DNA from: a virus
IMG/VR virus record: IMGVR_UViG_3300025450_000015
Span: 62,001 to 126,000 of that record
Direction: 5' to 3' (one strand)
DNA: 64,000 nt
Notes under the pieces: model-generated
Told to the model about the DNA's origin: nothing
The model's database searches: none
Seen by the model: the letters and a program-made list of their open reading frames with translations, nothing else
Translations under genes and position numbers: made by a program
Part shown: positions 1 through 64,000 of the stretch, one piece after another
How the letters are laid out: every line of letters begins with the position of its first letter
Numbering within the stretch: the first letter of the stretch is position 1

Positions 1-1
1 C

Positions 2-1729
2 CCTGTTAACGGTCAGTTACTAAGCCCTATCAGCGGGCAATCTAGCGGAAACCGTCCAGGACCAGCACGTACAAATTATTCCAGCTATTTGCCAGATGTG
101 TACACTGGTAGTCCAAACCGTATTGAACGTTATGCTCAATACGAAGTCATGGATAGCGATCCAGAAGTTAATGCGGCACTAGATATTCTTGCAGAATTCT
201 GCACACAAAAATTAAAAGATTCTAAGAGTCCATTTGCTATTAAATGGCGCAACAAAGCAACTAACGCTGAAATTAAAATCTTAGGTGAATATCTACAGCA
301 ATGGAACAAGCTACAACAGTTTGATACTCGCATGTTCCGTATTGTGCGTAACACATTCAAATACGGAGATGCATTCTTTGTACGTGATCCAGAAAATCAA
401 AAATGGAATTGGGTCGATTCTGCACAAATTATTAAAGTTATTGTAAATGAAAGCGAAGGTAAGAAACCAGAGCAGTTCATTATTAAAGATCTTGCTCCTA
501 ATTTTGAAAATTTAGTAGCAACACAGATCACTCCACAAGTTGGACCACGCCAAGGCGGACAAGGATCACAACCTAGCGGTGGAAATTTTGGTGGAAGCAC
601 AAGTGGCGGTCCAGGTGGTGGCAAAGGTCCTACTCCAGGCAACACTAGTCGCTTTGGTTTAAATCAAAAAGAATCTGCTGTCAATGCAGAACATGTCATA
701 CATTTAAGTTTGTCAGAAGGGTTAGACAACAACTATCCATTTGGCAACAGTTTATTAGAGAATATCTTTAAAGTTTACAAACAAAAAGAATTATTAGAAG
801 ATGCTATTCTAATCTATCGTATACAACGTGCTCCAGAACGCAGAGTATTCCACATTGATGTAGGTAATATGCCTCCGCATTTGGCCATGGCATTTGTAGA
901 ACGTGTAAAGAACGAAATCCACCAACGTCGTATTCCTTCACAAACAGGTGGAGGACAGAACGTCATAGACTCTGCATACAACCCTCTAAGCATTAACGAA
1001 GATTATTTCTTCCCTAAAACTCCAGACGGCAAAGGTTCCGACGTAACAATGCTAGAAGGCGGTAAGAATATTGGCGAGATTGATGACTTGAAGTATTTTA
1101 CTAACAAGTTATTCCGTGGATTGCGTATTCCTAGTAGCTATTTGCCTACAGGACAAGATGACAGTCAAAGCAATTTCAATGACGGTCGTGTCGGAACAGC
1201 ATACATTCAAGAACTACGTTTCAACAAATATTGCGAACGTTTGCAAAGTTTGTTAGTTCATATCTTTGATGAAGAGTTTAAACGCTTCATGTATTACAAA
1301 GGCATGAACATTGATCCTAATTTGTTTGAATTAAACTTTAATCCACCGATGAACTTTGCAAGTAGCCGTCAAGCTACTATCGATGCAGAGCGTATTAACA
1401 CCTTTAGTACCATCAGTGCATTGCCTTTCGTGTCAAAACGCTTTGCATTTAAACGTTTCCTAGCCCTAACAGACGAAGAAATTGCAGAAAATGAACGCAT
1501 GTGGGCAGAAGAAAACGGTCACGGTGAGCCAACTACTACAGATAGTCAAGGTGAATTGCGTGGTGCAGGGCTTAGTGCCGCTGGTATTGCAGGCGATTTA
1601 GCTGGTGCAAGCGATATGGAAGCACCTGAAGATATGCAAGGTCCTGAATCTGGTGAAGGTGCAGGCGGTGCAGTACCTCCTAGTACCGGCGGAGCAGGTG
1701 TAGCAGGTGGTGCTCAAGGACCGGTTTAA
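2..1729 (+). CDS. 20: Portal protein, T4 gp20-like (5' truncated by window edge)
   Basis: The product is the dodecameric portal vertex through which DNA enters and leaves the head. The reading frame is open from base 2, so the true start lies outside the window; 575 residues are visible, against 524 for all of T4 gp20. A TTG at 89 is only an internal codon. Visible family features include the N-terminal segment RIERYAQYEVMDSDPE, typical of T4-like portals, and the central FRGLRIPSSYLP segment. A Gly/Ser/Pro-rich insertion lies at about 545-655 and a Gly/Ala-rich tail occupies the last 50 residues; both look like flexible additions. It heads the order gp20 - small ORF - acidic protein - gp21 - gp22 - gp23, the T4 head-gene order, which supports the call. 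A late promoter box overlaps its stop region. Confidence 0.93.
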   Translation, partial: PVNGQLLSPISGQSSGNRPGPARTNYSSYLPDVYTGSPNRIERYAQYEVMDSDPEVNAALDILAEFCTQKLKDSKSPFAIKWRNKATNAEIKILGEYLQQWNKLQQFDTRMFRIVRNTFKYGDAFFVRDPENQKWNWVDSAQIIKVIVNESEGKKPEQFIIKDLAPNFENLVATQITPQVGPRQGGQGSQPSGGNFGGSTSGGPGGGKGPTPGNTSRFGLNQKESAVNAEHVIHLSLSEGLDNNYPFGNSLLENIFKVYKQKELLEDAILIYRIQRAPERRVFHIDVGNMPPHLAMAFVERVKNEIHQRRIPSQTGGGQNVIDSAYNPLSINEDYFFPKTPDGKGSDVTMLEGGKNIGEIDDLKYFTNKLFRGLRIPSSYLPTGQDDSQSNFNDGRVGTAYIQELRFNKYCERLQSLLVHIFDEEFKRFMYYKGMNIDPNLFELNFNPPMNFASSRQATIDAERINTFSTISALPFVSKRFAFKRFLALTDEEIAENERMWAEENGHGEPTTTDSQGELRGAGLSAAGIAGDLAGASDMEAPEDMQGPESGEGAGGAVPPSTGGAGVAGGAQGPV

Positions 1730-1737
1730 TATAAATA
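1730..1737 (+). promoter_or_regulatory. Late promoter box TATAAATA
   Basis: This is an exact match to the T4 late -10 octamer. It ends 4 nt before the ATG at 1742. There is no Shine-Dalgarno between box and start, so a transcript from here would be leaderless or nearly so. Confidence 0.6.
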
Positions 1738-1741
1738 TAGT

Positions 1742-1990
1742 ATGATCCTACGTGAATTGTTTTATATTGATCCAAGCACTCGTAATGTAGCTAACGACTT
1801 ACGCTACGAGCCCCATCGTGACGATACTCAATTACATAGAGACGATACACGTAAGACACGTTTAACTCTTAGACAAATCAACGAATTACGCAAAAGCACA
1901 GAAGCACACATTCTAGAACAAGAAAAAGAACTAGAATTTATACATGCCATGTATGCAATGCCCGCTCCTGAAGCTGGTGCACCTCAATAA
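1742..1990 (+). CDS. Small protein between portal and prohead core genes
   Basis: An 82-residue protein of unknown biochemical function. It is rich in charged residues. The second half (RKTRLTLRQINELRKS followed by an EQEKELEF segment) is predicted-looking helix or coiled coil, ending in a short Ala/Pro tail. It sits exactly where T4 carries the small prohead core genes 67 and 68, and its length is close to gp67 (80 residues), but I see no clear sequence match, so a core or scaffold role is positional inference. Its start lacks a Shine-Dalgarno and lies 4 nt after a late promoter box. A hairpin resembling a terminator follows its stop. Confidence 0.7.
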   Translation: MILRELFYIDPSTRNVANDLRYEPHRDDTQLHRDDTRKTRLTLRQINELRKSTEAHILEQEKELEFIHAMYAMPAPEAGAPQ

Positions 1991-1994
1991 TAAT

Positions 1995-2021
1995 AAAACT
2001 GTCAAAATTTGACTGTTTTTT
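1995..2021 (+). terminator. Terminator-like hairpin
   Basis: Arms AAAAC-t-GTCA and TGAC-t-GTTTT (9 pairs with one T/T mismatch) enclose a 5-nt loop and run into a T tract. It separates the small ORF from the next transcription unit. Confidence 0.5.
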
Positions 2022-2051
2022 GCCTATATCACCCCGTTTTTTTAACATAGG

Positions 2052-2059
2052 TGTAAATA
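2052..2059 (+). promoter_or_regulatory. Late promoter box TGTAAATA inside an inverted repeat
   Basis: The octamer matches the late consensus at 7 of 8 positions. It is embedded in the inverted repeat GTGTAA-ATA-TTACAC (2051-2065). The downstream gene begins at 2099 with a good ribosome site (CAGGAG). Confidence 0.45.
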
Positions 2060-2098
2060 TTACACAGCCTTGTATCTATAACAACAGGAGAATTTAAC

Positions 2099-3166
2099 AT
2101 GACTGACCGTGCTCAATTTGAAGCCATGCTTGAAGCGTTAATCAATGACGACCAACAAGCGGCAAAAGAAATATTTCATAATATCGTAGTAGGCAAAAGC
2201 CGTGAAATCTACGAAGAACTACTAGCAGAAGACTTTGGTATTGCTGGTACAAACAAAAAAGATTCCGGAAATCCATACACAGAAGAGATGGAAGAAAAGG
2301 ATATGGAAGAAGAAAGCTCCGAAGATGACGGGGAAGACAAAGAAGAAAACCCATTCGGCGGCGATGATGCAGAAGATGATGCAGAAGATGATAGCGATGA
2401 TGCAGAAGATGACAGCGATGATGCAGAAGATGACGCAGAAGATGATATGGATGACGCAGAAGATGACGCAGAAGCTATCGATCAAGATGCAGGCGACATG
2501 GAAGATCGCGTAATGGATCTAGAAGATGCATTAGAAGATCTAAAAGCAGAATTTGAACAGCTATTGGCTGGTGAAGAACACGAAGAAGAAAACGAGCCAG
2601 GTATCCATGGTGATGGCGCTCCAATGCACGATTTAGGTGCTGAGATGGGTGGTGACATGGGTAGTGACGATGATCATGAAATGGGCGGTTTAGATGAACT
2701 AGCTCACATCATGGAATACGTTAACAAGATCGGTGCTCCATACGAATCAGGCAAAAACATTGCTGGTTCAACAGAAGGCGCACACGTTGGTGCTCAAGCT
2801 GGTTCAGTTACAAGTAACATGAACAAGAAAAGTTCAATCGACGGACACATGGTAAACAACATGGGCGGCACTTCAGAAAACATTGCACAGAATCACGTAG
2901 AAGTAAAAGGTGATGCTGGTACAAGAGCCGGCGGAACCAAAGGTGGTTTAGCTGATCCAAGCAATCCAAAACCATTAATCGGTGATACAATGAACCGTCC
3001 AGGTGGCGATGCTGGTAAGAAAGCGTTCCGTGATCGTCAAAATGGTTATGGTGGTGTAGACAGCAATGGCAATCAGAAAAAAGCACAAGGTAAAGAAGTA
3101 GGTGCTAAAGATTCTAATGGCCGTGGCGAAAGCAACACACAAAGCGTTTTACGTGCTCGTAAATAA
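2099..3166 (+). CDS. Highly acidic protein, probable prohead core component (gp67 position)
   Basis: A 355-residue protein dominated by Asp and Glu. A run of Asp-Asp-Ala-Glu type repeats fills about residues 85-135. A helical, acidic segment follows, then a Gly/Asn/Lys-rich low-complexity C-terminal half with a basic end. It lies between the portal and protease genes, where T4 encodes the acidic core protein gp67, which helps organise the scaffold and is cut by gp21. I infer an equivalent role from position and charge only; it is far longer than gp67 (80 residues). The start is supported by CAGGAG about 8 nt upstream. Confidence 0.7.
   Translation: MTDRAQFEAMLEALINDDQQAAKEIFHNIVVGKSREIYEELLAEDFGIAGTNKKDSGNPYTEEMEEKDMEEESSEDDGEDKEENPFGGDDAEDDAEDDSDDAEDDSDDAEDDAEDDMDDAEDDAEAIDQDAGDMEDRVMDLEDALEDLKAEFEQLLAGEEHEEENEPGIHGDGAPMHDLGAEMGGDMGSDDDHEMGGLDELAHIMEYVNKIGAPYESGKNIAGSTEGAHVGAQAGSVTSNMNKKSSIDGHMVNNMGGTSENIAQNHVEVKGDAGTRAGGTKGGLADPSNPKPLIGDTMNRPGGDAGKKAFRDRQNGYGGVDSNGNQKKAQGKEVGAKDSNGRGESNTQSVLRARK
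2361..2475 (+). repeat. Asp-Asp-Ala-Glu coding repeat
   Basis: Degenerate tandem copies of gatgatgcagaa encode an acidic D/E/A tract within the gene at 2099. Such repeats can expand or contract by slippage. Confidence 0.8.
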
Positions 3167-3187
3167 TTAAAAGAGACTATTAAAAGT

Positions 3188-3817
3188 ATGTCTTTATACC
3201 TCCGAGAGAATCTCAGTTTCAACGAAGCAAAAATGATCGTTGAATCTGATGACAAAGATGGGAAAAACTTGTACATGTCCGGGATTTGCATCCAGGGCGG
3301 TATTAAAAACGCCAACCAGCGTGTTTACCCTGTTAATGAGATTGGCAAGGCTGTTAAGACCCTTAACGATCAGATTCAAAACGGTTATTCAGTTCTCGGA
3401 GAAGTGGATCATCCAGATGATCTAAAAATTAACCTGGACCGTGTGTCACACATGATAGTTAATATGTGGATGGACGGTCCTAATGGTTACGGGAAGTTGA
3501 AAATACTTCCAACACCAATGGGACAACTAATCAAGACGATGCTAGAAAGCGGAGTCAAGTTAGGTGTTTCAAGTCGCGGATCCGGAAACGTCAAAGATGA
3601 CGGATCCGGTGAAGTATCAGATTTTGAGATTATCACAGTAGATATGGTAGCTCAACCTAGTGCTCCTGGAGCATATCCCACACCAATTTATGAACACCTG
3701 ATGAATAATCGCGGTGGTCTAAGTGCCTTGCGTATAGCGGAAGAGGTGAAAGGGGATCCTAAGGCACAGAAATATCTCAAAGAGAGCTTATTAGCGATAA
3801 TAAGCAGACTCCAATAA
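3188..3817 (+). CDS. 21: Prohead core protease, T4 gp21-like
   Basis: This serine protease (peptidase family S80, formerly U9) digests the scaffold and trims capsid and internal proteins during prohead maturation. At 209 residues it matches T4 gp21 (212). The motif GEVDHP (His75) and the SSRGSG segment (Ser128/Ser129) fit the family's catalytic His and Ser regions; NANQRVYP near residue 41 is also typical. It lies directly before gp22 and gp23, as in T4. Likely substrates in this window are gp22, gp23 (LME/S at residues 39-42) and the proteins with (L/I)-x-E N-termini near the terminase genes. Confidence 0.93.
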   Translation: MSLYLRENLSFNEAKMIVESDDKDGKNLYMSGICIQGGIKNANQRVYPVNEIGKAVKTLNDQIQNGYSVLGEVDHPDDLKINLDRVSHMIVNMWMDGPNGYGKLKILPTPMGQLIKTMLESGVKLGVSSRGSGNVKDDGSGEVSDFEIITVDMVAQPSAPGAYPTPIYEHLMNNRGGLSALRIAEEVKGDPKAQKYLKESLLAIISRLQ

Positions 3818-3830
3818 CAAGGAGAATCAT

Positions 3831-4943
3831 ATGTTGGATGCACTAAAAAGTTTATTTGAAAACAATGTGATTTCTGTAGAGATTAAAGAGTCAATTGAGA
3901 AGGCGTTTGAAGCTAAGGTTAACGAAGCTAAGGAAACAGCCGCTCAACAATTACGTGAAGAGTTTGCACAAAAATATGAACACGATAAAGCAACAATGGT
4001 TGAAGCAATTGATCGTATGATCACTGATCAACTAGCTGTTGAAATCGTAGAATTTGCCGATGATCGCAATCAATTAGCTGAGATGAAAGTCAAGTATGCT
4101 AAGAAGATGAAGAAAGATGCCGAGATGATGAAGGAATTTGTTACTCGTCAACTAGCTCAAGAAGTTCGTGAACTTCATGAAGATCAAGTAAGAATGGCAA
4201 ATAAGTTTGGCGTGTTAGAACAATTTGTAGTTGAGGCTCTAGCTCAAGAAATTACAGAGTTTGGTCAAGACAAGAAGGATTTAGCAGAAACTAAAGTTCG
4301 CTTAATCCGTGAAGGTCGACAAGAAATCAAGAAGGTAAAAGAGCAATTTGTAACTCGTGCCGCTAAGATGGTTCAAGGTGTTGTAAGCGAAGGACTACGT
4401 TCTGAAATTACATCATTAAAAGAAGACATCGAAACAGCTCGTCGTGCAGATTTTGGTCGCAAGTTATTTGAAGCTTTTGCTCACGAATATCAAGCGTCTT
4501 ACCTAAATGAAAAATCGGAAACATCTAAATTACTCAAGGTTATAGACCTGAAAGATCAAGCTATGCAAGAGGCCGCTAAGGCAGTCGTACAAGCTGAGCA
4601 AATCCTAGAAAGTAAAGATGCAGAGATCCGTGCTTTGAAAGAAGCTAAAGAAAGAAAAGAAATCATGAGTGAATTGTTGGCGCCACTTAACAGTGAGCAA
4701 AAGCAAATCATGAGCGAGTTGATGGAGTCTGTGAAAACAGAACGTCTAAACGAAAGTTTTGAAAAGTACTTGCCAAGCGTTATCAATGGTAATGTTAGCA
4801 AGACTCCGCAGAAGAAACAGGCACTAGTAGAGGCTAAAGAAATAACCGGAAATAAGATTTCCAACAACCAAAATAGCAGTGGGTTAGATGGTGACAGTAG
4901 CAATATTGTTGACATTCGTAGACTTGCTGGACTAAAATTTTAA
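3831..4943 (+). CDS. 22: Prohead scaffold protein, T4 gp22-like
   Basis: The main internal scaffold around which gp23 assembles. It has 370 residues against 269 in T4 and consists almost wholly of charged helix with long coiled-coil stretches, including repeated TRQLAQEV / VEALAQEI type segments. It contains sites fitting the gp21 consensus, such as Ile-Arg-Glu/Gly at 159-162 and further on Ile-Leu-Glu/Ser and Leu-Asn-Glu/Ser, consistent with its digestion on maturation. The C-terminus has the basic-hydrophobic ending IVDIRRLAGLKF. It is 13 nt downstream of gp21 with an AAGGAG site before the ATG. Confidence 0.88.
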   Translation: MLDALKSLFENNVISVEIKESIEKAFEAKVNEAKETAAQQLREEFAQKYEHDKATMVEAIDRMITDQLAVEIVEFADDRNQLAEMKVKYAKKMKKDAEMMKEFVTRQLAQEVRELHEDQVRMANKFGVLEQFVVEALAQEITEFGQDKKDLAETKVRLIREGRQEIKKVKEQFVTRAAKMVQGVVSEGLRSEITSLKEDIETARRADFGRKLFEAFAHEYQASYLNEKSETSKLLKVIDLKDQAMQEAAKAVVQAEQILESKDAEIRALKEAKERKEIMSELLAPLNSEQKQIMSELMESVKTERLNESFEKYLPSVINGNVSKTPQKKQALVEAKEITGNKISNNQNSSGLDGDSSNIVDIRRLAGLKF

Positions 4944-4955
4944 GGAGAAATTTAA

Positions 4956-6131
4956 ATGTCAGAACTATTAACAGGACGTTGGGCAGAAACTAAGGAAGCC
5001 CTATTAGAAGGCTTACAAGGCACAAAAAAATCAGTAATGGGTGTAACCCTAGAGAATACTCGCAAGTATTTGATGGAATCTCCAACTGCTGGTGCCACTT
5101 CTGCTGGTAACGTTGCAACTTTAAATCGCGTGATTCTTCCAGTAATCCGCCGCGTTATGCCTACCGTTATTGCTAACGAATTAGTAGGTGTACAACCAAT
5201 GACTGGTCCAGTAGGACAGATCCACACATTGCGTGTGCGTTATAGTGATACATCAACTGGTGCTAACGTACTAGCTGGTGAAGAGGCATTGAGCCCATTC
5301 AAGATTGCTAGTGCTTATTCTGGTAACGCTAACGACGCTTTTGCTAAGGCAGCTTCAACAGCTACTTTAGAAGGTGTTGCTGGTAACCGTTTAAGTATTC
5401 AAATCTTGAAGCAAACTGTTGAAGCAAAAACACGCAAGCTATCAGCTCGTTGGACATTTGAGTCAGCACAAGATGCTCAAGCACAACAAGGTATCGACGT
5501 TGAAGCAGAAGTAATGGCTGCTTTAGCACAAGAAATTACAGCTGAAATCGACCAAGAAATTATTTCTTCATTGATTTCTTTAGCTGGTACTGCAACACAA
5601 ACTTTTGACCAGTCACAAGTTTCTGGTACTGCAACATTCGTAGGTGACGAGCATGCCGCTCTAGCTGTTCAGATCAATCGCGTAAGCAACTTGATCGCTC
5701 AAAGAACACGTCGTGGCGCTGGTAATTATGCTGTTGTAAGCCCATTTGCATTAACAATTCTACAATCTGCTACTACTTCAGCTTTTGCTCGTACAACAGA
5801 AGGTACATTTGAAGCACCTACAAACACTAAGTTTGTTGGTACATTAAACAATGCAATGAAAGTGTATGTTAACAGCTACGCACAAGATGCTACACCAATC
5901 CTTATCGGATACAAAGGTGCAAGTGAATCAGATGCTCCTGCATTCTATTGCCCATATATTCCTTTAATGAGTTCTGGTGTTGTTCTTGACCCATCAACAT
6001 TCGAACCAGTCGTTTCATTCATGACACGTTATGGTTATGTTGAGTTGTCAAACACTGCATCATCTCTAGGTAACGCCGCTGACTATTTAGGTCTAGTTGC
6101 TATCACTGCCGCTAACGTTAAGTTCAGCTAA
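4956..6131 (+). CDS. 23: Major capsid protein, T4 gp23-like
   Basis: An HK97-fold capsid subunit. Recognisable segments are the N-terminal helix, the NVATLNRVILPVIRRVMPT block, the PMTGPVGQIHTLRVRY block and the C-terminal FMTRYGYVELSNT region. At 391 residues it is much shorter than T4 gp23 (521), probably because it lacks the insertion domain. Leu39-Met40-Glu41 followed by Ser42 matches the gp21 cleavage consensus and would remove a 41-residue prepiece. An AAGGAG site precedes the ATG. A strong terminator lies about 30 nt after the stop. Confidence 0.95.
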   Translation: MSELLTGRWAETKEALLEGLQGTKKSVMGVTLENTRKYLMESPTAGATSAGNVATLNRVILPVIRRVMPTVIANELVGVQPMTGPVGQIHTLRVRYSDTSTGANVLAGEEALSPFKIASAYSGNANDAFAKAASTATLEGVAGNRLSIQILKQTVEAKTRKLSARWTFESAQDAQAQQGIDVEAEVMAALAQEITAEIDQEIISSLISLAGTATQTFDQSQVSGTATFVGDEHAALAVQINRVSNLIAQRTRRGAGNYAVVSPFALTILQSATTSAFARTTEGTFEAPTNTKFVGTLNNAMKVYVNSYAQDATPILIGYKGASESDAPAFYCPYIPLMSSGVVLDPSTFEPVVSFMTRYGYVELSNTASSLGNAADYLGLVAITAANVKFS

Positions 6132-6161
6132 TCTGATAACCAAGAGGTTAATTAGTAAATT

Positions 6162-6190
6162 AAAAAGTCCACTTCGGTGGACTTTTTTTT
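6162..6190 (+). terminator. Strong intrinsic terminator after gp23
   Basis: An 11-bp stem AAAAAGTCCAC / GTGGACTTTTT is closed by a UUCG tetraloop and runs into a T tract. It ends the head operon. Confidence 0.9.
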
Positions 6191-6192
6191 TC

Positions 6193-6200
6193 GGTAAATA
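6193..6200 (+). promoter_or_regulatory. Possible late box GGTAAATA
   Basis: A weaker match to the late octamer, directly after the terminator and ending 4 nt before the ATG at 6205. The spacing equals that seen at 1742 and 60350. Confidence 0.4.
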
Positions 6201-6204
6201 TATG

Positions 6205-6792
6205 ATGACTACCACACAATTTTATAATCCGCAAACAGTTACAAATGTTAATGTATTAAATGAAATCATTAATACTCCTAGTATTGATTGGCAGTTTAAT
6301 AAGATTATATCAGAAAATAATTATGCAACAAGCAAACAACCGTTGTATACCATTAGTGGTATGTGGATGGAAAAGTTTCTTAGTAATACAAGTCAACTGT
6401 GGCTGACTAATTTAAAAATTCCATTGAAGGCAACCGCAGTACAGGGTATAGAATTTAAATTAAATCTTTTACGTGCAGGACGAATTGAAGATTTAGTAAT
6501 ACAATTAACACTGGGAGGTAATCTTATTGGAAATAATTATGCCAGTTTAATTAATCCTGTACAAAGTAATATGTATACAGGTGGAGGTCCTAACGATATT
6601 CCGCTAGTACCTGTGGGTGATTTTAATATATATGGCGGTCCTGCAGATTTATGGGGTACAACTGGGCTTACAGCGGCCAACATTAGTGATCCTACATTTG
6701 GAGTTGTAATTAGTTTTAAAAGCAACAGTATATACCCTCACAGAGACACAGCTTATATAGATCAAATAGGTGTAAGAGTTACCTACGCATAA
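6205..6792 (+). CDS. Hypothetical protein, likely virion-associated
   Basis: A 195-residue protein I do not recognise. It is beta-rich looking, with hydrophobic-polar alternation and several Asn/Gly turns (LTLGGNLIGNN, PVGDFNIYGGP). No signal peptide or membrane segment is visible. An upstream ATG at 6202 is equally possible; 6205 is chosen because it lies 4 nt after the TAAATA box, as in other genes here. A longer frame starting inside gp23 is not credible because it crosses the terminator. It opens the fibre locus, so a structural role is plausible. Confidence 0.7.
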   Translation: MTTTQFYNPQTVTNVNVLNEIINTPSIDWQFNKIISENNYATSKQPLYTISGMWMEKFLSNTSQLWLTNLKIPLKATAVQGIEFKLNLLRAGRIEDLVIQLTLGGNLIGNNYASLINPVQSNMYTGGGPNDIPLVPVGDFNIYGGPADLWGTTGLTAANISDPTFGVVISFKSNSIYPHRDTAYIDQIGVRVTYA

Positions 6793-6795
6793 ATA
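6788..6795 (+). promoter_or_regulatory. Late promoter box CATAAATA
   Basis: A late-type octamer overlapping the stop of the preceding gene and followed by an approximately 85-nt structured leader to the gene at 6886. Confidence 0.6.
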
Positions 6796-6804
6796 CATAG
6801 TAAC

Positions 6805-6862
6805 AACTCACATGGGGTGAGTTTTATGCAGAAATCCAACTGCGTACGGCCTAGAACGCCGT
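6805..6862 (+). promoter_or_regulatory. Two hairpins in the 5' leader of the 6886 gene
   Basis: AACTCAC (6805-6811) pairs with GTGAGTT (6817-6823). ACGGC (6846-6850) pairs with GCCGT (6858-6862). The first stem would form very near the 5' end of a transcript from the box at 6788, and may stabilise the mRNA. Confidence 0.4.
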
Positions 6863-6885
6863 GTTTTTCATAAGGAGAAAACAAA

Positions 6886-8397
6886 ATGGGACGTCCTCTT
6901 AATAAAAAGTACTTTGGCTCACGTAATGCGTCAGCATCAGGTACATATAGCCGCTCTGCCGCAGTTGATGCCGGCATTGGTGGTTCAAATATTGCAAGTC
7001 TTGCAACAGGCGGTACACTAACAGGTTATACATCTGGTGCTCCAAGTTTATCAATCTTTGGTCCACAACTTGCTAACGGTGTACAAGCTACGGCAGTTGC
7101 AGTTTTAACAGCCGCAGCCGCAAGCATAACAAGTGGTGGTACAGGTTATCCAGCATCAAGTACATTTACAGTTTCAGTAACTGGTACAAGTGCTCAAGGC
7201 GGTGGTACAGCAGTATTGAACGTTACAACAAACGGTTCTGGCGTTATTACAACAGTTAACTCAGTAACTTCTGGCGGTACATGGACTGGCGCAACATCAG
7301 GTGCAACAGCTTTAACGGCAGTTGGTAGTACATTTACATCGGCCGCTACATTCACACTAACATCATTCACAATTACAAGTTATTCATTAACTAACAACGG
7401 TGGTGATGGTTATTTAGATTCTGCAGATACTAAGACTATGAGCATCACAGCAACTGACGGTAGTGGTAACATTACAGTTAGTTCGATTGATGAAATGATT
7501 GTTGGTATGAAATTTACACCAAGCCAATCAATCGGTGGGTTAACAGGTAGTACAGCTTACTATATCAAAACTGCTAACACAGCAACTAAAGTAGTTACAG
7601 TAAGTACTTCAGTTACTGGCGCAGGTGTTGGTACAGCCGCATCAACAACATCACAACCTAACAGTGCCGCATTGGCCGCAGTTAGCCAAACAGCCGGTCA
7701 GTTAACATATACAGCAACTACAACAGCTCTTCCAGTAGGAACAGCGATTGCAGTAACAGGTACACTAAGTGGTAACTTAACAGGTGTAACAAGCGGTACA
7801 ACATATTATGTTAGCTCAGCAGTTGCTCCAACAACTACAGCAGTTACATTAAGTACATCACTAGCAGGTGCTCTTGCCGGTACAGGTACTGTAACAGTTG
7901 GTGGTTCAACATCAACTGGTTTGACATTCACTTATACTGTAAGTGATTCTGTAACAATCGCTGGTTACACTCCAGTTGTAACATTAAGTTCTGGTTCAGC
8001 TACAGCTACAGCTACATTAGCCGCTCAAGTAACAAGTGGTTACACAGGACGTTACGAGCAGATTATTGCTAACGCCAACATTGGCGGAACATTGTATACC
8101 GATTGTGACATCATCAAACAAGAAGGTTCACGTACATTCCGTGTTATCCAACAAGGTGGTACATTCCCAGGTACATTGTGCAGGCTAACAGCAGTTGCTG
8201 AAAGCAGTTTGACTTCAGGTCAAATGGCAATCATTGCTACTGACAGTGCTGGTGGTATCTATGCTGTATCTAAGTTAACAAACCGTAAGGCATACTTAAC
8301 TCCAATTTCAGGTACACAGTTTACTACTGGACAAGCGGCACAATGGAATTTAACAACTCCGACCGCTAACGTTTCAGTAACACTAGATAACGCTTAA
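6886..8397 (+). CDS. Virion structural protein with fibre-type beta repeats
   Basis: A 503-residue protein, extremely rich in Thr, Ser, Gly and Ala. The N-terminus MGRPLNKKYFGSRN is basic and is a type I recall from structural proteins of marine T4-like phages. The middle carries the module seen throughout this locus (entry such as GLTGSTAYYIKT and GVTSGTTYYVSS, then a strand like VVTVSTSVTGAG). The C-terminal 130 residues are less repetitive (YEQIIANANIGGT, FRVIQQGGTFPG) and may form the folded attachment part. An AAGGAG site precedes the ATG and the leader is long and structured. A UUCG hairpin follows its stop. Function beyond virion association is not shown. Confidence 0.75.
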   Translation: MGRPLNKKYFGSRNASASGTYSRSAAVDAGIGGSNIASLATGGTLTGYTSGAPSLSIFGPQLANGVQATAVAVLTAAAASITSGGTGYPASSTFTVSVTGTSAQGGGTAVLNVTTNGSGVITTVNSVTSGGTWTGATSGATALTAVGSTFTSAATFTLTSFTITSYSLTNNGGDGYLDSADTKTMSITATDGSGNITVSSIDEMIVGMKFTPSQSIGGLTGSTAYYIKTANTATKVVTVSTSVTGAGVGTAASTTSQPNSAALAAVSQTAGQLTYTATTTALPVGTAIAVTGTLSGNLTGVTSGTTYYVSSAVAPTTTAVTLSTSLAGALAGTGTVTVGGSTSTGLTFTYTVSDSVTIAGYTPVVTLSSGSATATATLAAQVTSGYTGRYEQIIANANIGGTLYTDCDIIKQEGSRTFRVIQQGGTFPGTLCRLTAVAESSLTSGQMAIIATDSAGGIYAVSKLTNRKAYLTPISGTQFTTGQAAQWNLTTPTANVSVTLDNA

Positions 8398-8406
8398 TAA
8401 ACTCAA

Positions 8407-8424
8407 TGGGGACTTCGGTCCCCA
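8407..8424 (+). terminator. UUCG-loop hairpin
   Basis: TGGGGAC / GTCCCCA with a TTCG loop forms a very stable hairpin. No T tract follows, so it may be an mRNA 3'-end stabiliser or a partial terminator. Confidence 0.55.
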
Positions 8425-8437
8425 ATTAGGATTCTAA

Positions 8438-9688
8438 ATGACAAGAGTTGTAAAAACAAACCAAGGCGATTACCACGTATTAGTTCAAAATGGTGGGACA
8501 ATTATTCTTGACCCTACTAGTTCTGGTCAAGTAACAGTCACTGGCAATCTTGTTGTTAATGGTACAACTACTACAATTAATTCGAGTACTTTAAACGTTG
8601 AAGTAAACGTATTACAAATCAATGCAGGACTAACTACTAACGGAATTCCTAGTGCATTAAGTTATCAATCTGGATTACAAATAGATAGGGGTGTTGCACA
8701 AGCGGCAGAATTATTATTTGATGAATCAGTAAGACATTATGATCCAACAACTGCTATAACTGCAACAAGTTATACTGCAACAGGATCAGCAGTAACATTT
8801 AATTTTTCAACACAGAGTTCTGTACCATTTCCAGTGGCTTCAAACGGAAGTACTGGATCTACCATTGTAGTTGCAGGGTTTACACCTTCAACATATAACG
8901 GAACATATACAGTAACAGCATGTACTACTAGTTCTGTTACATTTGCCAGTGCTGTGACTGGAACTATTACAACATTAGGTACTATCACTTTAAACAAAGG
9001 TGGTACATTTAAATTACAAACTGCTGACGGATCTTTGAGCGGATTAGAATTAAGAACAATCACAAGTGACGGAAATAATACTTTAATCATTGACATGCAA
9101 AGAGGAGCTCCTACTTTGCGTTTGGCTAATAGTACAACAGCCGCAGGAGTTCCATATTATCAACGTGTGTTAAGTGGTGACGATATTCCAAACGTGCAAT
9201 GGGTACAAACTTATATCGCATCTAACTATACATTAGGTTCAAGTACACCAGGTACTGCTACAGTTCAAACAATCCAACAGCCAGTCGGCGTTGCTATTGG
9301 TTCAGCCAATAGTGCTATTCAAGCGACCAGCTCAGGTCTTTTATTCCAGATAGCTGGTAGCACAGTCGTTACTATTAACAGTACAGGTGCTGTTTTAGGA
9401 AATTTATCAGTTGGATCAACAGCTAATCCTAATACTATTTCAAACTCTACCAATGCTAATTTAATTTTAACAACACAAAGTTCAACTTATCCTGTAGAAA
9501 TTAATGCAGTTGCTCAGTTGGACAACCAAGCAAGCACTCCTACTTATACTAGTGGTGGTACAAAATTATATTCTAGTACTACAATTGGCCCAGGAAGAAC
9601 TGGATTGTATTTGGTCAATTCTACCGTACAAACCGCAGACGAATTAATTAGTAGAAACCGAGCAGTACTGCTAAGTATTTTACTATAA
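8438..9688 (+). CDS. Tail fibre-like structural protein
   Basis: A 416-residue, beta-rich Thr/Ser/Asn-rich protein. The segment VTVTGNLVVNGTTTTINSST, followed by a statement of the kind NVLQINAGLTTNG, is a recurrent element of T4-like fibre proteins. A copy of the locus-wide module around residues 120-185 reads STIVVAGFTPSTYNGTYTVT. The C-terminus (STYPVEINAVAQLDNQA... RTGLYLVNS) may be the distal part. It sits in the same-strand fibre array with 8-40 nt gaps, so co-transcription is likely. Receptor binding is inferred from context only. Confidence 0.75.
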   Translation: MTRVVKTNQGDYHVLVQNGGTIILDPTSSGQVTVTGNLVVNGTTTTINSSTLNVEVNVLQINAGLTTNGIPSALSYQSGLQIDRGVAQAAELLFDESVRHYDPTTAITATSYTATGSAVTFNFSTQSSVPFPVASNGSTGSTIVVAGFTPSTYNGTYTVTACTTSSVTFASAVTGTITTLGTITLNKGGTFKLQTADGSLSGLELRTITSDGNNTLIIDMQRGAPTLRLANSTTAAGVPYYQRVLSGDDIPNVQWVQTYIASNYTLGSSTPGTATVQTIQQPVGVAIGSANSAIQATSSGLLFQIAGSTVVTINSTGAVLGNLSVGSTANPNTISNSTNANLILTTQSSTYPVEINAVAQLDNQASTPTYTSGGTKLYSSTTIGPGRTGLYLVNSTVQTADELISRNRAVLLSILL

Positions 9689-9697
9689 GGACATAAC

Positions 9698-10036
9698 ATG
9701 CCATTAACATCACAGATAATCGGAACAACAAACACAACAGTTTATACTAGTACCGTAACTAGTCCTCAAATTGGTAATGCTATTACTTGTATGATTGTTT
9801 GCAACACAAGTGGATCAACTGCATCAAATTTAACATTGTATGCAGTTCCTAACAATGGCGGATCAGTAGGTACTGCTAGTACTTCTAATATGATCATTAA
9901 TGCTCTTGCAGTGCCTGCGGGTGAAACTGTAAGTTTAGATCAAGAGAAATTAGTTTTGAGTTCAAACGACACAATCGTAGCAGTTAGCAGTCAGGCTAGC
10001 ACTTTGAATATAACCATAAGCACATTGCCAGTATAA
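9698..10036 (+). CDS. Small beta-rich structural protein (approx. 110-residue family)
   Basis: A 112-residue protein with alternating short hydrophobic strands and a central VPAGETVSLDQEKLVLSSNDTI segment. It resembles in length, composition and layout the products at 14613 and 38618 (for example NLTIPPNSSARV in the former), suggesting a small beta-sandwich family that occurs at fibre-gene boundaries. It could be a fibre connector, capping or decoration protein. An AAGGAC site precedes the ATG. Its stop overlaps the next start (TAATG). Confidence 0.7.
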   Translation: MPLTSQIIGTTNTTVYTSTVTSPQIGNAITCMIVCNTSGSTASNLTLYAVPNNGGSVGTASTSNMIINALAVPAGETVSLDQEKLVLSSNDTIVAVSSQASTLNITISTLPV

Positions 10037-11241
10037 TGAGATTTCTTAAACAACAAACTCTTAGTCGTCGTGCAATTTTTGATACTACTGTATATTCAGA
10101 TACAGCAAATGCCAACGTCTATATAAGTCCTACCGGTGCAGGAAGCCTAGTACTTCCTAACGGCACAACTACACAACGTCCAGGTAGTCCAACATCTGGT
10201 ATGATGCGTTATAATACAACAACTAACGAAGCAGAAATTTATCAAGGTAGTACGTGGAGAGCTTTGCGTTTTAAAGAGGCTACACAAATTGTTCAACAAA
10301 ATTTAGGTGCTGGAGATAGTTCTAGTACATACTTTGGACCTTTGAATCCAGTATATTACAATCCAACAAATAAATCAAGCGATGTTACAAACTTTGGTGC
10401 ACAAAATGTTTTAGTCTATGTTGAAAACATTCCTCAGTTGTCAGGTATCAATTATACAGTTGTTCAAAATCCTACAATCATAGATGGAACTTATACACCA
10501 ACATTGAGTGTGGCTGCACCAAGTGGTTCGACAACATTATATTTTAATACAAGTGCTAATGCATCTGGTGCAAGTTGGTCAGGTAGTGTGGCAACATTAA
10601 CCTTTACTGGTTATTCATGGGTACCGTTTGCAGTTGGTGCAACTATCACTGTGACAGGATTTACTCCAAGCGGATACAACGGAGTCTTTACAGTAACAGC
10701 TAGTACAAGTTCTAGTGTTAGCTATGCATTGGCAAGTAACCCTGGAGCAGGAACAGTACCGGGAACAATTACAACTAGCGGAACAACTAATGGTTATGCA
10801 ACGTTTGTAGCAAGTCAAAGTACAACTGTAACTGCTGGTTCATTTATTCTAGGAACAACTTATACAATTACTTCAGCAGGTACTACAAACTTTACATTAA
10901 TTGGCGCGGCTAACAGCAACGTTGGTACAAGTTTTGTGGCAACTGGCGTAGGTAGTGGTACAGGTACCGCAACAACTGTTACTGGAGATATATCTGGAGC
11001 AACAGTAACAGGTACAAATATTCAAGCAAGCACTATAATAACAGCATTCACAACAGATCCAAACACAGATGCATTGACCAGTATTACAATCAACAAAGCA
11101 ACTACAACAAGCACATTGGCAGTTAATACACAAATTACAATTACTAGTTCAAGTACACTTGAGTCTGGTTATTATTTGCAATTTACTGCACCAGTACCTT
11201 ACGGAAAAACAGTTATTGCATTACTTGGCTTTGACCAGTAA
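10036..11241 (+). CDS. Tail fibre-like structural protein
   Basis: A 401-residue protein. The early motif TTQRPGSPTSGMMRYN, followed by EIYQGSTWRAL, is the widespread phage-fibre element that usually precedes a C-terminal trimerisation or binding region; it recurs in the products at 11255 and 12462. Downstream are the module ATITVTGFTPSGYNGVFTVT and a segment TTYTITSAGTTNFTLIGAA that is common in aquatic phage fibres. The C-terminus ends GKTVIALLGFDQ. Translation is probably coupled to the preceding gene through the TAATG overlap. Confidence 0.75.
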   Translation: MRFLKQQTLSRRAIFDTTVYSDTANANVYISPTGAGSLVLPNGTTTQRPGSPTSGMMRYNTTTNEAEIYQGSTWRALRFKEATQIVQQNLGAGDSSSTYFGPLNPVYYNPTNKSSDVTNFGAQNVLVYVENIPQLSGINYTVVQNPTIIDGTYTPTLSVAAPSGSTTLYFNTSANASGASWSGSVATLTFTGYSWVPFAVGATITVTGFTPSGYNGVFTVTASTSSSVSYALASNPGAGTVPGTITTSGTTNGYATFVASQSTTVTAGSFILGTTYTITSAGTTNFTLIGAANSNVGTSFVATGVGSGTGTATTVTGDISGATVTGTNIQASTIITAFTTDPNTDALTSITINKATTTSTLAVNTQITITSSSTLESGYYLQFTAPVPYGKTVIALLGFDQ

Positions 11242-11254
11242 TTAGGAGCCTACC

Positions 11255-12319
11255 ATGGGGCGAGAACTAGGTAGAATTAGCGGTCCGTTATTATCGGACA
11301 ATTTATTACGTAACGGTAATAACCTCGCCATTGACACTCAAGTTTTGTTTTTAGATGTTAATAACAAACGTGTCGGATTTAATACAACTACACCAGTTAA
11401 CGATCTTTATACTCCTACTGCAATAGATTCGGTCGGATTAACAGTTGATTCTACTGCCGACCTTGGCAATTTTGTCATTAGTACAAATAATATTCAAAAT
11501 GCTGTTGGCAATATTACTGTTAGTGGAACAACGGTTACTCCTGGTTTAACTACAAATAACCTATATTTACGTAGTAATATTATTGGTAATAATGTTGCAA
11601 ATGACAACATTAATATTACTGCGAACGGTTCAGGGTCAATCAATTTATCTAACGGAAATTCTAGTGTTCAAGTTACAGTGAGCGGAAATTTACATGCTAC
11701 TGGAAATGTAACTTTTGATGGAAATTTAACTTTAGGTACTAGCAATAGTAACACTATCAGTTTTACAGGCGAAATTAATAGTAATATTTTACCATCAACT
11801 ACTAACACCTATACGCTAGGATCTAATACAAATCAATGGAACAATGTTTATACAAATTCTTTTAGTGTAGGATCTACTACAGTTCCTACAACATCTGCTA
11901 CTACATTTAATGGCGGACAATTAAGTTTTAATGGTAGTACAATTACTAATACTACAGCCAGTACAAACACACAAATTTTGCCTACTGGTACTGGTATAAT
12001 TAGCCTAAACGGCACTCAGTTTACAGCAGTAAATCAAAATAGTATTACAAATCCATCGACGGGTGCGTTTCAATTTGTTCCAACGAGTAACGGATATTTC
12101 CAGTTTGGCGGTACGGATGGGGTAGCAATTCCGGCAGGAACAACAGCCCAAAGACCATTCAACGCTACTATAGGAATGATAAGATTTAATACAACTTTGG
12201 GCTATGGGGAATTTTTTAATGGCGGATCCTGGCAAGCCATTGGCGGAGCCAGTGCTACCCTAAGCCTTTCTCAAGTACAAACTATTATGCTTACAGATGC
12301 CATAATATTCGGCAGATAA
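11255..12319 (+). CDS. Tail fibre-like protein, paralogue of the 12462 product
   Basis: A 354-residue protein. The N-terminus GRISGPLLSDNLLRNGNNLA and the following LFLDVNNKRVGFNTTTP closely parallel the next gene, so the two are tandem paralogues sharing an attachment domain. Repeats of the type SGNLHATGNVTFDGNLTLG and the LPSTTNTYTLGSNTNQWNNVY block are shared too. The C-terminal element TTAQRPFNATIGMIRFN with FFNGGSWQAIGG matches the fibre-end motif. A likely short or alternative fibre. Confidence 0.78.
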   Translation: MGRELGRISGPLLSDNLLRNGNNLAIDTQVLFLDVNNKRVGFNTTTPVNDLYTPTAIDSVGLTVDSTADLGNFVISTNNIQNAVGNITVSGTTVTPGLTTNNLYLRSNIIGNNVANDNINITANGSGSINLSNGNSSVQVTVSGNLHATGNVTFDGNLTLGTSNSNTISFTGEINSNILPSTTNTYTLGSNTNQWNNVYTNSFSVGSTTVPTTSATTFNGGQLSFNGSTITNTTASTNTQILPTGTGIISLNGTQFTAVNQNSITNPSTGAFQFVPTSNGYFQFGGTDGVAIPAGTTAQRPFNATIGMIRFNTTLGYGEFFNGGSWQAIGGASATLSLSQVQTIMLTDAIIFGR

Positions 12320-12339
12320 TAACCCAAAAATTAAAAACA

Positions 12340-12347
12340 GCTAAATA
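12340..12347 (+). promoter_or_regulatory. Late promoter box GCTAAATA
   Basis: A cyanophage-style CTAAATA late box 20 nt after the preceding stop. It starts a 115-nt structured leader to the gene at 12462. Confidence 0.6.
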
Positions 12348-12354
12348 CATTGAT

Positions 12355-12444
12355 TACGAAAAATGACCAATTTTTCGTATGGTTAAACAGTGGTAAACCC
12401 GCTAAGAGCGTCCAGCTGAAAAAGTGGTTAACCGTGAAACACGG
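12355..12444 (+). promoter_or_regulatory. Structured 5' leader of the 12462 gene
   Basis: A perfect 10-bp hairpin TACGAAAAAT / ATTTTTCGTA (12355-12379, 5-nt loop) would lie at the very 5' end of the transcript. A second stem CCGTG / CACGG (12432-12444) lies shortly before the ribosome site GGGAG. GGTTAA at 12381 can also pair with TTAACC near 12428. Confidence 0.45.
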
Positions 12445-12461
12445 GGTATACGGGAGCGTAA

Positions 12462-14609
12462 ATGGCTGTTGGTCGAATTTCAGGTCCGCTCTTAAAGGAT
12501 AATTTGCTTCGTAACGGGGTCAATTTAGCCTTTGAGACGAGCCTTCTCTATTTGGATGTTAATAACAGCCGCGTGGGCATCAACACCGCCACGCCCACTA
12601 ACGATTTGTCAGTTAATGGGACAACCCGTACTACCAATTTATACATTAGCGGATCAAGTACACTAGGTAATATTACTGTTTCTGGCAGTACAATTTCAAG
12701 TACTAACGGTACAATTACATTTACACCTAGTGGTGGCACTCCATCAGTTAACATGACAACTGCCAACATTGGCGATTTGTCACTTAGTGGAAATACTATC
12801 AGTAGTATTAATACTAATGAAGCAATTAATATTACAGCCAACGGAACTGGTGTTATTAATCTTAACAATAATGTATTGGTAAATGGTAATTTGCATGCAA
12901 CTGGCAATATTACAGCCGACGGAAACATTAATCTTGGTGCCGCAACAAACGATACTATTACTTTTACAGGTGAAGTTAATAGTAATATTTTACCATCAAC
13001 TACAAACACATATAATTTAGGCGCAAGTAATTTAACTTGGGCAAACGTTTATACAGCAGGATTAACAACCAGCACATTTAATGCTACAACATTAAACACA
13101 ACTACATTTAATACAAGTAATTTAATAATTTCTGGAAGTACTATTCAAGCTACTGGAACCAACACTAGCATCTACTTTAACTCAACAGGTTCAGGCGGTA
13201 TTGTATTTGGAAATTTACAATTTACTAATAATACTCTTACAAATATTAGTCCCAATGCTGTAACACAATTTACACAAACTGTTAGCAATGCCAGTTTTGT
13301 AGGAACTATCACACCTGGTACACCAATTGCTACAAGTTCTACTATAACAGGTTCTGTATTGACATTGGCAGTTGCTCCTTTCTGGCCAGCAGGCGGAAGT
13401 ATTGCAATGACAGGTAGTCCACAGTATCTAAGCATGAGTCCTGGATTAATTCTTGGTACAGGTGCATATACTGCCGAAGCATGGTTTTATATGACCAGCG
13501 GCACTAGCGGAGTAATTCTAGGCGGGTCAAATAATTATGGATATGGATTAATTATTAATTCATTAACTAGCATTACTACATCAACTTATAACACAACAAC
13601 TAATACATACACAGTTCCTACAATTAGTTTAAACACATGGAATCATGTGGCAGCCACACGTAACAGTAGTGGTATAGAGACTATATTTTTAAATGGAACA
13701 CGCTCAAGTAGTGGTACAACATCTAACAATTTAAATTATCAAGGATATATGTCTTTGGTAGGCGAACAAGGTAATACAAATTACTTTAAAGGCAATTTGA
13801 CTAATATTAGAGTTGTAATTGGTAGCAATGTTTACGATCCAACACAGACAACCATCACCGTACCAAATACAACATTAACAGCCGTAGCCAACACAAAATT
13901 GTTATTAACAGCTTTAACACCAGGCGCATTTACAACAGATACTTCTGGTCCAAGCGGATATCAAACATTGACCAATAACGGAACTGCATTTGCAATAGCA
14001 ACTCCATATGCAAGCGGAACTCCTACACTAGTTCCTGGAATGTCTTTGTCAGGAACTGGCATTACAACCGGAACATACATAGTAAGTAATATATCAGGAA
14101 CTGGTTCAAGCTCTAGTAGTACATGGTACATCAGTTCAAATTATTCAAGTACTATTGCAATCGAAACCATTCTTGCAACACCAATCGTATTGAACGTAAC
14201 TAGTGTAAATAGTGGAACAATTATTCCAGGCATGGGTATAAGCGGAGGTAGTGGTGCTAACACAATTCTTGCAAATTCAGGTATTGTTGCCAATTTGTCA
14301 GGAACAGGCGGCACAGGAACTTATTATGTTGCACCAAGTCAAACTATAACTTCCGTAACTATTGCAGGAACAAGTCAAGGATATTTTCAATTTACCGGAA
14401 CAAACGGTGTTGTAATTCCAGTAGGAACCAGTGGCAACTATCCTATAACACTTTACGAAACAACAGGCATGCTTCGATTTAATACTCAACAACAATATGT
14501 TGAAGTATATAACGGATCAGGTTGGGGAAGTGTTGCAGGTAGTAGTTCAGGCGTAACAACAGCAACAGCAAATTCAATTGGCGCAGGTCTAGCGATCGCA
14601 CTAGGATAA
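12462..14609 (+). CDS. Tail fibre-like protein with a LamG-like domain
   Basis: A 715-residue protein. Residues 1-60 (GRISGPLLKDNLLRNGVNLA) are paralogous to the 11255 product. Repeated beta segments follow, then a LamG/concanavalin-like domain at about residues 320-485, recognised by YTAEAWFYMTSG, NTWNHVAATRNSSG and the closing GNLTNIRVVIG. Such domains bind carbohydrate and are often inserted in phage adhesins. The C-terminal segment GMLRFNTQQQYVEVYNGSGW corresponds to the fibre-end motif of its paralogue. Compared with that paralogue the central domain is an insertion. The start is supported by GGGAG 6 nt upstream. Confidence 0.8.
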   Translation: MAVGRISGPLLKDNLLRNGVNLAFETSLLYLDVNNSRVGINTATPTNDLSVNGTTRTTNLYISGSSTLGNITVSGSTISSTNGTITFTPSGGTPSVNMTTANIGDLSLSGNTISSINTNEAINITANGTGVINLNNNVLVNGNLHATGNITADGNINLGAATNDTITFTGEVNSNILPSTTNTYNLGASNLTWANVYTAGLTTSTFNATTLNTTTFNTSNLIISGSTIQATGTNTSIYFNSTGSGGIVFGNLQFTNNTLTNISPNAVTQFTQTVSNASFVGTITPGTPIATSSTITGSVLTLAVAPFWPAGGSIAMTGSPQYLSMSPGLILGTGAYTAEAWFYMTSGTSGVILGGSNNYGYGLIINSLTSITTSTYNTTTNTYTVPTISLNTWNHVAATRNSSGIETIFLNGTRSSSGTTSNNLNYQGYMSLVGEQGNTNYFKGNLTNIRVVIGSNVYDPTQTTITVPNTTLTAVANTKLLLTALTPGAFTTDTSGPSGYQTLTNNGTAFAIATPYASGTPTLVPGMSLSGTGITTGTYIVSNISGTGSSSSSTWYISSNYSSTIAIETILATPIVLNVTSVNSGTIIPGMGISGGSGANTILANSGIVANLSGTGGTGTYYVAPSQTITSVTIAGTSQGYFQFTGTNGVVIPVGTSGNYPITLYETTGMLRFNTQQQYVEVYNGSGWGSVAGSSSGVTTATANSIGAGLAIALG

Positions 14610-14612
14610 TAT

Positions 14613-14945
14613 ATGGGAACAGTATTTAAAAACGTATTAAACACAGGGCTAGGAACAACTCCTACAACAGTAGTAACAACTAACGGTAGTGCTACTACTA
14701 CTGTAATTGGCATGAGTTTAACTAACACAACATCTAGTATTATACAAGCTAGCGTACAGTTACAAGATACTGTGGCAGGTACTACAGCATATTTTATAAA
14801 CAATCTCACCATACCTCCCAATAGTAGTGCTAGGGTAATTACTGGCGGTGAAAAATTAAATCTAGGACCATTAACTTATGTTATAGTTACTTCAAATCTT
14901 GCTAGTAGTATAGATTTAGTAATGAGTTGGGTTGAGATCAGTTAA
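14613..14945 (+). CDS. Small beta-rich structural protein (approx. 110-residue family)
   Basis: A 110-residue protein with IGMSLTNTTSSIIQASVQLQ, NNLTIPPNSSARVITGGEKL and a C-terminal MSWVEIS. Layout (strand-rich half, central PPNSS turn, second half) matches the products at 9698 and 38618. It follows the fibre gene by 3 nt. A role as fibre connector or virion decoration is a guess from position. Confidence 0.7.
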   Translation: MGTVFKNVLNTGLGTTPTTVVTTNGSATTTVIGMSLTNTTSSIIQASVQLQDTVAGTTAYFINNLTIPPNSSARVITGGEKLNLGPLTYVIVTSNLASSIDLVMSWVEIS

Positions 14946-14956
14946 GGATAACTATT

Positions 14957-15337
14957 ATGGCATATACTATTGGTACAGAACTTAATTTAAATGACAGTTT
15001 AGGCGAAGGAAATCCTAGATATTTCTACGGACTACAACGTTTAGATGATGGTACTCTTTATTTTTATAAAATCGATCAGCTAACATCTGTCACAACTCTA
15101 ACTGTAAATGTTCCAGGTCCTAATACTGGAAATTTTGAACAGTTTGAGTACGGTGTCGATTTCTTCGACGGACGTTTGGCAACAGATCACAGTCGTCCTT
15201 ATCCTAATTTACAGTTTGATCAATATCGCTGGGATAATAAAAATTGTTATTATTTTTTAGATAACCAAGGCGAATTATGTGTTCAGATCAATCAGGTATA
15301 TAACTATACTGGCGCACAAACAATATCATTAGGTTAA
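14957..15337 (+). CDS. Hypothetical small structural protein
   Basis: A 126-residue protein, rich in Tyr, Asp and Asn (RYFYGLQRLDDGTLYFYKID, FEYGVDFFDGR, NCYYFLDNQGELCVQINQVY). It is far less repetitive than its neighbours, so it probably folds as one compact domain. I do not recognise the family. It lies 16 nt before the first giant fibre gene and AAGGATAAC precedes its ATG, so it is likely co-expressed with the fibres. It could be a fibre assembly factor or a minor structural protein. Confidence 0.65.
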   Translation: MAYTIGTELNLNDSLGEGNPRYFYGLQRLDDGTLYFYKIDQLTSVTTLTVNVPGPNTGNFEQFEYGVDFFDGRLATDHSRPYPNLQFDQYRWDNKNCYYFLDNQGELCVQINQVYNYTGAQTISLG

Positions 15338-15352
15338 TAGGAACATTATATA

Positions 15353-18300
15353 ATGGCACAAGAATTTAAAATTGGTAGATTACGTTTTATATGGTCAGGA
15401 GCATGGACTACTGGCACACAATATGCAAAAGATAGTGTTGTCGGTTATCAAGGAAAAACATATTCATGCGTAACACCTAATACAGCAAGTTCAAATTTTT
15501 ACACAGATCTTAATAATGGACTTTGGAGTCTAATTTTAGATGGTAAACAATTTGATGGTCCTTGGCAGACAAATACATTTTATAGTTTAGGTAATATTGT
15601 TATATTTGGTGGATTTGTTTACTATTGTACAACTCCTCATACTTCAACAGCATTTAAGAGTCAACAGTCTAACTGGACACAATATACTCAATACCCGCAA
15701 TGGTTATCAACATGGCAACCTAATACTGTTTATGGTGTCGGTGCTGTGGTACAATATGGTGGTATTGTTTATTCTTGTATAACTGGTCATACATCCACAG
15801 GTGCTTTGCAAGCCGTAGGCGCAGTTAGTACTGGAAGCCAAGTAACAATTACATTTACTCCTCAACCCGTTGTAATTTATGCAGTTGGTACAACTATAAC
15901 TTTATCAGGATTTAATCCTACAATTATTAATGGTACTTATACAGTTGTTTCTAGTACACAAAGTAGTGTAACATTTGCATCACAAATTACAATCAATGGT
16001 ACTATTGCAACTCCAGGTATCTCTACAGGTGTGTCGCAATTAGGACTAGAAGCCAATCAATCATCTTGGACAGTTCTAGATAGTAATTATAATTATGTTG
16101 GAGCATGGGCTGCCAATACAAGATATAAATTAAATGACATAGTGCAAGTGGGCGGAAGTTTATATGCCTGTACACAATACAATGTGTCTGGTATTGCATT
16201 TGCAACATCTACATATTGGATTGCTTATATTCCTGATCAACGATTTATTTCAGGATTTAACGTCGGTGTAACATACCAAATAGGAGACATTGTTACCTAT
16301 GGTGGCAATACATATATTAATAATACTGCTAGTAATAATAGCGGGTCCGCACCGTCAACTGACACAATAGACTGGACATTGCTAACACCAAATGGTAGTA
16401 GTCCGGTTGATTGGATTACAGGACAACTTTATCAAATTGGAACAGTGGTACGCAGACACGGTCTAGTATTCCAAGCTGTACAAGACAATACAAGTCAAGA
16501 TCCAGCATCCTATTCTACTTCGGGTATCACTTATAACAGCACAGGCAGTAGCGGAACAACTGTAAATCTTAGTTCAACATCTGGTGTTCAAGTAGGTATG
16601 ATAGCTCTAGGAGCTGGATTAACTTTAGGACAATCTGTTAATAGTATTATTTCTTCCCCAGTGGGAGTAACTTTAAATTATGCTCCTGATGGCACATTAA
16701 TTAATGGACAAAATATTAATTTTGTTGGAATCAATTATCTTTATTGGAAATTAGTAATACCAGGCGGCATTTGGTACGGACGTTGGGCATCTGGAGCATC
16801 TTACATTGTAGGAGATCAGGTAATATGGGGCAACACAACATACCAATGTGATCAAAATCATACAGCATCTAATGCCAATCGTCCAGACTTGGATTCATTT
16901 AATACCTATTGGAAAATTTTAGCAGTTGGTGCAAGAAAAGAAGCATTAACATCGCAAGGCGATATTGAAACATTTAGCAACGGTGCATATTCTAACATTG
17001 CCATCGGTACAAGTGGCTATACTTTACGTGCTACTAATAATAATCCGACTTGGAGTCAAATTAACGTTGTTCCAAACGTGTTTTATGTGTCAGCATTAAC
17101 TGGTATAGATGCGCCTGGCTATGGAAAAAACTGGGATCGCCCATGGAAAACTATTGCCTATGCGGCTGCCACAGTTGGTGCCGGCACACAAAACACCAAC
17201 ACAGTTGCTTTGATTACACAAAATAAATCTTGGATTCAAGCAGAGATGGTACAATGGGCACAGTATCAGATTAATAATAATATTAGTCCTTATAGTACAG
17301 CATACGCATTTAATTCAACTAAAGCGGCAAGAGATATTGGATTAATTATCGATGCCATCGCATACGATTTAGCTCGAGGTGGAAACAGTCAAAGTGTTGC
17401 AACGGCATTGGCTTATTTTGCATATGGATTGACAAGTACATTCTATAATACAGCAGTTGCGGCTGATATGCCATATTATCTTCCAATGTTAAACTACGCA
17501 TTGACATTATTAACCGATGCAATAACACAAACAACTCCAGCATACAACTATCAAGTATTAAACAGCGTATCTCCAGTCATTTATCAAAATACTTCTGGAT
17601 CAGCGGCAGAAGCTTCTGGCGCAAGTTCAGCAACAACATTGTTTAATTACATTTACAATGCGTTGGCTACACAAAGTACATCGTTGTTACCTGCACAAAA
17701 TAGTGGAGTGTCTTGTGTTATTAATGTTAAAACTGGAACATATCTTGAATCGTTACCAATTGTTGTTCCGGCAAACGTTTCTATTATTGGAGATGAATTA
17801 AGAGGAGTAGTAGTTCTTCCAAAAACAAGTATCCAAACAACTTGCACAGCAACTACTACAGGAACAAATTTAATTACAGTTACTAGCACATCTGGATTAG
17901 TAGATCAAATGCCAATTCAATTTGCAGATACTACTATTCTTACCACATCCATTTATACTGGGTTTGGTGGAATTACTCCAGGCCAGACATATTATGTAAT
18001 TGGGTCGACAATTACATCAAACCAATTTAGTGTAGCATTGAGTCCCACCACACAATTTATTGCAACAACAACTGCTAGTAGTCAGGTATTAACAGATGTT
18101 TCAAATATTATCGGCCTTGTGGTTGGTGCTACAATTACAGGTCCTGGTATACAAACAGGTACAACAATTACAGGTATAACTATTGCTCCTAGCAATTCTA
18201 GTTTGAATTCTATTTCAATTAGTTTACCAACGACTGTAACTGCAAGCAATGTATATTTGACATCTACTGGTGCAACATTATCTTTAACATCTGCAACAGG

Positions 18301-21300
18301 TACTATGACAGTATATGCAGGAGATTGTTTAAAAGACATGTTCCGTTGCCGCAATGGTACTAGCGTTCGTAATATGACATTGTCAGGTCTACAAGGAACA
18401 TTGTTGGCACCAGATGCAAATAATATTCAGCATCCAAGTGGTGGTGCTTATACAGCATTAGATCCAGGACAAGGTCCTAACGATTCGACAGCTTGGATTA
18501 TTCGTCGTAGTCCATTTATGGAAAATATTACAACATTTGGTAACGGATGTACAGGTAATAAAATCGATGGAACTTTGCATAACGGCGGTTACAAATCATT
18601 TACAAGTAACGACTTTACACAAGTTATTCAAGATGGCGTAGGCATTTGGTGTACAGGCCCCGGAGCATTGACCGAGTGTATTAGTGTGTTCTGTTATTTT
18701 GGATATACTGGTTATTTTGCTGAAGCAGGCGGTCGTATCCGTGCGGCCAACGGTAATAGTTCATACGGTAACTATGGTGTTATTAGTAGCGGATTTGATA
18801 CCACTGAAGTTCCTATCACCGGCACAGTTTATAATCAATCGAGCCAAGTACAGGCAAGTGTGCAAAGTAGTTTAGGTGCGGCAGCCCAATTGATTAAATT
18901 AAATTATGCAAATGCAGGTAGTGCATATAATACAACATCGACAAATATGTTGTACTATAGTAATAACTATCTTGGACCAAATTGGGTATCTGACGGAAAT
19001 ATTATTTTTGACAAAACTTTTGCCGCTCCGACCGGCAACATTGAAGCATACACAATGATTGGTACTGGTGGTACTGGTACTGGCTACATCTATCAAAATA
19101 TAACATTAAATCCAGCTGGAGCAAGTTATACTAATCTTCCATCTACAACAAATACGGGTACTGGTGGCGGAGCAACATTTAACGTAGTAGTTACTAGCAC
19201 AGGATATACTGTTTCTGTAAACTACGGAGGAACCGGATACGCCGCAGGCAATACACTTACAATTTCAGGTGCATTGTTAGGAGGACTATCTGGTCTTAAT
19301 AATTGTAATATCACAGTTAATACTGTAACAGGTAATGTTATTTCTTCGGTAGTTGCAACTGGAATTGTTCCAACAGGCAGTACACAAAGTTATACTGCTA
19401 GTGTTTATGTATATCAAGGAACTGCAACACAGCTTGATATCCAAGCAATCTATTCTGGATCTAGTACACGTACTAGTGCAATTAATTATAATTTTACTAC
19501 TAACACAATTACTCCAACTAATTCTAACGGTGGATATTTACCAACACAATTTGGTTCACAAGTTACGCTAGTTGCTGGTTGGTATAGAATATGGTTTGCG
19601 TTCAACGACACAGCCGGCCTAAACAACACATTACAACTAAGAATATATCCAAAAGGTATCAATGGCGCTGTAGGACTTTATAATTATTTGTATGGTGCTC
19701 AAGTTGAAATTTCTAAACCTACACTTGCTCCAAGTTTTTATATTGAAAATACTGGTGTAAGCCGATATAGTGCGTATGCTTATTATAATGTAACTGGATC
19801 AGGAACAGGTGCATTATTAATTGGAGATGAACTAAGATCTAATAGTGTATTCCAAACATTAGTTACATCAGGTGGCTCGGGATATTTGACAGCAGGTAAT
19901 AATGCACAAGGCGGAACAAATCAATACATTGTATTGGCTCAGTCTGATGTTAATCAACCAAGTAATTATATCGGTATGCGTGTGTTTATTCAAAGTGGTA
20001 CAGGTGCAGGCCAATACGGATATATGGCTACTTACAATACTACAAGCAAATTGGCATACGTATTAAAAGAATCATTTACTCCGTTACAGATTGCAAGTAG
20101 TAGTGCAGTAACCAGTGCTTTTACTTTATCAGCAAATTCAACAACTAGTTTGTTATATCTAAACATGCCAGTTCAATTTGTTCCAACATACTATACAACT
20201 ACTGTAACATCTACTTCTTTATCACAGACTACAGTAACTCAAGCTATTGGCGGAACAACTAATACACTTACATTAGCAAGTACAAATGGCTTGACTGTTA
20301 ACATGCCTATCATATTTTCAGCAGGATCTGGCGCAATTTTCAGTACCATTACAGCAGGATATCAATATTATGTCTATGCTATTTTAAGTTCTACAACGAT
20401 TCAAATTTCAACACAGGCATTTGGAACTGTTTGGCCGTTGACAAGCGGATCAGGAACTATGGTTATGAGTTTTACTTCGGGTAATAGTTATATCCAAGCC
20501 AGTACTACAAATATGGTTGTTAATTATCCTATAGCGTTTACAGGAACAGCTATCGGTGGACTAAGTATTGCTACTACATACTATATTAATGATATTATTG
20601 ACAGCAATGATTTTACAATTTCTGCGGCAACATTTAATATTACAGTCACAGGTACAGTAAACAATACACTACAATGTGCATCAACAACTGGATTGCAAGT
20701 TTTAAATCCAATTATATTCACTGCGCCTGCTATTGCTGGAAGTGGTATTGCTGATACAACAAAATATTATATTAGTTCTATAGTAGACCAAACAGATTTT
20801 ACTATATCTACATCAATTATAAACCAAACAGTATCTTCGACCAACGGAACAACTAATACTGTTGTGACATCTAGTACATCAGGATTTATAGTAGGACAAC
20901 CTATTATATTCACAGGTACTACATTTGGAAATATTTTAGCAGAAACAGTTTATTATATTTTATCATTGGCAGGCGATGGTATTTCATTTACTATAAGTCA
21001 AACACTTGGAGGCGGTGTATTTGGTGTAACCACCGGAACAGGCAGTATGAGTTTACGTACTTGCCCAACACCTTTAACATTTACAGCCGTTACTGGTAGT
21101 AGCATGGTAGGTGTAACAACTAGCAAGAAATTATCAGTTAATTTGGGAATTGGCTCAATGACTGGTACATTCTCTACTACATTGTTTGGCGGAATTAGTT
21201 CAGGAACAACTTACTATATTGCAAGTATACCAACACCTGGTAATGGCGGGACATTTACAGTCAGTACTGCAATAAACAGTGTCGGTGTAGTAGTTCCAAC

Positions 21301-23890
21301 TACAAAGAGTGGTACTATGAACTTAGCCGCAGTAGGCTGGGATCATGTAACATCTGGTTTTCCAATTGTTCCAAGTCTTGACTCTACATCAGTTTATTTT
21401 ATCGAATCGAGACCTGCATTTAGTAGTCCAGGGTTTACACAAGCAGTTGCAGGTTCAACTATCACATTAGCATCTGGTATATACTGGAATGCAATAGCTT
21501 ATGGAAATAATACGTTTGTAGCAATACCAAGTGCTAACGCTGTTGGAGCAACTTCGACAGACGGTAGCAACTGGTCGAATATGGTACTACCAAGTAGTGC
21601 CAGCTGGTCAAGTATTGCGTTTGGTAACAACTACTTTGTAGCAGTAAATTCTTCAAATGCCAACGTAATTTATTCAAACAATAATGGTTCTGGTTGGAGA
21701 ACCAGCACTATGCCAAGCAATTCTCAGTGGACACAGATTGCATATGGAAACGGAAACTTTGTAGCTATTGGCGCTAGCGGCACCACTAGTGCGTATTCAA
21801 CAAACTTTGGATTAAATTGGACTAACGGCCAGACTATTTCAACAGTAGCCGCAACTGGATTTACTGTTAGTGCAGGTACAGCTACCGTAGCTTTTGCTAC
21901 ACAACCTATTACACCTTTTGCAATTGGTTCAACTATTACACTATCTGGATTTACTCCTACTACAACAAGCGGTACAGTAAATGCTGTTAACACAACATTT
22001 GTAGTAACTGGTTGTACAACTAGCCAAGTACAATTTGCATTAACTGGAACATATAGTTCTGGAATTTTTGGAACTATATCCGGAGGAAATTCTGCTTACG
22101 GATTACCAATCAGCCAAACTTGGAACAGTTTAGCATACGGTAGTAATATTTTTGTTGCAATAGGTCCTGGATCTCTTACAGGCGCAAGAAGTGTTAACGG
22201 CGGCCAAACTTGGATATCAACTACATTGCCAACCGCCAGTGCATGGACTAGTATAGCATTTGGAAACGGCCGTTTCGTAGCAGTTGCCAATGACGGTTCA
22301 CTAGCTATATACAGTTTTGATGGTATAACATGGTATCAGTCTAATCAAACAGTAGTTGCAAGTAGTGTAAAATACGGACAAGGTGTTTTTGTAGCAGTAT
22401 ACAACGGATCCACAACTGCATACACCAGTGAAAATGGTTTAGATTGGACTCCAAGAACTGTCACAAATGATCTGTACACTTCCTTGGCATTTGGTTTTAC
22501 ATCGACCAACGTTGGAGTGTTTACAACATTAAGTCAACAAAGCACAGGTAGTTTAATATCAGCTGGTTGCAGAGCTAAAGGTAGACCAAGTATAAGTTCT
22601 AATACTTTAAATGGTGTAAGCGAATTTGAACCTGGTTCAGGTTATGTCACACAAACTATTTCATCTTTTGCTACTGCCGTAGTAGGAGCAGGCACTGCTG
22701 TATTAACTTTCTCAGCAACACAAACAACAAATCCATTCCCTGCAGGTTCAACTATTGTAGTTACTGGATTTACTCCTACGGCTATTAACGGAACTTATAT
22801 TGTAACTAATTCTTCTACATCATACGTGGCTTATTCGTTGTCAGGATCTTTTAGTTCTAGCATAAACGGATCAGTTTCTTCAAGCGTAACAATTACATTT
22901 ACAGATCCAAACGTAACTAGTTTGGCTACAGTAACTCCTCGTGTAAGTAACGGTACATTAGGAGGTCCAACATTTGTTAATAAGGGGGCTGGATATAGTA
23001 ATACAACAACACAGGTGGCAATTACAGGTAACGGATATGCAGATACATTCCAAACTGGATTAACTATTGTTATTAATAATTTAAGTTTGTTACCAAGTCA
23101 GGGATCAAACATTCAGTTTGCCGGTAATAATTCACAGGCTTATAAGATTACCAGTGCAGTCGCAGTATATGGAACAGTTGCTCCAAATATTCAAGCAAAC
23201 ATTTCAATAAGTCCAGCAATGACATTAGCATTAAGTCCTGTCAACGGAGCTGTAGCGACTATTCGTCAAAAATACAGTCAATGTCGTATTACAAATCACG
23301 ACTTCCTATATATTGGTTCTGGGGATATAGTAAACTCATTATATCCATTAACAAATGACAGTGAATTAATTGTTAACAATCAAACAGTTGAAGTTAATTT
23401 TGGGCGTGTATTCTTTTCATCAACAGATCAGGACGGTAACTTCAAAGTTGGTAACTTGTTTGGTGTTCAACAAGCAACGGGTATCGTTACATTAAGTGCT
23501 AGCCAGTTTGGATTAACAGGATTGAGTACATTGAGCTTGGGTGGTATTAGCGTAGGCGGATCAGCCACTATTGTACAACAGTTTAGCACAGATGGCGCAT
23601 TTACCGCTAATAGCGACAGTATTATCCCAACACAAAGAGCTATTAGAACTTACTTGGCTAGTCGTTTAAGTCAAGGTGGATCAAATACCTATACCGGACA
23701 AATGACAGCCGGTACAGTTGTAGTTGGTGGCGCACAGTATATTCGTTCAAGTATTCCTAACGGACAAGTAGGATCATCCGTTAAAATGTTGAATAAAGTG
23801 TATGTAGATGCCTACGGAGTAGACGGAAATATGATAGCTTTAGACTTCTTTATGAACAATAGTATACATAGAAGCTCAAGTCAGCAATAA
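15353..23890 (+). CDS. Giant adhesin/tail-fibre protein (2845 residues)
   Basis: Domains in order: about six CBM5/12-like units in residues 1-540 (pattern W-x-n-Y-x-x-G-x-V-x-Y-x-G-x-x-Y-x-C, for example SVVGYQGKTYSC); a beta-helix-like region from about 575 (VFYVSALTGIDAPGYG; IVVPANVSIIGDELRG); a conserved block at about 995-1165 (LHNGGYKSFTSNDFT, GGRIRAANGNSSYGNYG); shuffled beta modules; propeller-like repeats at about 2040-2390 (IAYGNGNFVAIG); and a C-terminal block from about 2640 (NHDFLYIGSG, STDQDGNFKVGNLFGVQQAT). The last two blocks are types I recall from cyanophage giant structural proteins. It shares this architecture with the next gene. No signal peptide. Likely receptor-binding or surface-degrading side fibre. 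Confidence 0.85.
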   Translation: MAQEFKIGRLRFIWSGAWTTGTQYAKDSVVGYQGKTYSCVTPNTASSNFYTDLNNGLWSLILDGKQFDGPWQTNTFYSLGNIVIFGGFVYYCTTPHTSTAFKSQQSNWTQYTQYPQWLSTWQPNTVYGVGAVVQYGGIVYSCITGHTSTGALQAVGAVSTGSQVTITFTPQPVVIYAVGTTITLSGFNPTIINGTYTVVSSTQSSVTFASQITINGTIATPGISTGVSQLGLEANQSSWTVLDSNYNYVGAWAANTRYKLNDIVQVGGSLYACTQYNVSGIAFATSTYWIAYIPDQRFISGFNVGVTYQIGDIVTYGGNTYINNTASNNSGSAPSTDTIDWTLLTPNGSSPVDWITGQLYQIGTVVRRHGLVFQAVQDNTSQDPASYSTSGITYNSTGSSGTTVNLSSTSGVQVGMIALGAGLTLGQSVNSIISSPVGVTLNYAPDGTLINGQNINFVGINYLYWKLVIPGGIWYGRWASGASYIVGDQVIWGNTTYQCDQNHTASNANRPDLDSFNTYWKILAVGARKEALTSQGDIETFSNGAYSNIAIGTSGYTLRATNNNPTWSQINVVPNVFYVSALTGIDAPGYGKNWDRPWKTIAYAAATVGAGTQNTNTVALITQNKSWIQAEMVQWAQYQINNNISPYSTAYAFNSTKAARDIGLIIDAIAYDLARGGNSQSVATALAYFAYGLTSTFYNTAVAADMPYYLPMLNYALTLLTDAITQTTPAYNYQVLNSVSPVIYQNTSGSAAEASGASSATTLFNYIYNALATQSTSLLPAQNSGVSCVINVKTGTYLESLPIVVPANVSIIGDELRGVVVLPKTSIQTTCTATTTGTNLITVTSTSGLVDQMPIQFADTTILTTSIYTGFGGITPGQTYYVIGSTITSNQFSVALSPTTQFIATTTASSQVLTDVSNIIGLVVGATITGPGIQTGTTITGITIAPSNSSLNSISISLPTTVTASNVYLTSTGATLSLTSATGTMTVYAGDCLKDMFRCRNGTSVRNMTLSGLQGTLLAPDANNIQHPSGGAYTALDPGQGPNDSTAWIIRRSPFMENITTFGNGCTGNKIDGTLHNGGYKSFTSNDFTQVIQDGVGIWCTGPGALTECISVFCYFGYTGYFAEAGGRIRAANGNSSYGNYGVISSGFDTTEVPITGTVYNQSSQVQASVQSSLGAAAQLIKLNYANAGSAYNTTSTNMLYYSNNYLGPNWVSDGNIIFDKTFAAPTGNIEAYTMIGTGGTGTGYIYQNITLNPAGASYTNLPSTTNTGTGGGATFNVVVTSTGYTVSVNYGGTGYAAGNTLTISGALLGGLSGLNNCNITVNTVTGNVISSVVATGIVPTGSTQSYTASVYVYQGTATQLDIQAIYSGSSTRTSAINYNFTTNTITPTNSNGGYLPTQFGSQVTLVAGWYRIWFAFNDTAGLNNTLQLRIYPKGINGAVGLYNYLYGAQVEISKPTLAPSFYIENTGVSRYSAYAYYNVTGSGTGALLIGDELRSNSVFQTLVTSGGSGYLTAGNNAQGGTNQYIVLAQSDVNQPSNYIGMRVFIQSGTGAGQYGYMATYNTTSKLAYVLKESFTPLQIASSSAVTSAFTLSANSTTSLLYLNMPVQFVPTYYTTTVTSTSLSQTTVTQAIGGTTNTLTLASTNGLTVNMPIIFSAGSGAIFSTITAGYQYYVYAILSSTTIQISTQAFGTVWPLTSGSGTMVMSFTSGNSYIQASTTNMVVNYPIAFTGTAIGGLSIATTYYINDIIDSNDFTISAATFNITVTGTVNNTLQCASTTGLQVLNPIIFTAPAIAGSGIADTTKYYISSIVDQTDFTISTSIINQTVSSTNGTTNTVVTSSTSGFIVGQPIIFTGTTFGNILAETVYYILSLAGDGISFTISQTLGGGVFGVTTGTGSMSLRTCPTPLTFTAVTGSSMVGVTTSKKLSVNLGIGSMTGTFSTTLFGGISSGTTYYIASIPTPGNGGTFTVSTAINSVGVVVPTTKSGTMNLAAVGWDHVTSGFPIVPSLDSTSVYFIESRPAFSSPGFTQAVAGSTITLASGIYWNAIAYGNNTFVAIPSANAVGATSTDGSNWSNMVLPSSASWSSIAFGNNYFVAVNSSNANVIYSNNNGSGWRTSTMPSNSQWTQIAYGNGNFVAIGASGTTSAYSTNFGLNWTNGQTISTVAATGFTVSAGTATVAFATQPITPFAIGSTITLSGFTPTTTSGTVNAVNTTFVVTGCTTSQVQFALTGTYSSGIFGTISGGNSAYGLPISQTWNSLAYGSNIFVAIGPGSLTGARSVNGGQTWISTTLPTASAWTSIAFGNGRFVAVANDGSLAIYSFDGITWYQSNQTVVASSVKYGQGVFVAVYNGSTTAYTSENGLDWTPRTVTNDLYTSLAFGFTSTNVGVFTTLSQQSTGSLISAGCRAKGRPSISSNTLNGVSEFEPGSGYVTQTISSFATAVVGAGTAVLTFSATQTTNPFPAGSTIVVTGFTPTAINGTYIVTNSSTSYVAYSLSGSFSSSINGSVSSSVTITFTDPNVTSLATVTPRVSNGTLGGPTFVNKGAGYSNTTTQVAITGNGYADTFQTGLTIVINNLSLLPSQGSNIQFAGNNSQAYKITSAVAVYGTVAPNIQANISISPAMTLALSPVNGAVATIRQKYSQCRITNHDFLYIGSGDIVNSLYPLTNDSELIVNNQTVEVNFGRVFFSSTDQDGNFKVGNLFGVQQATGIVTLSASQFGLTGLSTLSLGGISVGGSATIVQQFSTDGAFTANSDSIIPTQRAIRTYLASRLSQGGSNTYTGQMTAGTVVVGGAQYIRSSIPNGQVGSSVKMLNKVYVDAYGVDGNMIALDFFMNNSIHRSSSQQ

Positions 23891-23898
23891 GATAAATA
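23891..23898 (+). promoter_or_regulatory. Late promoter box GATAAATA
   Basis: Late-type octamer 2 nt after the stop of the first giant gene. The leader carries an AGAGGA ribosome site before the ATG at 23925. Confidence 0.6.
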
Positions 23899-23924
23899 TT
23901 AATAGACCAGAGGAATGAAATAAG

Positions 23925-26900
23925 ATGGCACAGTTTAAATTAGGTAGAATTAAGTTTGTTTACCAAGGTACATGGACTACAGGAACCGGATATGTTGTAG
24001 ATGACGTCGTTACAGTCGGCGGCAGAACTTATATTTGTACAACAAGTAACACAGCAAGTGCTACTTTTGCAACAGATTTTAGTTCAGGGTACTGGAGTGT
24101 AGTTGCAGACGGAAGTCGATGGACTGGTAACTGGACAAATAATCAATACTATCTTGTAAACGATCAAGTATTATATGGCGGAGTTGTTTATCTATGTACG
24201 ACTGCTCATACTAGTGCTTCTTCTACAGCTACCATAACACCAACAGCCGCAACTGCTAATGGTACTACAGCAACACTTACATTTACAGCATTAAGTTCAA
24301 ATATTCAACCATTTTTAGTTGGTGCAAGTATAACTGTTTCAGGATTTTCAGCACAAACTGGATTTAACGGAACATTTACAGTAACAGCATGTACAGCTAC
24401 TACAGTTAGTTATGCTCTTGCTCAGTCATTGACTGGTACCGTAATGGGTACTGTTAGCGGTACAGGCACCCTAGGACTTGAAGTTAATCAAAGTAACTGG
24501 ACATCATTTGCCAGCAGTTTTAACTGGACAGGTGCATGGACAATTAATACACGTTACAAATATAATGACTTAGTAAGCTACGGTGGTTTAAATTATATTT
24601 GTAATACAGCTCATGTTAGTGCAAATACAACTACACTTGGATTAGAAGCTAATCAAAGTTCATGGACTGTATTCAATACAGGAGTAGCATATCAAGGACT
24701 TTGGAACGGTAACAGTACACATTATCGTATTAATGATATTGTAAAATACGGTGCAAGTCTTTGGATTTGTACAACAGCACACACTAGTTCTGGCACATTT
24801 GCCTCAGCAAACTTTAGTGTTTTTGTTAATGGTTTAGAATATGTGTCAGGCGGAAATAATGCTTGGGTCGGTTCTATCACATTAACTGCGGCTAGTGCAT
24901 CAGGCGGTACTGCAACATTATCTTTTGCTACACAATCTGCTATACCATTTGCAGTTGGTCAAAGTATAACAGTCAGTGGAGTTACACCAAGTTCATTTAA
25001 TGGTACATTTATCGTAACTGGAACTCCAACAACAACTCAAGTATCGTATGCATTGGCTGGATCATTGACAGGATCGGTCTTTGGTACTGTTGCCGCTAAC
25101 TATGTTACAGGCGACATCGTTTCTTACGGCGGAAATTTATATACTGCAATAGCAAGTAACACAGCTACCACACCTAGTACAGGCACAGCCAGCTGGCAAG
25201 TTTTCAGTACAGGTTTTAGTTTCCAAGGTGATTGGTCAGGTCTTACAAGTTATAAAATTGGACAAGTAGTTCGTTTAGGTGGCTATACATATATGGCCAT
25301 GGCAGATAATGCACAGCAAACTATTATTGCTAATCAAACATCTAGCGGTAGTAATTCTGTAAGTGTTTCAGCAACAGGTAGCTTGGTTGCAAACTTGCCA
25401 ATTGTATTTTCTGGTACAAGTTTTGGTAACATTGTATCTGGTACAACATACTATGTCGGTACTATCATTGATAGTACACATATCACATTGCTTACAAGTT
25501 CAGGCGGTTCAACACTTGCAGTAACTAATGCCACAGGATCATTAACTGGTACAACACAAAGTCAACCTCCGTTCAGTACATATTGGACTCGACTAAATGC
25601 AGGTATACGCTGGAACGCTGGAACAACTCAGTCTTATAATGGATTAAGCGGAACAAATATAACAGCCGCAGGTTCAGGCGCACAATTTAACGTAACAACA
25701 AGTGGAACAACATATTCGGTAACTGTTAAATCTGGATCACAAGGTACTGGTTATAGTGCAAGTACAACATTAAAGATTTTAGGAACACAAGTTGGCGGTA
25801 TCAGTCCAGCTAATGATATTACTATTACTATAACAGGTGTAACTGCTGGTGCAATTAACTTATCAAGCGGTATTACATGGACTGGTTATAGTGTTACTTG
25901 GATTACTGCATCAAACTATGTTTTAGGTGATGTAGTTTATTTTGGTGCAAACAGTTATATTTGTGTGTCTGCACATACTTCTGCATCTGGTAATCGTCCA
26001 GATGCAGACACAACTGGCACATACTGGAATTTATTAGCTAGCGGTGCTGAAAGTGCTGTGTTAACAACACAAGGTGATTTAGCCTATTACGGAACAAACG
26101 GTCCTACTCGTTTACCAGTTGGTACCGACGGACAAATTTTACGTGTTGGCGGAACAATTCCATCTTGGGCATATTACGGACAAATTAATAATATTGTTTA
26201 TGTTAGTTCAACTACTGGTGTGGATTCCTTAGGAGCCAGTCAAGGTACAACTATTGATAAACCATGGGCAACTATTAGATATGCGTGTTATCAAATTGAA
26301 AATGGTTATTTAAATACTAATACCACAGGATTATTATCTATTAATAAACAATTCATGTTGAAAGAAATCAACAACTATGTTTATTATTCATACAGTTTTA
26401 ACGTAACAGGTACGTCAGTTCAAACAATTACAGTAGGCGGTACTAGTTCAATAGCACAGACTGTGACCACCAATATGTATTCTGGAATGCCTATTGTGTT
26501 TACACAAACATCAGGTAATATTGTTGCAGGTACAACATATTTTGTTGCTCAAGTGATAAATTCAACTTCATTTAATATTGCAACAACCTATGCTAACGCA
26601 ACTGCGGCAAGTCCTACATTGTTTACAGTAGGCACAGGTTCTGCAAACATCGGTACTTACAGTTACAATCAAGCTAAAACAGAACGCGATACCGGAACAG
26701 TTATTGATGGTTTGTTATTTGATATCGGCCGTGGCGGCAACTACAAAACAACAACTAATGCATTGGCATATTTTGCAAATTCCACAACCTTTGCAACTAA
26801 TGTGAATGCATATGATATTCCTCCATTTGTATCAGCATTGAATTATTTGAATACATTAGCAACAAACTATGTATTAACAAACACATCGGCCGCAGTAAGC

Positions 26901-29900
26901 TATCAAAGTACAGTATGGCCAGGTGTAACTATTACTGGTGCTAGCGGTACTGGCGCAGTTGCAACAATTACATTTGCAACACAACCTTATGTTTATCCTG
27001 TTGGACAATTTATTACAGTTGCAGGGGTCAACCCAAGCGGATATAACGGCACATACATTGTTGTTGCAAGTACATTAACAAGTGTAAGTTATGCAAGCAC
27101 AACAACTACTTCTTATGTAAGTGGCGGTACAGTTAACGTTGCACGAGCAACACAACAAATCAATACAGGATATACAGCAGAACTTACTGGTGTTGCAAGA
27201 GTAGCTAATTTAATTTCAATTATCACTAGCCCACTGACTCTTGGTTATACAACAAACGTACAGCCAGCGGCTACACCAAACACAACTATTTTTGTTAAGA
27301 CAGGAACATATAATGAAGTACTACCAATTGTAGTTCCATCATACACTTCTATTATCGGTGACGAATTACGTGGTACCGTAGTTCAACCAGCAGGTCCAAA
27401 TTTGAATATGATTAATGATAAAACAAGATCAATCAATTCGTTAACACGTATTCAAAGTTTAATTCCAAATTTATTACAAAATACTGCAATTACACCAACA
27501 TCGGGTAATACTCAGTATTTGACTGTAACAGGTGCAAGCGGTACTGGTTCTGTTGCAACATTAACTTTTGCATCACAGACATCTGCACCATTTAACGTAA
27601 ATCAATATATTACTGTAACTAGTGTAAACCCTTCTGGTTATAACGGAAGTTACATTGTAACTGCTGTAACAACTAATAGTGTGAGTTATACTTCCACTAC
27701 TTCTGCATCTTATGTAAGTGGCGGAGTTGTAAGTGGCCAAGCTACTGGATTACCAGCAGGCGATGTAGGAAGCACAACCGTAGTTAATCAAATTAACACA
27801 AGTGTTAGTTTAATTAATGATATGATTTATAACGGTCTTCCAAAGACTCCTGCAATCACTATCCCACAATTAACTGGATACAATACAAGTTATCTAGTAG
27901 GATTTGGATACGGTATAACACAGATTCAAAATAACTATTTGTTTATCAAAGCAGAAATTGCCGCATATCTAAATACATATTATAGTAGCGTGTGGACAAC
28001 ATTTGGCGGTACAAACCAAACAGAAACATTACGTGATATCGGTTTCGTATTAGATGGCCTACAGTACGATATGACTTATGGTTGTAATAATCAAAGTATT
28101 ATTAATGGTAGCTCTTATTACAGTTTACAAATTCCACAAATCTTAGCATCATACAATGCCGCAACTGTTGGAGCACTACAACGTTTACAAGCAATTATCA
28201 GTCAGATAGTTACAGGTACAAGTGTAACAGCAACAAGCGGTAACTCTGTAACGCAGTCAACTGGCGGTTCAGCAGGTTCAGCCGCAGCCGCAAGTTTTGC
28301 CGCAGGCCGCGTTGGTGATGTAATTTACTGGTTACAAAATGCTACAAGTAATGCAACTACATTAACACTAGTCGGTAGTGTGAGTGGTACAACTTTAACT
28401 GTTACTTCAGGAACAGGTAATGGAATTTATATTGGTTCTATGTTAACTGGTACAGGTGTTGTGGCAGGTACATATATTGTTAATCAATTAACAAGTTCTG
28501 CAAGTGCAACAGCGGCTACAACATTAGCCAGCGGAGGATCAGCTGGTACTAATACATTTGTGGTTTCAAGTGCAACAGGTATTGCGGCAGGACAATTAAT
28601 TACAGGTACTAACCTTCCAGCTGGATCTTATGTTAGCTCATCATATATTAGCGGAACAAGTATTACCGTAGTTAATGCGTTTGGTGCTCCACAAAACTTT
28701 ACGTCAACTGGCGGTACAGGTGCATACTTATTCTATCCAGCTAACGGTGCAGGTACTTATACGTTGAGTACTAGTGGCAATACTGGTACAACATTTACAG
28801 CATTGTCAACATTCACACCAGTAACAAGCGGTGCGTATGCCTTAGTAACCAATCAATACTTACAAACAGCATATAATAATTTAATTGCAAGACAAACCGA
28901 AATTGCAAGCGATGCTCAAGTTTGGGTTCAAAAATATTATCAAGCATATCCAATCAGTCAATCATTAACTCAACGCGATGCTGGTTATATTGCATTGGCA
29001 TTAGCTTGGGATGTTTTATTTGGTACTAACTTTAATAGTATTGCATGCGGTCGTGCATTTAATCGTTTAAACGCAAGTGCGTTGGCATTAGTGGCAAATA
29101 CAAACCAAGAATTGAATGCAACAACCGGTGCAATAACATTTATTGGATTTAAAGCAAAACAAATTGCAAGTGCAGGTTCGACAGTTCAAGCACAAACATT
29201 GATTGATGATATCGTAACTAAGATCAATGGACAAGTAGCGTTTAATACTGTTGGTTCAGCAATTCTTGCAGGTACACAGACTATTGCCTATGGTACAGCA
29301 GACGTAATTACTGTAACAACATCGGGCGGTACAGCTACATTCTCAGTATCGTTGACTCCAGCAACTACTGGACAAACTATCACATACATTACTGCTGGTG
29401 GTTTAGCAACATTTAGTAGTGCTCAAACATTAGTTAAAGGTACATCTGTTACTCTTGCGGCAGCCGCAGGCGGTATGTCAGCAGGCACATATTATGTAAC
29501 AACTGGTGTAAACAACAGTTTTACTGTAAGTTTATCTAGCAGTTATGCAAATGCAGTGGCGGGAACACCTGGTTCATTTACAGGTGGTACAGTTACTGGA
29601 GCAGTTGGCGTAGTAACTATTGGTACATACTATAATACTATCGCATCTGTAACAGTAACATCTGGTGGTAACTGGAACAACACAAGTTTATACAGTGCCG
29701 CACAAGCAACAACAACTACAAGTTCAGGACAAGGTTTAACATTGTCATTAGGATTTGTATCAAGTAGTTATTCAACTACAGTAGCTGGTGTACAAACATC
29801 TAGCAATATTGTAACACTTGGAAGTACAGCAGGTATGCCAACTAACATGCCAATTACATTCTCAGGTTTACCAGCTTTAGGTTCTGTAACAGCAACAGCT

Positions 29901-32900
29901 ACTACAACAACCAGCAATTTAATTACAGTTGCAACTACAACAGGCTTATCAGTTGGACAGCAAGTGTACTTCACAGGTACAGTATTTGGTAATATTGTTC
30001 CAAGCCAGTTATACTATATTGCAAGTATCCCAACACCTGGAACTAACGGTACAATTACTGTTAGTTTAACATTTGGTGGCGGTAATGTGGCATTGATATC
30101 AGCAACTGGTACAATGACAATGGCATTCAATAACGCAGGCGGACTATGGAATAATACTACATACTGGATTAATTCATTGCAATCTGCCGCAACATTAAGC
30201 ACATTGGCAATTACTAGTACAACAGGTGTATTCAGTTGTGCAACAAGTTCAGTAACATTAACAGTAGGACAGCCAGTTGTTATTACTGGTACGTTCTCAG
30301 CTGGTAGTATCACTGGTTATACTAGTGGTGCAACATATTATATTATTGGTAATCCAACATCAACAGCTTTCCAATTGTCAGCAACATTAGGCGGAAGTGC
30401 TGTAACATCAACAACATCAGGTGGAACAATTACTGGTATTACTGTAACAGTTCCTGCCGCAACATTAACATTGACCAACAGCTTTAAGAGTGGTACAGCA
30501 TACACAATTACTAATACAGTAACTGGTATGTCAGCTACAACCACTGCTGGAGCAACAGTGACATGGCCATATTTAAATAATCCAATGATTAATGGTTCAT
30601 TAACTTACAATGATAACGTTCTAACAATTCAAGGCACAGAAATTCTTCGTGCTAACATTCCATTCCTGGCCGCAGAAGCATCTGCTTATACAGTAGCAAG
30701 TTACGGCGGTACAGTATCCAGTATAACATCTGGTAGTGTTGTTAATACAAGTGGCGCACATAATTTATTAGTAAATGACCCAGTAGTGTTTACTGGTACT
30801 GTTGGTTCAAGCAATATTGTTGCTGGTACTACTTATTATGTTTTAACTGTGCCAAGCTCAACAACATTTACTATCAGTGCAACTCAATATGGCACAGGTA
30901 CACAAACAACATTTACATTAGCAACAGGTTCGTTAGGAAGTTTAACTGTAGGCTACTACTATAACTATGCTAAGTGTGTACGCGATACAACAAACTTTAT
31001 CAATGCGTTGATTTATGATATTAATTATACAGGTAACTGGAAATCAATGCGTGCCGCAGAACTTTATGTTAACGCGGTGGCAGGATCTACAACACAAAAC
31101 TTCTATCTAGTAAGAAATGCATGTGGTATTCGTAATCAAACTATGAACGGATTGACTGGTGTTTTAAGTACAGCAAATGCTTATGGAACACGTCGACCAA
31201 CAGCAGGTGCGTATGCAAGTTTAGATCCAGGCTTTGGACCAAACGATCAAAATGCATGGGTCTATGCACGTTCAACATTCGTACAAAATTGTACAATGTT
31301 CGGTTACGCTTGCGTTGGCGCCAAAGTTGACGGTGCATTGCATGCCGGTGGATACAAATCAATGGTTGCAAACGACTATACTTGTGTTATCGGCGATGGT
31401 ATCGGTTGGTGGACAACTGGAACAGGTTCATTATCAGAACTTGTTTCAGTGTTTAACTACTACAGCTACGCTGGATACATGAGTGAATTAGGAGGACGCA
31501 TTCGTGCTACTAACGGTAACAGTTCATATGGTACATACGGTGTAGTTGCCGAAGGTGTTGACACATTTGAAACTCCAATTTACGGTACTGTAAATAACAG
31601 AAGTTACGGACCTCAAGTTACTAACGTGGTTACAGATAGTACAACACAAATTTTACGTTTAGAATACGAAAATGCAGGTACAAACTACACCAATGCTATA
31701 CCAACAATTAGTGGATCAGGTTATAACATTCTTTCTTTTGCAGATGAGTTCCGTGATGCTGGTGTATTTGAATCACGTTTAATTGACTTAAACAATGGTT
31801 TAGGTGTTGGCGGTTCAAGTTATGTAAGTTCTGTTAACGTAGGCCAAGGCGGTGCAGTAGGTTATATTACTATTGCGGCAGCCGACGTAGCATTGACTGG
31901 TTCATATAACGGAATGAAAGTACAAATTACTGCTGGTACAGGTGTTGGACAATATGCGTCAATACTAACTTATACTAACGGTAGTAAAATTGCACAAATT
32001 ATTCGTACAACATTTGCAACCTTAACTGTTACCAGTTCAAGTACTACTGCATTAACTGTGGCAAGTACTGCAACATTATATGTTGGTATGCCAATTTACT
32101 TGAGTACAACCGCTACTAATATGAATTTGACTGCATATCAAGTTTATTATGTACAGGCTATTTCAAGTACAACTCAGTTTACACTAGCATTAACATCAGG
32201 CGGTTCTGCAATTACTGGTTTAACAGCAACTAGTGGACAAACAGTCAGCTTATATGCCGCTGGTTGGGATCATGTTGTACCAGGTACTCCTATAGTTAAC
32301 ACATTAGATTTAACTACAGCATATATTATTGAACCTTATGTTTCATTCACAGGTCCAGGTTATGCCGCAACAGCAAGAACATTACCAGCTACAGCAATCT
32401 GGTCAAGTATTACATACGGTGCTGGAAATTATGTAGCAATTGCCAATGGTAGTACATCGACTGCAATTAGCACTAACGGTAAAACATGGACTCCAGGTGG
32501 TGCATTAACAGCTTCTGCATTTACAAACGTTGTTTACGGTGGAGGTCAAAGTGCTGCCGCAACAGTAACACTAGGTGGATTTGGCGGATCTGGTGCTCAG
32601 TTGACAGCAGTGATTGGTACTGGAACAAGTTTAGGACAAGTAGTTGGAGTCAACGTAATTAACGGCGGTTACAACTATAATACTGCTCCATCATTATTGT
32701 TTACAGGTGGTGGCGGTACCGGTGCCCAAGGAACAGCAGTTGTTCTTAACGGAGTAATTCAATCAGTTATTATTACAGTTAATGGTTCTGGATATACTTC
32801 AGCACCGACTGTAACAGTTGTAACTAGTGCTATTACTGCGATTACTCCTATCACTTGGGGTAAAAATTATTTCAATAGCGGAAACGTTAGCGTAACAATC

Positions 32901-35900
32901 AGTGCTCCATTTAGTGGAACTGTTTGGAGTGGAAGTTCGAGTGCAACAAGTGGCTCATACTATTACTATTATAGTGGTGCAACTCAAGCTACAAACTATT
33001 ACCTAGCAACATCGAGCGGAACATTTTCATCAACTGCTCCAACGTTTACAACAGGTACAGGATCTGCAGGAACATATGGTGTGTCATTGACATTCGTAGG
33101 TACTGCCGCAACTGCAACTCCAACATTGACAGATTACGGTGTCAGCAGTTACACAATTACTAACATTGGTTACGGTTATACTGCAACTCCTACTATTACA
33201 ATATTAGATACTAGTGCTAAATTTGTTGCAATTTCTACAACAACTACAGCAACAGCTTATAGTACAGTAGCTAATTTAGGATCATCTTGGACTTCTGGTA
33301 ACGCACTTCCATCCGCTGGATTTAACAGTTTAACTTATGGTAACGGAATTTATGTTGCAGTTGGTTACACTGGAACAACATCTAATGCCAGTGCTATTAT
33401 TACATCTAGTCCAGACGGTGTTACATGGACTGGCAGAACAGCTCCAAGCGGTGCAACACAAGCGTTTACATCTGTGGCATTTGGCTGGACTGGACCAGGA
33501 TCTAGTGCAACAACTACAGGTATGTTTGTAGCTATCGCAACTAACAGTACATCAACAGCTTACAGTACTAACGGTTTAACATGGACTACTGGTGGTGCAT
33601 TACCGTCAGTTGCTAACTGGTCTAGCGTAACTTATGGTAACGGACGTTTTGTTGCAGTAGCCGCAGGTAGCAATATTGTTGCATACAGCAACAACGGTGG
33701 TGTAACTTGGTACTCAAGTGTAGCAAATAACGGTACATACTTACCATTAGCACAAAACTGGGGAATCTCATACGGAGAAGGACAGTTCTTTGCAACAGCA
33801 ACAGGACCAACTCCTACAATGACAGCTACTACTTCAAGTGGTAACTTGATTACATTAAGCAGTACAGCCGGTTTGAACGTAGGAAATACTATTGTTCCAA
33901 CAGCAGTGACTGAAACTACAGTGGCTAGTCAGACAATTAATGCAACAGCAATTGGATTGTCAACATCGTTTATTTCTAACGGTATTGCAGGCAACGCAGG
34001 TACAACATTAACTGCACCAGTTGGTTTAGGTCCGTTTGCACTAGGTATGTATTTGACTGGTTCAAATGTGACATCAGGAACTTACATTACTGGTAGCAAT
34101 ACATTTAATTCAACATCGTCAACGATTGCAGGATCTATATTGACCATTGGCGGTACAGTTACTGGTACTGGTACAACCAGTGCTTATAGTGTACAACCTG
34201 GAATGGCATTAACTGGCGCACAATTTAACACTACAAGTTCATACATTTGGAACACGTACTATCCAAGTGGTGTACAAACTGGTGTATTTGTACCAGCAGG
34301 TACAACTACTGGTGTAATTACAACAGGTAGTCAGTTGAGCGGTACAAATATAACTACTGGTGCTACTTATATTGTTTCAAATCCAACTACTTCAGGTAGC
34401 ACAATTACTGGAACAGCATCTCCAAGCACAGTAGTTACATTCAACGGTAGTGTTTCTATAGTTAACGGACAAGGTATTTTAACTGTGTCTTCAACACCAA
34501 GCGGTGTTGGTATTCAACCAGGTTATATTCTAAGTGGTACAGGTGTTACAGCTGGCACAACTATTGTTGCACCATACGGTTCATCAACAACTCCAACTAG
34601 CTCAACCGGTCAGTGGATTGTCAGCGTAGCAACAGTAGTTAGTTCAACTGCATTGACAGGCACACCATATGTACTTACAACAACTGGTACTATCAACAAT
34701 AATACATTAATACCAGGTATGGTATTGGCTAGTACAGGCGGTACTGGTACAATTACCGCTGGTACATATATTACTGGACAAATCAGTACTACAAGTAGTG
34801 CGGTAGGTACAGGTACAGGAGTAAGCGGAACAATTGGTACTACTACACTAGTAATATCTGGTTCATCGACTGGATTCGCTGTAGGACAATTAATTACTGG
34901 CGGTAGTTTGTTCTATAACACTTATGTAGTTGCTGTTTCAGTTGCAACCAACACAACAATTACATTAAGTCAGCCATTATATGCAACAATCGGTGGCGGA
35001 ACATACAACGGTTATATTCCTGGTACTGCTGGACAATACTTTATTAGCACTACTAGTTTAGTAACCAGTGTTACTGTAACCGGTAATGCATGGGTAGCTA
35101 ACACTGGCTCATTAGTTCCATCTACAACAATAACAGGCGGATTGACTGCTTATATTGCATATCAAAATACAAGCTCTGCAAGTGCAGTAGCAAGTCCAAG
35201 TTGGGCATCTGGTGGTACTATTGGTGCAAGTTCTTTTGTTGTTAATACTGGAACAGGTATCGTAGCAGGCCAATTAATTATTGGTACAGGCATCCCATCA
35301 GGAACAGTAGTAGCAAGTTCATATGTTCCTGGTAGTACAACAGTTCCATTAGCCGTGGGAGTCGCAGGAGGCGCGGCGGCAACTATTGCTGGGTCAAATG
35401 CTACTGGTACTTATAACTTCTATACAGCAGGCGGAACTGGTACATACACATTGAATACTAGTGCATTAACTATTTCAAGTGCTCAGACAATTGGCGGACA
35501 AAGCTGGACAATTACTCCAAGTCAAACAGCGGCAGCTGGTGCAATCACTGGTACACAAAATACAATTACAGTTGGAAACACAGCCGGTATGTCAGTGGGC
35601 GAACCAATAGTGTTTACGAGTAATATTGTTAGCACAACATTGACTACAACAGCCGCTACTGGTAACTTGTTAACAGTTGGTACAACTGTTGGTATGGCGG
35701 TAGGTGCTCCAGTCGTGTTTACAGCAGTGACCCAAACTGGTAATATTACTTCTACATCTAGTACTGGTAACACAATTACATTGAACTCAACTACTGGTTT
35801 AGTACAAGGTGAAACTATTGTGTTCACAGCAGTTAGTCAAACAACTACATTAACTGCTACAACTAACGGATCATTTACATTATCAAGTTCTAGTATTACT

Positions 35901-38597
35901 AACAGTATATTAACTGTTGGTACTTTGAGTGCAGGTACAATCACTCCAGGAGCTGTTATTTCAGGTGGTAGTATTCCTGCTGGAACATATATTATATCAA
36001 ATATATCTGGTAGTGGTAACGGTAGTACTTGGAACGTAAGTACAAGTTCAGGATTTACACAAACTAGTACAAGTATTACAGGTACATTAAACATTATCAC
36101 TGTTAACTCTAACAGCGGTATGTTAATTGGTGAAACATTTACAGTTGCTACTAACGTAGGTAACTTGATTTCAGGTAACACATATTATATTACTAAAACT
36201 ATTAGTACTAACCAGCTTGCTGTAGGTACTGTGTATGGTGCCACAAGTGATTTGACTTTAGTAACAACTACTGGTCAAAGTGTTAGCGTAACAGCTGGTG
36301 CGACATTAGGCGGCGGTAATTTAACAGCTAGTACTACATTCTATATCACTAGTGTAGCAGGCAGTAATATTACAATTAGTACAGTATACAATGGTTCATC
36401 GGTAACTATTGCTAACGGTACAGGTGTATGGACATTTGTAGCAGGTGCCGCTTTTGGTAGTATTACAAGCGGTACAACATACTACGTTACAAGCATTCCA
36501 ACTCCGGGTGTAAACGGTACAATCACTGTAAGTACAACTTATGGCGGTTCTAACTTAACTGTAACAAACGGAAATGGATCATGGTCAGTAACTGAAGGTG
36601 CAACATTTGGTGGATTAACATCCGGCTCGACATATTTCATTACTGAAATTGTTGGAAGTACACTAATATCAGTAAGTACAATTTATGGTGGAACCAATGC
36701 GGTAGTTACTAACGCTGGCGGATCTTGGACTGCACAAGCAGGTTCATTATTTGGTAACTTGATTTCAGGTAATACATACTATATTGCTAGTATTGCAGGC
36801 AATCAGATTACTGTAAGTGCAAGTAGTACTTTATCTCCAGTAATTACATTAGTTAATGACACAGGTGCATGGACAAGTACAATTGGTACAAACATCGCGG
36901 CAACAAGTTGGGACGGTATCAACTGGACACAGCAAACATTGCCAACATACGCAAGTTGGATCACTCCATCATTTGGTAATCCATTAGTTACAACAACTGG
37001 TTACACACCACTATGGGTAACCGCAAGTAACCAATCTGGTACAGTAGCGGCAAGTATTCATACCGGTGCAACACCGTTGGCACGTACAAAAGTAGCTAGT
37101 GGTGCTTTAACTGAAATACGTATGATTGAACCAGGCAGTGGATTTGCTAAAGGTGTTGTTACTGGAACTACGTATGTTGCTGGTACAACAGTTACCGTAA
37201 CAGCCGTATCTGGAAATTCAATTACAATCGGTGCAACCAATTTAACAATTGGCCAACCAATTACATTTGCTACTGGGTTTGGTAACGTAGTTGCAAACAC
37301 AACTTATTATGTACAAGTAACAAGTTCAGGTACAACACTAACTATCAGTTCAACTTATTATGGTAGTCCATTTAATGCAGGTACTGCAAGTAGCATATCA
37401 GTAGCTGGTACAGTTGGACCATTGAATTTAATTACTGTAGATCAAACAGAAAACATGTATAATCTACAACCAATTGAATTCAATACTGTAAGCTCTGGCG
37501 GATTAAGCACACAAACAACTTACTATGTAATTGGATCAACAATTCAATCTACTACATTCCAAGTTGCAACTTCATCTGCATTGGCAACAATTGGTACTAG
37601 TGTTACATTAACAACAAGTACTCCAACTGGTATGCAATATACAACAGGACCAACATTAACTATTACCGATCCTAACCAAGTTAACAAAGCACCAACTCGT
37701 GTACGTACAGGTGATGGTGTGTTAGGTAACCCAAGTTTCCCATGTCGTGGTGCTGGAAATGCAACAGCAACAGCAAGTATTACTGGCGATGGATATGCTG
37801 ATATCTACCAGAATACAGCATTTATTAACGTTGCTAATTTATATGCATTACCTGCCGCAGGTGCTAACGTACAGTTCAGCAGTATTTCTAACGCATGGTA
37901 CAAACTAGTTGCTACAAGTAATCAATTAGGACAAGCAGGTAACTATACTGCTACATTCCAAGTAAGTCCAAGTCTAACAACTTATCTTGCTCCACCGAAC
38001 GGTGCATTGATTACTACAAGATTGAAATACAGTCAAACACGTTTAACTGGACATGACTTCTTGTATGTTGGCTCAGGTAACCAAACACAAACTAACTATC
38101 CAAACGTTACTGATGCAAATGCAATTCAGGCTAACCAAACATATCCAAATATTGGTGGTCGCGTATTCTTTACATCAACTGACCAAGACGGTAACTTTAA
38201 CGTTGGTAACTTGTTTGGAGTTCAACAAGCGACTGGTACAGCTACATTGAATGCCAACGCATTTAACTTAGCTGGATTACAGAGTTTGACACTAGGTTCA
38301 GTAAGTTTAGGTGTAAATAGTGCAACGATTACGCAATTTAGTACAGATCCGTACTTTACTGCTAATAGTGACAATATTTTACCAACACAAAAAGCTATTA
38401 AATCTTACATCACAGCCCAAATTGGTGGCGGATCAAGTAGTTTGAACGTAAATACACTAACGGCAGGACAGATATACATAGCTGGTAATACTATTAGTAA
38501 CCTAAATGGTAATCAAATTTATGTTAGCAGTAAGATGCTGTTCACAGGCGGAATTGACGGTGCTCCTGTAGCTACCGTATTCTTCTTATCAAGATAA
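23925..38597 (+). CDS. Giant adhesin/tail-fibre protein (4890 residues), paralogue of the 15353 product
   Basis: One uninterrupted frame of 14.7 kb. The N-terminus (KLGRIKFVYQGTWTTGTGYV) and a series of CBM5/12-like units match the preceding giant. A beta-helix-like region starts near residue 758 (IVYVSSTTGVDS) and includes VVPSYTSIIGDELRGT. The conserved GGYKSMVANDYT / GGRIRATNGNSSYGTYG block is at about 2395-2565, propeller-like repeats at about 2820-3290 (VTYGNGRFVAVAAG), and the C-terminal block from about 4700 (GHDFLYVGSG, STDQDGNFNVGNLFGVQQAT). The extra length comes mainly from many more copies of the module SGTTYYV...TITVSTTYGG between residues 1500 and 4600. It has its own late promoter. 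Probably a very long fibre or adhesin. Confidence 0.85.
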   Translation: MAQFKLGRIKFVYQGTWTTGTGYVVDDVVTVGGRTYICTTSNTASATFATDFSSGYWSVVADGSRWTGNWTNNQYYLVNDQVLYGGVVYLCTTAHTSASSTATITPTAATANGTTATLTFTALSSNIQPFLVGASITVSGFSAQTGFNGTFTVTACTATTVSYALAQSLTGTVMGTVSGTGTLGLEVNQSNWTSFASSFNWTGAWTINTRYKYNDLVSYGGLNYICNTAHVSANTTTLGLEANQSSWTVFNTGVAYQGLWNGNSTHYRINDIVKYGASLWICTTAHTSSGTFASANFSVFVNGLEYVSGGNNAWVGSITLTAASASGGTATLSFATQSAIPFAVGQSITVSGVTPSSFNGTFIVTGTPTTTQVSYALAGSLTGSVFGTVAANYVTGDIVSYGGNLYTAIASNTATTPSTGTASWQVFSTGFSFQGDWSGLTSYKIGQVVRLGGYTYMAMADNAQQTIIANQTSSGSNSVSVSATGSLVANLPIVFSGTSFGNIVSGTTYYVGTIIDSTHITLLTSSGGSTLAVTNATGSLTGTTQSQPPFSTYWTRLNAGIRWNAGTTQSYNGLSGTNITAAGSGAQFNVTTSGTTYSVTVKSGSQGTGYSASTTLKILGTQVGGISPANDITITITGVTAGAINLSSGITWTGYSVTWITASNYVLGDVVYFGANSYICVSAHTSASGNRPDADTTGTYWNLLASGAESAVLTTQGDLAYYGTNGPTRLPVGTDGQILRVGGTIPSWAYYGQINNIVYVSSTTGVDSLGASQGTTIDKPWATIRYACYQIENGYLNTNTTGLLSINKQFMLKEINNYVYYSYSFNVTGTSVQTITVGGTSSIAQTVTTNMYSGMPIVFTQTSGNIVAGTTYFVAQVINSTSFNIATTYANATAASPTLFTVGTGSANIGTYSYNQAKTERDTGTVIDGLLFDIGRGGNYKTTTNALAYFANSTTFATNVNAYDIPPFVSALNYLNTLATNYVLTNTSAAVSYQSTVWPGVTITGASGTGAVATITFATQPYVYPVGQFITVAGVNPSGYNGTYIVVASTLTSVSYASTTTTSYVSGGTVNVARATQQINTGYTAELTGVARVANLISIITSPLTLGYTTNVQPAATPNTTIFVKTGTYNEVLPIVVPSYTSIIGDELRGTVVQPAGPNLNMINDKTRSINSLTRIQSLIPNLLQNTAITPTSGNTQYLTVTGASGTGSVATLTFASQTSAPFNVNQYITVTSVNPSGYNGSYIVTAVTTNSVSYTSTTSASYVSGGVVSGQATGLPAGDVGSTTVVNQINTSVSLINDMIYNGLPKTPAITIPQLTGYNTSYLVGFGYGITQIQNNYLFIKAEIAAYLNTYYSSVWTTFGGTNQTETLRDIGFVLDGLQYDMTYGCNNQSIINGSSYYSLQIPQILASYNAATVGALQRLQAIISQIVTGTSVTATSGNSVTQSTGGSAGSAAAASFAAGRVGDVIYWLQNATSNATTLTLVGSVSGTTLTVTSGTGNGIYIGSMLTGTGVVAGTYIVNQLTSSASATAATTLASGGSAGTNTFVVSSATGIAAGQLITGTNLPAGSYVSSSYISGTSITVVNAFGAPQNFTSTGGTGAYLFYPANGAGTYTLSTSGNTGTTFTALSTFTPVTSGAYALVTNQYLQTAYNNLIARQTEIASDAQVWVQKYYQAYPISQSLTQRDAGYIALALAWDVLFGTNFNSIACGRAFNRLNASALALVANTNQELNATTGAITFIGFKAKQIASAGSTVQAQTLIDDIVTKINGQVAFNTVGSAILAGTQTIAYGTADVITVTTSGGTATFSVSLTPATTGQTITYITAGGLATFSSAQTLVKGTSVTLAAAAGGMSAGTYYVTTGVNNSFTVSLSSSYANAVAGTPGSFTGGTVTGAVGVVTIGTYYNTIASVTVTSGGNWNNTSLYSAAQATTTTSSGQGLTLSLGFVSSSYSTTVAGVQTSSNIVTLGSTAGMPTNMPITFSGLPALGSVTATATTTTSNLITVATTTGLSVGQQVYFTGTVFGNIVPSQLYYIASIPTPGTNGTITVSLTFGGGNVALISATGTMTMAFNNAGGLWNNTTYWINSLQSAATLSTLAITSTTGVFSCATSSVTLTVGQPVVITGTFSAGSITGYTSGATYYIIGNPTSTAFQLSATLGGSAVTSTTSGGTITGITVTVPAATLTLTNSFKSGTAYTITNTVTGMSATTTAGATVTWPYLNNPMINGSLTYNDNVLTIQGTEILRANIPFLAAEASAYTVASYGGTVSSITSGSVVNTSGAHNLLVNDPVVFTGTVGSSNIVAGTTYYVLTVPSSTTFTISATQYGTGTQTTFTLATGSLGSLTVGYYYNYAKCVRDTTNFINALIYDINYTGNWKSMRAAELYVNAVAGSTTQNFYLVRNACGIRNQTMNGLTGVLSTANAYGTRRPTAGAYASLDPGFGPNDQNAWVYARSTFVQNCTMFGYACVGAKVDGALHAGGYKSMVANDYTCVIGDGIGWWTTGTGSLSELVSVFNYYSYAGYMSELGGRIRATNGNSSYGTYGVVAEGVDTFETPIYGTVNNRSYGPQVTNVVTDSTTQILRLEYENAGTNYTNAIPTISGSGYNILSFADEFRDAGVFESRLIDLNNGLGVGGSSYVSSVNVGQGGAVGYITIAAADVALTGSYNGMKVQITAGTGVGQYASILTYTNGSKIAQIIRTTFATLTVTSSSTTALTVASTATLYVGMPIYLSTTATNMNLTAYQVYYVQAISSTTQFTLALTSGGSAITGLTATSGQTVSLYAAGWDHVVPGTPIVNTLDLTTAYIIEPYVSFTGPGYAATARTLPATAIWSSITYGAGNYVAIANGSTSTAISTNGKTWTPGGALTASAFTNVVYGGGQSAAATVTLGGFGGSGAQLTAVIGTGTSLGQVVGVNVINGGYNYNTAPSLLFTGGGGTGAQGTAVVLNGVIQSVIITVNGSGYTSAPTVTVVTSAITAITPITWGKNYFNSGNVSVTISAPFSGTVWSGSSSATSGSYYYYYSGATQATNYYLATSSGTFSSTAPTFTTGTGSAGTYGVSLTFVGTAATATPTLTDYGVSSYTITNIGYGYTATPTITILDTSAKFVAISTTTTATAYSTVANLGSSWTSGNALPSAGFNSLTYGNGIYVAVGYTGTTSNASAIITSSPDGVTWTGRTAPSGATQAFTSVAFGWTGPGSSATTTGMFVAIATNSTSTAYSTNGLTWTTGGALPSVANWSSVTYGNGRFVAVAAGSNIVAYSNNGGVTWYSSVANNGTYLPLAQNWGISYGEGQFFATATGPTPTMTATTSSGNLITLSSTAGLNVGNTIVPTAVTETTVASQTINATAIGLSTSFISNGIAGNAGTTLTAPVGLGPFALGMYLTGSNVTSGTYITGSNTFNSTSSTIAGSILTIGGTVTGTGTTSAYSVQPGMALTGAQFNTTSSYIWNTYYPSGVQTGVFVPAGTTTGVITTGSQLSGTNITTGATYIVSNPTTSGSTITGTASPSTVVTFNGSVSIVNGQGILTVSSTPSGVGIQPGYILSGTGVTAGTTIVAPYGSSTTPTSSTGQWIVSVATVVSSTALTGTPYVLTTTGTINNNTLIPGMVLASTGGTGTITAGTYITGQISTTSSAVGTGTGVSGTIGTTTLVISGSSTGFAVGQLITGGSLFYNTYVVAVSVATNTTITLSQPLYATIGGGTYNGYIPGTAGQYFISTTSLVTSVTVTGNAWVANTGSLVPSTTITGGLTAYIAYQNTSSASAVASPSWASGGTIGASSFVVNTGTGIVAGQLIIGTGIPSGTVVASSYVPGSTTVPLAVGVAGGAAATIAGSNATGTYNFYTAGGTGTYTLNTSALTISSAQTIGGQSWTITPSQTAAAGAITGTQNTITVGNTAGMSVGEPIVFTSNIVSTTLTTTAATGNLLTVGTTVGMAVGAPVVFTAVTQTGNITSTSSTGNTITLNSTTGLVQGETIVFTAVSQTTTLTATTNGSFTLSSSSITNSILTVGTLSAGTITPGAVISGGSIPAGTYIISNISGSGNGSTWNVSTSSGFTQTSTSITGTLNIITVNSNSGMLIGETFTVATNVGNLISGNTYYITKTISTNQLAVGTVYGATSDLTLVTTTGQSVSVTAGATLGGGNLTASTTFYITSVAGSNITISTVYNGSSVTIANGTGVWTFVAGAAFGSITSGTTYYVTSIPTPGVNGTITVSTTYGGSNLTVTNGNGSWSVTEGATFGGLTSGSTYFITEIVGSTLISVSTIYGGTNAVVTNAGGSWTAQAGSLFGNLISGNTYYIASIAGNQITVSASSTLSPVITLVNDTGAWTSTIGTNIAATSWDGINWTQQTLPTYASWITPSFGNPLVTTTGYTPLWVTASNQSGTVAASIHTGATPLARTKVASGALTEIRMIEPGSGFAKGVVTGTTYVAGTTVTVTAVSGNSITIGATNLTIGQPITFATGFGNVVANTTYYVQVTSSGTTLTISSTYYGSPFNAGTASSISVAGTVGPLNLITVDQTENMYNLQPIEFNTVSSGGLSTQTTYYVIGSTIQSTTFQVATSSALATIGTSVTLTTSTPTGMQYTTGPTLTITDPNQVNKAPTRVRTGDGVLGNPSFPCRGAGNATATASITGDGYADIYQNTAFINVANLYALPAAGANVQFSSISNAWYKLVATSNQLGQAGNYTATFQVSPSLTTYLAPPNGALITTRLKYSQTRLTGHDFLYVGSGNQTQTNYPNVTDANAIQANQTYPNIGGRVFFTSTDQDGNFNVGNLFGVQQATGTATLNANAFNLAGLQSLTLGSVSLGVNSATITQFSTDPYFTANSDNILPTQKAIKSYITAQIGGGSSSLNVNTLTAGQIYIAGNTISNLNGNQIYVSSKMLFTGGIDGAPVATVFFLSR

Positions 38598-38617
38598 AAT
38601 AAAAACGGAGAAATAAC

Positions 38618-38956
38618 ATGGCAGGATCAGGAAATAAAGCAACGACACAATTGAACGCAGGTACACAGTCTACTTATTCGTTAATCTATACAGTACCAAC
38701 CGGTTACTACGGTGTTTATAACATTTCATTTACAAACACTACAGCTTCTGCGGCAACTATTAGATTATATATAGGTGCAAGTACTGCGGCATCTCAGGTT
38801 GCCAGTGAAGCATATGAATACTTAACAACAGTAGTTGGTTATGGTGTGTTTGAACGTACAGGAATTGTAATGGCAGCTGGTGCAAACATTGTTGCTAGCT
38901 CAAGCGTTGCTGGTGTAAACGTTAACGTTTACGGAATTGAAACATCGACATCATAA
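38618..38956 (+). CDS. Small beta-rich structural protein (approx. 110-residue family)
   Basis: A 112-residue protein: TTQLNAGTQSTYSLIYTVPT, then GVYNISFTNTTASAATIRLY, AAGANIVASSSVAGVNVNVYG. Same size and strand-rich layout as the products at 9698 and 14613. It lies between the giant fibre gene and the S74 fibre gene with a GGAG ribosome site. Probable fibre connector or decoration protein, by position. Confidence 0.7.
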   Translation: MAGSGNKATTQLNAGTQSTYSLIYTVPTGYYGVYNISFTNTTASAATIRLYIGASTAASQVASEAYEYLTTVVGYGVFERTGIVMAAGANIVASSSVAGVNVNVYGIETSTS

Positions 38957-38978
38957 TTAGTATAAGAGAGAATAAAAC

Positions 38979-40949
38979 ATGGCACGTTATAATACATCGC
39001 TGGCAACAGAAATTGTTTCCGGAGCACAAACTCTGTTAACACCTGCACAAGGTGGTTACACAGAATTTCAAGGATCTGCACCGTACACGGTGGTTATCCC
39101 AGGACCAACATTATTTTTAGGACAGTCGCAAAGTTATTTTAACAACACTAGTGGTGTTGTTACACTTTCTGCTCCTAGCGGATATATTGCTGGTAGTCCT
39201 AGTTCTCCGGTGTTTAACGGACCAGGTGGTTCTAGTACAAACTTATTGGCCATGCCAGCAGGATCTAGTTGTATTATTGGATCTGATGGTACTAACTATA
39301 GTATAATTACATTCCCAGGCGGTAATCAATTTGGTATTAACGGAACTTTTTCAGCTGATTTGATTAGTACCAATACTGGTACCACCAATATCTACAATAC
39401 AAATACTCAGACAGTTAACTTTGCAGGCGCGGCAACTAGTATCAATATTGGTTCTAGCACTGGTACAACTACTATTAACAATCAATTGTTAGTAAAAGGC
39501 GGAACAGTTGTTCTTAACTCTAGTTCAGTACGTACAGAAGATAAAAATATTGAAATTGGATATGTTAATCCAGTTACTTATGGTGGCGGTACTGTTACAA
39601 CTATCGGTGGTGCGTTAGGCGGTAGTACAACATTTACAAGTATTACTGGTACAAAAGTAACTGGTGCAGGTACATACAGTGGTGTTGGACAATTTGCTAC
39701 AAGTGGTAGCGGATCGGGTGCAACTTTTAACATCACTACAACTGGGTCAGGTACAACTTATACTGGTGTAACTACAATTACATTGGTTAATCCAGGAAGT
39801 AACTATGCAATCAATGATACAATTACTATTGGTGGTAACTTACTTGGTGGTACTAATAGTCCTAACAACTTAACATTCACTGTAAGCAACGTTAACTACA
39901 GTCCTTGGATTGCAACTATTACCGGTATGCCCAACACTACCAACTTGGTAAACGGTCAAGCTGTTAGTGCAACTAACGGTACAGGTAGTTTAGGCGGCGG
40001 CGGTACAAGTTATGTAATAAGCAACATTGTAAGTGGAACTAGTATTCAGGTAACAGTAACAGGCGGCACAACTCCTGTAGCTGGTACAATTACAGCTATT
40101 ACTCCAGGTAGTGCTGATACATTTGCCAACGGCGGCGGCATATTATTATATGGAACTAGTAATCACACATTACAATGGGCAAGCAGTACATTAGGTCCAA
40201 CAAGCGGTGGCGGTAACCCAGCTTGGGTTAGTTCAGAAGGGTTGTATATCAATACTTCTAATACATTTGGTATTCAAAGTGGTAGCAACGTTAACTTTAA
40301 CTTATTGACCAACGGTCAAGCTACTGGTACTGTTAACATTGCAACCAACGCTGGTACAGGTAACTTGTTTACTGGAGCAAGTTCAGCAGTTAACATTGGT
40401 GCTAGCGGTGGTACTGCTACAATCAGCAACACTAACTTTACAGTTGGACAGTCTGGTGGTACAGTTACTTTTAACGGTATTACAACTTTCACAATGAATA
40501 GCGTAACAGCGTTTAACTTAACTGGCGGCGGTACAATGAATGCTGGTAGTACATATGGTTATTTTAGTTCGCTAGGCGTTGGTACTAACACTAACGGTGG
40601 TGGTGGTACAATTTATGCGGCAAACAACATTGTTGCTTACTACTCAGATGACAGATTAAAGACACGTTTGGGCAAAATTGAAGATGCTCTTGCTAAGTTA
40701 GAAACATTAAATGGTTTTTACTTTGAAGCTAACCAAACTGCTCAGGATTTGGGATATACTGTTCAACGTGAAGTTGGAGTTTCTGCTCAAGAAGTTAATG
40801 CAATCCTGCCAGAAATTATCAAACCAGCTCCAATCGACGCTAAGTACATGACAGTTCAGTACGAAAAGTTATTACCATTAGTGATTGAAGCAGTTAAGGA
40901 ATTGTCAAGCCAAGTTAAAGAATTAAAAGCACAGATTAACAAGGAATAA
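38979..40949 (+). CDS. Tail fibre/spike with C-terminal S74 intramolecular chaperone
   Basis: A 656-residue fibre. The N-terminal part contains beta-rich fibre repeats (TSINIGSSTGTTTINNQLLV, EDKNIEIGYVNP). A copy of the locus-wide GATFNI...GGNLLGG module lies at about residues 245-300. The last 100 residues are a peptidase S74 (endosialidase-type) chaperone: YYSDDRLKTRLGKIEDALAK, GYTVQREVGVSAQEVNAILP, YMTVQYEKLLPLVIEAVKEL, then a coiled coil. Members trimerise the fibre and then cut themselves off; the expected cut here is Ser556/Asp557. It lies immediately upstream of the Asn/Cys-repeat and radical SAM genes. Confidence 0.92.
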   Translation: MARYNTSLATEIVSGAQTLLTPAQGGYTEFQGSAPYTVVIPGPTLFLGQSQSYFNNTSGVVTLSAPSGYIAGSPSSPVFNGPGGSSTNLLAMPAGSSCIIGSDGTNYSIITFPGGNQFGINGTFSADLISTNTGTTNIYNTNTQTVNFAGAATSINIGSSTGTTTINNQLLVKGGTVVLNSSSVRTEDKNIEIGYVNPVTYGGGTVTTIGGALGGSTTFTSITGTKVTGAGTYSGVGQFATSGSGSGATFNITTTGSGTTYTGVTTITLVNPGSNYAINDTITIGGNLLGGTNSPNNLTFTVSNVNYSPWIATITGMPNTTNLVNGQAVSATNGTGSLGGGGTSYVISNIVSGTSIQVTVTGGTTPVAGTITAITPGSADTFANGGGILLYGTSNHTLQWASSTLGPTSGGGNPAWVSSEGLYINTSNTFGIQSGSNVNFNLLTNGQATGTVNIATNAGTGNLFTGASSAVNIGASGGTATISNTNFTVGQSGGTVTFNGITTFTMNSVTAFNLTGGGTMNAGSTYGYFSSLGVGTNTNGGGGTIYAANNIVAYYSDDRLKTRLGKIEDALAKLETLNGFYFEANQTAQDLGYTVQREVGVSAQEVNAILPEIIKPAPIDAKYMTVQYEKLLPLVIEAVKELSSQVKELKAQINKE

Positions 40950-40952
40950 ACG

Positions 40953-41354
40953 ATGACAACTCCTTCAAGTCCTATTTATATTAGTCAAATTGACGGCGAA
41001 ATTGGACTGCCTAACAGCAGTCCATACAGCAATTTGAGTAATCTTAATGGATATGTAATTCCAGGACAACGTGATAGTTACCCAACTATGAACGAAATGC
41101 GTAACAGAGCATACTATCGTTCAAATAACAAGGGTAATTGCAACAACGGAAATTGTCCAAATAATTGTAATTGTGGTAACATTTGCTGTACAAACTGTTA
41201 TAATTGTAATAACATCAATTGCACAAATTGCGATGGTCAAAACTGGTTACAAAACAACTGTAATTGCAACTGCACTTACAACTGTAACATTAATACCAAC
41301 GTATATTATAACTGTAATTGTAACTGTAATTGTAACTGTAACTGTAACTGCTAA
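40953..41354 (+). CDS. Asn/Cys-repeat protein, candidate tail-tip protein and maturase substrate
   Basis: A 133-residue protein in two parts. Residues 1-60 look like an ordinary leader or attachment domain: IYISQIDGEIGLPNSSPYSN and PTMNEMRNRAYYRS resemble the N-terminal element of many phage Gly-rich tail-tip proteins. Residues 61-133 are almost only Asn and Cys with a few Gly, Tyr and Thr; I count 21 Cys, the last seven at alternate positions 121-133, ending the protein on Cys. The gene starts 4 nt after the S74 fibre stop and 19 nt before a radical SAM-SPASM gene. A modified, cross-linked repeat is one reading; a metal-binding CxC tail is the other. No close family is recognised. Confidence 0.75.
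   Translation: MTTPSSPIYISQIDGEIGLPNSSPYSNLSNLNGYVIPGQRDSYPTMNEMRNRAYYRSNNKGNCNNGNCPNNCNCGNICCTNCYNCNNINCTNCDGQNWLQNNCNCNCTYNCNINTNVYYNCNCNCNCNCNCNC
41309..41351 (+). repeat. Hexanucleotide Asn-Cys repeat
   Basis: Seven consecutive copies of AAC/AAT-TGT/TGC encode the Asn-Cys run ending the protein at 40953. Synonymous AAT/AAC variation breaks perfect identity, so the pattern is probably selected at protein level. Confidence 0.85.
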
Positions 41355-41372
41355 TATACCACAAGGAATCTT

Positions 41373-42839
41373 ATGATTTTTGAAATACTGACAGAAAAGT
41401 TTGGATCAAACCCACCTGATCTAAGAACGTTCTTCTATGACAACGAAAAAAATGTCTTAAGCGATGAAACAGGATTCGTCTATGAGTATCCCGATGCTTA
41501 TGCAAATAATTTTGAAAATCGAGTACCATACAAACCATTTGATAAAGATCGTCCTTTAATTAAATCTCGCAGTACTAATCACGTAAAAATTCAACTAGGA
41601 TTAAGTTGTAATTATAGTTGTGATTATTGCAGTCAAAAATTTGTGGAACGCCCACGTGAAACTAATGCTAAAGACATTGAAAATTTTATGGAAATGTTTA
41701 AGACTTTAGAGTTTAACGAAGAAGACGGTTTACGAGTTGAATTTTGGGGAGGTGAACCTTTAGTTTACTGGAAGACATTAAAACCCCTGGCCGAAGCAGT
41801 AGCAGAATTTTTTAAAGATTGGAGAAAGAAACCAGTTTTTAGTATTATTACTAATGGTAGTATTTTAACAGAAGAAATCTGTGCTTGGCTATACAGTATG
41901 GAATTCCATGTAGCTATCAGTCATGACGGGCCAGGACAACATGTACGCGGACCAGATCCATTTGCAGATCCTAAGAAACGTGAAATTATTTTAGATTTAT
42001 ACCAGATTTTGCGTCCTTTAAATCGCATCAGTTTTAACTCAATGTTAAACAGACAAAATCTTAGTCGTAAAGCTATATTTGATTATTTTATTAATTTTAC
42101 AAATGATCCCAATGTTAGTTTAGGTGAAGGTACCTTTGTAGATGCATATGATGCCGATGGCCTACAACACAGTTTACAAACTAAACAAGATCATTTCGAA
42201 TTTAGAAAAATCGCGTTCGGAGAAATTTACGGATCTAACGGTGAAATCGGCTTTGGCAACATATTACAAAAAGTTGATAATTTCACAGAATCAGTATTGA
42301 CCCATCAGCAAGCAGACTATTTAGGTCAAAAATGCGGCATGGATGACGAAAGAACCGTTGCATTTGATTTAAACGGCAATGTAATTACTTGCCAAAATGT
42401 CAGTGCTATCGAAATTAACAAAAACGGAGAACCTCACTTAGGTGGTAAGATTACTGAGATCGAGGACGTAAAAATTACTACTAGTACACACTGGAGTAAT
42501 CGTGCAGAATGTCCAAGTTGTCCAGTGTTGCATATTTGTAAAGGTGCATGTATGTTCCTTTCAGATGAATTCTGGACTACAAGTTGCAATAACGCCTATA
42601 GCGATAACGTACCATTGTTTGCCGCAAGTATTGAAAAAATAACAGGTGGTTATGTTCCTTACCATATTAAGGGCAAAGGATTACCATTAGAGCGCCAAGA
42701 TATCTGGGGCGGTGTATTCAAACACGAAGAAGAAAAGAAAAAAATAATACCTATTAAGATTGTCAGTGAAAAAGTTGCTGTAATCGACAATGTCGAAGTT
42801 TACGGTAAGAGTTCCTTGATAAATACTGAACAGGAATAA
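41373..42839 (+). CDS. Radical SAM-SPASM enzyme, peptide/protein maturase-like
   Basis: A 488-residue cytoplasmic enzyme. The radical SAM cluster motif is C79-x3-C83-x2-C86 (SCNYSCDYC), with the SAM-binding GGEP at 126-129 and an ISHDGPG segment. The C-terminal SPASM domain fits the canonical seven-cysteine pattern: C321-x13-G-x4-C340, then C380-x2-C383-x5-C389-x3-C393, then C405, expected to hold two auxiliary 4Fe-4S clusters. This architecture is typical of sulfatase-maturing enzymes and RiPP maturases forming thioether or C-C links. No sulfatase is in the window; the Asn/Cys-repeat protein is 19 nt upstream, so it is the best substrate candidate. The substrate is inference. AAGGA precedes the ATG. 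Confidence 0.9.
   Translation: MIFEILTEKFGSNPPDLRTFFYDNEKNVLSDETGFVYEYPDAYANNFENRVPYKPFDKDRPLIKSRSTNHVKIQLGLSCNYSCDYCSQKFVERPRETNAKDIENFMEMFKTLEFNEEDGLRVEFWGGEPLVYWKTLKPLAEAVAEFFKDWRKKPVFSIITNGSILTEEICAWLYSMEFHVAISHDGPGQHVRGPDPFADPKKREIILDLYQILRPLNRISFNSMLNRQNLSRKAIFDYFINFTNDPNVSLGEGTFVDAYDADGLQHSLQTKQDHFEFRKIAFGEIYGSNGEIGFGNILQKVDNFTESVLTHQQADYLGQKCGMDDERTVAFDLNGNVITCQNVSAIEINKNGEPHLGGKITEIEDVKITTSTHWSNRAECPSCPVLHICKGACMFLSDEFWTTSCNNAYSDNVPLFAASIEKITGGYVPYHIKGKGLPLERQDIWGGVFKHEEEKKKIIPIKIVSEKVAVIDNVEVYGKSSLINTEQE
42818..42825 (+). promoter_or_regulatory. Possible late box GATAAATA within the radical SAM 3' end
   Basis: Late-type octamer inside the last codons of the radical SAM gene, 27 nt before the ATG at 42853. 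It could drive the unknown gene and the halogenase-like gene separately. Confidence 0.4.
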
Positions 42840-42852
42840 GGAATAGCAGATC

Positions 42853-43848
42853 ATGAATTTAACTCAAAATTTAATACAGTTTCAACATTCGCAGTTGATA
42901 GCACTAGATATAAAATTTACTGACACTGGATTTCAGTGGACAGTATTTGATGCCTATAAAAAATCAGAATTGCAGTTGGAATGGGCTAGTTTAGCAGATA
43001 ATACCGTTACTGCTAGAAAAGTAGCCGGAGTTAGATATCCAAGCCCTGCTGACGAATTTGCATGGGAAACAGAAACACATAGAGTTTATAGTCAAACTTC
43101 AGGAGTCTATCCTGGTGTAACAGCAGGAATTTCTGGAGAAATAAATTGGACAGATATTACCAACAATGAGGGATTTTCAGATCATGCTATTTTTGCAATC
43201 ACTCACCCAGCTGACCAAGTTACTGTAAGAAATTTAAATGTAAGATACGTTCAACAAACTGCTTTGAATACAAGAACAGGTATCCCATTATACAATTTAG
43301 TAGCCAATTCACAACTACATAAGAAAAATCCAGTTAGGGCAATGTCTTTGCAAAAGAATAGTCCTATGATTTTAATTTCTATTCCGTTTGCAGAAATGAA
43401 TCCATCAGATTGGAACATGATGGTTGCGTTGGGCGATAGCGATCCTGGCCTAGTAAGAATATCGTCAGGCGAACAATTCACAAATGTAATCACCGACGAG
43501 CTTGGCAGAATCGTATATACTATGCCAAAAGTTTATTTTACAAATAAGACTGCTACTGTCAGCCCAGACGGCTATGTCGATTTACCGTTTTACTTAGGAA
43601 CTCCTACCGATTTAAATCCCCCAGCAAAAACAAGCTCTGAGCATGGATTGCCTATAACGGATCACAATGCAACTATATATTTAAAAACTACGGCAGGTCA
43701 CTTGAATAAACAACAAGTACAAACAGTCAACGGTGTAGGAACTGTTCGTTTAATTGCAACACATCTTGTTCCAGGTGACACTATCACAGTAAGTTGTGGT
43801 TTTCAATATTGGTCAGGATCAGACGACTGCGTTATAACCGTACAATAA
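42853..43848 (+). CDS. Unknown beta-rich protein in the radical SAM/halogenase cassette
   Basis: A 331-residue protein I do not recognise. The first part has Trp-containing strands (TDTGFQWTVFDAYKKSELQL). The last 90 residues (TIYLKTTAGHLNKQQVQTVN, VRLIATHLVPGDTITVSCGF) look like an immunoglobulin-like beta domain of the sort common in fibre and baseplate proteins. It has no signal peptide. It lies between the radical SAM gene and the halogenase-like gene with gaps of 13 and 7 nt, so it belongs to that unit. It could be a structural protein, the second substrate, or a binding partner. Confidence 0.65.
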   Translation: MNLTQNLIQFQHSQLIALDIKFTDTGFQWTVFDAYKKSELQLEWASLADNTVTARKVAGVRYPSPADEFAWETETHRVYSQTSGVYPGVTAGISGEINWTDITNNEGFSDHAIFAITHPADQVTVRNLNVRYVQQTALNTRTGIPLYNLVANSQLHKKNPVRAMSLQKNSPMILISIPFAEMNPSDWNMMVALGDSDPGLVRISSGEQFTNVITDELGRIVYTMPKVYFTNKTATVSPDGYVDLPFYLGTPTDLNPPAKTSSEHGLPITDHNATIYLKTTAGHLNKQQVQTVNGVGTVRLIATHLVPGDTITVSCGFQYWSGSDDCVITVQ

Positions 43849-43855
43849 GGTTTTT

Positions 43856-45058
43856 ATGAAAATAGGCATTATAGGTAGTGGTACCGCCAGCGCCGTTTCA
43901 TTACTTGCAATTTTTGATAAATTTAAATTCCATAGATGCAAACACATAGATGTGTATTGCATATACAATCCTGACATTCCTGTAACTACTGTGGGCGAAA
44001 GTACTAGCCCTATAATGCCTAGTTTACTTTATCATGCTATTGATTTTTCTGTTACTGAAGAATTAAAAGAGTTCGATGGTACCCTTCGCTGGGGTACTCG
44101 TTACTACTGGGAAGATATTAATGATAAAAATTTCCTAGTAAGGCATGGACATACAGGATTGCATGTCAACAGTGAAAAATTTAGCGGATTTGTTATCAAC
44201 AAACTTGATAAATTATACGATAATTTTTTTCAAATACACGGTAATGTCTCAGACATAACACAAGATCATACTCACGTATCGATATTAGTCGACGGAGTGC
44301 AACATAAATTTGACTATATCATCGATTGTAGAGGATCACCGTCGGCCGAAGAAATGGATAGTGGACTATACGAATTTCCAAAATTTGAAACAGTTAACTC
44401 AGTAATACTATTTCCTGACTTTAAAGAGTATAACGAAGATTTAACAAGTGCATATCCACATGACGACGGCTGGATGTTTGGAGTACCATTAACTCATCGT
44501 AAAGCCTTTGGTTATCTATATAATAAAAATATAACAACTCAGGAAGAAGCGATTGAAAAATTTTCTAAATTAAAAAATATTGATGCTAGTAAATTAAGAA
44601 AATTTAGCTGGAGACAGTATTATAAAAAAGAAGCAATGAATGGACGCATATTATCCATGGGTAACAGACTATATTTTCTTGAACCTGCACAAGCATTGCC
44701 GTTACATTTTTATATAAATTTGTCTGTAGAGTTTATTGAAACATTAATTAAAGGTACTAATTTACAAACACCGCATTTTAATAGAGGAATTAATACTTCT
44801 TATCTTAAAAGTATGGAAGATATGTTGAATTTAGTTGCACTAAACTATGTAGGTCCTTGCAAAAAAGATACGCCTTTCTGGAATACAGTCACAGCACTGG
44901 CTAAAGAACGTTTACAAACATCGGAAAGATTTCAAAAATATGTAAGATTGTGTCAGCAGACTGGAGAATACGAGCAGTATTGGGCACACAATTCAGCCTT
45001 GATGAAAGAATATATCGAAGGCTTTGATATTAAACTAGATCAACTAAGTCAAATATAG
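43856..45058 (+). CDS. Flavin-dependent halogenase-like FAD protein
   Basis: A 400-residue protein of the tryptophan-halogenase type. It has the FAD-binding GSGTAS (7-12) after a hydrophobic strand, VGEST (46-50) matching the family's GEAT/GEST motif, DYIIDCRG (153-160) at the second FAD site, GWMFGVP (205-211) in place of WxWxIP, the following HRKAFGYLYN, and FLEPAQALP (274-282) near the substrate site. A viral halogenase of this superfamily is known from a cyanophage (VirX1). The lysine that activates hypohalite appears replaced by Arg78 (TLRWG where the family has TFK), and WxWxIP is altered, so activity may differ or be lost. Substrate unknown. AAGG precedes the ATG. Confidence 0.75.
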   Translation: MKIGIIGSGTASAVSLLAIFDKFKFHRCKHIDVYCIYNPDIPVTTVGESTSPIMPSLLYHAIDFSVTEELKEFDGTLRWGTRYYWEDINDKNFLVRHGHTGLHVNSEKFSGFVINKLDKLYDNFFQIHGNVSDITQDHTHVSILVDGVQHKFDYIIDCRGSPSAEEMDSGLYEFPKFETVNSVILFPDFKEYNEDLTSAYPHDDGWMFGVPLTHRKAFGYLYNKNITTQEEAIEKFSKLKNIDASKLRKFSWRQYYKKEAMNGRILSMGNRLYFLEPAQALPLHFYINLSVEFIETLIKGTNLQTPHFNRGINTSYLKSMEDMLNLVALNYVGPCKKDTPFWNTVTALAKERLQTSERFQKYVRLCQQTGEYEQYWAHNSALMKEYIEGFDIKLDQLSQI

Positions 45059-45479
45059 TTTGTAATTTGGTACGAATAGTTTTACTGTTAAAACTATTAC
45101 GTAGTCCTTGATGTAAGGGTTTAGGTGTGCGATCTACAGTAGTCCAAGCCCAACCAATGTGTTCGTCACTCAAGACAGGAACAAACTCGTTATCTATTAC
45201 ACACAAATAAGTATGAAAATTAAATACTTTATCGTTACTGACAAATGTTTCTAATGGGATTGTTTTAATTATTTTAGGCACTGCACCTATTTCTTCTTTA
45301 ATTTCGCGTTGAAGACCTTGCCAAGGTGTTTCACCTATGATGTTTGTCCCGCCGACTAATCCCCACGTGCCTTCGTGTTTACCGTGACTTTTTTGAAGTA
45401 ATAAAAATCGTTGTGTAGATTTAGCATAAAATAATGCACCACTACAAACTATTCTATCTTTTACAATATTATTTTCCAT
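45030..45479 (-). CDS. Nudix hydrolase
   Basis: A 149-residue Nudix enzyme that would cleave a nucleoside diphosphate linked to another moiety. The Nudix box is complete: G-x5-E-x7-REIKEEIGA, starting in GGTNIIGETPW. The upstream strand GTWGLVGG is typical. The YLCVIDNEF / HIGWAWTTVD segments resemble GDP-mannose mannosyl hydrolase-like or general NTP-cleaning members, but the substrate cannot be assigned. It overlaps gp15 by 19 nt at its start and the halogenase-like gene by 29 nt at its tail-to-tail end. Placement behind neck genes suggests late expression. Confidence 0.88.
   Translation of the reverse strand: MENNIVKDRIVCSGALFYAKSTQRFLLLQKSHGKHEGTWGLVGGTNIIGETPWQGLQREIKEEIGAVPKIIKTIPLETFVSNDKVFNFHTYLCVIDNEFVPVLSDEHIGWAWTTVDRTPKPLHQGLRNSFNSKTIRTKLQTIFDLVDLV
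45075..45098. terminator. Hairpin between convergent genes
   Basis: A perfect 10-bp stem AATAGTTTTA / TAAAACTATT with loop CTGT lies 16 nt after the halogenase-like stop and inside the 3' end of the Nudix gene. It may stop or stabilise the plus-strand transcript. No T tract follows the stem. Confidence 0.4.
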
Positions 45480-46924
45480 TGGCCCACACCATATTCACCT
45501 TCAAAGCTCTTGACCCATGCAACCCCGTTCCACAAGTACTGAACTCCAGTGTATATATTCGTTTGCCATACCATAGTGTCTGATTCTAGAGCGGCATGAA
45601 AAATAACTTGCCATACTGAACCAGTATATTCTATAATGTCATTAGCATTAGCTACTAAACTGCCCCATACGACAGCAGGATTTGTATTAGTCGTGTTGCC
45701 TATATCTTCAATAATTAGATAACGTGTACCTGCTATTGGGTTGTTAGGTGTATAAGTTTGAGGATTAATAATGGCATCAAAAGTACCAGGGCTGTTTGGT
45801 CGATAACTAGTAGCGGCATTGTAATCTTTTACATCTGTACTTAAAAATCCGTTACTATCAATTCCAGTATTGCTAGTCAATGTATCTGTATTATAATTAA
45901 TTTGTAAAATTGCAGGATTTGTAGGATTAATAGCAATAGTACCTATAACGTAAGTCCCATTTGGTTGCAACAAATACAACATACTAGAACCTGCAACATA
46001 TTTTCCGGGGAATAAATTGAATACACTTTCCCAACTTTGAGGATTACTGATCGGAGTAGGAATAGTCAACGTCGGTTCTGGAGGATTAACACCTCCTCCT
46101 GATTCTAACAAAGTTGCCTGGCCGTCGTATACTGCTATAGGAAATCCTGTAACTGTAACATTTTCAGTAGCAAGCAAATTGCTAAATGACGGACTAGTGC
46201 CATCAGATTGTAGTGCAGGATCTATTCCTAATCCTTCAACATACCCAGACGGATAAGTTCCTTCGGACCCATAGACACTTGTAATAATTTTTGTAATAAC
46301 ACCAAGATGTTTGACCTTAACTGGAGGACTAATCCAGATAGGAGAATCTAAACTTAATGTTGCTATATCAATAGGAGTATCATTGCCGACAGGAACTTGT
46401 CTACTATCCCAAACGATATCTCCTAAATTAAGAACTGATAAACTAGTCCAGTCAATATAGTTGTCTGTGGTTTGCAATTCTAAACTAGGGTTGAATAACA
46501 CTAGTATTTGTTCTAATATTTGTAATTTTTGATCAGTACTGCTAGTCCAAATATCGCATTTCATCTTTAATTGAAAAGGAGTAGGCATCAAGCGTTCAAC
46601 TGTATAATTACGTCCTTGATTTCCGGTATAATTATTTCCGTTAATATCTCTTTCGCGAAAATGCAACTTGCCTACATAAGTTTGATCAGCTAACCTATTT
46701 CTATCTAGTTCTAAACCAGTTACATACACACTTATACGTGGAATACTATTAACAGCATTTTCACTGTTTTGACGTATGATGCTGGCCACTTGACGATCTG
46801 CATCGCCGTACATTACGGGTACTTGATGTAGTGTTCCATCTCCATATTTGACCACAAAATTACTGAGCACTCGTATAGTTTGTGTCAAATATCTTCTTAC
46901 TTGTCCGTCATAAAACCACTGCAT
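45461..46924 (-). CDS. 15: Tail completion/terminator protein, T4 gp15-like, C-terminally extended
   Basis: The gp15 hexamer caps the tail and joins it to the neck. The first 210 residues follow the T4 gp15 pattern: FYDGQVRRYLTQTIRVLSNF, then a VPVMYGD strand, PRISVYVTG, a long MPTPFQLKMKCDIWTSSTDQ / LQILEQILVLFNPSLELQTT region and a closing PIWISPPVKVKHLG. The remaining roughly 275 residues are an extension absent from T4 gp15 (272 residues): a Gly/Asn/Thr-rich part with segments like YLIIEDIGNTTN and VWQTNIYTGVQYLWNGVAWV, which look like fibre-type decoration. The start overlaps the gp14 stop (TAATG on the minus strand). Confidence 0.82.
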   Translation of the reverse strand: MQWFYDGQVRRYLTQTIRVLSNFVVKYGDGTLHQVPVMYGDADRQVASIIRQNSENAVNSIPRISVYVTGLELDRNRLADQTYVGKLHFRERDINGNNYTGNQGRNYTVERLMPTPFQLKMKCDIWTSSTDQKLQILEQILVLFNPSLELQTTDNYIDWTSLSVLNLGDIVWDSRQVPVGNDTPIDIATLSLDSPIWISPPVKVKHLGVITKIITSVYGSEGTYPSGYVEGLGIDPALQSDGTSPSFSNLLATENVTVTGFPIAVYDGQATLLESGGGVNPPEPTLTIPTPISNPQSWESVFNLFPGKYVAGSSMLYLLQPNGTYVIGTIAINPTNPAILQINYNTDTLTSNTGIDSNGFLSTDVKDYNAATSYRPNSPGTFDAIINPQTYTPNNPIAGTRYLIIEDIGNTTNTNPAVVWGSLVANANDIIEYTGSVWQVIFHAALESDTMVWQTNIYTGVQYLWNGVAWVKSFEGEYGVGQWKIIL

Positions 46925-48384
46925 TATAGATCCGCCCTAGGTTTGAGAGCAGTTGATAAACTTGATCGTTGTGCATCTCGTGTATTATATAGTGTAACTG
47001 TCCATTGACCAGCAGTAGGTATGGTTTGTTGCGTGTTGTTTATAGTTGGCAATGTGATTCTTAAACAAGTTGTTTGTATTCCTGCTGGACTTGTATACAA
47101 ATATGAACTATACATTGTCGGATAATCACTTAATGCATATTCTAATTGCGTTACACCAAATTTAAATACTACATAAGGAATAGCATTGTTTGTTGCATAC
47201 AATATTCTAGTATTGATTTGTGTGTCGCCCAGTGCTAATGAAATCACATCACTTGATACTTGATCATTATAGGTATAATTTGTATTGTTGATAAAGCCAG
47301 TTTTTAATGTTGATCTTGTATCATTATTAGTCATATTCATTCTAACCGCATCTTCTACTTTAATCCATGCACTGCTTGGTCCGTCAAAACGAAATAATCT
47401 GTTAGGTAAGAAATCTGTTCTCAAGAAAAAATCATCTGTGCCTGGGTTTTCGGGAAATTGTATACCAAACCCAAATGCATTACCATTGGCAGGATACCCA
47501 TTACCAATTAAATATCCTGTGTATCCAGGACGAACTGGTTTAGCATTGTTTTCATTAGCAAGATAATTGATTTGGCTTGCATCTAATGTAGTTTCGTCAG
47601 CAGTCTCTAGTAAGGGTTTTCCAGTGGTTGGATCTACAGCCAAGGTGTAGAATTGTCTAGTTTCATATCCGCTCATAGGAGAATCTGCTTCTGCCTGTGC
47701 AACTATTTGTTGATTAATTTCCATCTCTTTGTTGAATGTACTCAACAAGTCTTTAAGAGTAACGTTAGCTCCAACAATTGGATCGCCATTGGCATCTGTA
47801 GCGGCTTGATTAAAAATTGATTGAAATTGTTGTTGATCGTTGATACGTTTAAGTTTTAATCTATATAGATGCGGAAACCACGTAACACTAAATCCTTCAC
47901 TTGCACGGCCTACATCGGTAACTTGATAATATCTAGGTAAACTTACATCAAAATCGTTTAGAGCAAAATCGTCACGTAGATGCGGCAATTCTAAAACATC
48001 TCCGCTAATAGGTTTACGTCCAATAGTTTTAATAATGTCATTAATATGAACAGTCATATACAACGTATCGTTATCAATAAACAATCCAAATTGACTTAAA
48101 TTAAAATCAATATTCTGTACGTTATACATGCCTCTAATTCTATACACTTCAGTTTCATACTTACTATCGCGATTTTCTAAAAAAAGCAAATCTTGAATGT
48201 TAGTAACATTATCATTTGGATAAAATGGCTGTTCGGCAGTGGCATTGGCTTCCTGGGTATTTGCACCCAACAATTTGTGCCAATAAACATCGGTTCCACC
48301 TACTGTGAACATTTCGCTAGCTTGACGATCTATAAATTGATAGTCGTTGCCTTTTTCTGGTTTGTATAAGGATAATCGTGGCAT
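46924..48384 (-). CDS. 14: Neck protein, T4 gp14-like, extended
   Basis: A 486-residue protein. Residues 60-190 follow the gp14 pattern: the NIQDLLFLENRDSKYETEVY region, NLSQFGLFIDNDTLYMTVHI, GRKPISGDVLELPHLRD (like GDLIYFP in T4) and PRYYQVTDVGRASEGFSVTW. The identification also rests on its neighbours gp15 and gp13. T4 gp14 has 256 residues, so about 230 residues are extra, including a stretch that describes a Gly/Pro/Asn-rich loop region (GYTGYLIGNGYPANGN). The ATG lies 5 nt after a minus-strand GATAAATA box with no ribosome site. Confidence 0.72.
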   Translation of the reverse strand: MPRLSLYKPEKGNDYQFIDRQASEMFTVGGTDVYWHKLLGANTQEANATAEQPFYPNDNVTNIQDLLFLENRDSKYETEVYRIRGMYNVQNIDFNLSQFGLFIDNDTLYMTVHINDIIKTIGRKPISGDVLELPHLRDDFALNDFDVSLPRYYQVTDVGRASEGFSVTWFPHLYRLKLKRINDQQQFQSIFNQAATDANGDPIVGANVTLKDLLSTFNKEMEINQQIVAQAEADSPMSGYETRQFYTLAVDPTTGKPLLETADETTLDASQINYLANENNAKPVRPGYTGYLIGNGYPANGNAFGFGIQFPENPGTDDFFLRTDFLPNRLFRFDGPSSAWIKVEDAVRMNMTNNDTRSTLKTGFINNTNYTYNDQVSSDVISLALGDTQINTRILYATNNAIPYVVFKFGVTQLEYALSDYPTMYSSYLYTSPAGIQTTCLRITLPTINNTQQTIPTAGQWTVTLYNTRDAQRSSLSTALKPRADL

Positions 48385-48389
48385 ATTGA

Positions 48390-48397
48390 TATTTATC
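48390..48397 (-). promoter_or_regulatory. Late promoter box GATAAATA (minus strand)
   Basis: On the minus strand the octamer ends 5 nt before the gp14 start, which predicts a leaderless transcript. It forms a divergent pair with the plus-strand box at 48402. Confidence 0.6.
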
Positions 48398-48401
48398 GTT
48401 A

Positions 48402-48409
48402 GCTAAATA
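48402..48409 (+). promoter_or_regulatory. Late promoter box GCTAAATA
   Basis: Plus-strand late box in the 43-nt divergent gp14/gp13 gap. It is followed by a leader with an AGAGGA ribosome site before the ATG at 48428. Confidence 0.6.
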
Positions 48410-48427
48410 TAGTAAGAGGACAAAAAT

Positions 48428-49213
48428 ATGGACGATTTGCCATCAAGTACGCAAAGCAATTCTACTCAAGAGCGAAATAAAGTGTTTGATTATATCAAAA
48501 CTATGCTGGGTGACGGCATGATTGATGTAGAGCTAGATAATAAACATCTAGAAATTGCGTTAGATCGTGCATTAAACCGCTATCGTCAACGTAGTCCAAA
48601 TGCTGTAGAAGAAAGCTATTTGTTTTTAGAACTAATACAGGATCAAAATGAATACAGATTACCTGACGAAGTTATTACGGTACGTCAGGTATTTCGTCGT
48701 GCTATCGGTTCCCGTACCGGTATTGGTGCTGGCGGCACATTATTTGAACCATTTAATTTGGCCTATACAAATACCTATTTAATGTCAGGTAGTATGATGG
48801 GCGGTCTAGCAACTTATGATGCGTTTGCTGGATATCAAAAGTTAGTAGGTCGTATGTTCGGTAGCTATATTGAATTTTTATGGAAACCAACTACGCATAT
48901 TTTAAATATTTTACAACGTCCTTTTGCCCAGGGTGAACAGATTCTTGTTCAAAGTTATAACTATCGTCCTGATTGGGTTTTACTACAGGATGTCTATGCT
49001 AAACAATGGTTAAAAGATTATGCACTTGCCACCGCCAAAGGTATGCTAGGGGAAGCTCGTAGCAAATTTGGTAGCATTGCAGGTCCTGGAAGTCCTATTA
49101 CTTTAAATGGAACCGCTTTGCTAACTGATTCAAAAGCTGAATTAGAAAAATTAGACAAAGAGATTGAGAATCTAATTTCTGGCGGAACGGGCTATTACTT
49201 TATAACTGGTTAA
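48428..49213 (+). CDS. 13: Neck/head-to-tail connector protein, T4 gp13-like
   Basis: A 261-residue protein (T4 gp13 309). The N-terminal half follows the family pattern: FDYIKTMLGDGMIDVELDNK, an LEIALDRALNRYRQR helix, a strand before DQNEYRLPDEVITVRQVFRR. The C-terminal WLKDYALATAKGMLGEARSK helix and the final helix plus GYYFITG are also family-like. gp13 binds the portal and, with gp14, completes the neck. It is divergent from gp14 across 43 nt. Its only unusual point is that gp14 and gp15 are on the other strand, unlike T4. Confidence 0.78.
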   Translation: MDDLPSSTQSNSTQERNKVFDYIKTMLGDGMIDVELDNKHLEIALDRALNRYRQRSPNAVEESYLFLELIQDQNEYRLPDEVITVRQVFRRAIGSRTGIGAGGTLFEPFNLAYTNTYLMSGSMMGGLATYDAFAGYQKLVGRMFGSYIEFLWKPTTHILNILQRPFAQGEQILVQSYNYRPDWVLLQDVYAKQWLKDYALATAKGMLGEARSKFGSIAGPGSPITLNGTALLTDSKAELEKLDKEIENLISGGTGYYFITG

Positions 49214-49221
49214 GAAATTTC

Positions 49222-49250
49222 TTGACCTTGTAATAAAACTGTTATATACT
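49222..49250 (+). promoter_or_regulatory. Sigma70-like early promoter
   Basis: TTGACC (49222-49227), a 17-bp spacer, and TATACT (49245-49250) make a strong host-type promoter. It is unlike the late boxes elsewhere and sits directly before the dNMP kinase gene. Confidence 0.75.
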
Positions 49251-49272
49251 AGAGCTAATATTAGGGGGCTCT

Positions 49273-49983
49273 ATGATTATAGGTGTGTGTGGTTTTATTG
49301 GATCAGGCAAGGATACTATTGCTGATTATCTTACTAACTTTCACGGATTTAGACGAGAATCGTTTGCAAATTCATTAAAAGATGCAGTGGCACAAGTGTT
49401 TGGTTGGGACCGTACTATGCTGGAAGGCCGCACTAAACAAGCTCGTGAATGGCGCGAACAAGTAGATCCGTGGTGGGCAGAACGTTTAAGTATGCCAGAA
49501 TTAACTCCACGCTGGGTATTACAATACTGGGGTACCGAAGTTTGTCGCAAGGCTTTCCATGATGATATTTGGATTGCTTCATTAGAGAATAAACTACGCA
49601 ACTCAAAAGATGACATAGTTATTAGTGACTGCCGTTTTCCTAATGAAATTAAATCAATTAAAGATGCCGGCGGAATTGTTATTCGTGTAAAGCGTGGTCC
49701 AGAACCCGACTGGTATCGAGATGCCGCTGATATGAACGCTGGCGACAAATGTATAAATTGGATGCTAGCTAAAACTAGAATGGAAAAACTAGGAATTCAT
49801 GCTAGTGAAACTGCTTGGGTTGGAACTAAGTTTGATTATGTGTTTTCTAATGATAGTAGCATTGATGATTTATACGCTCAAGTAAAAACTCTCATAAATC
49901 CGGAACAAGATCCCCTTGCCGCCATTGAACACCTTCTCGATGAAGAACCCGTTGACAATTGGCGCACACAGTCTTTAAGTTAG
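49273..49983 (+). CDS. 1: Deoxynucleoside monophosphate kinase, T4 gp1-like
   Basis: A 236-residue P-loop kinase that phosphorylates dNMPs to dNDPs for phage DNA synthesis. Walker A is GFIGSGKDT at 7-15. WVLQYWGTEVCR, IVISDCRFPNEI and IRVKRGPEPDW are hallmark segments of the T4 gp1 family. T4 gp1 is 241 residues. It is a nucleotide-metabolism gene placed among late structural genes and carries its own sigma70-like promoter, so it is probably expressed early. Its 3' end overlaps the minus-strand HNH-type gene by 92 nt. A GGGGG stretch precedes the ATG. Confidence 0.9.
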   Translation: MIIGVCGFIGSGKDTIADYLTNFHGFRRESFANSLKDAVAQVFGWDRTMLEGRTKQAREWREQVDPWWAERLSMPELTPRWVLQYWGTEVCRKAFHDDIWIASLENKLRNSKDDIVISDCRFPNEIKSIKDAGGIVIRVKRGPEPDWYRDAADMNAGDKCINWMLAKTRMEKLGIHASETAWVGTKFDYVFSNDSSIDDLYAQVKTLINPEQDPLAAIEHLLDEEPVDNWRTQSLS

Positions 49984-50218
49984 TTTGTTTACAATTATCT
50001 AAATTTCCATCAATGTGGAACACATTAAATACTTCTTTGTGCGGGCTTTTAAACCCGCATTTGTCGCAAGTATGTTTTAGTTTGTATCCAGCCTGCTGCC
50101 ATCTAGGCAGTTTGACACCTCGTAGGCAGTTACCGCACAGGCTTCTGTAATAAGTCTGTCCGTTTTTATAATAATTGATGGCTACCGGTGCCCTTCCGCA
50201 TGAACATAATGGTCTCAT
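49892..50218 (-). CDS. HNH-type zinc-finger protein (possible endonuclease)
   Basis: A 108-residue protein with three Cys-x2-Cys pairs: CxxC at LCGNC, CDKCGF and CANCQR, plus CSC at the start. The core FHIDGNLDNCKQTNLKTVCA followed by NCQR resembles the beta-beta-alpha metal fold of HNH nucleases (H-x-D-G-N...N-L-x-T-x-C-x-x-C). Proteins beginning like this one with a Cys-rich N-terminus and AINYY(K) are, as I recall, common in marine T4-like phages. Nuclease activity is not shown. It lies antisense, overlapping the 3' end of the dNMP kinase by 92 nt. Confidence 0.78.
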   Translation of the reverse strand: MRPLCSCGRAPVAINYYKNGQTYYRSLCGNCLRGVKLPRWQQAGYKLKHTCDKCGFKSPHKEVFNVFHIDGNLDNCKQTNLKTVCANCQRVLHREGVQWRQGDLVPDL

Positions 50219-50226
50219 ATTTTATT

Positions 50227-50264
50227 TAAGCCTTTTTAGAGCCTTTTTGTAGGCTTATATAAGC
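50227..50264. terminator. Inverted repeats between divergent genes, possible terminator
   Basis: TAAGCCT (50227-50233) pairs with AGGCTTA (50251-50257) around a 17-nt loop. The palindrome GCTTATATAAGC follows (50253-50264). The gap also holds two copies of GCCTTTTT. Either terminator or regulator site between the HNH gene and gp18. Confidence 0.35.
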
Positions 50265-50282
50265 ATTGATTTACCAAAATGC

Positions 50283-50290
50283 CATAAATA
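50283..50290 (+). promoter_or_regulatory. Late promoter box CATAAATA
   Basis: Late-type octamer 32 nt before the tail sheath ATG. A GGAG ribosome site lies at 50311-50314. Confidence 0.65.
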
Positions 50291-50322
50291 CATTAAGAAC
50301 ATGTACTCATGGAGATAACACA

Positions 50323-53300
50323 ATGGCTCAATTAAGTTCACCTGGAATTAGCGTAACCGTAGTTAACGAATCGTTCTACACGCCTTCTGCACCAGGTACC
50401 GTACCCCTTATCGTAGTTGCTACTCAAGCAAACAAAATGAATTCAGCTGGAACAGGTATTGCTCCAGGCACACTAGCGGCAAATGCTGGAAACGTATACC
50501 TGTTGACAAGTCAAGCAGACTTAGGCGCAACATTTGGTGTACCATACTTTCAAACAGATGCTAGCAACAATCCTATCAATGCAAGCGAAATTAATGAATA
50601 CGGTCTACAAGCCGCTTACAGTTTCTTAGGTGTTAGCAGTCAAGCATACGTTGTTCGTGCCAATGTTGATACAAGTCAATTAATTGGTTCAGCATCAGTT
50701 CCAGTAGGACTTCCATCAAATGGTACATACTGGTGGGATACTGCAACAACAAGTTTTGGTGTTTTCCAATGGAACGCAAGTGCAGTTACAGCAACTAACG
50801 GTCAAAGTTTTGTAGTACAAAATCCAGCAGTAATTAACGCAGGATCTGGTCTATACAATACTGGAACTTTTGCTCCAAATCCAAGTTTTGGTGCTGTCGG
50901 TAGTTATGCAGTTGTAACAGCTACAACACTAGCTCAGTTATGGTACAAACAATATAATACTGCCAACGACGGCACAGGTGGAGCATCCGCCGCCGCAAGC
51001 ACAGCTGGCACATGGGTACAAGTTGGTTCAACAGCTTGGGCCGCAAGTATGCCAACTGCTACAAGTACAGTAGCATCCACAGCCGCAACAGTTAGTAGTA
51101 GCGATACATTAATTGTTAATGGATACACAGTAACTGGTGCAACAACATACGCTGGATTAGTAACAGCATTAGGTTCACATGTATCTGGTGTAACAGCAAG
51201 TGTAATCAACGGTTATTTGAATTTATATTCAACAGGTGCTAACATTGTATTAAGTGGTACACTAACCAGTACAAACAAAATTATTGCCGCTGGGACATAC
51301 TATGCTCCTACAGTGACTATTGCTCCACACTATCAAGTTCCTAACTATGGTTCTTATACAAATTCAGGTAGTGTTAACGGTTACCCAACTGGTTCTATCT
51401 GGATTAAAACAACTCCAGTAAACCAAGGTGCTAATTTTGACATCGAACTATATAATTCAACAACAGCAAGTTGGATTCGTCAAGCTGTAGGTCAGTTATT
51501 TGCAAGCAATCAAGCGGCAATGGCAACATTAGATCCAACAGGCGGCGGTATTAATATTCCAGTTGGACAAGTATATGTAAAATATAACGATGATGAAATC
51601 ACAAATCCAACTTATGTAAATTACAAAATTTATCAACGTTTATCAACAGGTATAACAAGTTCAACTAGTGCTATTATAACAAATAGTACATTTGGTTCAA
51701 GCTCATTTACATTTGCTCTTTCATCTAGCCAAGTTGGTTCAGCAACATTACCAAGTTATGTAACAGTTAGTTTTACAACAACTGGCAGTGCTAGCTCTGA
51801 TGCAAACGCATTGGCAGCCGCAATTAACACAGCAGTAGTTCCATTGGCAAACGTTGTGGCAACTGTAACAAGTACAAATCAAGTTACAATTACCCATACG
51901 CAAGGCGGTGACATTAGAATCCAAGACGGTACTAATTTACCTATTGGTAAAATATTTACTGTAGGAACTAATAATGAATTTTATGCTGATCCATCCGGAA
52001 CAGCAAACTACTATATCATTACTGCATGGGCGGCAGCCAATAGTAGCGGTACTGCATTGGTTACACCTAGTGCAACAGCACCTTCAACATTACCAGTTAA
52101 CGGACAATTATGGTATAATAGTTCAATCACTGATGTAGATATTTTAATCAATGATGGTACACATTGGAGAGGTTATACTTCAACTGCTGGTAAAGTTGTT
52201 GTTAACCAGGGTGTTGGATATACAAATAATTATACACAAACTGATGCTAACGGTCCAATCATTAGTTCAACACAACCAACTACTAACAGTACAGGCGGTG
52301 TACTACAACATGGTGATTTGTGGATTAATTCAAGTAATTTAGAAGCATGGCCAACAATTTATCGTTGGAATTTCTTAACAAAAGCATGGGTATTGATTAA
52401 CAACACAGATCACACAACTAGTAATGGTATCATATTTGCCGATGCACGTTGGAGCGATGAAACATTAAATGCAAATACTGTAAAAACTGGTGCTGATACA
52501 CTGGATTCGATTGCATTATTATTATCAAGCGACTTTGTTGACTTTGACGCTCCAAACGCACAATTATATCCAAAGGGAACTTTGTTGTATAATCTACGCC
52601 GTAGCAGTTTTAACGTTAAAAAGTACGTTTCAGGTTATGTAAACACACAAGCCTATAATACAAGCGTTACCGGTAACCCAGTAATGACTTACTATTATCC
52701 AGATCGTTGGGTAACAGATGCCGCTAATGATTATTTAGGTGTGGGCGTGTTTGGTCGTAAAGCTCAACGTGCTGTTGTTGTAGCGGCTTTAAATGCTACA
52801 ATTAACGCTAATCAACAAATTCGTAACGAAGATAGTGTTACATTTAACTTATTAAGTTGCCCAGGATATTTAGAAACAACATCCGCATTGGTTAATTTAA
52901 ATACTGGTCGTGGATTACTATCATTTATTGTAGCAGATGCTCCTGCACGTTTACCAAACGATGCAACAAGTTTAAGTAACTGGGGTAATAATACAAATAA
53001 TGCAACAGGCGATGGCGAAGTTGGTCTAGTTACAACAGATGCAAATACTGGTGTATATTATCCATGGGGCTATACAACAGACTTATACGGTAATGACATC
53101 GTTGTTCCTCCAAGTCATATCATGTTGCGTACAATCGCATTAAGCGATAATGTTGCTTATCCTTGGTTTGCACCAGCAGGTGTACGTCGTGGTGGTGTAA
53201 CAAATGCAAGTAGTGTAGGTTATGTAACTGCACAAACTGGTGTGTTTAATCCTATCGCATTGAATACTGGGCAACGTAACACATTAGCCACAATACAAGT

Positions 53301-53706
53301 TAACCCAATAACATACATTGGCGGTGTTGGACTTGTAGCATACGGACAATATACTCGTAGTTTAGTCGCAAGCAGTTTAAATCGTATCAATGTAGCACGT
53401 TTAGTAATTTACTTACGTTACCAGTTGAACGCCATTTCTAAACCATATGTATTTGAACCAAATGATACAATTACACGTAACGAAATTAAACAAGAAATTG
53501 AAAAATTGTTGCTTAACCTAACAGCTGAACGTGCCCTGTACGATTATATTGTTGTATGCGACACTTCAAACAATACTCCAAGCAGAATTGATGCTAATGA
53601 GTTGTATGTTGACATTGCAATCGAACCAGTTAAGTCTGTGGAATTCATCTACATTCCATTACGTCTTGAAAATACTGGCGCAATTGCCGGTTTAAGTGGC
53701 AAATAA
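50323..53706 (+). CDS. 18: Contractile tail sheath protein, T4 gp18-like, greatly enlarged
   Basis: Start chosen at 50323 because GGAGATAACACAATG fits and MAQLSSPGISVTVVNESFYT is a typical sheath N-terminus; an upstream ATG at 50266 precedes the promoter. The product has 1127 residues against 659 for T4 gp18. Conserved parts are the first 135 residues (PGTVPLIVVATQANK; AAYSFLGVSSQAYVVRANVD) and the C-terminal roughly 350 (FIVADAPARLPND, YPWFAPAGVRRGG, SLVASSLNRINVARLVIYLR, ANELYVDIAIEPVKSVEFIY), which form the interlocking core. Between lie several hundred Ser/Thr/Ala/Gly-rich beta-type residues inserted as outer domains. It is followed 11 nt later by gp19. Confidence 0.92.
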   Translation: MAQLSSPGISVTVVNESFYTPSAPGTVPLIVVATQANKMNSAGTGIAPGTLAANAGNVYLLTSQADLGATFGVPYFQTDASNNPINASEINEYGLQAAYSFLGVSSQAYVVRANVDTSQLIGSASVPVGLPSNGTYWWDTATTSFGVFQWNASAVTATNGQSFVVQNPAVINAGSGLYNTGTFAPNPSFGAVGSYAVVTATTLAQLWYKQYNTANDGTGGASAAASTAGTWVQVGSTAWAASMPTATSTVASTAATVSSSDTLIVNGYTVTGATTYAGLVTALGSHVSGVTASVINGYLNLYSTGANIVLSGTLTSTNKIIAAGTYYAPTVTIAPHYQVPNYGSYTNSGSVNGYPTGSIWIKTTPVNQGANFDIELYNSTTASWIRQAVGQLFASNQAAMATLDPTGGGINIPVGQVYVKYNDDEITNPTYVNYKIYQRLSTGITSSTSAIITNSTFGSSSFTFALSSSQVGSATLPSYVTVSFTTTGSASSDANALAAAINTAVVPLANVVATVTSTNQVTITHTQGGDIRIQDGTNLPIGKIFTVGTNNEFYADPSGTANYYIITAWAAANSSGTALVTPSATAPSTLPVNGQLWYNSSITDVDILINDGTHWRGYTSTAGKVVVNQGVGYTNNYTQTDANGPIISSTQPTTNSTGGVLQHGDLWINSSNLEAWPTIYRWNFLTKAWVLINNTDHTTSNGIIFADARWSDETLNANTVKTGADTLDSIALLLSSDFVDFDAPNAQLYPKGTLLYNLRRSSFNVKKYVSGYVNTQAYNTSVTGNPVMTYYYPDRWVTDAANDYLGVGVFGRKAQRAVVVAALNATINANQQIRNEDSVTFNLLSCPGYLETTSALVNLNTGRGLLSFIVADAPARLPNDATSLSNWGNNTNNATGDGEVGLVTTDANTGVYYPWGYTTDLYGNDIVVPPSHIMLRTIALSDNVAYPWFAPAGVRRGGVTNASSVGYVTAQTGVFNPIALNTGQRNTLATIQVNPITYIGGVGLVAYGQYTRSLVASSLNRINVARLVIYLRYQLNAISKPYVFEPNDTITRNEIKQEIEKLLLNLTAERALYDYIVVCDTSNNTPSRIDANELYVDIAIEPVKSVEFIYIPLRLENTGAIAGLSGK

Positions 53707-53717
53707 GGAGAAATTAA

Positions 53718-54353
53718 ATGGCAATCGCGGCACTATCAAATTTTACAGTACCACTAGCAAGTGATCAAAGTGCGGCTTCACAGGGCATGCTAATGCCTAA
53801 GTTGAAGTATCGTTTTAGAATTAACTTTGAAAACTTTGGTGTAAGTACTCCAACAACAGAACTAACAAAACAAGTTGCTGAAGCGGCTCGTCCACAAGTT
53901 GAATTTGAAGATCAAAAGATCGATATCTACAACAGTATTATTCATTATGCTGGCAAACCTAAGTGGAAAGCACTTACAGTTAAATTGCGTGATGATGTTA
54001 CTGGTGCAGTTAGCAAATTGGTCGGTGAGCAGAACCAGAAACAGTTTGACTTTTTTGAACAAAGTTCAGCGGCAGCGGCTGGTGATTACAAGTTTACAAT
54101 GCGTATTGAAATGTTAGACGGCGGTAACGGTTCTAATGTTCCTAACGTTTTAGAAACTTGGGAATTGTATGGATGTTATGTACAACAAACTAACTGGCAA
54201 GATTTAAAATACAGCGAGCAAGGTCCTGTAATGATTGATCTAACAATCCAGTTTGATAATGCAGTACAAACTGATCCAGTTCCTGCAATTGGTGCTCCTA
54301 AATCTGTACAAAAATCAGGTGCAAGTAGCGGTCATAACGCATTAGGTTCATAA
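53718..54353 (+). CDS. 19: Tail tube protein, T4 gp19-like
   Basis: The subunit of the inner tail tube. It has 211 residues (T4 gp19 163). Family segments: MLMPKLKYRFRINFENFG, VEFEDQKIDIYNS, GKPKWKALTVKLRDDVTGAV, FTMRIEMLDGGN and VLETWELYGCYVQQTNWQDL. The extra length is at the N-terminus and in the last 25 residues (Ser/Gly/Lys). It is 11 nt after gp18 with an AAGGAG site, and a terminator follows. Confidence 0.93.
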   Translation: MAIAALSNFTVPLASDQSAASQGMLMPKLKYRFRINFENFGVSTPTTELTKQVAEAARPQVEFEDQKIDIYNSIIHYAGKPKWKALTVKLRDDVTGAVSKLVGEQNQKQFDFFEQSSAAAAGDYKFTMRIEMLDGGNGSNVPNVLETWELYGCYVQQTNWQDLKYSEQGPVMIDLTIQFDNAVQTDPVPAIGAPKSVQKSGASSGHNALGS

Positions 54354-54360
54354 TAAAAAT

Positions 54361-54381
54361 GCCTACACACGTAGGCTTTTT
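54361..54381 (+). terminator. Intrinsic terminator after gp19
   Basis: GCCTAC / GTAGGC stem with an ACAC loop followed by TTTTTATT. It ends the gp18-gp19 unit. Confidence 0.85.
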
Positions 54382-54416
54382 ATTGACTATTCATTATGTA
54401 CGTAGTTAATTATTTA

Positions 54417-54424
54417 AATAAATA
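54417..54424 (+). promoter_or_regulatory. Late promoter box AATAAATA
   Basis: Late-type octamer ending 5 nt before the ATG at 54430. No ribosome site intervenes. Confidence 0.5.
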
Positions 54425-54429
54425 ATACT

Positions 54430-55425
54430 ATGAGCTTTACATCTAACCGTAATTTACAAGCAAGTAACCATCTTTTTTTTAAAGATTGGCGCCACGCCTA
54501 TAACACCTTTGTAACTGATCAATTCAGATTAGCGCCTAAAAGTAAATTTTTATTCCATGTTGCATTTGGCATCGATAATTCTACAGTTTATAATTTAAAT
54601 TTAGTACAGCGTTACGGAAAAGAAATTAACTTGATGGTTAAAAGTGTTGATTTACCCCATTTCACAGTCAAGACTGACATGGCAAATCAATACAACAGAA
54701 AGAAAAATATTCAGTTCATACATGAACCCATGGAACTTGGAATAAAATTTCATGATGATAATATGGGACTGATTAATGCCCTGTGGCAAAATTATTACAA
54801 CTATTATTATGCTGATCCAACTAGTGCAACTATACCCGGAGCATACAATAGAACTGCCACTAAAAACGCAAATTATATTCCGACAGCATACGGATTAGAC
54901 AACGGTAGTACAGTTCCTTTTTTTAAGTACATTAAGATTTATCAAATGGCTAGACACGAATATGTACAATATACCCTAGCTAATCCTATTATCACTAGTT
55001 GGAATCATAATAAATTAGATTACAGTCAGCCAGGTACGCATGATTTTGATATGAAAATCAAATATGAAGCTGTAAGTTATAGTGTAGGAGCAGTATCCGA
55101 AGATAGCCCCGAAGGATTCGGAGAAGGGCATTATGATCACAGTCCGAGTTCTTTAAAAGGTATCAATCCAGATCCTAGTGTGCCAAATCCCAGTTTTGTA
55201 GAATCTTTAAATGTTAAGGGCAATGCGGCAAGTTTCCTTGACAGTGTGATTACACAGATTAATTCCTATCAAAACACACAACAACCAATTAATTCGAATG
55301 GTACTATGGGAATTATTGATTCAACTTCCAATAATAATGCAGGTGGGTTGAGTGGTTACAACTTTCCACAAAGTAACGATAACGATAACACAACCCAAGC
55401 TACCCAACAAAAACCAGGAGGATAA
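54430..55425 (+). CDS. Second tail tube-like protein (tube/baseplate initiator-like)
   Basis: A 331-residue protein. Residues 35-230 (PKSKFLFHVAFGIDNS, GKEINLMVKSVDLPHFTVKT, RKKNIQFIHEPMELGIKFHD, then a TSWNHNKLDYSQPGTHDFDM segment and IKYEAVSYSVGAV) match the secondary-structure layout of the tube fold shared by gp19 and the T4 tube-initiator gp54 (320 residues). The last 90 residues are Asn/Ser/Gln-rich and look disordered. It may be the tube initiator or a tube-tip protein; gp54 itself is not shown by a specific motif. It starts the next transcription unit after a terminator. Confidence 0.55.
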   Translation: MSFTSNRNLQASNHLFFKDWRHAYNTFVTDQFRLAPKSKFLFHVAFGIDNSTVYNLNLVQRYGKEINLMVKSVDLPHFTVKTDMANQYNRKKNIQFIHEPMELGIKFHDDNMGLINALWQNYYNYYYADPTSATIPGAYNRTATKNANYIPTAYGLDNGSTVPFFKYIKIYQMARHEYVQYTLANPIITSWNHNKLDYSQPGTHDFDMKIKYEAVSYSVGAVSEDSPEGFGEGHYDHSPSSLKGINPDPSVPNPSFVESLNVKGNAASFLDSVITQINSYQNTQQPINSNGTMGIIDSTSNNNAGGLSGYNFPQSNDNDNTTQATQQKPGG

Positions 55426-55428
55426 TAT

Positions 55429-55794
55429 ATGATAGGAAATTTACCTTCGGCAACACAAAGCGGACCAACAAATGTTAAAACATTTTTTGATACGTATTAT
55501 AATACTCCTGTAAGTTTTCCAGCGGCAGAGATCGACGCAACAATCGCATTTTTTGTCAAGCGTGGTTTTGATTATGCAGGTGCAAGTAGTACGGCAATTA
55601 TATTATTAAATCAATCTAGAGTAGAAAACGTCAGTGTGTTTAGTTTGTTAGATAAACTAAAAAGTTTAACTGATGTGCAACTTAGCCAAGTGGTTGCACA
55701 GGTATTAAATGCTTACAGAGAAAAAACCAGTCTATTAGGTTTTAGAACTGCTCAAGTTACTGACACGTTTGAATCACGTAACATATTAGTATAA
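55429..55794 (+). CDS. Hypothetical structural/assembly protein
   Basis: A 121-residue, mostly helical protein. VSFPAAEIDATIAFFVKRGF, followed by a STAIILLNQSRV helix and a final helix LSQVVAQVLNAYREKTSLLG, suggests a small helical bundle. I do not recognise a named family, though its placement between tail tube and head-completion genes is like that of small conserved ORFs in T4-like aquatic phages. It is 3 nt downstream of the tube-like gene and ends 1 nt before the gp4 start region, so translation is probably coupled. Confidence 0.7.
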   Translation: MIGNLPSATQSGPTNVKTFFDTYYNTPVSFPAAEIDATIAFFVKRGFDYAGASSTAIILLNQSRVENVSVFSLLDKLKSLTDVQLSQVVAQVLNAYREKTSLLGFRTAQVTDTFESRNILV

Positions 55795-55795
55795 T

Positions 55796-56224
55796 ATGGC
55801 TAAATTTGCACGTGGAAAATTCACCATGAAACATCCAGAAAAGTATGTAGGTACTAAAACGCCTACTTACAGATCGAGTTGGGAATGGAGTTTTATGAAT
55901 TTCTGCGACAACAACGAAAATGTGCAAAAATGGGCAAGTGAAGCTGTGCAGATTCCTTATAGAGATCCGCTAACTGATAGACAAACAGTTTATGTTCCTG
56001 ATTTTTTTATACAGTATGTAGACCGACATAATCATGTCCTTACAGAACTAATTGAAATTAAACCAGCTAGCCAAACTATACTAGAACGTGTGGGCAAGAA
56101 CAAGTACAACCAAGCACAGTTTGTTAAAAATCAAGCCAAATGGGCTGCCGCTGGACTATGGTGTAAACAACAAGGTATTAAATTTCGTATCCTTAATGAA
56201 AATGATATCTTCAGTCAAGTTTAA
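55796..56224 (+). CDS. 4: Head completion protein, T4 gp4-like
   Basis: A 142-residue protein (T4 gp4 150) needed to make filled heads competent for tail joining. Family segments: TYRSSWEWSFMNFCDNNENV, KWASEAVQIPYRDPLT, YVPDFFIQYV and the ELIEIKPASQT strand. The D/E-x-K spacing around PDFF...EIK resembles the TnsA/restriction-like nuclease core seen in the family. It precedes gp16 by 14 nt. Confidence 0.88.
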   Translation: MAKFARGKFTMKHPEKYVGTKTPTYRSSWEWSFMNFCDNNENVQKWASEAVQIPYRDPLTDRQTVYVPDFFIQYVDRHNHVLTELIEIKPASQTILERVGKNKYNQAQFVKNQAKWAAAGLWCKQQGIKFRILNENDIFSQV

Positions 56225-56238
56225 GCATAAGTAATAGT

Positions 56239-56721
56239 ATGACTAAAAAACTTGAAGAAATCCTAAATCTTCCCGATAGTAAAAAAATCGTTAAACAGGA
56301 AGAAAAAGCACAAGCCAAAGCTGAACTTGCTCAGCCATTCCTTCGCGACATGAGTGAGTTTGATAAAATCTCAGCCGCGTTACCAGCGGTAAAAGGTCTA
56401 GGCGATATTGCCGATAATGAACTGGACGAACTAGCACAAAAAGCAAAAGATGCCTACGAAGATATCATGGATTTAGGCATGAACGTTGAAGCTAGATACA
56501 GTGCCAGATTGTTTGAAGTAGCCGCAGGTATGTTAGGACACGCTATCAGTGCTAAAAGTGCCAAATTAGATAAAAAGCTAAAGATGATTGATCTACAGCT
56601 CAAGAAACAAAAGTTAGACCAAGATACTAACGGTCATGATGAAGGTGTTACGATTCCAGGCGATGGAGTCATTATTTCGGATCGTAATAGCTTGTTAGAG
56701 AAATTAAAGAATTTAAAATAA
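56239..56721 (+). CDS. 16: Terminase small subunit, T4 gp16-like
   Basis: A 160-residue helical protein (T4 gp16 164) that recognises DNA and stimulates the gp17 motor. It has an N-terminal basic-acidic helix, the central DELAQKAKDAYEDIMDLGMN and RYSARLFEVAAGMLGHAISA helices forming the conserved coiled-coil oligomerisation core, and KLDKKLKMIDLQLKKQKLD. It lies between gp4 and the large subunit; two extra genes separate it from gp17, unlike T4 where 16 and 17 adjoin. Confidence 0.88.
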   Translation: MTKKLEEILNLPDSKKIVKQEEKAQAKAELAQPFLRDMSEFDKISAALPAVKGLGDIADNELDELAQKAKDAYEDIMDLGMNVEARYSARLFEVAAGMLGHAISAKSAKLDKKLKMIDLQLKKQKLDQDTNGHDEGVTIPGDGVIISDRNSLLEKLKNLK

Positions 56722-56724
56722 ATA
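56717..56724 (+). promoter_or_regulatory. Late promoter box AATAAATA
   Basis: Late-type octamer overlapping the gp16 stop. It is 18 nt before the ATG at 56743, with an AGGA ribosome site between. Confidence 0.5.
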
Positions 56725-56742
56725 TAGTACTAGGATCAGACT

Positions 56743-57378
56743 ATGAAATCATACAAAGAATATTTGACCGAAAGCAAAAAAGTTTACGAATTTAAAGTAA
56801 AAATTGCTGGAGATCACCCAGATAATGCTGTTGAGCAAATCAAAGGCTCTTTGAGCCAATTCCACGTTACTAAAGTTAATAAAGGAATTACAACACCAAT
56901 TCAAGAACGTCACAGCGAATTTCCAGAGCACAAAAATGTTGGTATGACTATCTACGATGTTACTACAGATTATCCTGCAACTAGTTTACAAATTCGCGAT
57001 ATGGTTGCAACTGGCCTAGGCGTTACCCACAGCCACGTAATTGTACGCAACATGTGGGAAGAACGTGAACACGAAATTAATCACGAACACGATGAAAAAA
57101 CTGGTAAAGCAGTTGGCGGAACTACTCAAGATCCTAGTGATCACAGCGACCTAGTTAACGACAAATACAAGTATGACTTGTTAAAAGAACTAGGTAAAGA
57201 AAAACACAACATGACACAAGTTAAAGGATTTAATGATCAAATTCTTGCTGAAAAAATGCCAGGTGTCGCAGAAGAATATAGAAAAGTTAAAGAATTTAAC
57301 ACAAACAAACCAGGGACAACTAGTACCATTGGTACTAAACAAAATAAACTCCCTAAATTGCCTAAGGGGACAAAATAA
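56743..57378 (+). CDS. Probable internal (injected) virion protein with capsid-targeting signal
   Basis: A 211-residue protein. The N-terminus MKSYKEYLTES closely resembles the T4 capsid-targeting signal (MKTYQEFIxE) that sends internal proteins such as IPIII into the prohead, with a gp21-type cut after Leu-Thr-Glu10. The body has a ferredoxin-like pattern (YEFKVKIAGDHPDNAVEQIK, GMTIYDVTTDYPATSLQIRD) with a His/Glu-rich segment (EEREHEINHEHDEKTG), followed by a basic Lys/Pro tail ending KLPKLPKGTK. Body function unknown. The next gene overlaps its stop (TAATG). Injection is inferred from the signal. Confidence 0.75.
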   Translation: MKSYKEYLTESKKVYEFKVKIAGDHPDNAVEQIKGSLSQFHVTKVNKGITTPIQERHSEFPEHKNVGMTIYDVTTDYPATSLQIRDMVATGLGVTHSHVIVRNMWEEREHEINHEHDEKTGKAVGGTTQDPSDHSDLVNDKYKYDLLKELGKEKHNMTQVKGFNDQILAEKMPGVAEEYRKVKEFNTNKPGTTSTIGTKQNKLPKLPKGTK

Positions 57379-58661
57379 TGCAACTATACGATTTAATGGC
57401 AAAATTAAAAAAGATTGAAGAAGGTGTTGAGCCACCAAATCATTACGGTGGTCAAGGACCAGAAGGTGCTAAATTTGACCTTTATATGCAACAACGTAAA
57501 AATCAGTTAGCGGCTCAGAAACCAAAAGAGGAAAGTGTTGAAGAATGTGGTGAAGGCCCACTTCCAATGATTGCACATGCCCAACAAAGTCAACAGGACA
57601 ATGTTTCGATGAATGTTACTATGTCTGGTCAAGGATCTGGCGGTATTAAAGATCTGATGAGTATTCTACGTAATATTGAAAATGGTTCAAGCGAAAAAGA
57701 ACCAGCTATGATCATTGGTAAAGATTCCAGCGAACACGATCATGAAGAGCCTATGATGGGTGATATGGTTGCAAGTATGTCTGCCGAAGAAGGACAAAGC
57801 GATATGAGTCCTCTTACAACAGATGAACGTGGTATGGAAGAAGAATTTGACGACGATGAAGAAACTTACGGTAATAGTGCTCAAGGATCAGCAGGTCATC
57901 ATGTTCACGGTGTAGATGCTGTAACATTCAGCGGAGATGATATGAATAGTAAGGGTAAGATTAGTCCTATTCAACGTGCAGTTGGAACTAACCCATTACG
58001 TGAACCAAGTAATTTTGATGAAAGTCTAGTTAATAAACTTTCAGCAATGTACGAAGAAGTTAAACAAAAATCAATGAGCCGCAAAAGTGAAAAAATGTCT
58101 AAAAAAGATGTAAAAGAAAACGCTCATCACGATGATGATGAAGAGAAAAAGATTCGTCACCTAATGCGAAAATACGGTTGGAGTCATCAAGAAGCACTAG
58201 AGCATTATCACTATGAAGAACATGATCCTAAAGATTATGAAGACATGGAAGAATCTGCTAAATGGCGTGATCCTAAATACAAAGGCCAATTGTTTACTCA
58301 AAAGAAAGGCGACAGTGATGATTACGATAGCATAGATTACGGATACGGTATAAAAGAAAGACCTAAAAAAGATCCAGGTCAAAAACGATCTACATTTGAC
58401 AGGGATACTGTATGGACAGATCCATTAGATACTAGAAGTAATTTACCTAAGCATCACAACGATCCTGAGAACTGGGGGCATGGTAGTATTTCTAGTAAAG
58501 GCGACTCAAAAGGAAAACTTACGGCCGATAGAAGAAAGCGTATGAAAAATGATATTCGAGGAAGTTTAGGACAACACCATACTCCAACCTTACCAGAACA
58601 GATGAATGAAAGTAAAGAATTAAATGCTATGCTAGCATTAAACAAAAGATTAAACGGTTAA
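57378..58661 (+). CDS. Probable internal virion protein, acidic/His-rich
   Basis: A 427-residue, strongly charged, low-complexity protein rich in Asp, Glu, His, Ser and Gly. It starts MQLYDLMAKLKKIEEG, where Ile-Glu-Glu/Gly fits the gp21 cleavage consensus and the preceding residues form an amphipathic helix. Later parts include DDDEETYGNSAQGSAGHHVH and MRKYGWSHQEALEHYHYEEH, and it ends with a helix LNAMLALNKRLNG. No enzyme motif is visible. It overlaps the preceding stop by TAATG and is closed by a strong terminator before gp17. A head-packaged role is inferred. Confidence 0.72.
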   Translation: MQLYDLMAKLKKIEEGVEPPNHYGGQGPEGAKFDLYMQQRKNQLAAQKPKEESVEECGEGPLPMIAHAQQSQQDNVSMNVTMSGQGSGGIKDLMSILRNIENGSSEKEPAMIIGKDSSEHDHEEPMMGDMVASMSAEEGQSDMSPLTTDERGMEEEFDDDEETYGNSAQGSAGHHVHGVDAVTFSGDDMNSKGKISPIQRAVGTNPLREPSNFDESLVNKLSAMYEEVKQKSMSRKSEKMSKKDVKENAHHDDDEEKKIRHLMRKYGWSHQEALEHYHYEEHDPKDYEDMEESAKWRDPKYKGQLFTQKKGDSDDYDSIDYGYGIKERPKKDPGQKRSTFDRDTVWTDPLDTRSNLPKHHNDPENWGHGSISSKGDSKGKLTADRRKRMKNDIRGSLGQHHTPTLPEQMNESKELNAMLALNKRLNG

Positions 58662-58695
58662 GTTTCGTCGCAGTTAGCACCCTGTCCAAGGTGCC

Positions 58696-58723
58696 AAATA
58701 GACCCTCCGGGGTCTATTTTTTT
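58696..58723 (+). terminator. Strong intrinsic terminator before gp17
   Basis: A perfect 10-bp stem AAATAGACCC / GGGTCTATTT with a UCCG (UNCG-class) loop followed by T residues. A weaker hairpin GCACC / GGTGC precedes it (58677-58694). Confidence 0.9.
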
Positions 58724-58724
58724 G

Positions 58725-58732
58725 TGTAAATA
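58725..58732 (+). promoter_or_regulatory. Late promoter box TGTAAATA
   Basis: Late-type octamer directly after the terminator and 5 nt before the gp17 ATG. There is no ribosome site. Confidence 0.55.
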
Positions 58733-58737
58733 AAGTT

Positions 58738-60339
58738 ATGGCAAAATCACTAGACGGCGTCTTAACAAAGAAGGCGCATACAAAAGAAAAATTTACAGAA
58801 CAACAAGTTCAAGATTTGTTGGAGTGTGCCAACCCCGAGACTGGCTATTTGCATTTTGCAAAACATTTCTTTCATATACAGCACCCTGTAAAAGGAAAGG
58901 TTAAATTTGAACCTTACAAATACCAAACAGGATTATTAAGTGCTTACCACAACTATCGTTTTAACATTAATATGTTGCCACGTCAAAGTGGAAAGACTAC
59001 TTGTGCATCAGCGTACTTGTTATGGTATGCTATGTTTCATCCAGATCAGACTATTCTAATTGCCGCACACAAATACACAGGCGCACAGGAAATTATGCAA
59101 CGTATTCGTTACGGATACGAATTATGTCCTGATTATATTAGATCAGGTGTTGTAAGTTATAACAAAGGGAGCATTGATTTTGACAACGGATCAAGAATTG
59201 TATCAGCTACTACTACTGGTAACACCGGTCGTGGTATGTCCATATCCTTATTATATTGTGACGAGTTTGCGTTCCTTCAACCTAACATTGCTGATGAATT
59301 TTGGACATCAATCAGCCCCACACTAGCAACTGGTGGACGAGCAATTATTACTTCAACACCTAACAGTGACGAAGATACGTTTGCTATTATCTGGAAAGAA
59401 AGTCAAGATTTCTTTGACGAGTACGGTAATGAAAAGGATGACAAGACTGGACGTAACGGGTTTCATGGATTTAAAGCCGATTGGTGGGAACATCCAGATC
59501 GCGATGACGAATGGAAGAAAACTGAGATGGGACGTATCGGTGAAGAACGTTTCCGTCGCGAGTACGGTTGCGAATTTTTAGTTTATGATGAAACCTTAAT
59601 CAGCAGTTTAAAACTTGCAGAATTAGTAGGACGAGAGCCTGCTTTTAAAATGGGTCAAGTGCGTTGGTATAAAAAACCCGAACCTGGACATGTTTATCTT
59701 ATAGCCCTGGATCCTAGTTTAGGTACTGGCGGCGACTACGGTGCCATCGAAGTGTTTGAAATGCCCAGTATGACTCAAATAGCCGAGTGGCAACATAACA
59801 TTACACCTATACAACAGCAGGTTAAAATACTTAGAGATGTTATCAAATACATAGCAGATGAGATAGGAGAAGATAGTTTTAATCAAATCTACTGGAGTGT
59901 GGAAAATAATACTGTGGGTGAAAGTGCCCTAGTTGTCATAGACAATCTAGGAGAAGAAACTTTCCCAGGGTTATTTTTAAGTGAACCCTTACGAAAAGGG
60001 CATGTTAAGAAATTCCGCAAAGGGTTTAATACTACATTTGGTACTAAAATTGCCACTTGTGCTAAAATTAAATACCTAATCGAAGAAGGAAAATGTACTA
60101 TAAACAGCCGTACTTTACTAAGCGAACTTAAAACTTATATTGCAAAAGGTACTACTTTTGCGGCCAAAGAAGGGCAACACGACGACCTAGTAGCGGCTTT
60201 ACTATTAATAGTACGTATGGCTATTGTACTGGCAGAATGGGATCCTAATGTATTTGATAGACTAAAAGTACATAGCGATTGGGCCGAAGAAGAAAATTAC
60301 GAACTACCCTTGCCTATATTCATATCTACGGGGATGTGA
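58738..60339 (+). CDS. 17: Terminase large subunit, T4 gp17-like
   Basis: The packaging motor ATPase and headful nuclease, 533 residues (T4 gp17 610). Walker A is PRQSGKTT at 81-88, Walker B with the catalytic Glu LLYCDE at 171-176, and the coupling motif TSTPN at 205-209. The C-terminal RNase H-like nuclease has Asp325 (ALDPSLGTGGDYGA), Glu389 (SVENNTVGES) and Asp482/483 (GQHDDLVAAL), matching the T4 catalytic triad. Its ATG lies 5 nt after a late box without a ribosome site. Confidence 0.96.
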   Translation: MAKSLDGVLTKKAHTKEKFTEQQVQDLLECANPETGYLHFAKHFFHIQHPVKGKVKFEPYKYQTGLLSAYHNYRFNINMLPRQSGKTTCASAYLLWYAMFHPDQTILIAAHKYTGAQEIMQRIRYGYELCPDYIRSGVVSYNKGSIDFDNGSRIVSATTTGNTGRGMSISLLYCDEFAFLQPNIADEFWTSISPTLATGGRAIITSTPNSDEDTFAIIWKESQDFFDEYGNEKDDKTGRNGFHGFKADWWEHPDRDDEWKKTEMGRIGEERFRREYGCEFLVYDETLISSLKLAELVGREPAFKMGQVRWYKKPEPGHVYLIALDPSLGTGGDYGAIEVFEMPSMTQIAEWQHNITPIQQQVKILRDVIKYIADEIGEDSFNQIYWSVENNTVGESALVVIDNLGEETFPGLFLSEPLRKGHVKKFRKGFNTTFGTKIATCAKIKYLIEEGKCTINSRTLLSELKTYIAKGTTFAAKEGQHDDLVAALLLIVRMAIVLAEWDPNVFDRLKVHSDWAEEENYELPLPIFISTGM

Positions 60340-60345
60340 TAAATA
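60338..60345 (+). promoter_or_regulatory. Late promoter box GATAAATA
   Basis: Late-type octamer overlapping the gp17 stop and 4 nt before the ATG at 60350. No ribosome site. Confidence 0.55.
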
Positions 60346-60349
60346 TTAT

Positions 60350-62584
60350 ATGGACACAAATCTGAATAAAATAGCCAAGGACTTGTATGGAAAGATTGAA
60401 ACACGCTTTCCAGACATTAAAATTGGCGATGAAAATGCTGAAGTTTTAAGTAGAAAAGGCGATATTCCCAGAGCACGTTTTTTTGAATTTGAATACGAAG
60501 ACCGTGGTGTTAAACTTGGTAACGTAACAATTACATTGGACAGAGAAGACGGAGTAGTTGTACAAATTAGTGGAAGCCTAGCTGAAAAAAAACATCCAGG
60601 AGTTTTTAAATTTATTCGCGGATTAAGATCATTTGCCAAGGACAGACTATTAAATTTTGATATTCAAAACATAAACAAAGATCAATTAGACAAAAGAGAT
60701 TATGAGTTCCAAGCGAAACCCAAGGAAGAATTTACCATGATGGAAAGTAAAATGTACGGTACTGCTAAGATCAGTTACCAAGACCTCGGAGAGGCAAGAC
60801 TGGTAGTTAAACACAGTCAGCCAGTTAATACCGACCTAGCCGCAGGACGTACAATGCATATTGAATCTATCTATGTTGAGAATGCAGATGGTGAACGTTT
60901 TAAATATCCGTTTAAACATCTTGCAGGTGCCCGTGCTCTTGCAGAACATTTAAAACATGGCGGTATCCCTTATGATAGTATTGGTAAACATATTACAAGT
61001 TTATCAGAAGAGCTAGCACAATTACGCAAGTTTAAAGGTTATGTTGGTCGTAACGAAGCATTAAGTGAGGCAATGGGCGACATCACTAGTAAAGTTATGG
61101 AACGCATTGATTCTGTCAAAAAAGAAATTCAACAATTAAGCCGTACATCATACTACGAAGCATTTGTAGAATCATTTGAAGATCATGAAGAACAAATGAT
61201 TCCAGAGGCAGTAATGGATGATTGGATCGATAGATTAACTATCCGCACATTCAACGAAGAACTACGTACAGCATTTCCATACATCTTTAAACTAGTAAGT
61301 GAAAATGATATTCCTGTTAAAGAATTAACACCAGACGATTTATTAGACGAAGCAGGAAATCCTGTACAAGCGGCAATTGCAATTTCTAAAAAGGAATCAG
61401 GCAAATACAATAAAGAAGGTAAACGAATCAAAGAATCCCCAGAAGATCAATTCGAATCATTCATGAATCAACTTGTTGCTGAAGATGAAACAACACAACA
61501 AGGTGTTAATACATTATTCAGTACAATTCCAGAAATAAGATCACAAGCAGTTAAAAATTTAAAAGATAAAATCAGTCAAGGACTAAAGCCAGGAACCGAT
61601 GGTGTTAACGCGGCACTTACTTTAAAAGGTATTATCGACAGTGACAAATTTACTGAAAATTATTTAAAAGGTTTATCAGATAACGACAATATCGTTACTG
61701 TGTTAAAACAATATGTAAAAGATGTTGCCAACAATGATCCTAAAGCTGTTACATCTGGAAAAAATCCAGGAGCACAGGACGCCGCAAGAGAACTATTGGC
61801 AAGTAAAGAATTAGATAATATGAGTTCAGACGCAAGCACTCCTCCAGACATGGGTGCAGAACCAGCGGCTCCAGCTCCAGGTGGCGAAACTCCACCCGCA
61901 CCTGACATGGGTGCAGAAACTCCTCCGGCTCCAGGCGGTGAAACTCCTCCTCCGGCTCCAGGCGGTGAAACTCCACCCGCACCCGTAGCAGAAAGTGGAT
62001 TGCAAGCATATCTTGGTAATAAAAAATATGGCAAAGACGGTATGGATCAATTACGTCAGGCTGGGCGTGATCATGTTGGTTCAGACAAAATTGCCAAACT
62101 AAAAGCCAAATTAATCAAGGCAAGAGAAAGTGGTGCAGAGTTACATGACAAAGTAGATTTTGGTCATAAAGAAATGACATTGCATGACTGTATGAAACAG
62201 TTTAAGATTAATCCAATGGAGTGCGGATTCAAGTCTCCTACTATGAGTAGTTCAGTATCAGATGGTAGTAAATCACCAGGCGAGATGGAAATAGAAAGCA
62301 GTATTAGTGGATTCTGGAATAAAGACGCTCCAATGCACGAAGGAAATTTTACCATCGGGCCTACAAGAGTAATTACAAAAATTCTTAAAAGTTATAACAA
62401 CGGCGAATATCGTCATGCTAAACCGCATGATGTAAAAAAAGTTATTGCTAGAGTTAAACAAATGGATCCACCAAGTAGTGTTAAAGGTATAGAACATAAA
62501 CCTAATGCACACCCAACTAACATGCCATATTCAGTAGCAGAATCGGACGAACTGGCAAGAATTAAAAAATTGATAGGAATGTAA
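60350..62584 (+). CDS. Large virion-associated protein with Pro/Gly/Glu repeat linker
   Basis: A 744-residue protein of unknown function. Residues 1-125 look like a folded alpha/beta domain (RARFFEFEYEDRGVKLGNVT, LTLDREDGVVVQ-type strands). A largely helical, charged middle follows (about 200-470), then a low-complexity linker of PPAPGGET repeats at about 497-548. A C-terminal domain carries DFGHKEMTLHDCMKQFKINP and ends SDELARIKKLIGM. Similar proteins follow gp17 in T4-like aquatic phages as I recall. It lacks an obvious N-terminal (L/I)-x-E targeting signal, though Leu-Ser-Glu/Ala occurs internally. Packaged or structural role is inferred from neighbours. Confidence 0.7.
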   Translation: MDTNLNKIAKDLYGKIETRFPDIKIGDENAEVLSRKGDIPRARFFEFEYEDRGVKLGNVTITLDREDGVVVQISGSLAEKKHPGVFKFIRGLRSFAKDRLLNFDIQNINKDQLDKRDYEFQAKPKEEFTMMESKMYGTAKISYQDLGEARLVVKHSQPVNTDLAAGRTMHIESIYVENADGERFKYPFKHLAGARALAEHLKHGGIPYDSIGKHITSLSEELAQLRKFKGYVGRNEALSEAMGDITSKVMERIDSVKKEIQQLSRTSYYEAFVESFEDHEEQMIPEAVMDDWIDRLTIRTFNEELRTAFPYIFKLVSENDIPVKELTPDDLLDEAGNPVQAAIAISKKESGKYNKEGKRIKESPEDQFESFMNQLVAEDETTQQGVNTLFSTIPEIRSQAVKNLKDKISQGLKPGTDGVNAALTLKGIIDSDKFTENYLKGLSDNDNIVTVLKQYVKDVANNDPKAVTSGKNPGAQDAARELLASKELDNMSSDASTPPDMGAEPAAPAPGGETPPAPDMGAETPPAPGGETPPPAPGGETPPAPVAESGLQAYLGNKKYGKDGMDQLRQAGRDHVGSDKIAKLKAKLIKARESGAELHDKVDFGHKEMTLHDCMKQFKINPMECGFKSPTMSSSVSDGSKSPGEMEIESSISGFWNKDAPMHEGNFTIGPTRVITKILKSYNNGEYRHAKPHDVKKVIARVKQMDPPSSVKGIEHKPNAHPTNMPYSVAESDELARIKKLIGM
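61835..61985 (+). repeat. PPAPGGET coding repeats
   Basis: Imperfect tandem copies encoding Pro-Ala-Pro-Gly-Gly-Glu-Thr-Pro linkers within the gene at 60350. Confidence 0.75.
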
Positions 62585-62585
62585 C

Positions 62586-63245
62586 ATGAAAAAAATCACA
62601 GAACAACAATTAATCGAATCAGCCCGTAATCTACAAGCTAGATTGAAAGAAGGCGATGGTCCAGGAATCGTTTCAAAATATTTGGCGCATCCTGTAAAGA
62701 CTGTAGGATCTTGGTTTGGCGCGAACGATTATAGAAATGAAGACCGCAACGATCCTAATGGTAATGAAGGTCAAAAGGTTACAGTCGGGGATGCCAAAAT
62801 GTGGGGAAAACTAGGATGGCTCGGTGGTAACGGACAAACTGGAGCTATTAAAAATGCAGGAGAATGGTATACTACGCCTGATAACAAGCTAGTTCCTAGT
62901 GAAAACACTAATCTTGTATTAAACTTAGAAAGATTAGGAGTAAAATCACAAGGCAGAGATCCTAAAACAACTATTGATCCAAATAATTACAATGCAGGTT
63001 CTCCGACCACCCAAGCTGGTACTTATGATCCCGATACCGGAGTAGTAACTAGTGGATCTAATCAGACTAACAGCAGTGGCCAATATGTCGATGCTACTAA
63101 TAGTAAACCACAGACACAGCAAACTCAAAATCAGTCAAGCGGACAAACACAGAACCAATCAAATGGCCCAAAAGAAGGTGATCGAAAACAATCAAAAAGT
63201 GGTAAGGACATAATTTTTAGAAATGGTGCTTGGGAGTACTTATAA
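62586..63245 (+). CDS. Probable internal virion protein with capsid-targeting signal
   Basis: A 219-residue protein. It starts MKKITEQQLIESARNLQARL: an amphipathic helix with Leu-Ile-Glu/Ser matching the gp21 cut. The middle carries a Trp/Gly-rich part (HPVKTVGSWFGANDYRNEDR, KMWGKLGWLGGNGQTGAIKN) and the last 80 residues are Gln/Asn/Ser/Thr-rich low complexity with a final IIFRNGAWEYL strand. No enzyme motif seen. It is 1 nt after the previous stop and overlaps the next start (TAATG), so all three are one operon. Confidence 0.72.
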   Translation: MKKITEQQLIESARNLQARLKEGDGPGIVSKYLAHPVKTVGSWFGANDYRNEDRNDPNGNEGQKVTVGDAKMWGKLGWLGGNGQTGAIKNAGEWYTTPDNKLVPSENTNLVLNLERLGVKSQGRDPKTTIDPNNYNAGSPTTQAGTYDPDTGVVTSGSNQTNSSGQYVDATNSKPQTQQTQNQSSGQTQNQSNGPKEGDRKQSKSGKDIIFRNGAWEYL

Positions 63246-64000
63246 TGAGACAATGGATTGATTTACTGATAGAAGGTACAAAAGTACCAGCTGATGATTT
63301 ACCAGATAGCGGCACTCAATCGTCTAGTAAGAGAGTACCAGCTGATGATTTACCAGATAGCGGCACTCAATCGTCTAGTAATAGAGTACCAGCTGATGAT
63401 GCACCTTCTGGAGGCAATCAATCATCAACAAATACTGCTCCAAAGAAAAAAACTGGTCCAAAAAATCCTAATGTTAAGGCTCTACAAGATGAAATCGTCA
63501 AAGCTAGCGGCGATAACAAGATTTTTCCAAAGTATGGTGCAGACGGTATATGGGGAAATGAAACTGCTGGTGTAGTATTCAGCGATCCGAAATATATAGA
63601 AATTGCTAAAAAATATGCTGATACAATTCCTCAAGTTAAAAGTATTATGGATGCCAAGGGTGTTGCACAGGATATCGGAAAACGAACACAGGATAGTAGT
63701 GACCAATTAAACAAGCAATTTCCTAATTCATCAGCCCAGGCGGCAACTACAGGACAATCTAATTCATCAGCCCAAGCGGCAAACGCAACACCTGAACCTG
63801 TAGTTGATCAGGATGCTGGTGCAAAAGAAACTGCTAAAAAATTCGTTGATAACACTACAGCTCCGGCATATATTGACAGCAAAGATGGTATGATCAAGTA
63901 TATGGATTCATCTAGTAAACAACCTAAAATTATGCCAAGCGATTGGATTCCACAGTATGCCCCAGAATTAGATAAGGCTTTGAAAGATTTAAAAGCAGGA
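63245..64000 (+). CDS. Probable internal virion protein with peptidoglycan-binding-like segment (3' truncated)
   Basis: The frame is open from the ATG at 63245 (overlapping the previous stop) to the window end, giving at least 252 residues. The N-terminus MRQWIDLLIEGTKVP fits a capsid-targeting signal with Leu-Ile-Glu/Gly. Next come tandem 17-residue repeats containing VPADDLPDSGTQSSS. The segment NVKALQDEIVKAS, followed by YGADGIWGNETAGVV, resembles a PG_binding_1 domain (LQ...DGIxGxxT). A Ser/Gln/Ala spacer with a repeated NSSAQAA follows. This makes it a candidate injected lysis or penetration factor. Full length unknown. Confidence 0.75.
   Translation, partial: MRQWIDLLIEGTKVPADDLPDSGTQSSSKRVPADDLPDSGTQSSSNRVPADDAPSGGNQSSTNTAPKKKTGPKNPNVKALQDEIVKASGDNKIFPKYGADGIWGNETAGVVFSDPKYIEIAKKYADTIPQVKSIMDAKGVAQDIGKRTQDSSDQLNKQFPNSSAQAATTGQSNSSAQAANATPEPVVDQDAGAKETAKKFVDNTTAPAYIDSKDGMIKYMDSSSKQPKIMPSDWIPQYAPELDKALKDLKAG
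63284..63410 (+). repeat. 51-bp tandem coding repeat
   Basis: About two and a half copies of a 51-bp unit beginning GTACCAGCTGATGAT (63284, 63335, 63386). The first two are nearly identical. They encode the 17-residue repeats of the truncated protein. Confidence 0.88.

Follow-up and report, generated by a model that had tools for sequence, protein, structure and literature searches.

A phage tail-tip protein ending in alternating cysteines and its linked radical SAM/SPASM enzyme as a probable substrate-maturase pair

The locus

A gene for a protein with alternating cysteines and a gene for a radical SAM/SPASM enzyme lie side by side in the window, the whole stretch of 64,000 nucleotides that was analysed, which forms part of a 153.7-kb virus record in IMG/VR. 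The features discussed here are as follows.

38979..40949, + strand: tail fibre with a C-terminal Peptidase_S74 chaperone domain, directly upstream of the Cys protein (PHROG and Pfam matches)
40953..41354, + strand: alternating-Cys tail-tip protein, the putative substrate, 133 aa with 21 Cys (alignments)
40953..41117, + strand: leader-like N-terminal domain of this protein, approximately residues 1-55 (alignments and AF2)
41310..41351, + strand: its C-terminal (Asn-Cys)7 run (translation and codons)
41373..42839, + strand: putative radical SAM/SPASM maturase, 488 aa (PF04055, TIGR04085, phrog_1802 and AF2)
42853..43848, + strand: 331-aa protein with an Ig-like C-terminal half (label given by inspection)
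43856..45058, + strand: FAD-dependent tryptophan-halogenase-like protein (PF04820 and phrog_2928)

The window also codes for a T4 gp15-type tail sheath stabiliser, a tail sheath, a tail tube and a terminase. Together with the S74 fibre, these identify the region as the structural module of a contractile-tailed phage, and the tail context proposed in an earlier reading of this DNA from its letters only (the sequence-only reading) is borne out by the S74 fibre upstream and the structural genes around the pair. The Cys protein itself can be classed as putatively tail-structural: it sits in the tail module and some of its relatives are fused to S74 or Hint domains. The 331-aa protein has no Pfam or PHROG match. 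Two giant ORFs are also present, one of 4,890 aa (23925-38597, fibre-like by inspection) and one of 2,845 aa (15353-23890).

The Cys-repeat protein

The protein of 133 residues contains 21 Cys and 38 Asn and is laid out as a leader of approximately 55 residues, a Cys domain and a terminal (NC)7, which occupies the final 14 residues. This agrees with the strict Asn-Cys alternation described in the sequence-only reading, which had given the distance to the enzyme gene as 19 nt (the measured spacing is 18 nt). The longest alternating run has 7 Cys; when the same residues were shuffled 200,000 times, 7 of the arrangements reached this length. The repeat is written in mixed codons (AAC and AAT, with both TGT and TGC) and, in five of seven homologue pairs (three of these five share members), dN in the Cys region is far below dS; in the remaining two, dS is saturated. 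The repeat is therefore a feature of the protein, and the mixed codons and purifying selection rule out chance or a simple repeat as its source. A six-frame scan of ORFs of at least 60 aa identified no second ORF in the window with an alternating run of at least four Cys.

No match to the Cys protein was obtained in Pfam, PHROGs or NCBIfam. In alignments, the leader domain of its relatives starts with MTLPxSGxIxxSDxNxExG, and AF2 models the leader domain with a confidence of 59-78 (10-residue means). The Cys region is unstructured in the model, with a confidence under 50, and for this reason the model was left out of the fold search. When the NC proteins were compared as a profile with the PDB, a cytochrome c555 trimer came up at E 5e-4 with no stretch passing, and this match was put down to chance.

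The radical SAM/SPASM enzyme

The 488-aa protein matches Radical_SAM (PF04055) above the curated cut-off, with its CxxxCxxC motif at C79/C83/C86, and is the sole CxxxCxxC ORF over 150 aa in a six-frame scan of the window. Its remaining conserved cysteines (C321-x13-G335-x4-C340, C380-x2-C383-x5-C389-x3-C393 and C405) have a spacing that we take to be the seven-Cys SPASM pattern for two auxiliary clusters, and the NCBIfam SPASM model TIGR04085 scores 30.6 against a cut-off of 27. All ten cysteines (three of CxxxCxxC and seven of SPASM) are kept in 109/109 non-redundant relatives (<80% identity), so that the full SPASM pattern seen by the sequence-only reading is both present and invariant. The enzyme also matches phrog_1802, 'radical SAM domain-containing protein' (E 7e-62), for which PHROG states neither function nor substrate.

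The AF2 model of the enzyme is of high quality (pLDDT 92.9, pTM 0.89). Its closest PDB folds are 5why (Z 24.4) and 5wgg (Z 23.9), followed by ChlB and anSME; the epimerase EpeE is also found, with a lower Z of 12.8. Both of the closest entries carry the title 'Structural Insights into Thioether Bond Formation in the Biosynthesis of Sactipeptides', and the enzyme in them is presumably CteB. Residues 1-47 form three strands and a helix that fall inside the 5why alignment (1..425 against 3..448), and the Pfam and NCBIfam matches include no PqqD or RRE model. The best match in a BFVD fold search is an 'Fe-S oxidoreductase' of a metagenomic podovirus, from which no function was gained.

The top NCBIfam models are PapB (74.1 bits), QhpD (69.2) and a geopeptide maturase (66). 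No curated NCBIfam equivalog cut-off is reached by the window enzyme (PapB NF047865, 340; QhpD TIGR03906, 453; geopeptide, 400). At E<=1e-10 the PapB model matches 64/64 aligned members, the geopeptide model 63/64 and the QhpD model 57/64.

Pairing in virus records

The sequence-only reading had proposed looking for co-occurrence of the two genes in related phages. In IMG/VR the pair is general, whether the scan starts from the enzyme or from the repeat, and the idea of a one-off in this genome is ruled out by the many virus records in which it is found. Among the virus contigs listed, the situation that the sequence-only reading had named as refuting its proposal, a maturase widespread in related phages with no Cys repeat, was not encountered.

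The forward set comprises 83 viral loci among the matches listed, 82 found through the enzyme and one (L025) through the Cys protein. Since a C.C.C.C regular expression missed proteins with shorter runs, an HMM combined with reading by eye was used. The HMM identified the Cys domain in 77/83 of these loci. Two more (L048 and L068) have, directly downstream of the enzyme, a protein of the same type with 14 and 15 Cys, below the HMM threshold. This gives 79/83 loci with a Cys protein among the matches listed, and the remaining four are cut off by record ends (L015, L029 and L032 start inside or at the enzyme and L049 ends 256 nt after it). These counts include near-identical phages; 109 enzymes remain below 80% identity. 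The Cys gene lies approximately 9-30 nt upstream of the enzyme gene or downstream of it, in one case behind a fatty-acid-desaturase gene (L050). The arrangement is not fixed (the Cys gene may be upstream or downstream, at a distance of one to three genes), yet the pairing persists.

The reverse scan, blind to the enzyme, searched IMG/VR for DNA encoding NCNCNCNC and gave at least 119 stretches. Of 118 NCNCNCNC loci examined, 101 have an in-frame ORF of at least 50 aa and 17 do not. Genuine cases and simple repeats were first distinguished by eye with the enzyme column visible (of 94 loci taken as genuine, 86 had the enzyme and the remaining 8 were cut by the record end), and the sort was then redone with a fixed rule that allows no more than 20 aa between NCNCNCNC and the end of the ORF. 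This rule retains 89 loci among the matches listed, with the enzyme in 73 loci and elsewhere in the record for 9. In the other seven records the DNA stops 75-1,423 nt past the repeat; in four of these, what remains includes genes related to the Ig-like or 2OG-Fe(II) ones (best E each <=5e-20) that precede the enzyme in other loci. Ten of the enzyme matches score just 41-152 bits, either because they are divergent or because a contig end cuts them short. A further 12 loci have NCNCNCNC further in: four with the enzyme, one (L488) cut by the record end and seven with no enzyme in the whole record, these seven being simple repeats or internal tracts as judged by eye. In the four with the enzyme, the repeat is followed by a CSKIIC domain (L387), S74 (L458), a Hint-like domain (L485) or 56 residues (L385).

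Two other repeat-first scans gave the same picture. The pattern (xC)8 yielded seven genuine cases among at least 120 stretches, six with the enzyme and the seventh cut by the record end. A profile of the NC domain identified the enzyme in 79 of its best 80 loci, the exception again being cut by the record end. No testable counter-example, that is, a repeat with no enzyme, was found among the virus records listed in these scans. Forward and reverse scans alike show a dedicated Cys-rich candidate substrate gene linked to the enzyme, the arrangement expected of a RiPP system. Of the RiPP-type pairing put forward in the sequence-only reading, the linkage and the nature of the enzyme as a peptide maturase are strongly supported; cross-linking, stiffening of the tip and presence in the virion are what we infer.

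One locus was excluded from the (xC)8 count (L288, 7615-9478). It encodes a 191-aa protein with a CTCTCTCT run at its end, a CTCTCT tail, and is followed directly by a radical SAM gene that is distantly related (29 bits). It is possibly a variant in which Thr replaces Asn.

Cultured phages and bacterial loci

The pair also occurs in cultured phages, namely the Achromobacter phages JWF and 2-1, and in many bacterial, prophage-like loci. These two phages (three records) are the only cultured-phage matches that cover 80% of the enzyme; ten further phage records give partial matches with 24-30% identity. In both JWF and 2-1 a fibre encoded two genes upstream of the enzyme (gp028 in JWF) has an NCNCDCNC(NC)SC run leading into a Hint domain, and the JWF enzyme, gp030, is a member of phrog_1802. 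A family that includes the JWF protein annotated 'central tail fiber J' occurs near the enzyme in 29/80 bacterial loci, and prophages are therefore the favoured origin of the bacterial loci.

In the genome_contigs set, an ORF with alternating Cys lies within 4 kb of the enzyme in 54/80 loci. Among the 26 loci with no such repeat, 13 have less than 2 kb upstream. Five (L164, L167, L168, L170 and L174) have only enzyme ORFs of less than 900 nt, and in one of them (L170) the fibre still ends NCNCDRNCGC. By eye, another (L100) looks rearranged, its fibre running without a break into a 2OG-type gene as though a deletion had joined the two, and a further one (L145) has non-tail gene surroundings. 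Six are real exceptions, with the enzyme and no repeat: four in Variovorax and a gammaproteobacterium and two in Bacteriovorax, at 30-34% identity. They fall at two places inside an enzyme tree made by a quick method. In three of the four Variovorax-type exceptions a short peptide containing DCGC or DCS is encoded just upstream, and a Bacteriovorax locus (L154) combines ABC-transporter genes with a PqqD gene that scores above the cut-off, the ordinary RiPP layout. Since the exceptions look like peptide systems, they support the reading of the enzyme as a maturase and show that the linkage is not universal. Judged from their genes, this enzyme lineage would also serve apparent peptide systems.

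The tract as a C-terminal tag

We sorted 207 distinct enzyme-linked proteins among the matches listed (22 rows were placed by hand). Most (145) end no more than 18 residues after the alternating run, whereas 62 extend further: 49 into a helical domain starting with CSKIIC, 11 into a domain of the Hint type and 2 into Peptidase_S74. The residue between cysteines is N, A or D at 773/823 positions (Asn 519, Ala 176 and Asp 78). Pfam recognises S74 (L038) and Hint (L002) above the cut-off and Hint below it in two cases (L099 and L375); the other Hint and S74 domains were assigned by motif. A protein of the CSKIIC type (L039) has no Pfam match; this domain recurs after the Cys tract in 49 proteins (L024, L035-L043 and others).

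Hint and Peptidase_S74 domains cut themselves off, and because of this self-removal the Cys run would become the mature end in these proteins. Several of the free-ending proteins finish with ...CACACW, and the two S74 proteins read ...CACFW-SDD and ...CDCLF-SDD. In having S74 (two fibres) or a Hint-type domain (eleven) directly after the Cys run they resemble other capped tail fibres; they differ in that self-removal would expose an alternating-Cys tract as the new end, one that comes with a putative maturase of its own.

When E<=1e-5 and 50% overlap are required, the parts that precede the tract separate into 16 groups, five of them with at least five members. At E<=0.01, single linkage joins 194/202 of these N-terminal parts, which speaks against an independent origin of all the fibre families. 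Since the 16 groups appear only at the stricter threshold, we claim a portable tag and not independent origins. As far as can be judged from the proteins themselves, tail fibres of several types share the repeat as a general tag at the C-terminus.

Accessory genes

Neighbouring genes were surveyed at 168 maturase loci (single-linkage clusters within 6 kb). Relatives of the 331-aa Ig-like gene occur in 51/168 loci and, in many bacterial loci, lie between the fibre gene and the maturase gene. Genes of the 2OG-Fe(II) type occur in 78/168 loci, with a second set in 25; PF13759 was found on these genes above the cut-off (L034), below it (L108) or not at all (L103). The halogenase-like gene occurs in 23/168 loci and has relatives in 62 phage records, mostly of cyanophages; the 13 phage records matched by the enzyme include no cyanophage. 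An obligate partnership was rejected, as the gene is in just 23/168 loci yet has relatives in 62 phage records, and it is possibly an accessory that is not specific to the system. That the tail protein might be a substrate of the halogenase-like protein (43856-45058) is a thought only.

A second, smaller radical SAM gene adjoins the main maturase gene in several phages and one bacterial locus (L283, 4695-5711; L290, 1738-2760; L134, L403, L404 and L486). In L283 it encodes 338 aa and is Radical_SAM by Pfam.

Discussion

The enzyme and the repeat are linked in a near-obligate manner, the repeat is placed C-terminally and the Fe-S ligands of the enzyme are intact. Alternating-Cys tail ends beside an enzyme of a cross-linking type suggest that these phages may chemically modify their own tail tips. 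We have high confidence that the enzyme and the tag are related, and think it likely that the two genes encode a tail-tip or tail-fibre substrate and its dedicated radical SAM/SPASM maturase, in a RiPP-like arrangement. Radical SAM/SPASM enzymes make peptide natural products and cofactors, and their combination with a Cys-rich partner is already known. What is new, as far as the searched literature shows, is the putative role of a virion tail tip as that partner: in open-access PMC articles, no paper was recognisable as describing the pairing of Cys tag and maturase.

The closest known systems are CteB and PapB (ranthipeptide/SCIFF), which share the radical SAM and SPASM domains and the Cys-dense substrate encoded next to the enzyme, and one of which provides the closest fold (5why). 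The differences are that the window enzyme scores 74 bits against the PapB cut-off of 340, that the putative substrate is the C-terminus of a tail protein and not a small peptide and that the putative acceptors are N, A or D at every second position and not CX3D/E. QhpD joins Cys to Asp/Glu by cross-links made within an enzyme's structural subunit. It is likewise a radical SAM/SPASM enzyme and the second-best NCBIfam model, and here too a protein would be modified and not a small peptide. The window enzyme differs from it in score (69 bits against 453), and QhpD has no phage context and makes isolated cross-links rather than acting on an alternating tract.

In the proposed mechanism, the enzyme would recognise the Cys tract or the domain before it, generate a 5'-deoxyadenosyl radical and take hydrogen from the alternating Asn, Ala or Asp or from neighbouring residues. 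Thioethers from Cys sulphur to carbon would then close within one chain or between the chains of the fibre trimer, and the product might be a rigid cap, resistant to proteases and reduction, where the tail meets the host. Removal of any Hint or Peptidase_S74 domain that follows would leave the tract as the mature tip, and 2OG-Fe(II) or FAD enzymes encoded beside some copies may add further oxidation. We lean towards a thioether as the bond, somewhat more than towards other chemistries, because the closest enzymes make it and because N, A and D all offer alpha- and beta-hydrogens. PapB, a characterised thioether enzyme, takes Cys-Xn-Asp with n from 0 to 6 (PMC9413430), which makes dense linking chemically reasonable; it joins Cys to Asp/Glu and not to Asn or Ala (PMC9413430), which counts against the reading. 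A cross-linked trimer tip is rather doubtful. The wider picture, which we offer tentatively, is that tail fibres of several kinds bear an (N/A/D-Cys)n tag that a radical SAM/SPASM enzyme would zip into a thioether-laddered strand, perhaps between chains, with Hint or S74 caps and optional 2OG-Fe(II)/FAD tailoring; this would be a widespread and unrecognised viral chemistry.

A radical change with no cross-link, such as epimerisation of every second residue or dehydrogenation of Asn/Asp, would fit the strict period of two, with N, A or D at nearly all alternating positions. Polytheonamide-type peptides acquire alternating D and L residues by epimerisation, and the EpeE fold is among the structural matches. 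However, the constant residue in the tract is Cys and not its partner, and the seven-Cys SPASM pattern and the closest models and folds (PapB, QhpD and CteB) point to thioethers; we consider this explanation unlikely.

In a second alternative the tract would be a metal- or Fe-S-binding tip, with metallothionein-like CxC, and the enzyme would act elsewhere or help indirectly. Alternating CxC is a good set of thiolate ligands, the tract is disordered in an AF2 model made with no ligands and metal ions at phage spike tips are known. The linkage of enzyme and repeat in the testable virus records, across fibre types, is left unexplained by metal binding, which appears quite improbable as the whole account.

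It is very unlikely that the enzyme modifies some other phage or host molecule and merely shares a host-recognition cassette with a fast-evolving fibre: the cassettes do hold 2OG-Fe(II) and halogenase-like genes (the latter also in cyanophages with no enzyme match), the six bacterial exceptions have the enzyme alone and radical SAM cassettes have been noted in pelagimyophage host-recognition clusters (PMC7029224), but the linkage follows the short repeat itself and not any one fibre family, it stays when gene order varies and the enzyme is missing from the seven repeats that were considered not to belong to a tail context.

If the enzyme is a maturase for the virus's own tail tip, radical SAM/SPASM chemistry would extend to virion assembly, there would be a reason for radical SAM genes beside tail genes in some phages and the family would have a short, portable C-terminal tag as its apparent substrate, which could be useful for protein cross-linking. 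The two cultured Achromobacter phages make the system testable now.

Variant arrangements

Several loci depart from the simple arrangement of one tagged protein and one enzyme. In L030 (311-1405) approximately 200 Gly-rich residues, adhesin-like by inspection, separate the leader from the Cys domain. Two or three different Cys-tagged proteins accompany a single maturase in L025 (4778-5626), L418, L432, L438, L470 and L487. In L382 (3051-10408), L388, L423, L430 (G016) and L445 there is a protein of 65-80 aa ending ...YxTACNCNCNCNC or similar, and L382 has up to four radical-SAM-like ORFs in a single cluster. L457 (1768-4792) encodes two CQSxCQTCQG-type repeat proteins with NCNC/CDC tails, with radical SAM matches on either side and an apparent stand-alone Hint-type gene, identified by eye, between them.
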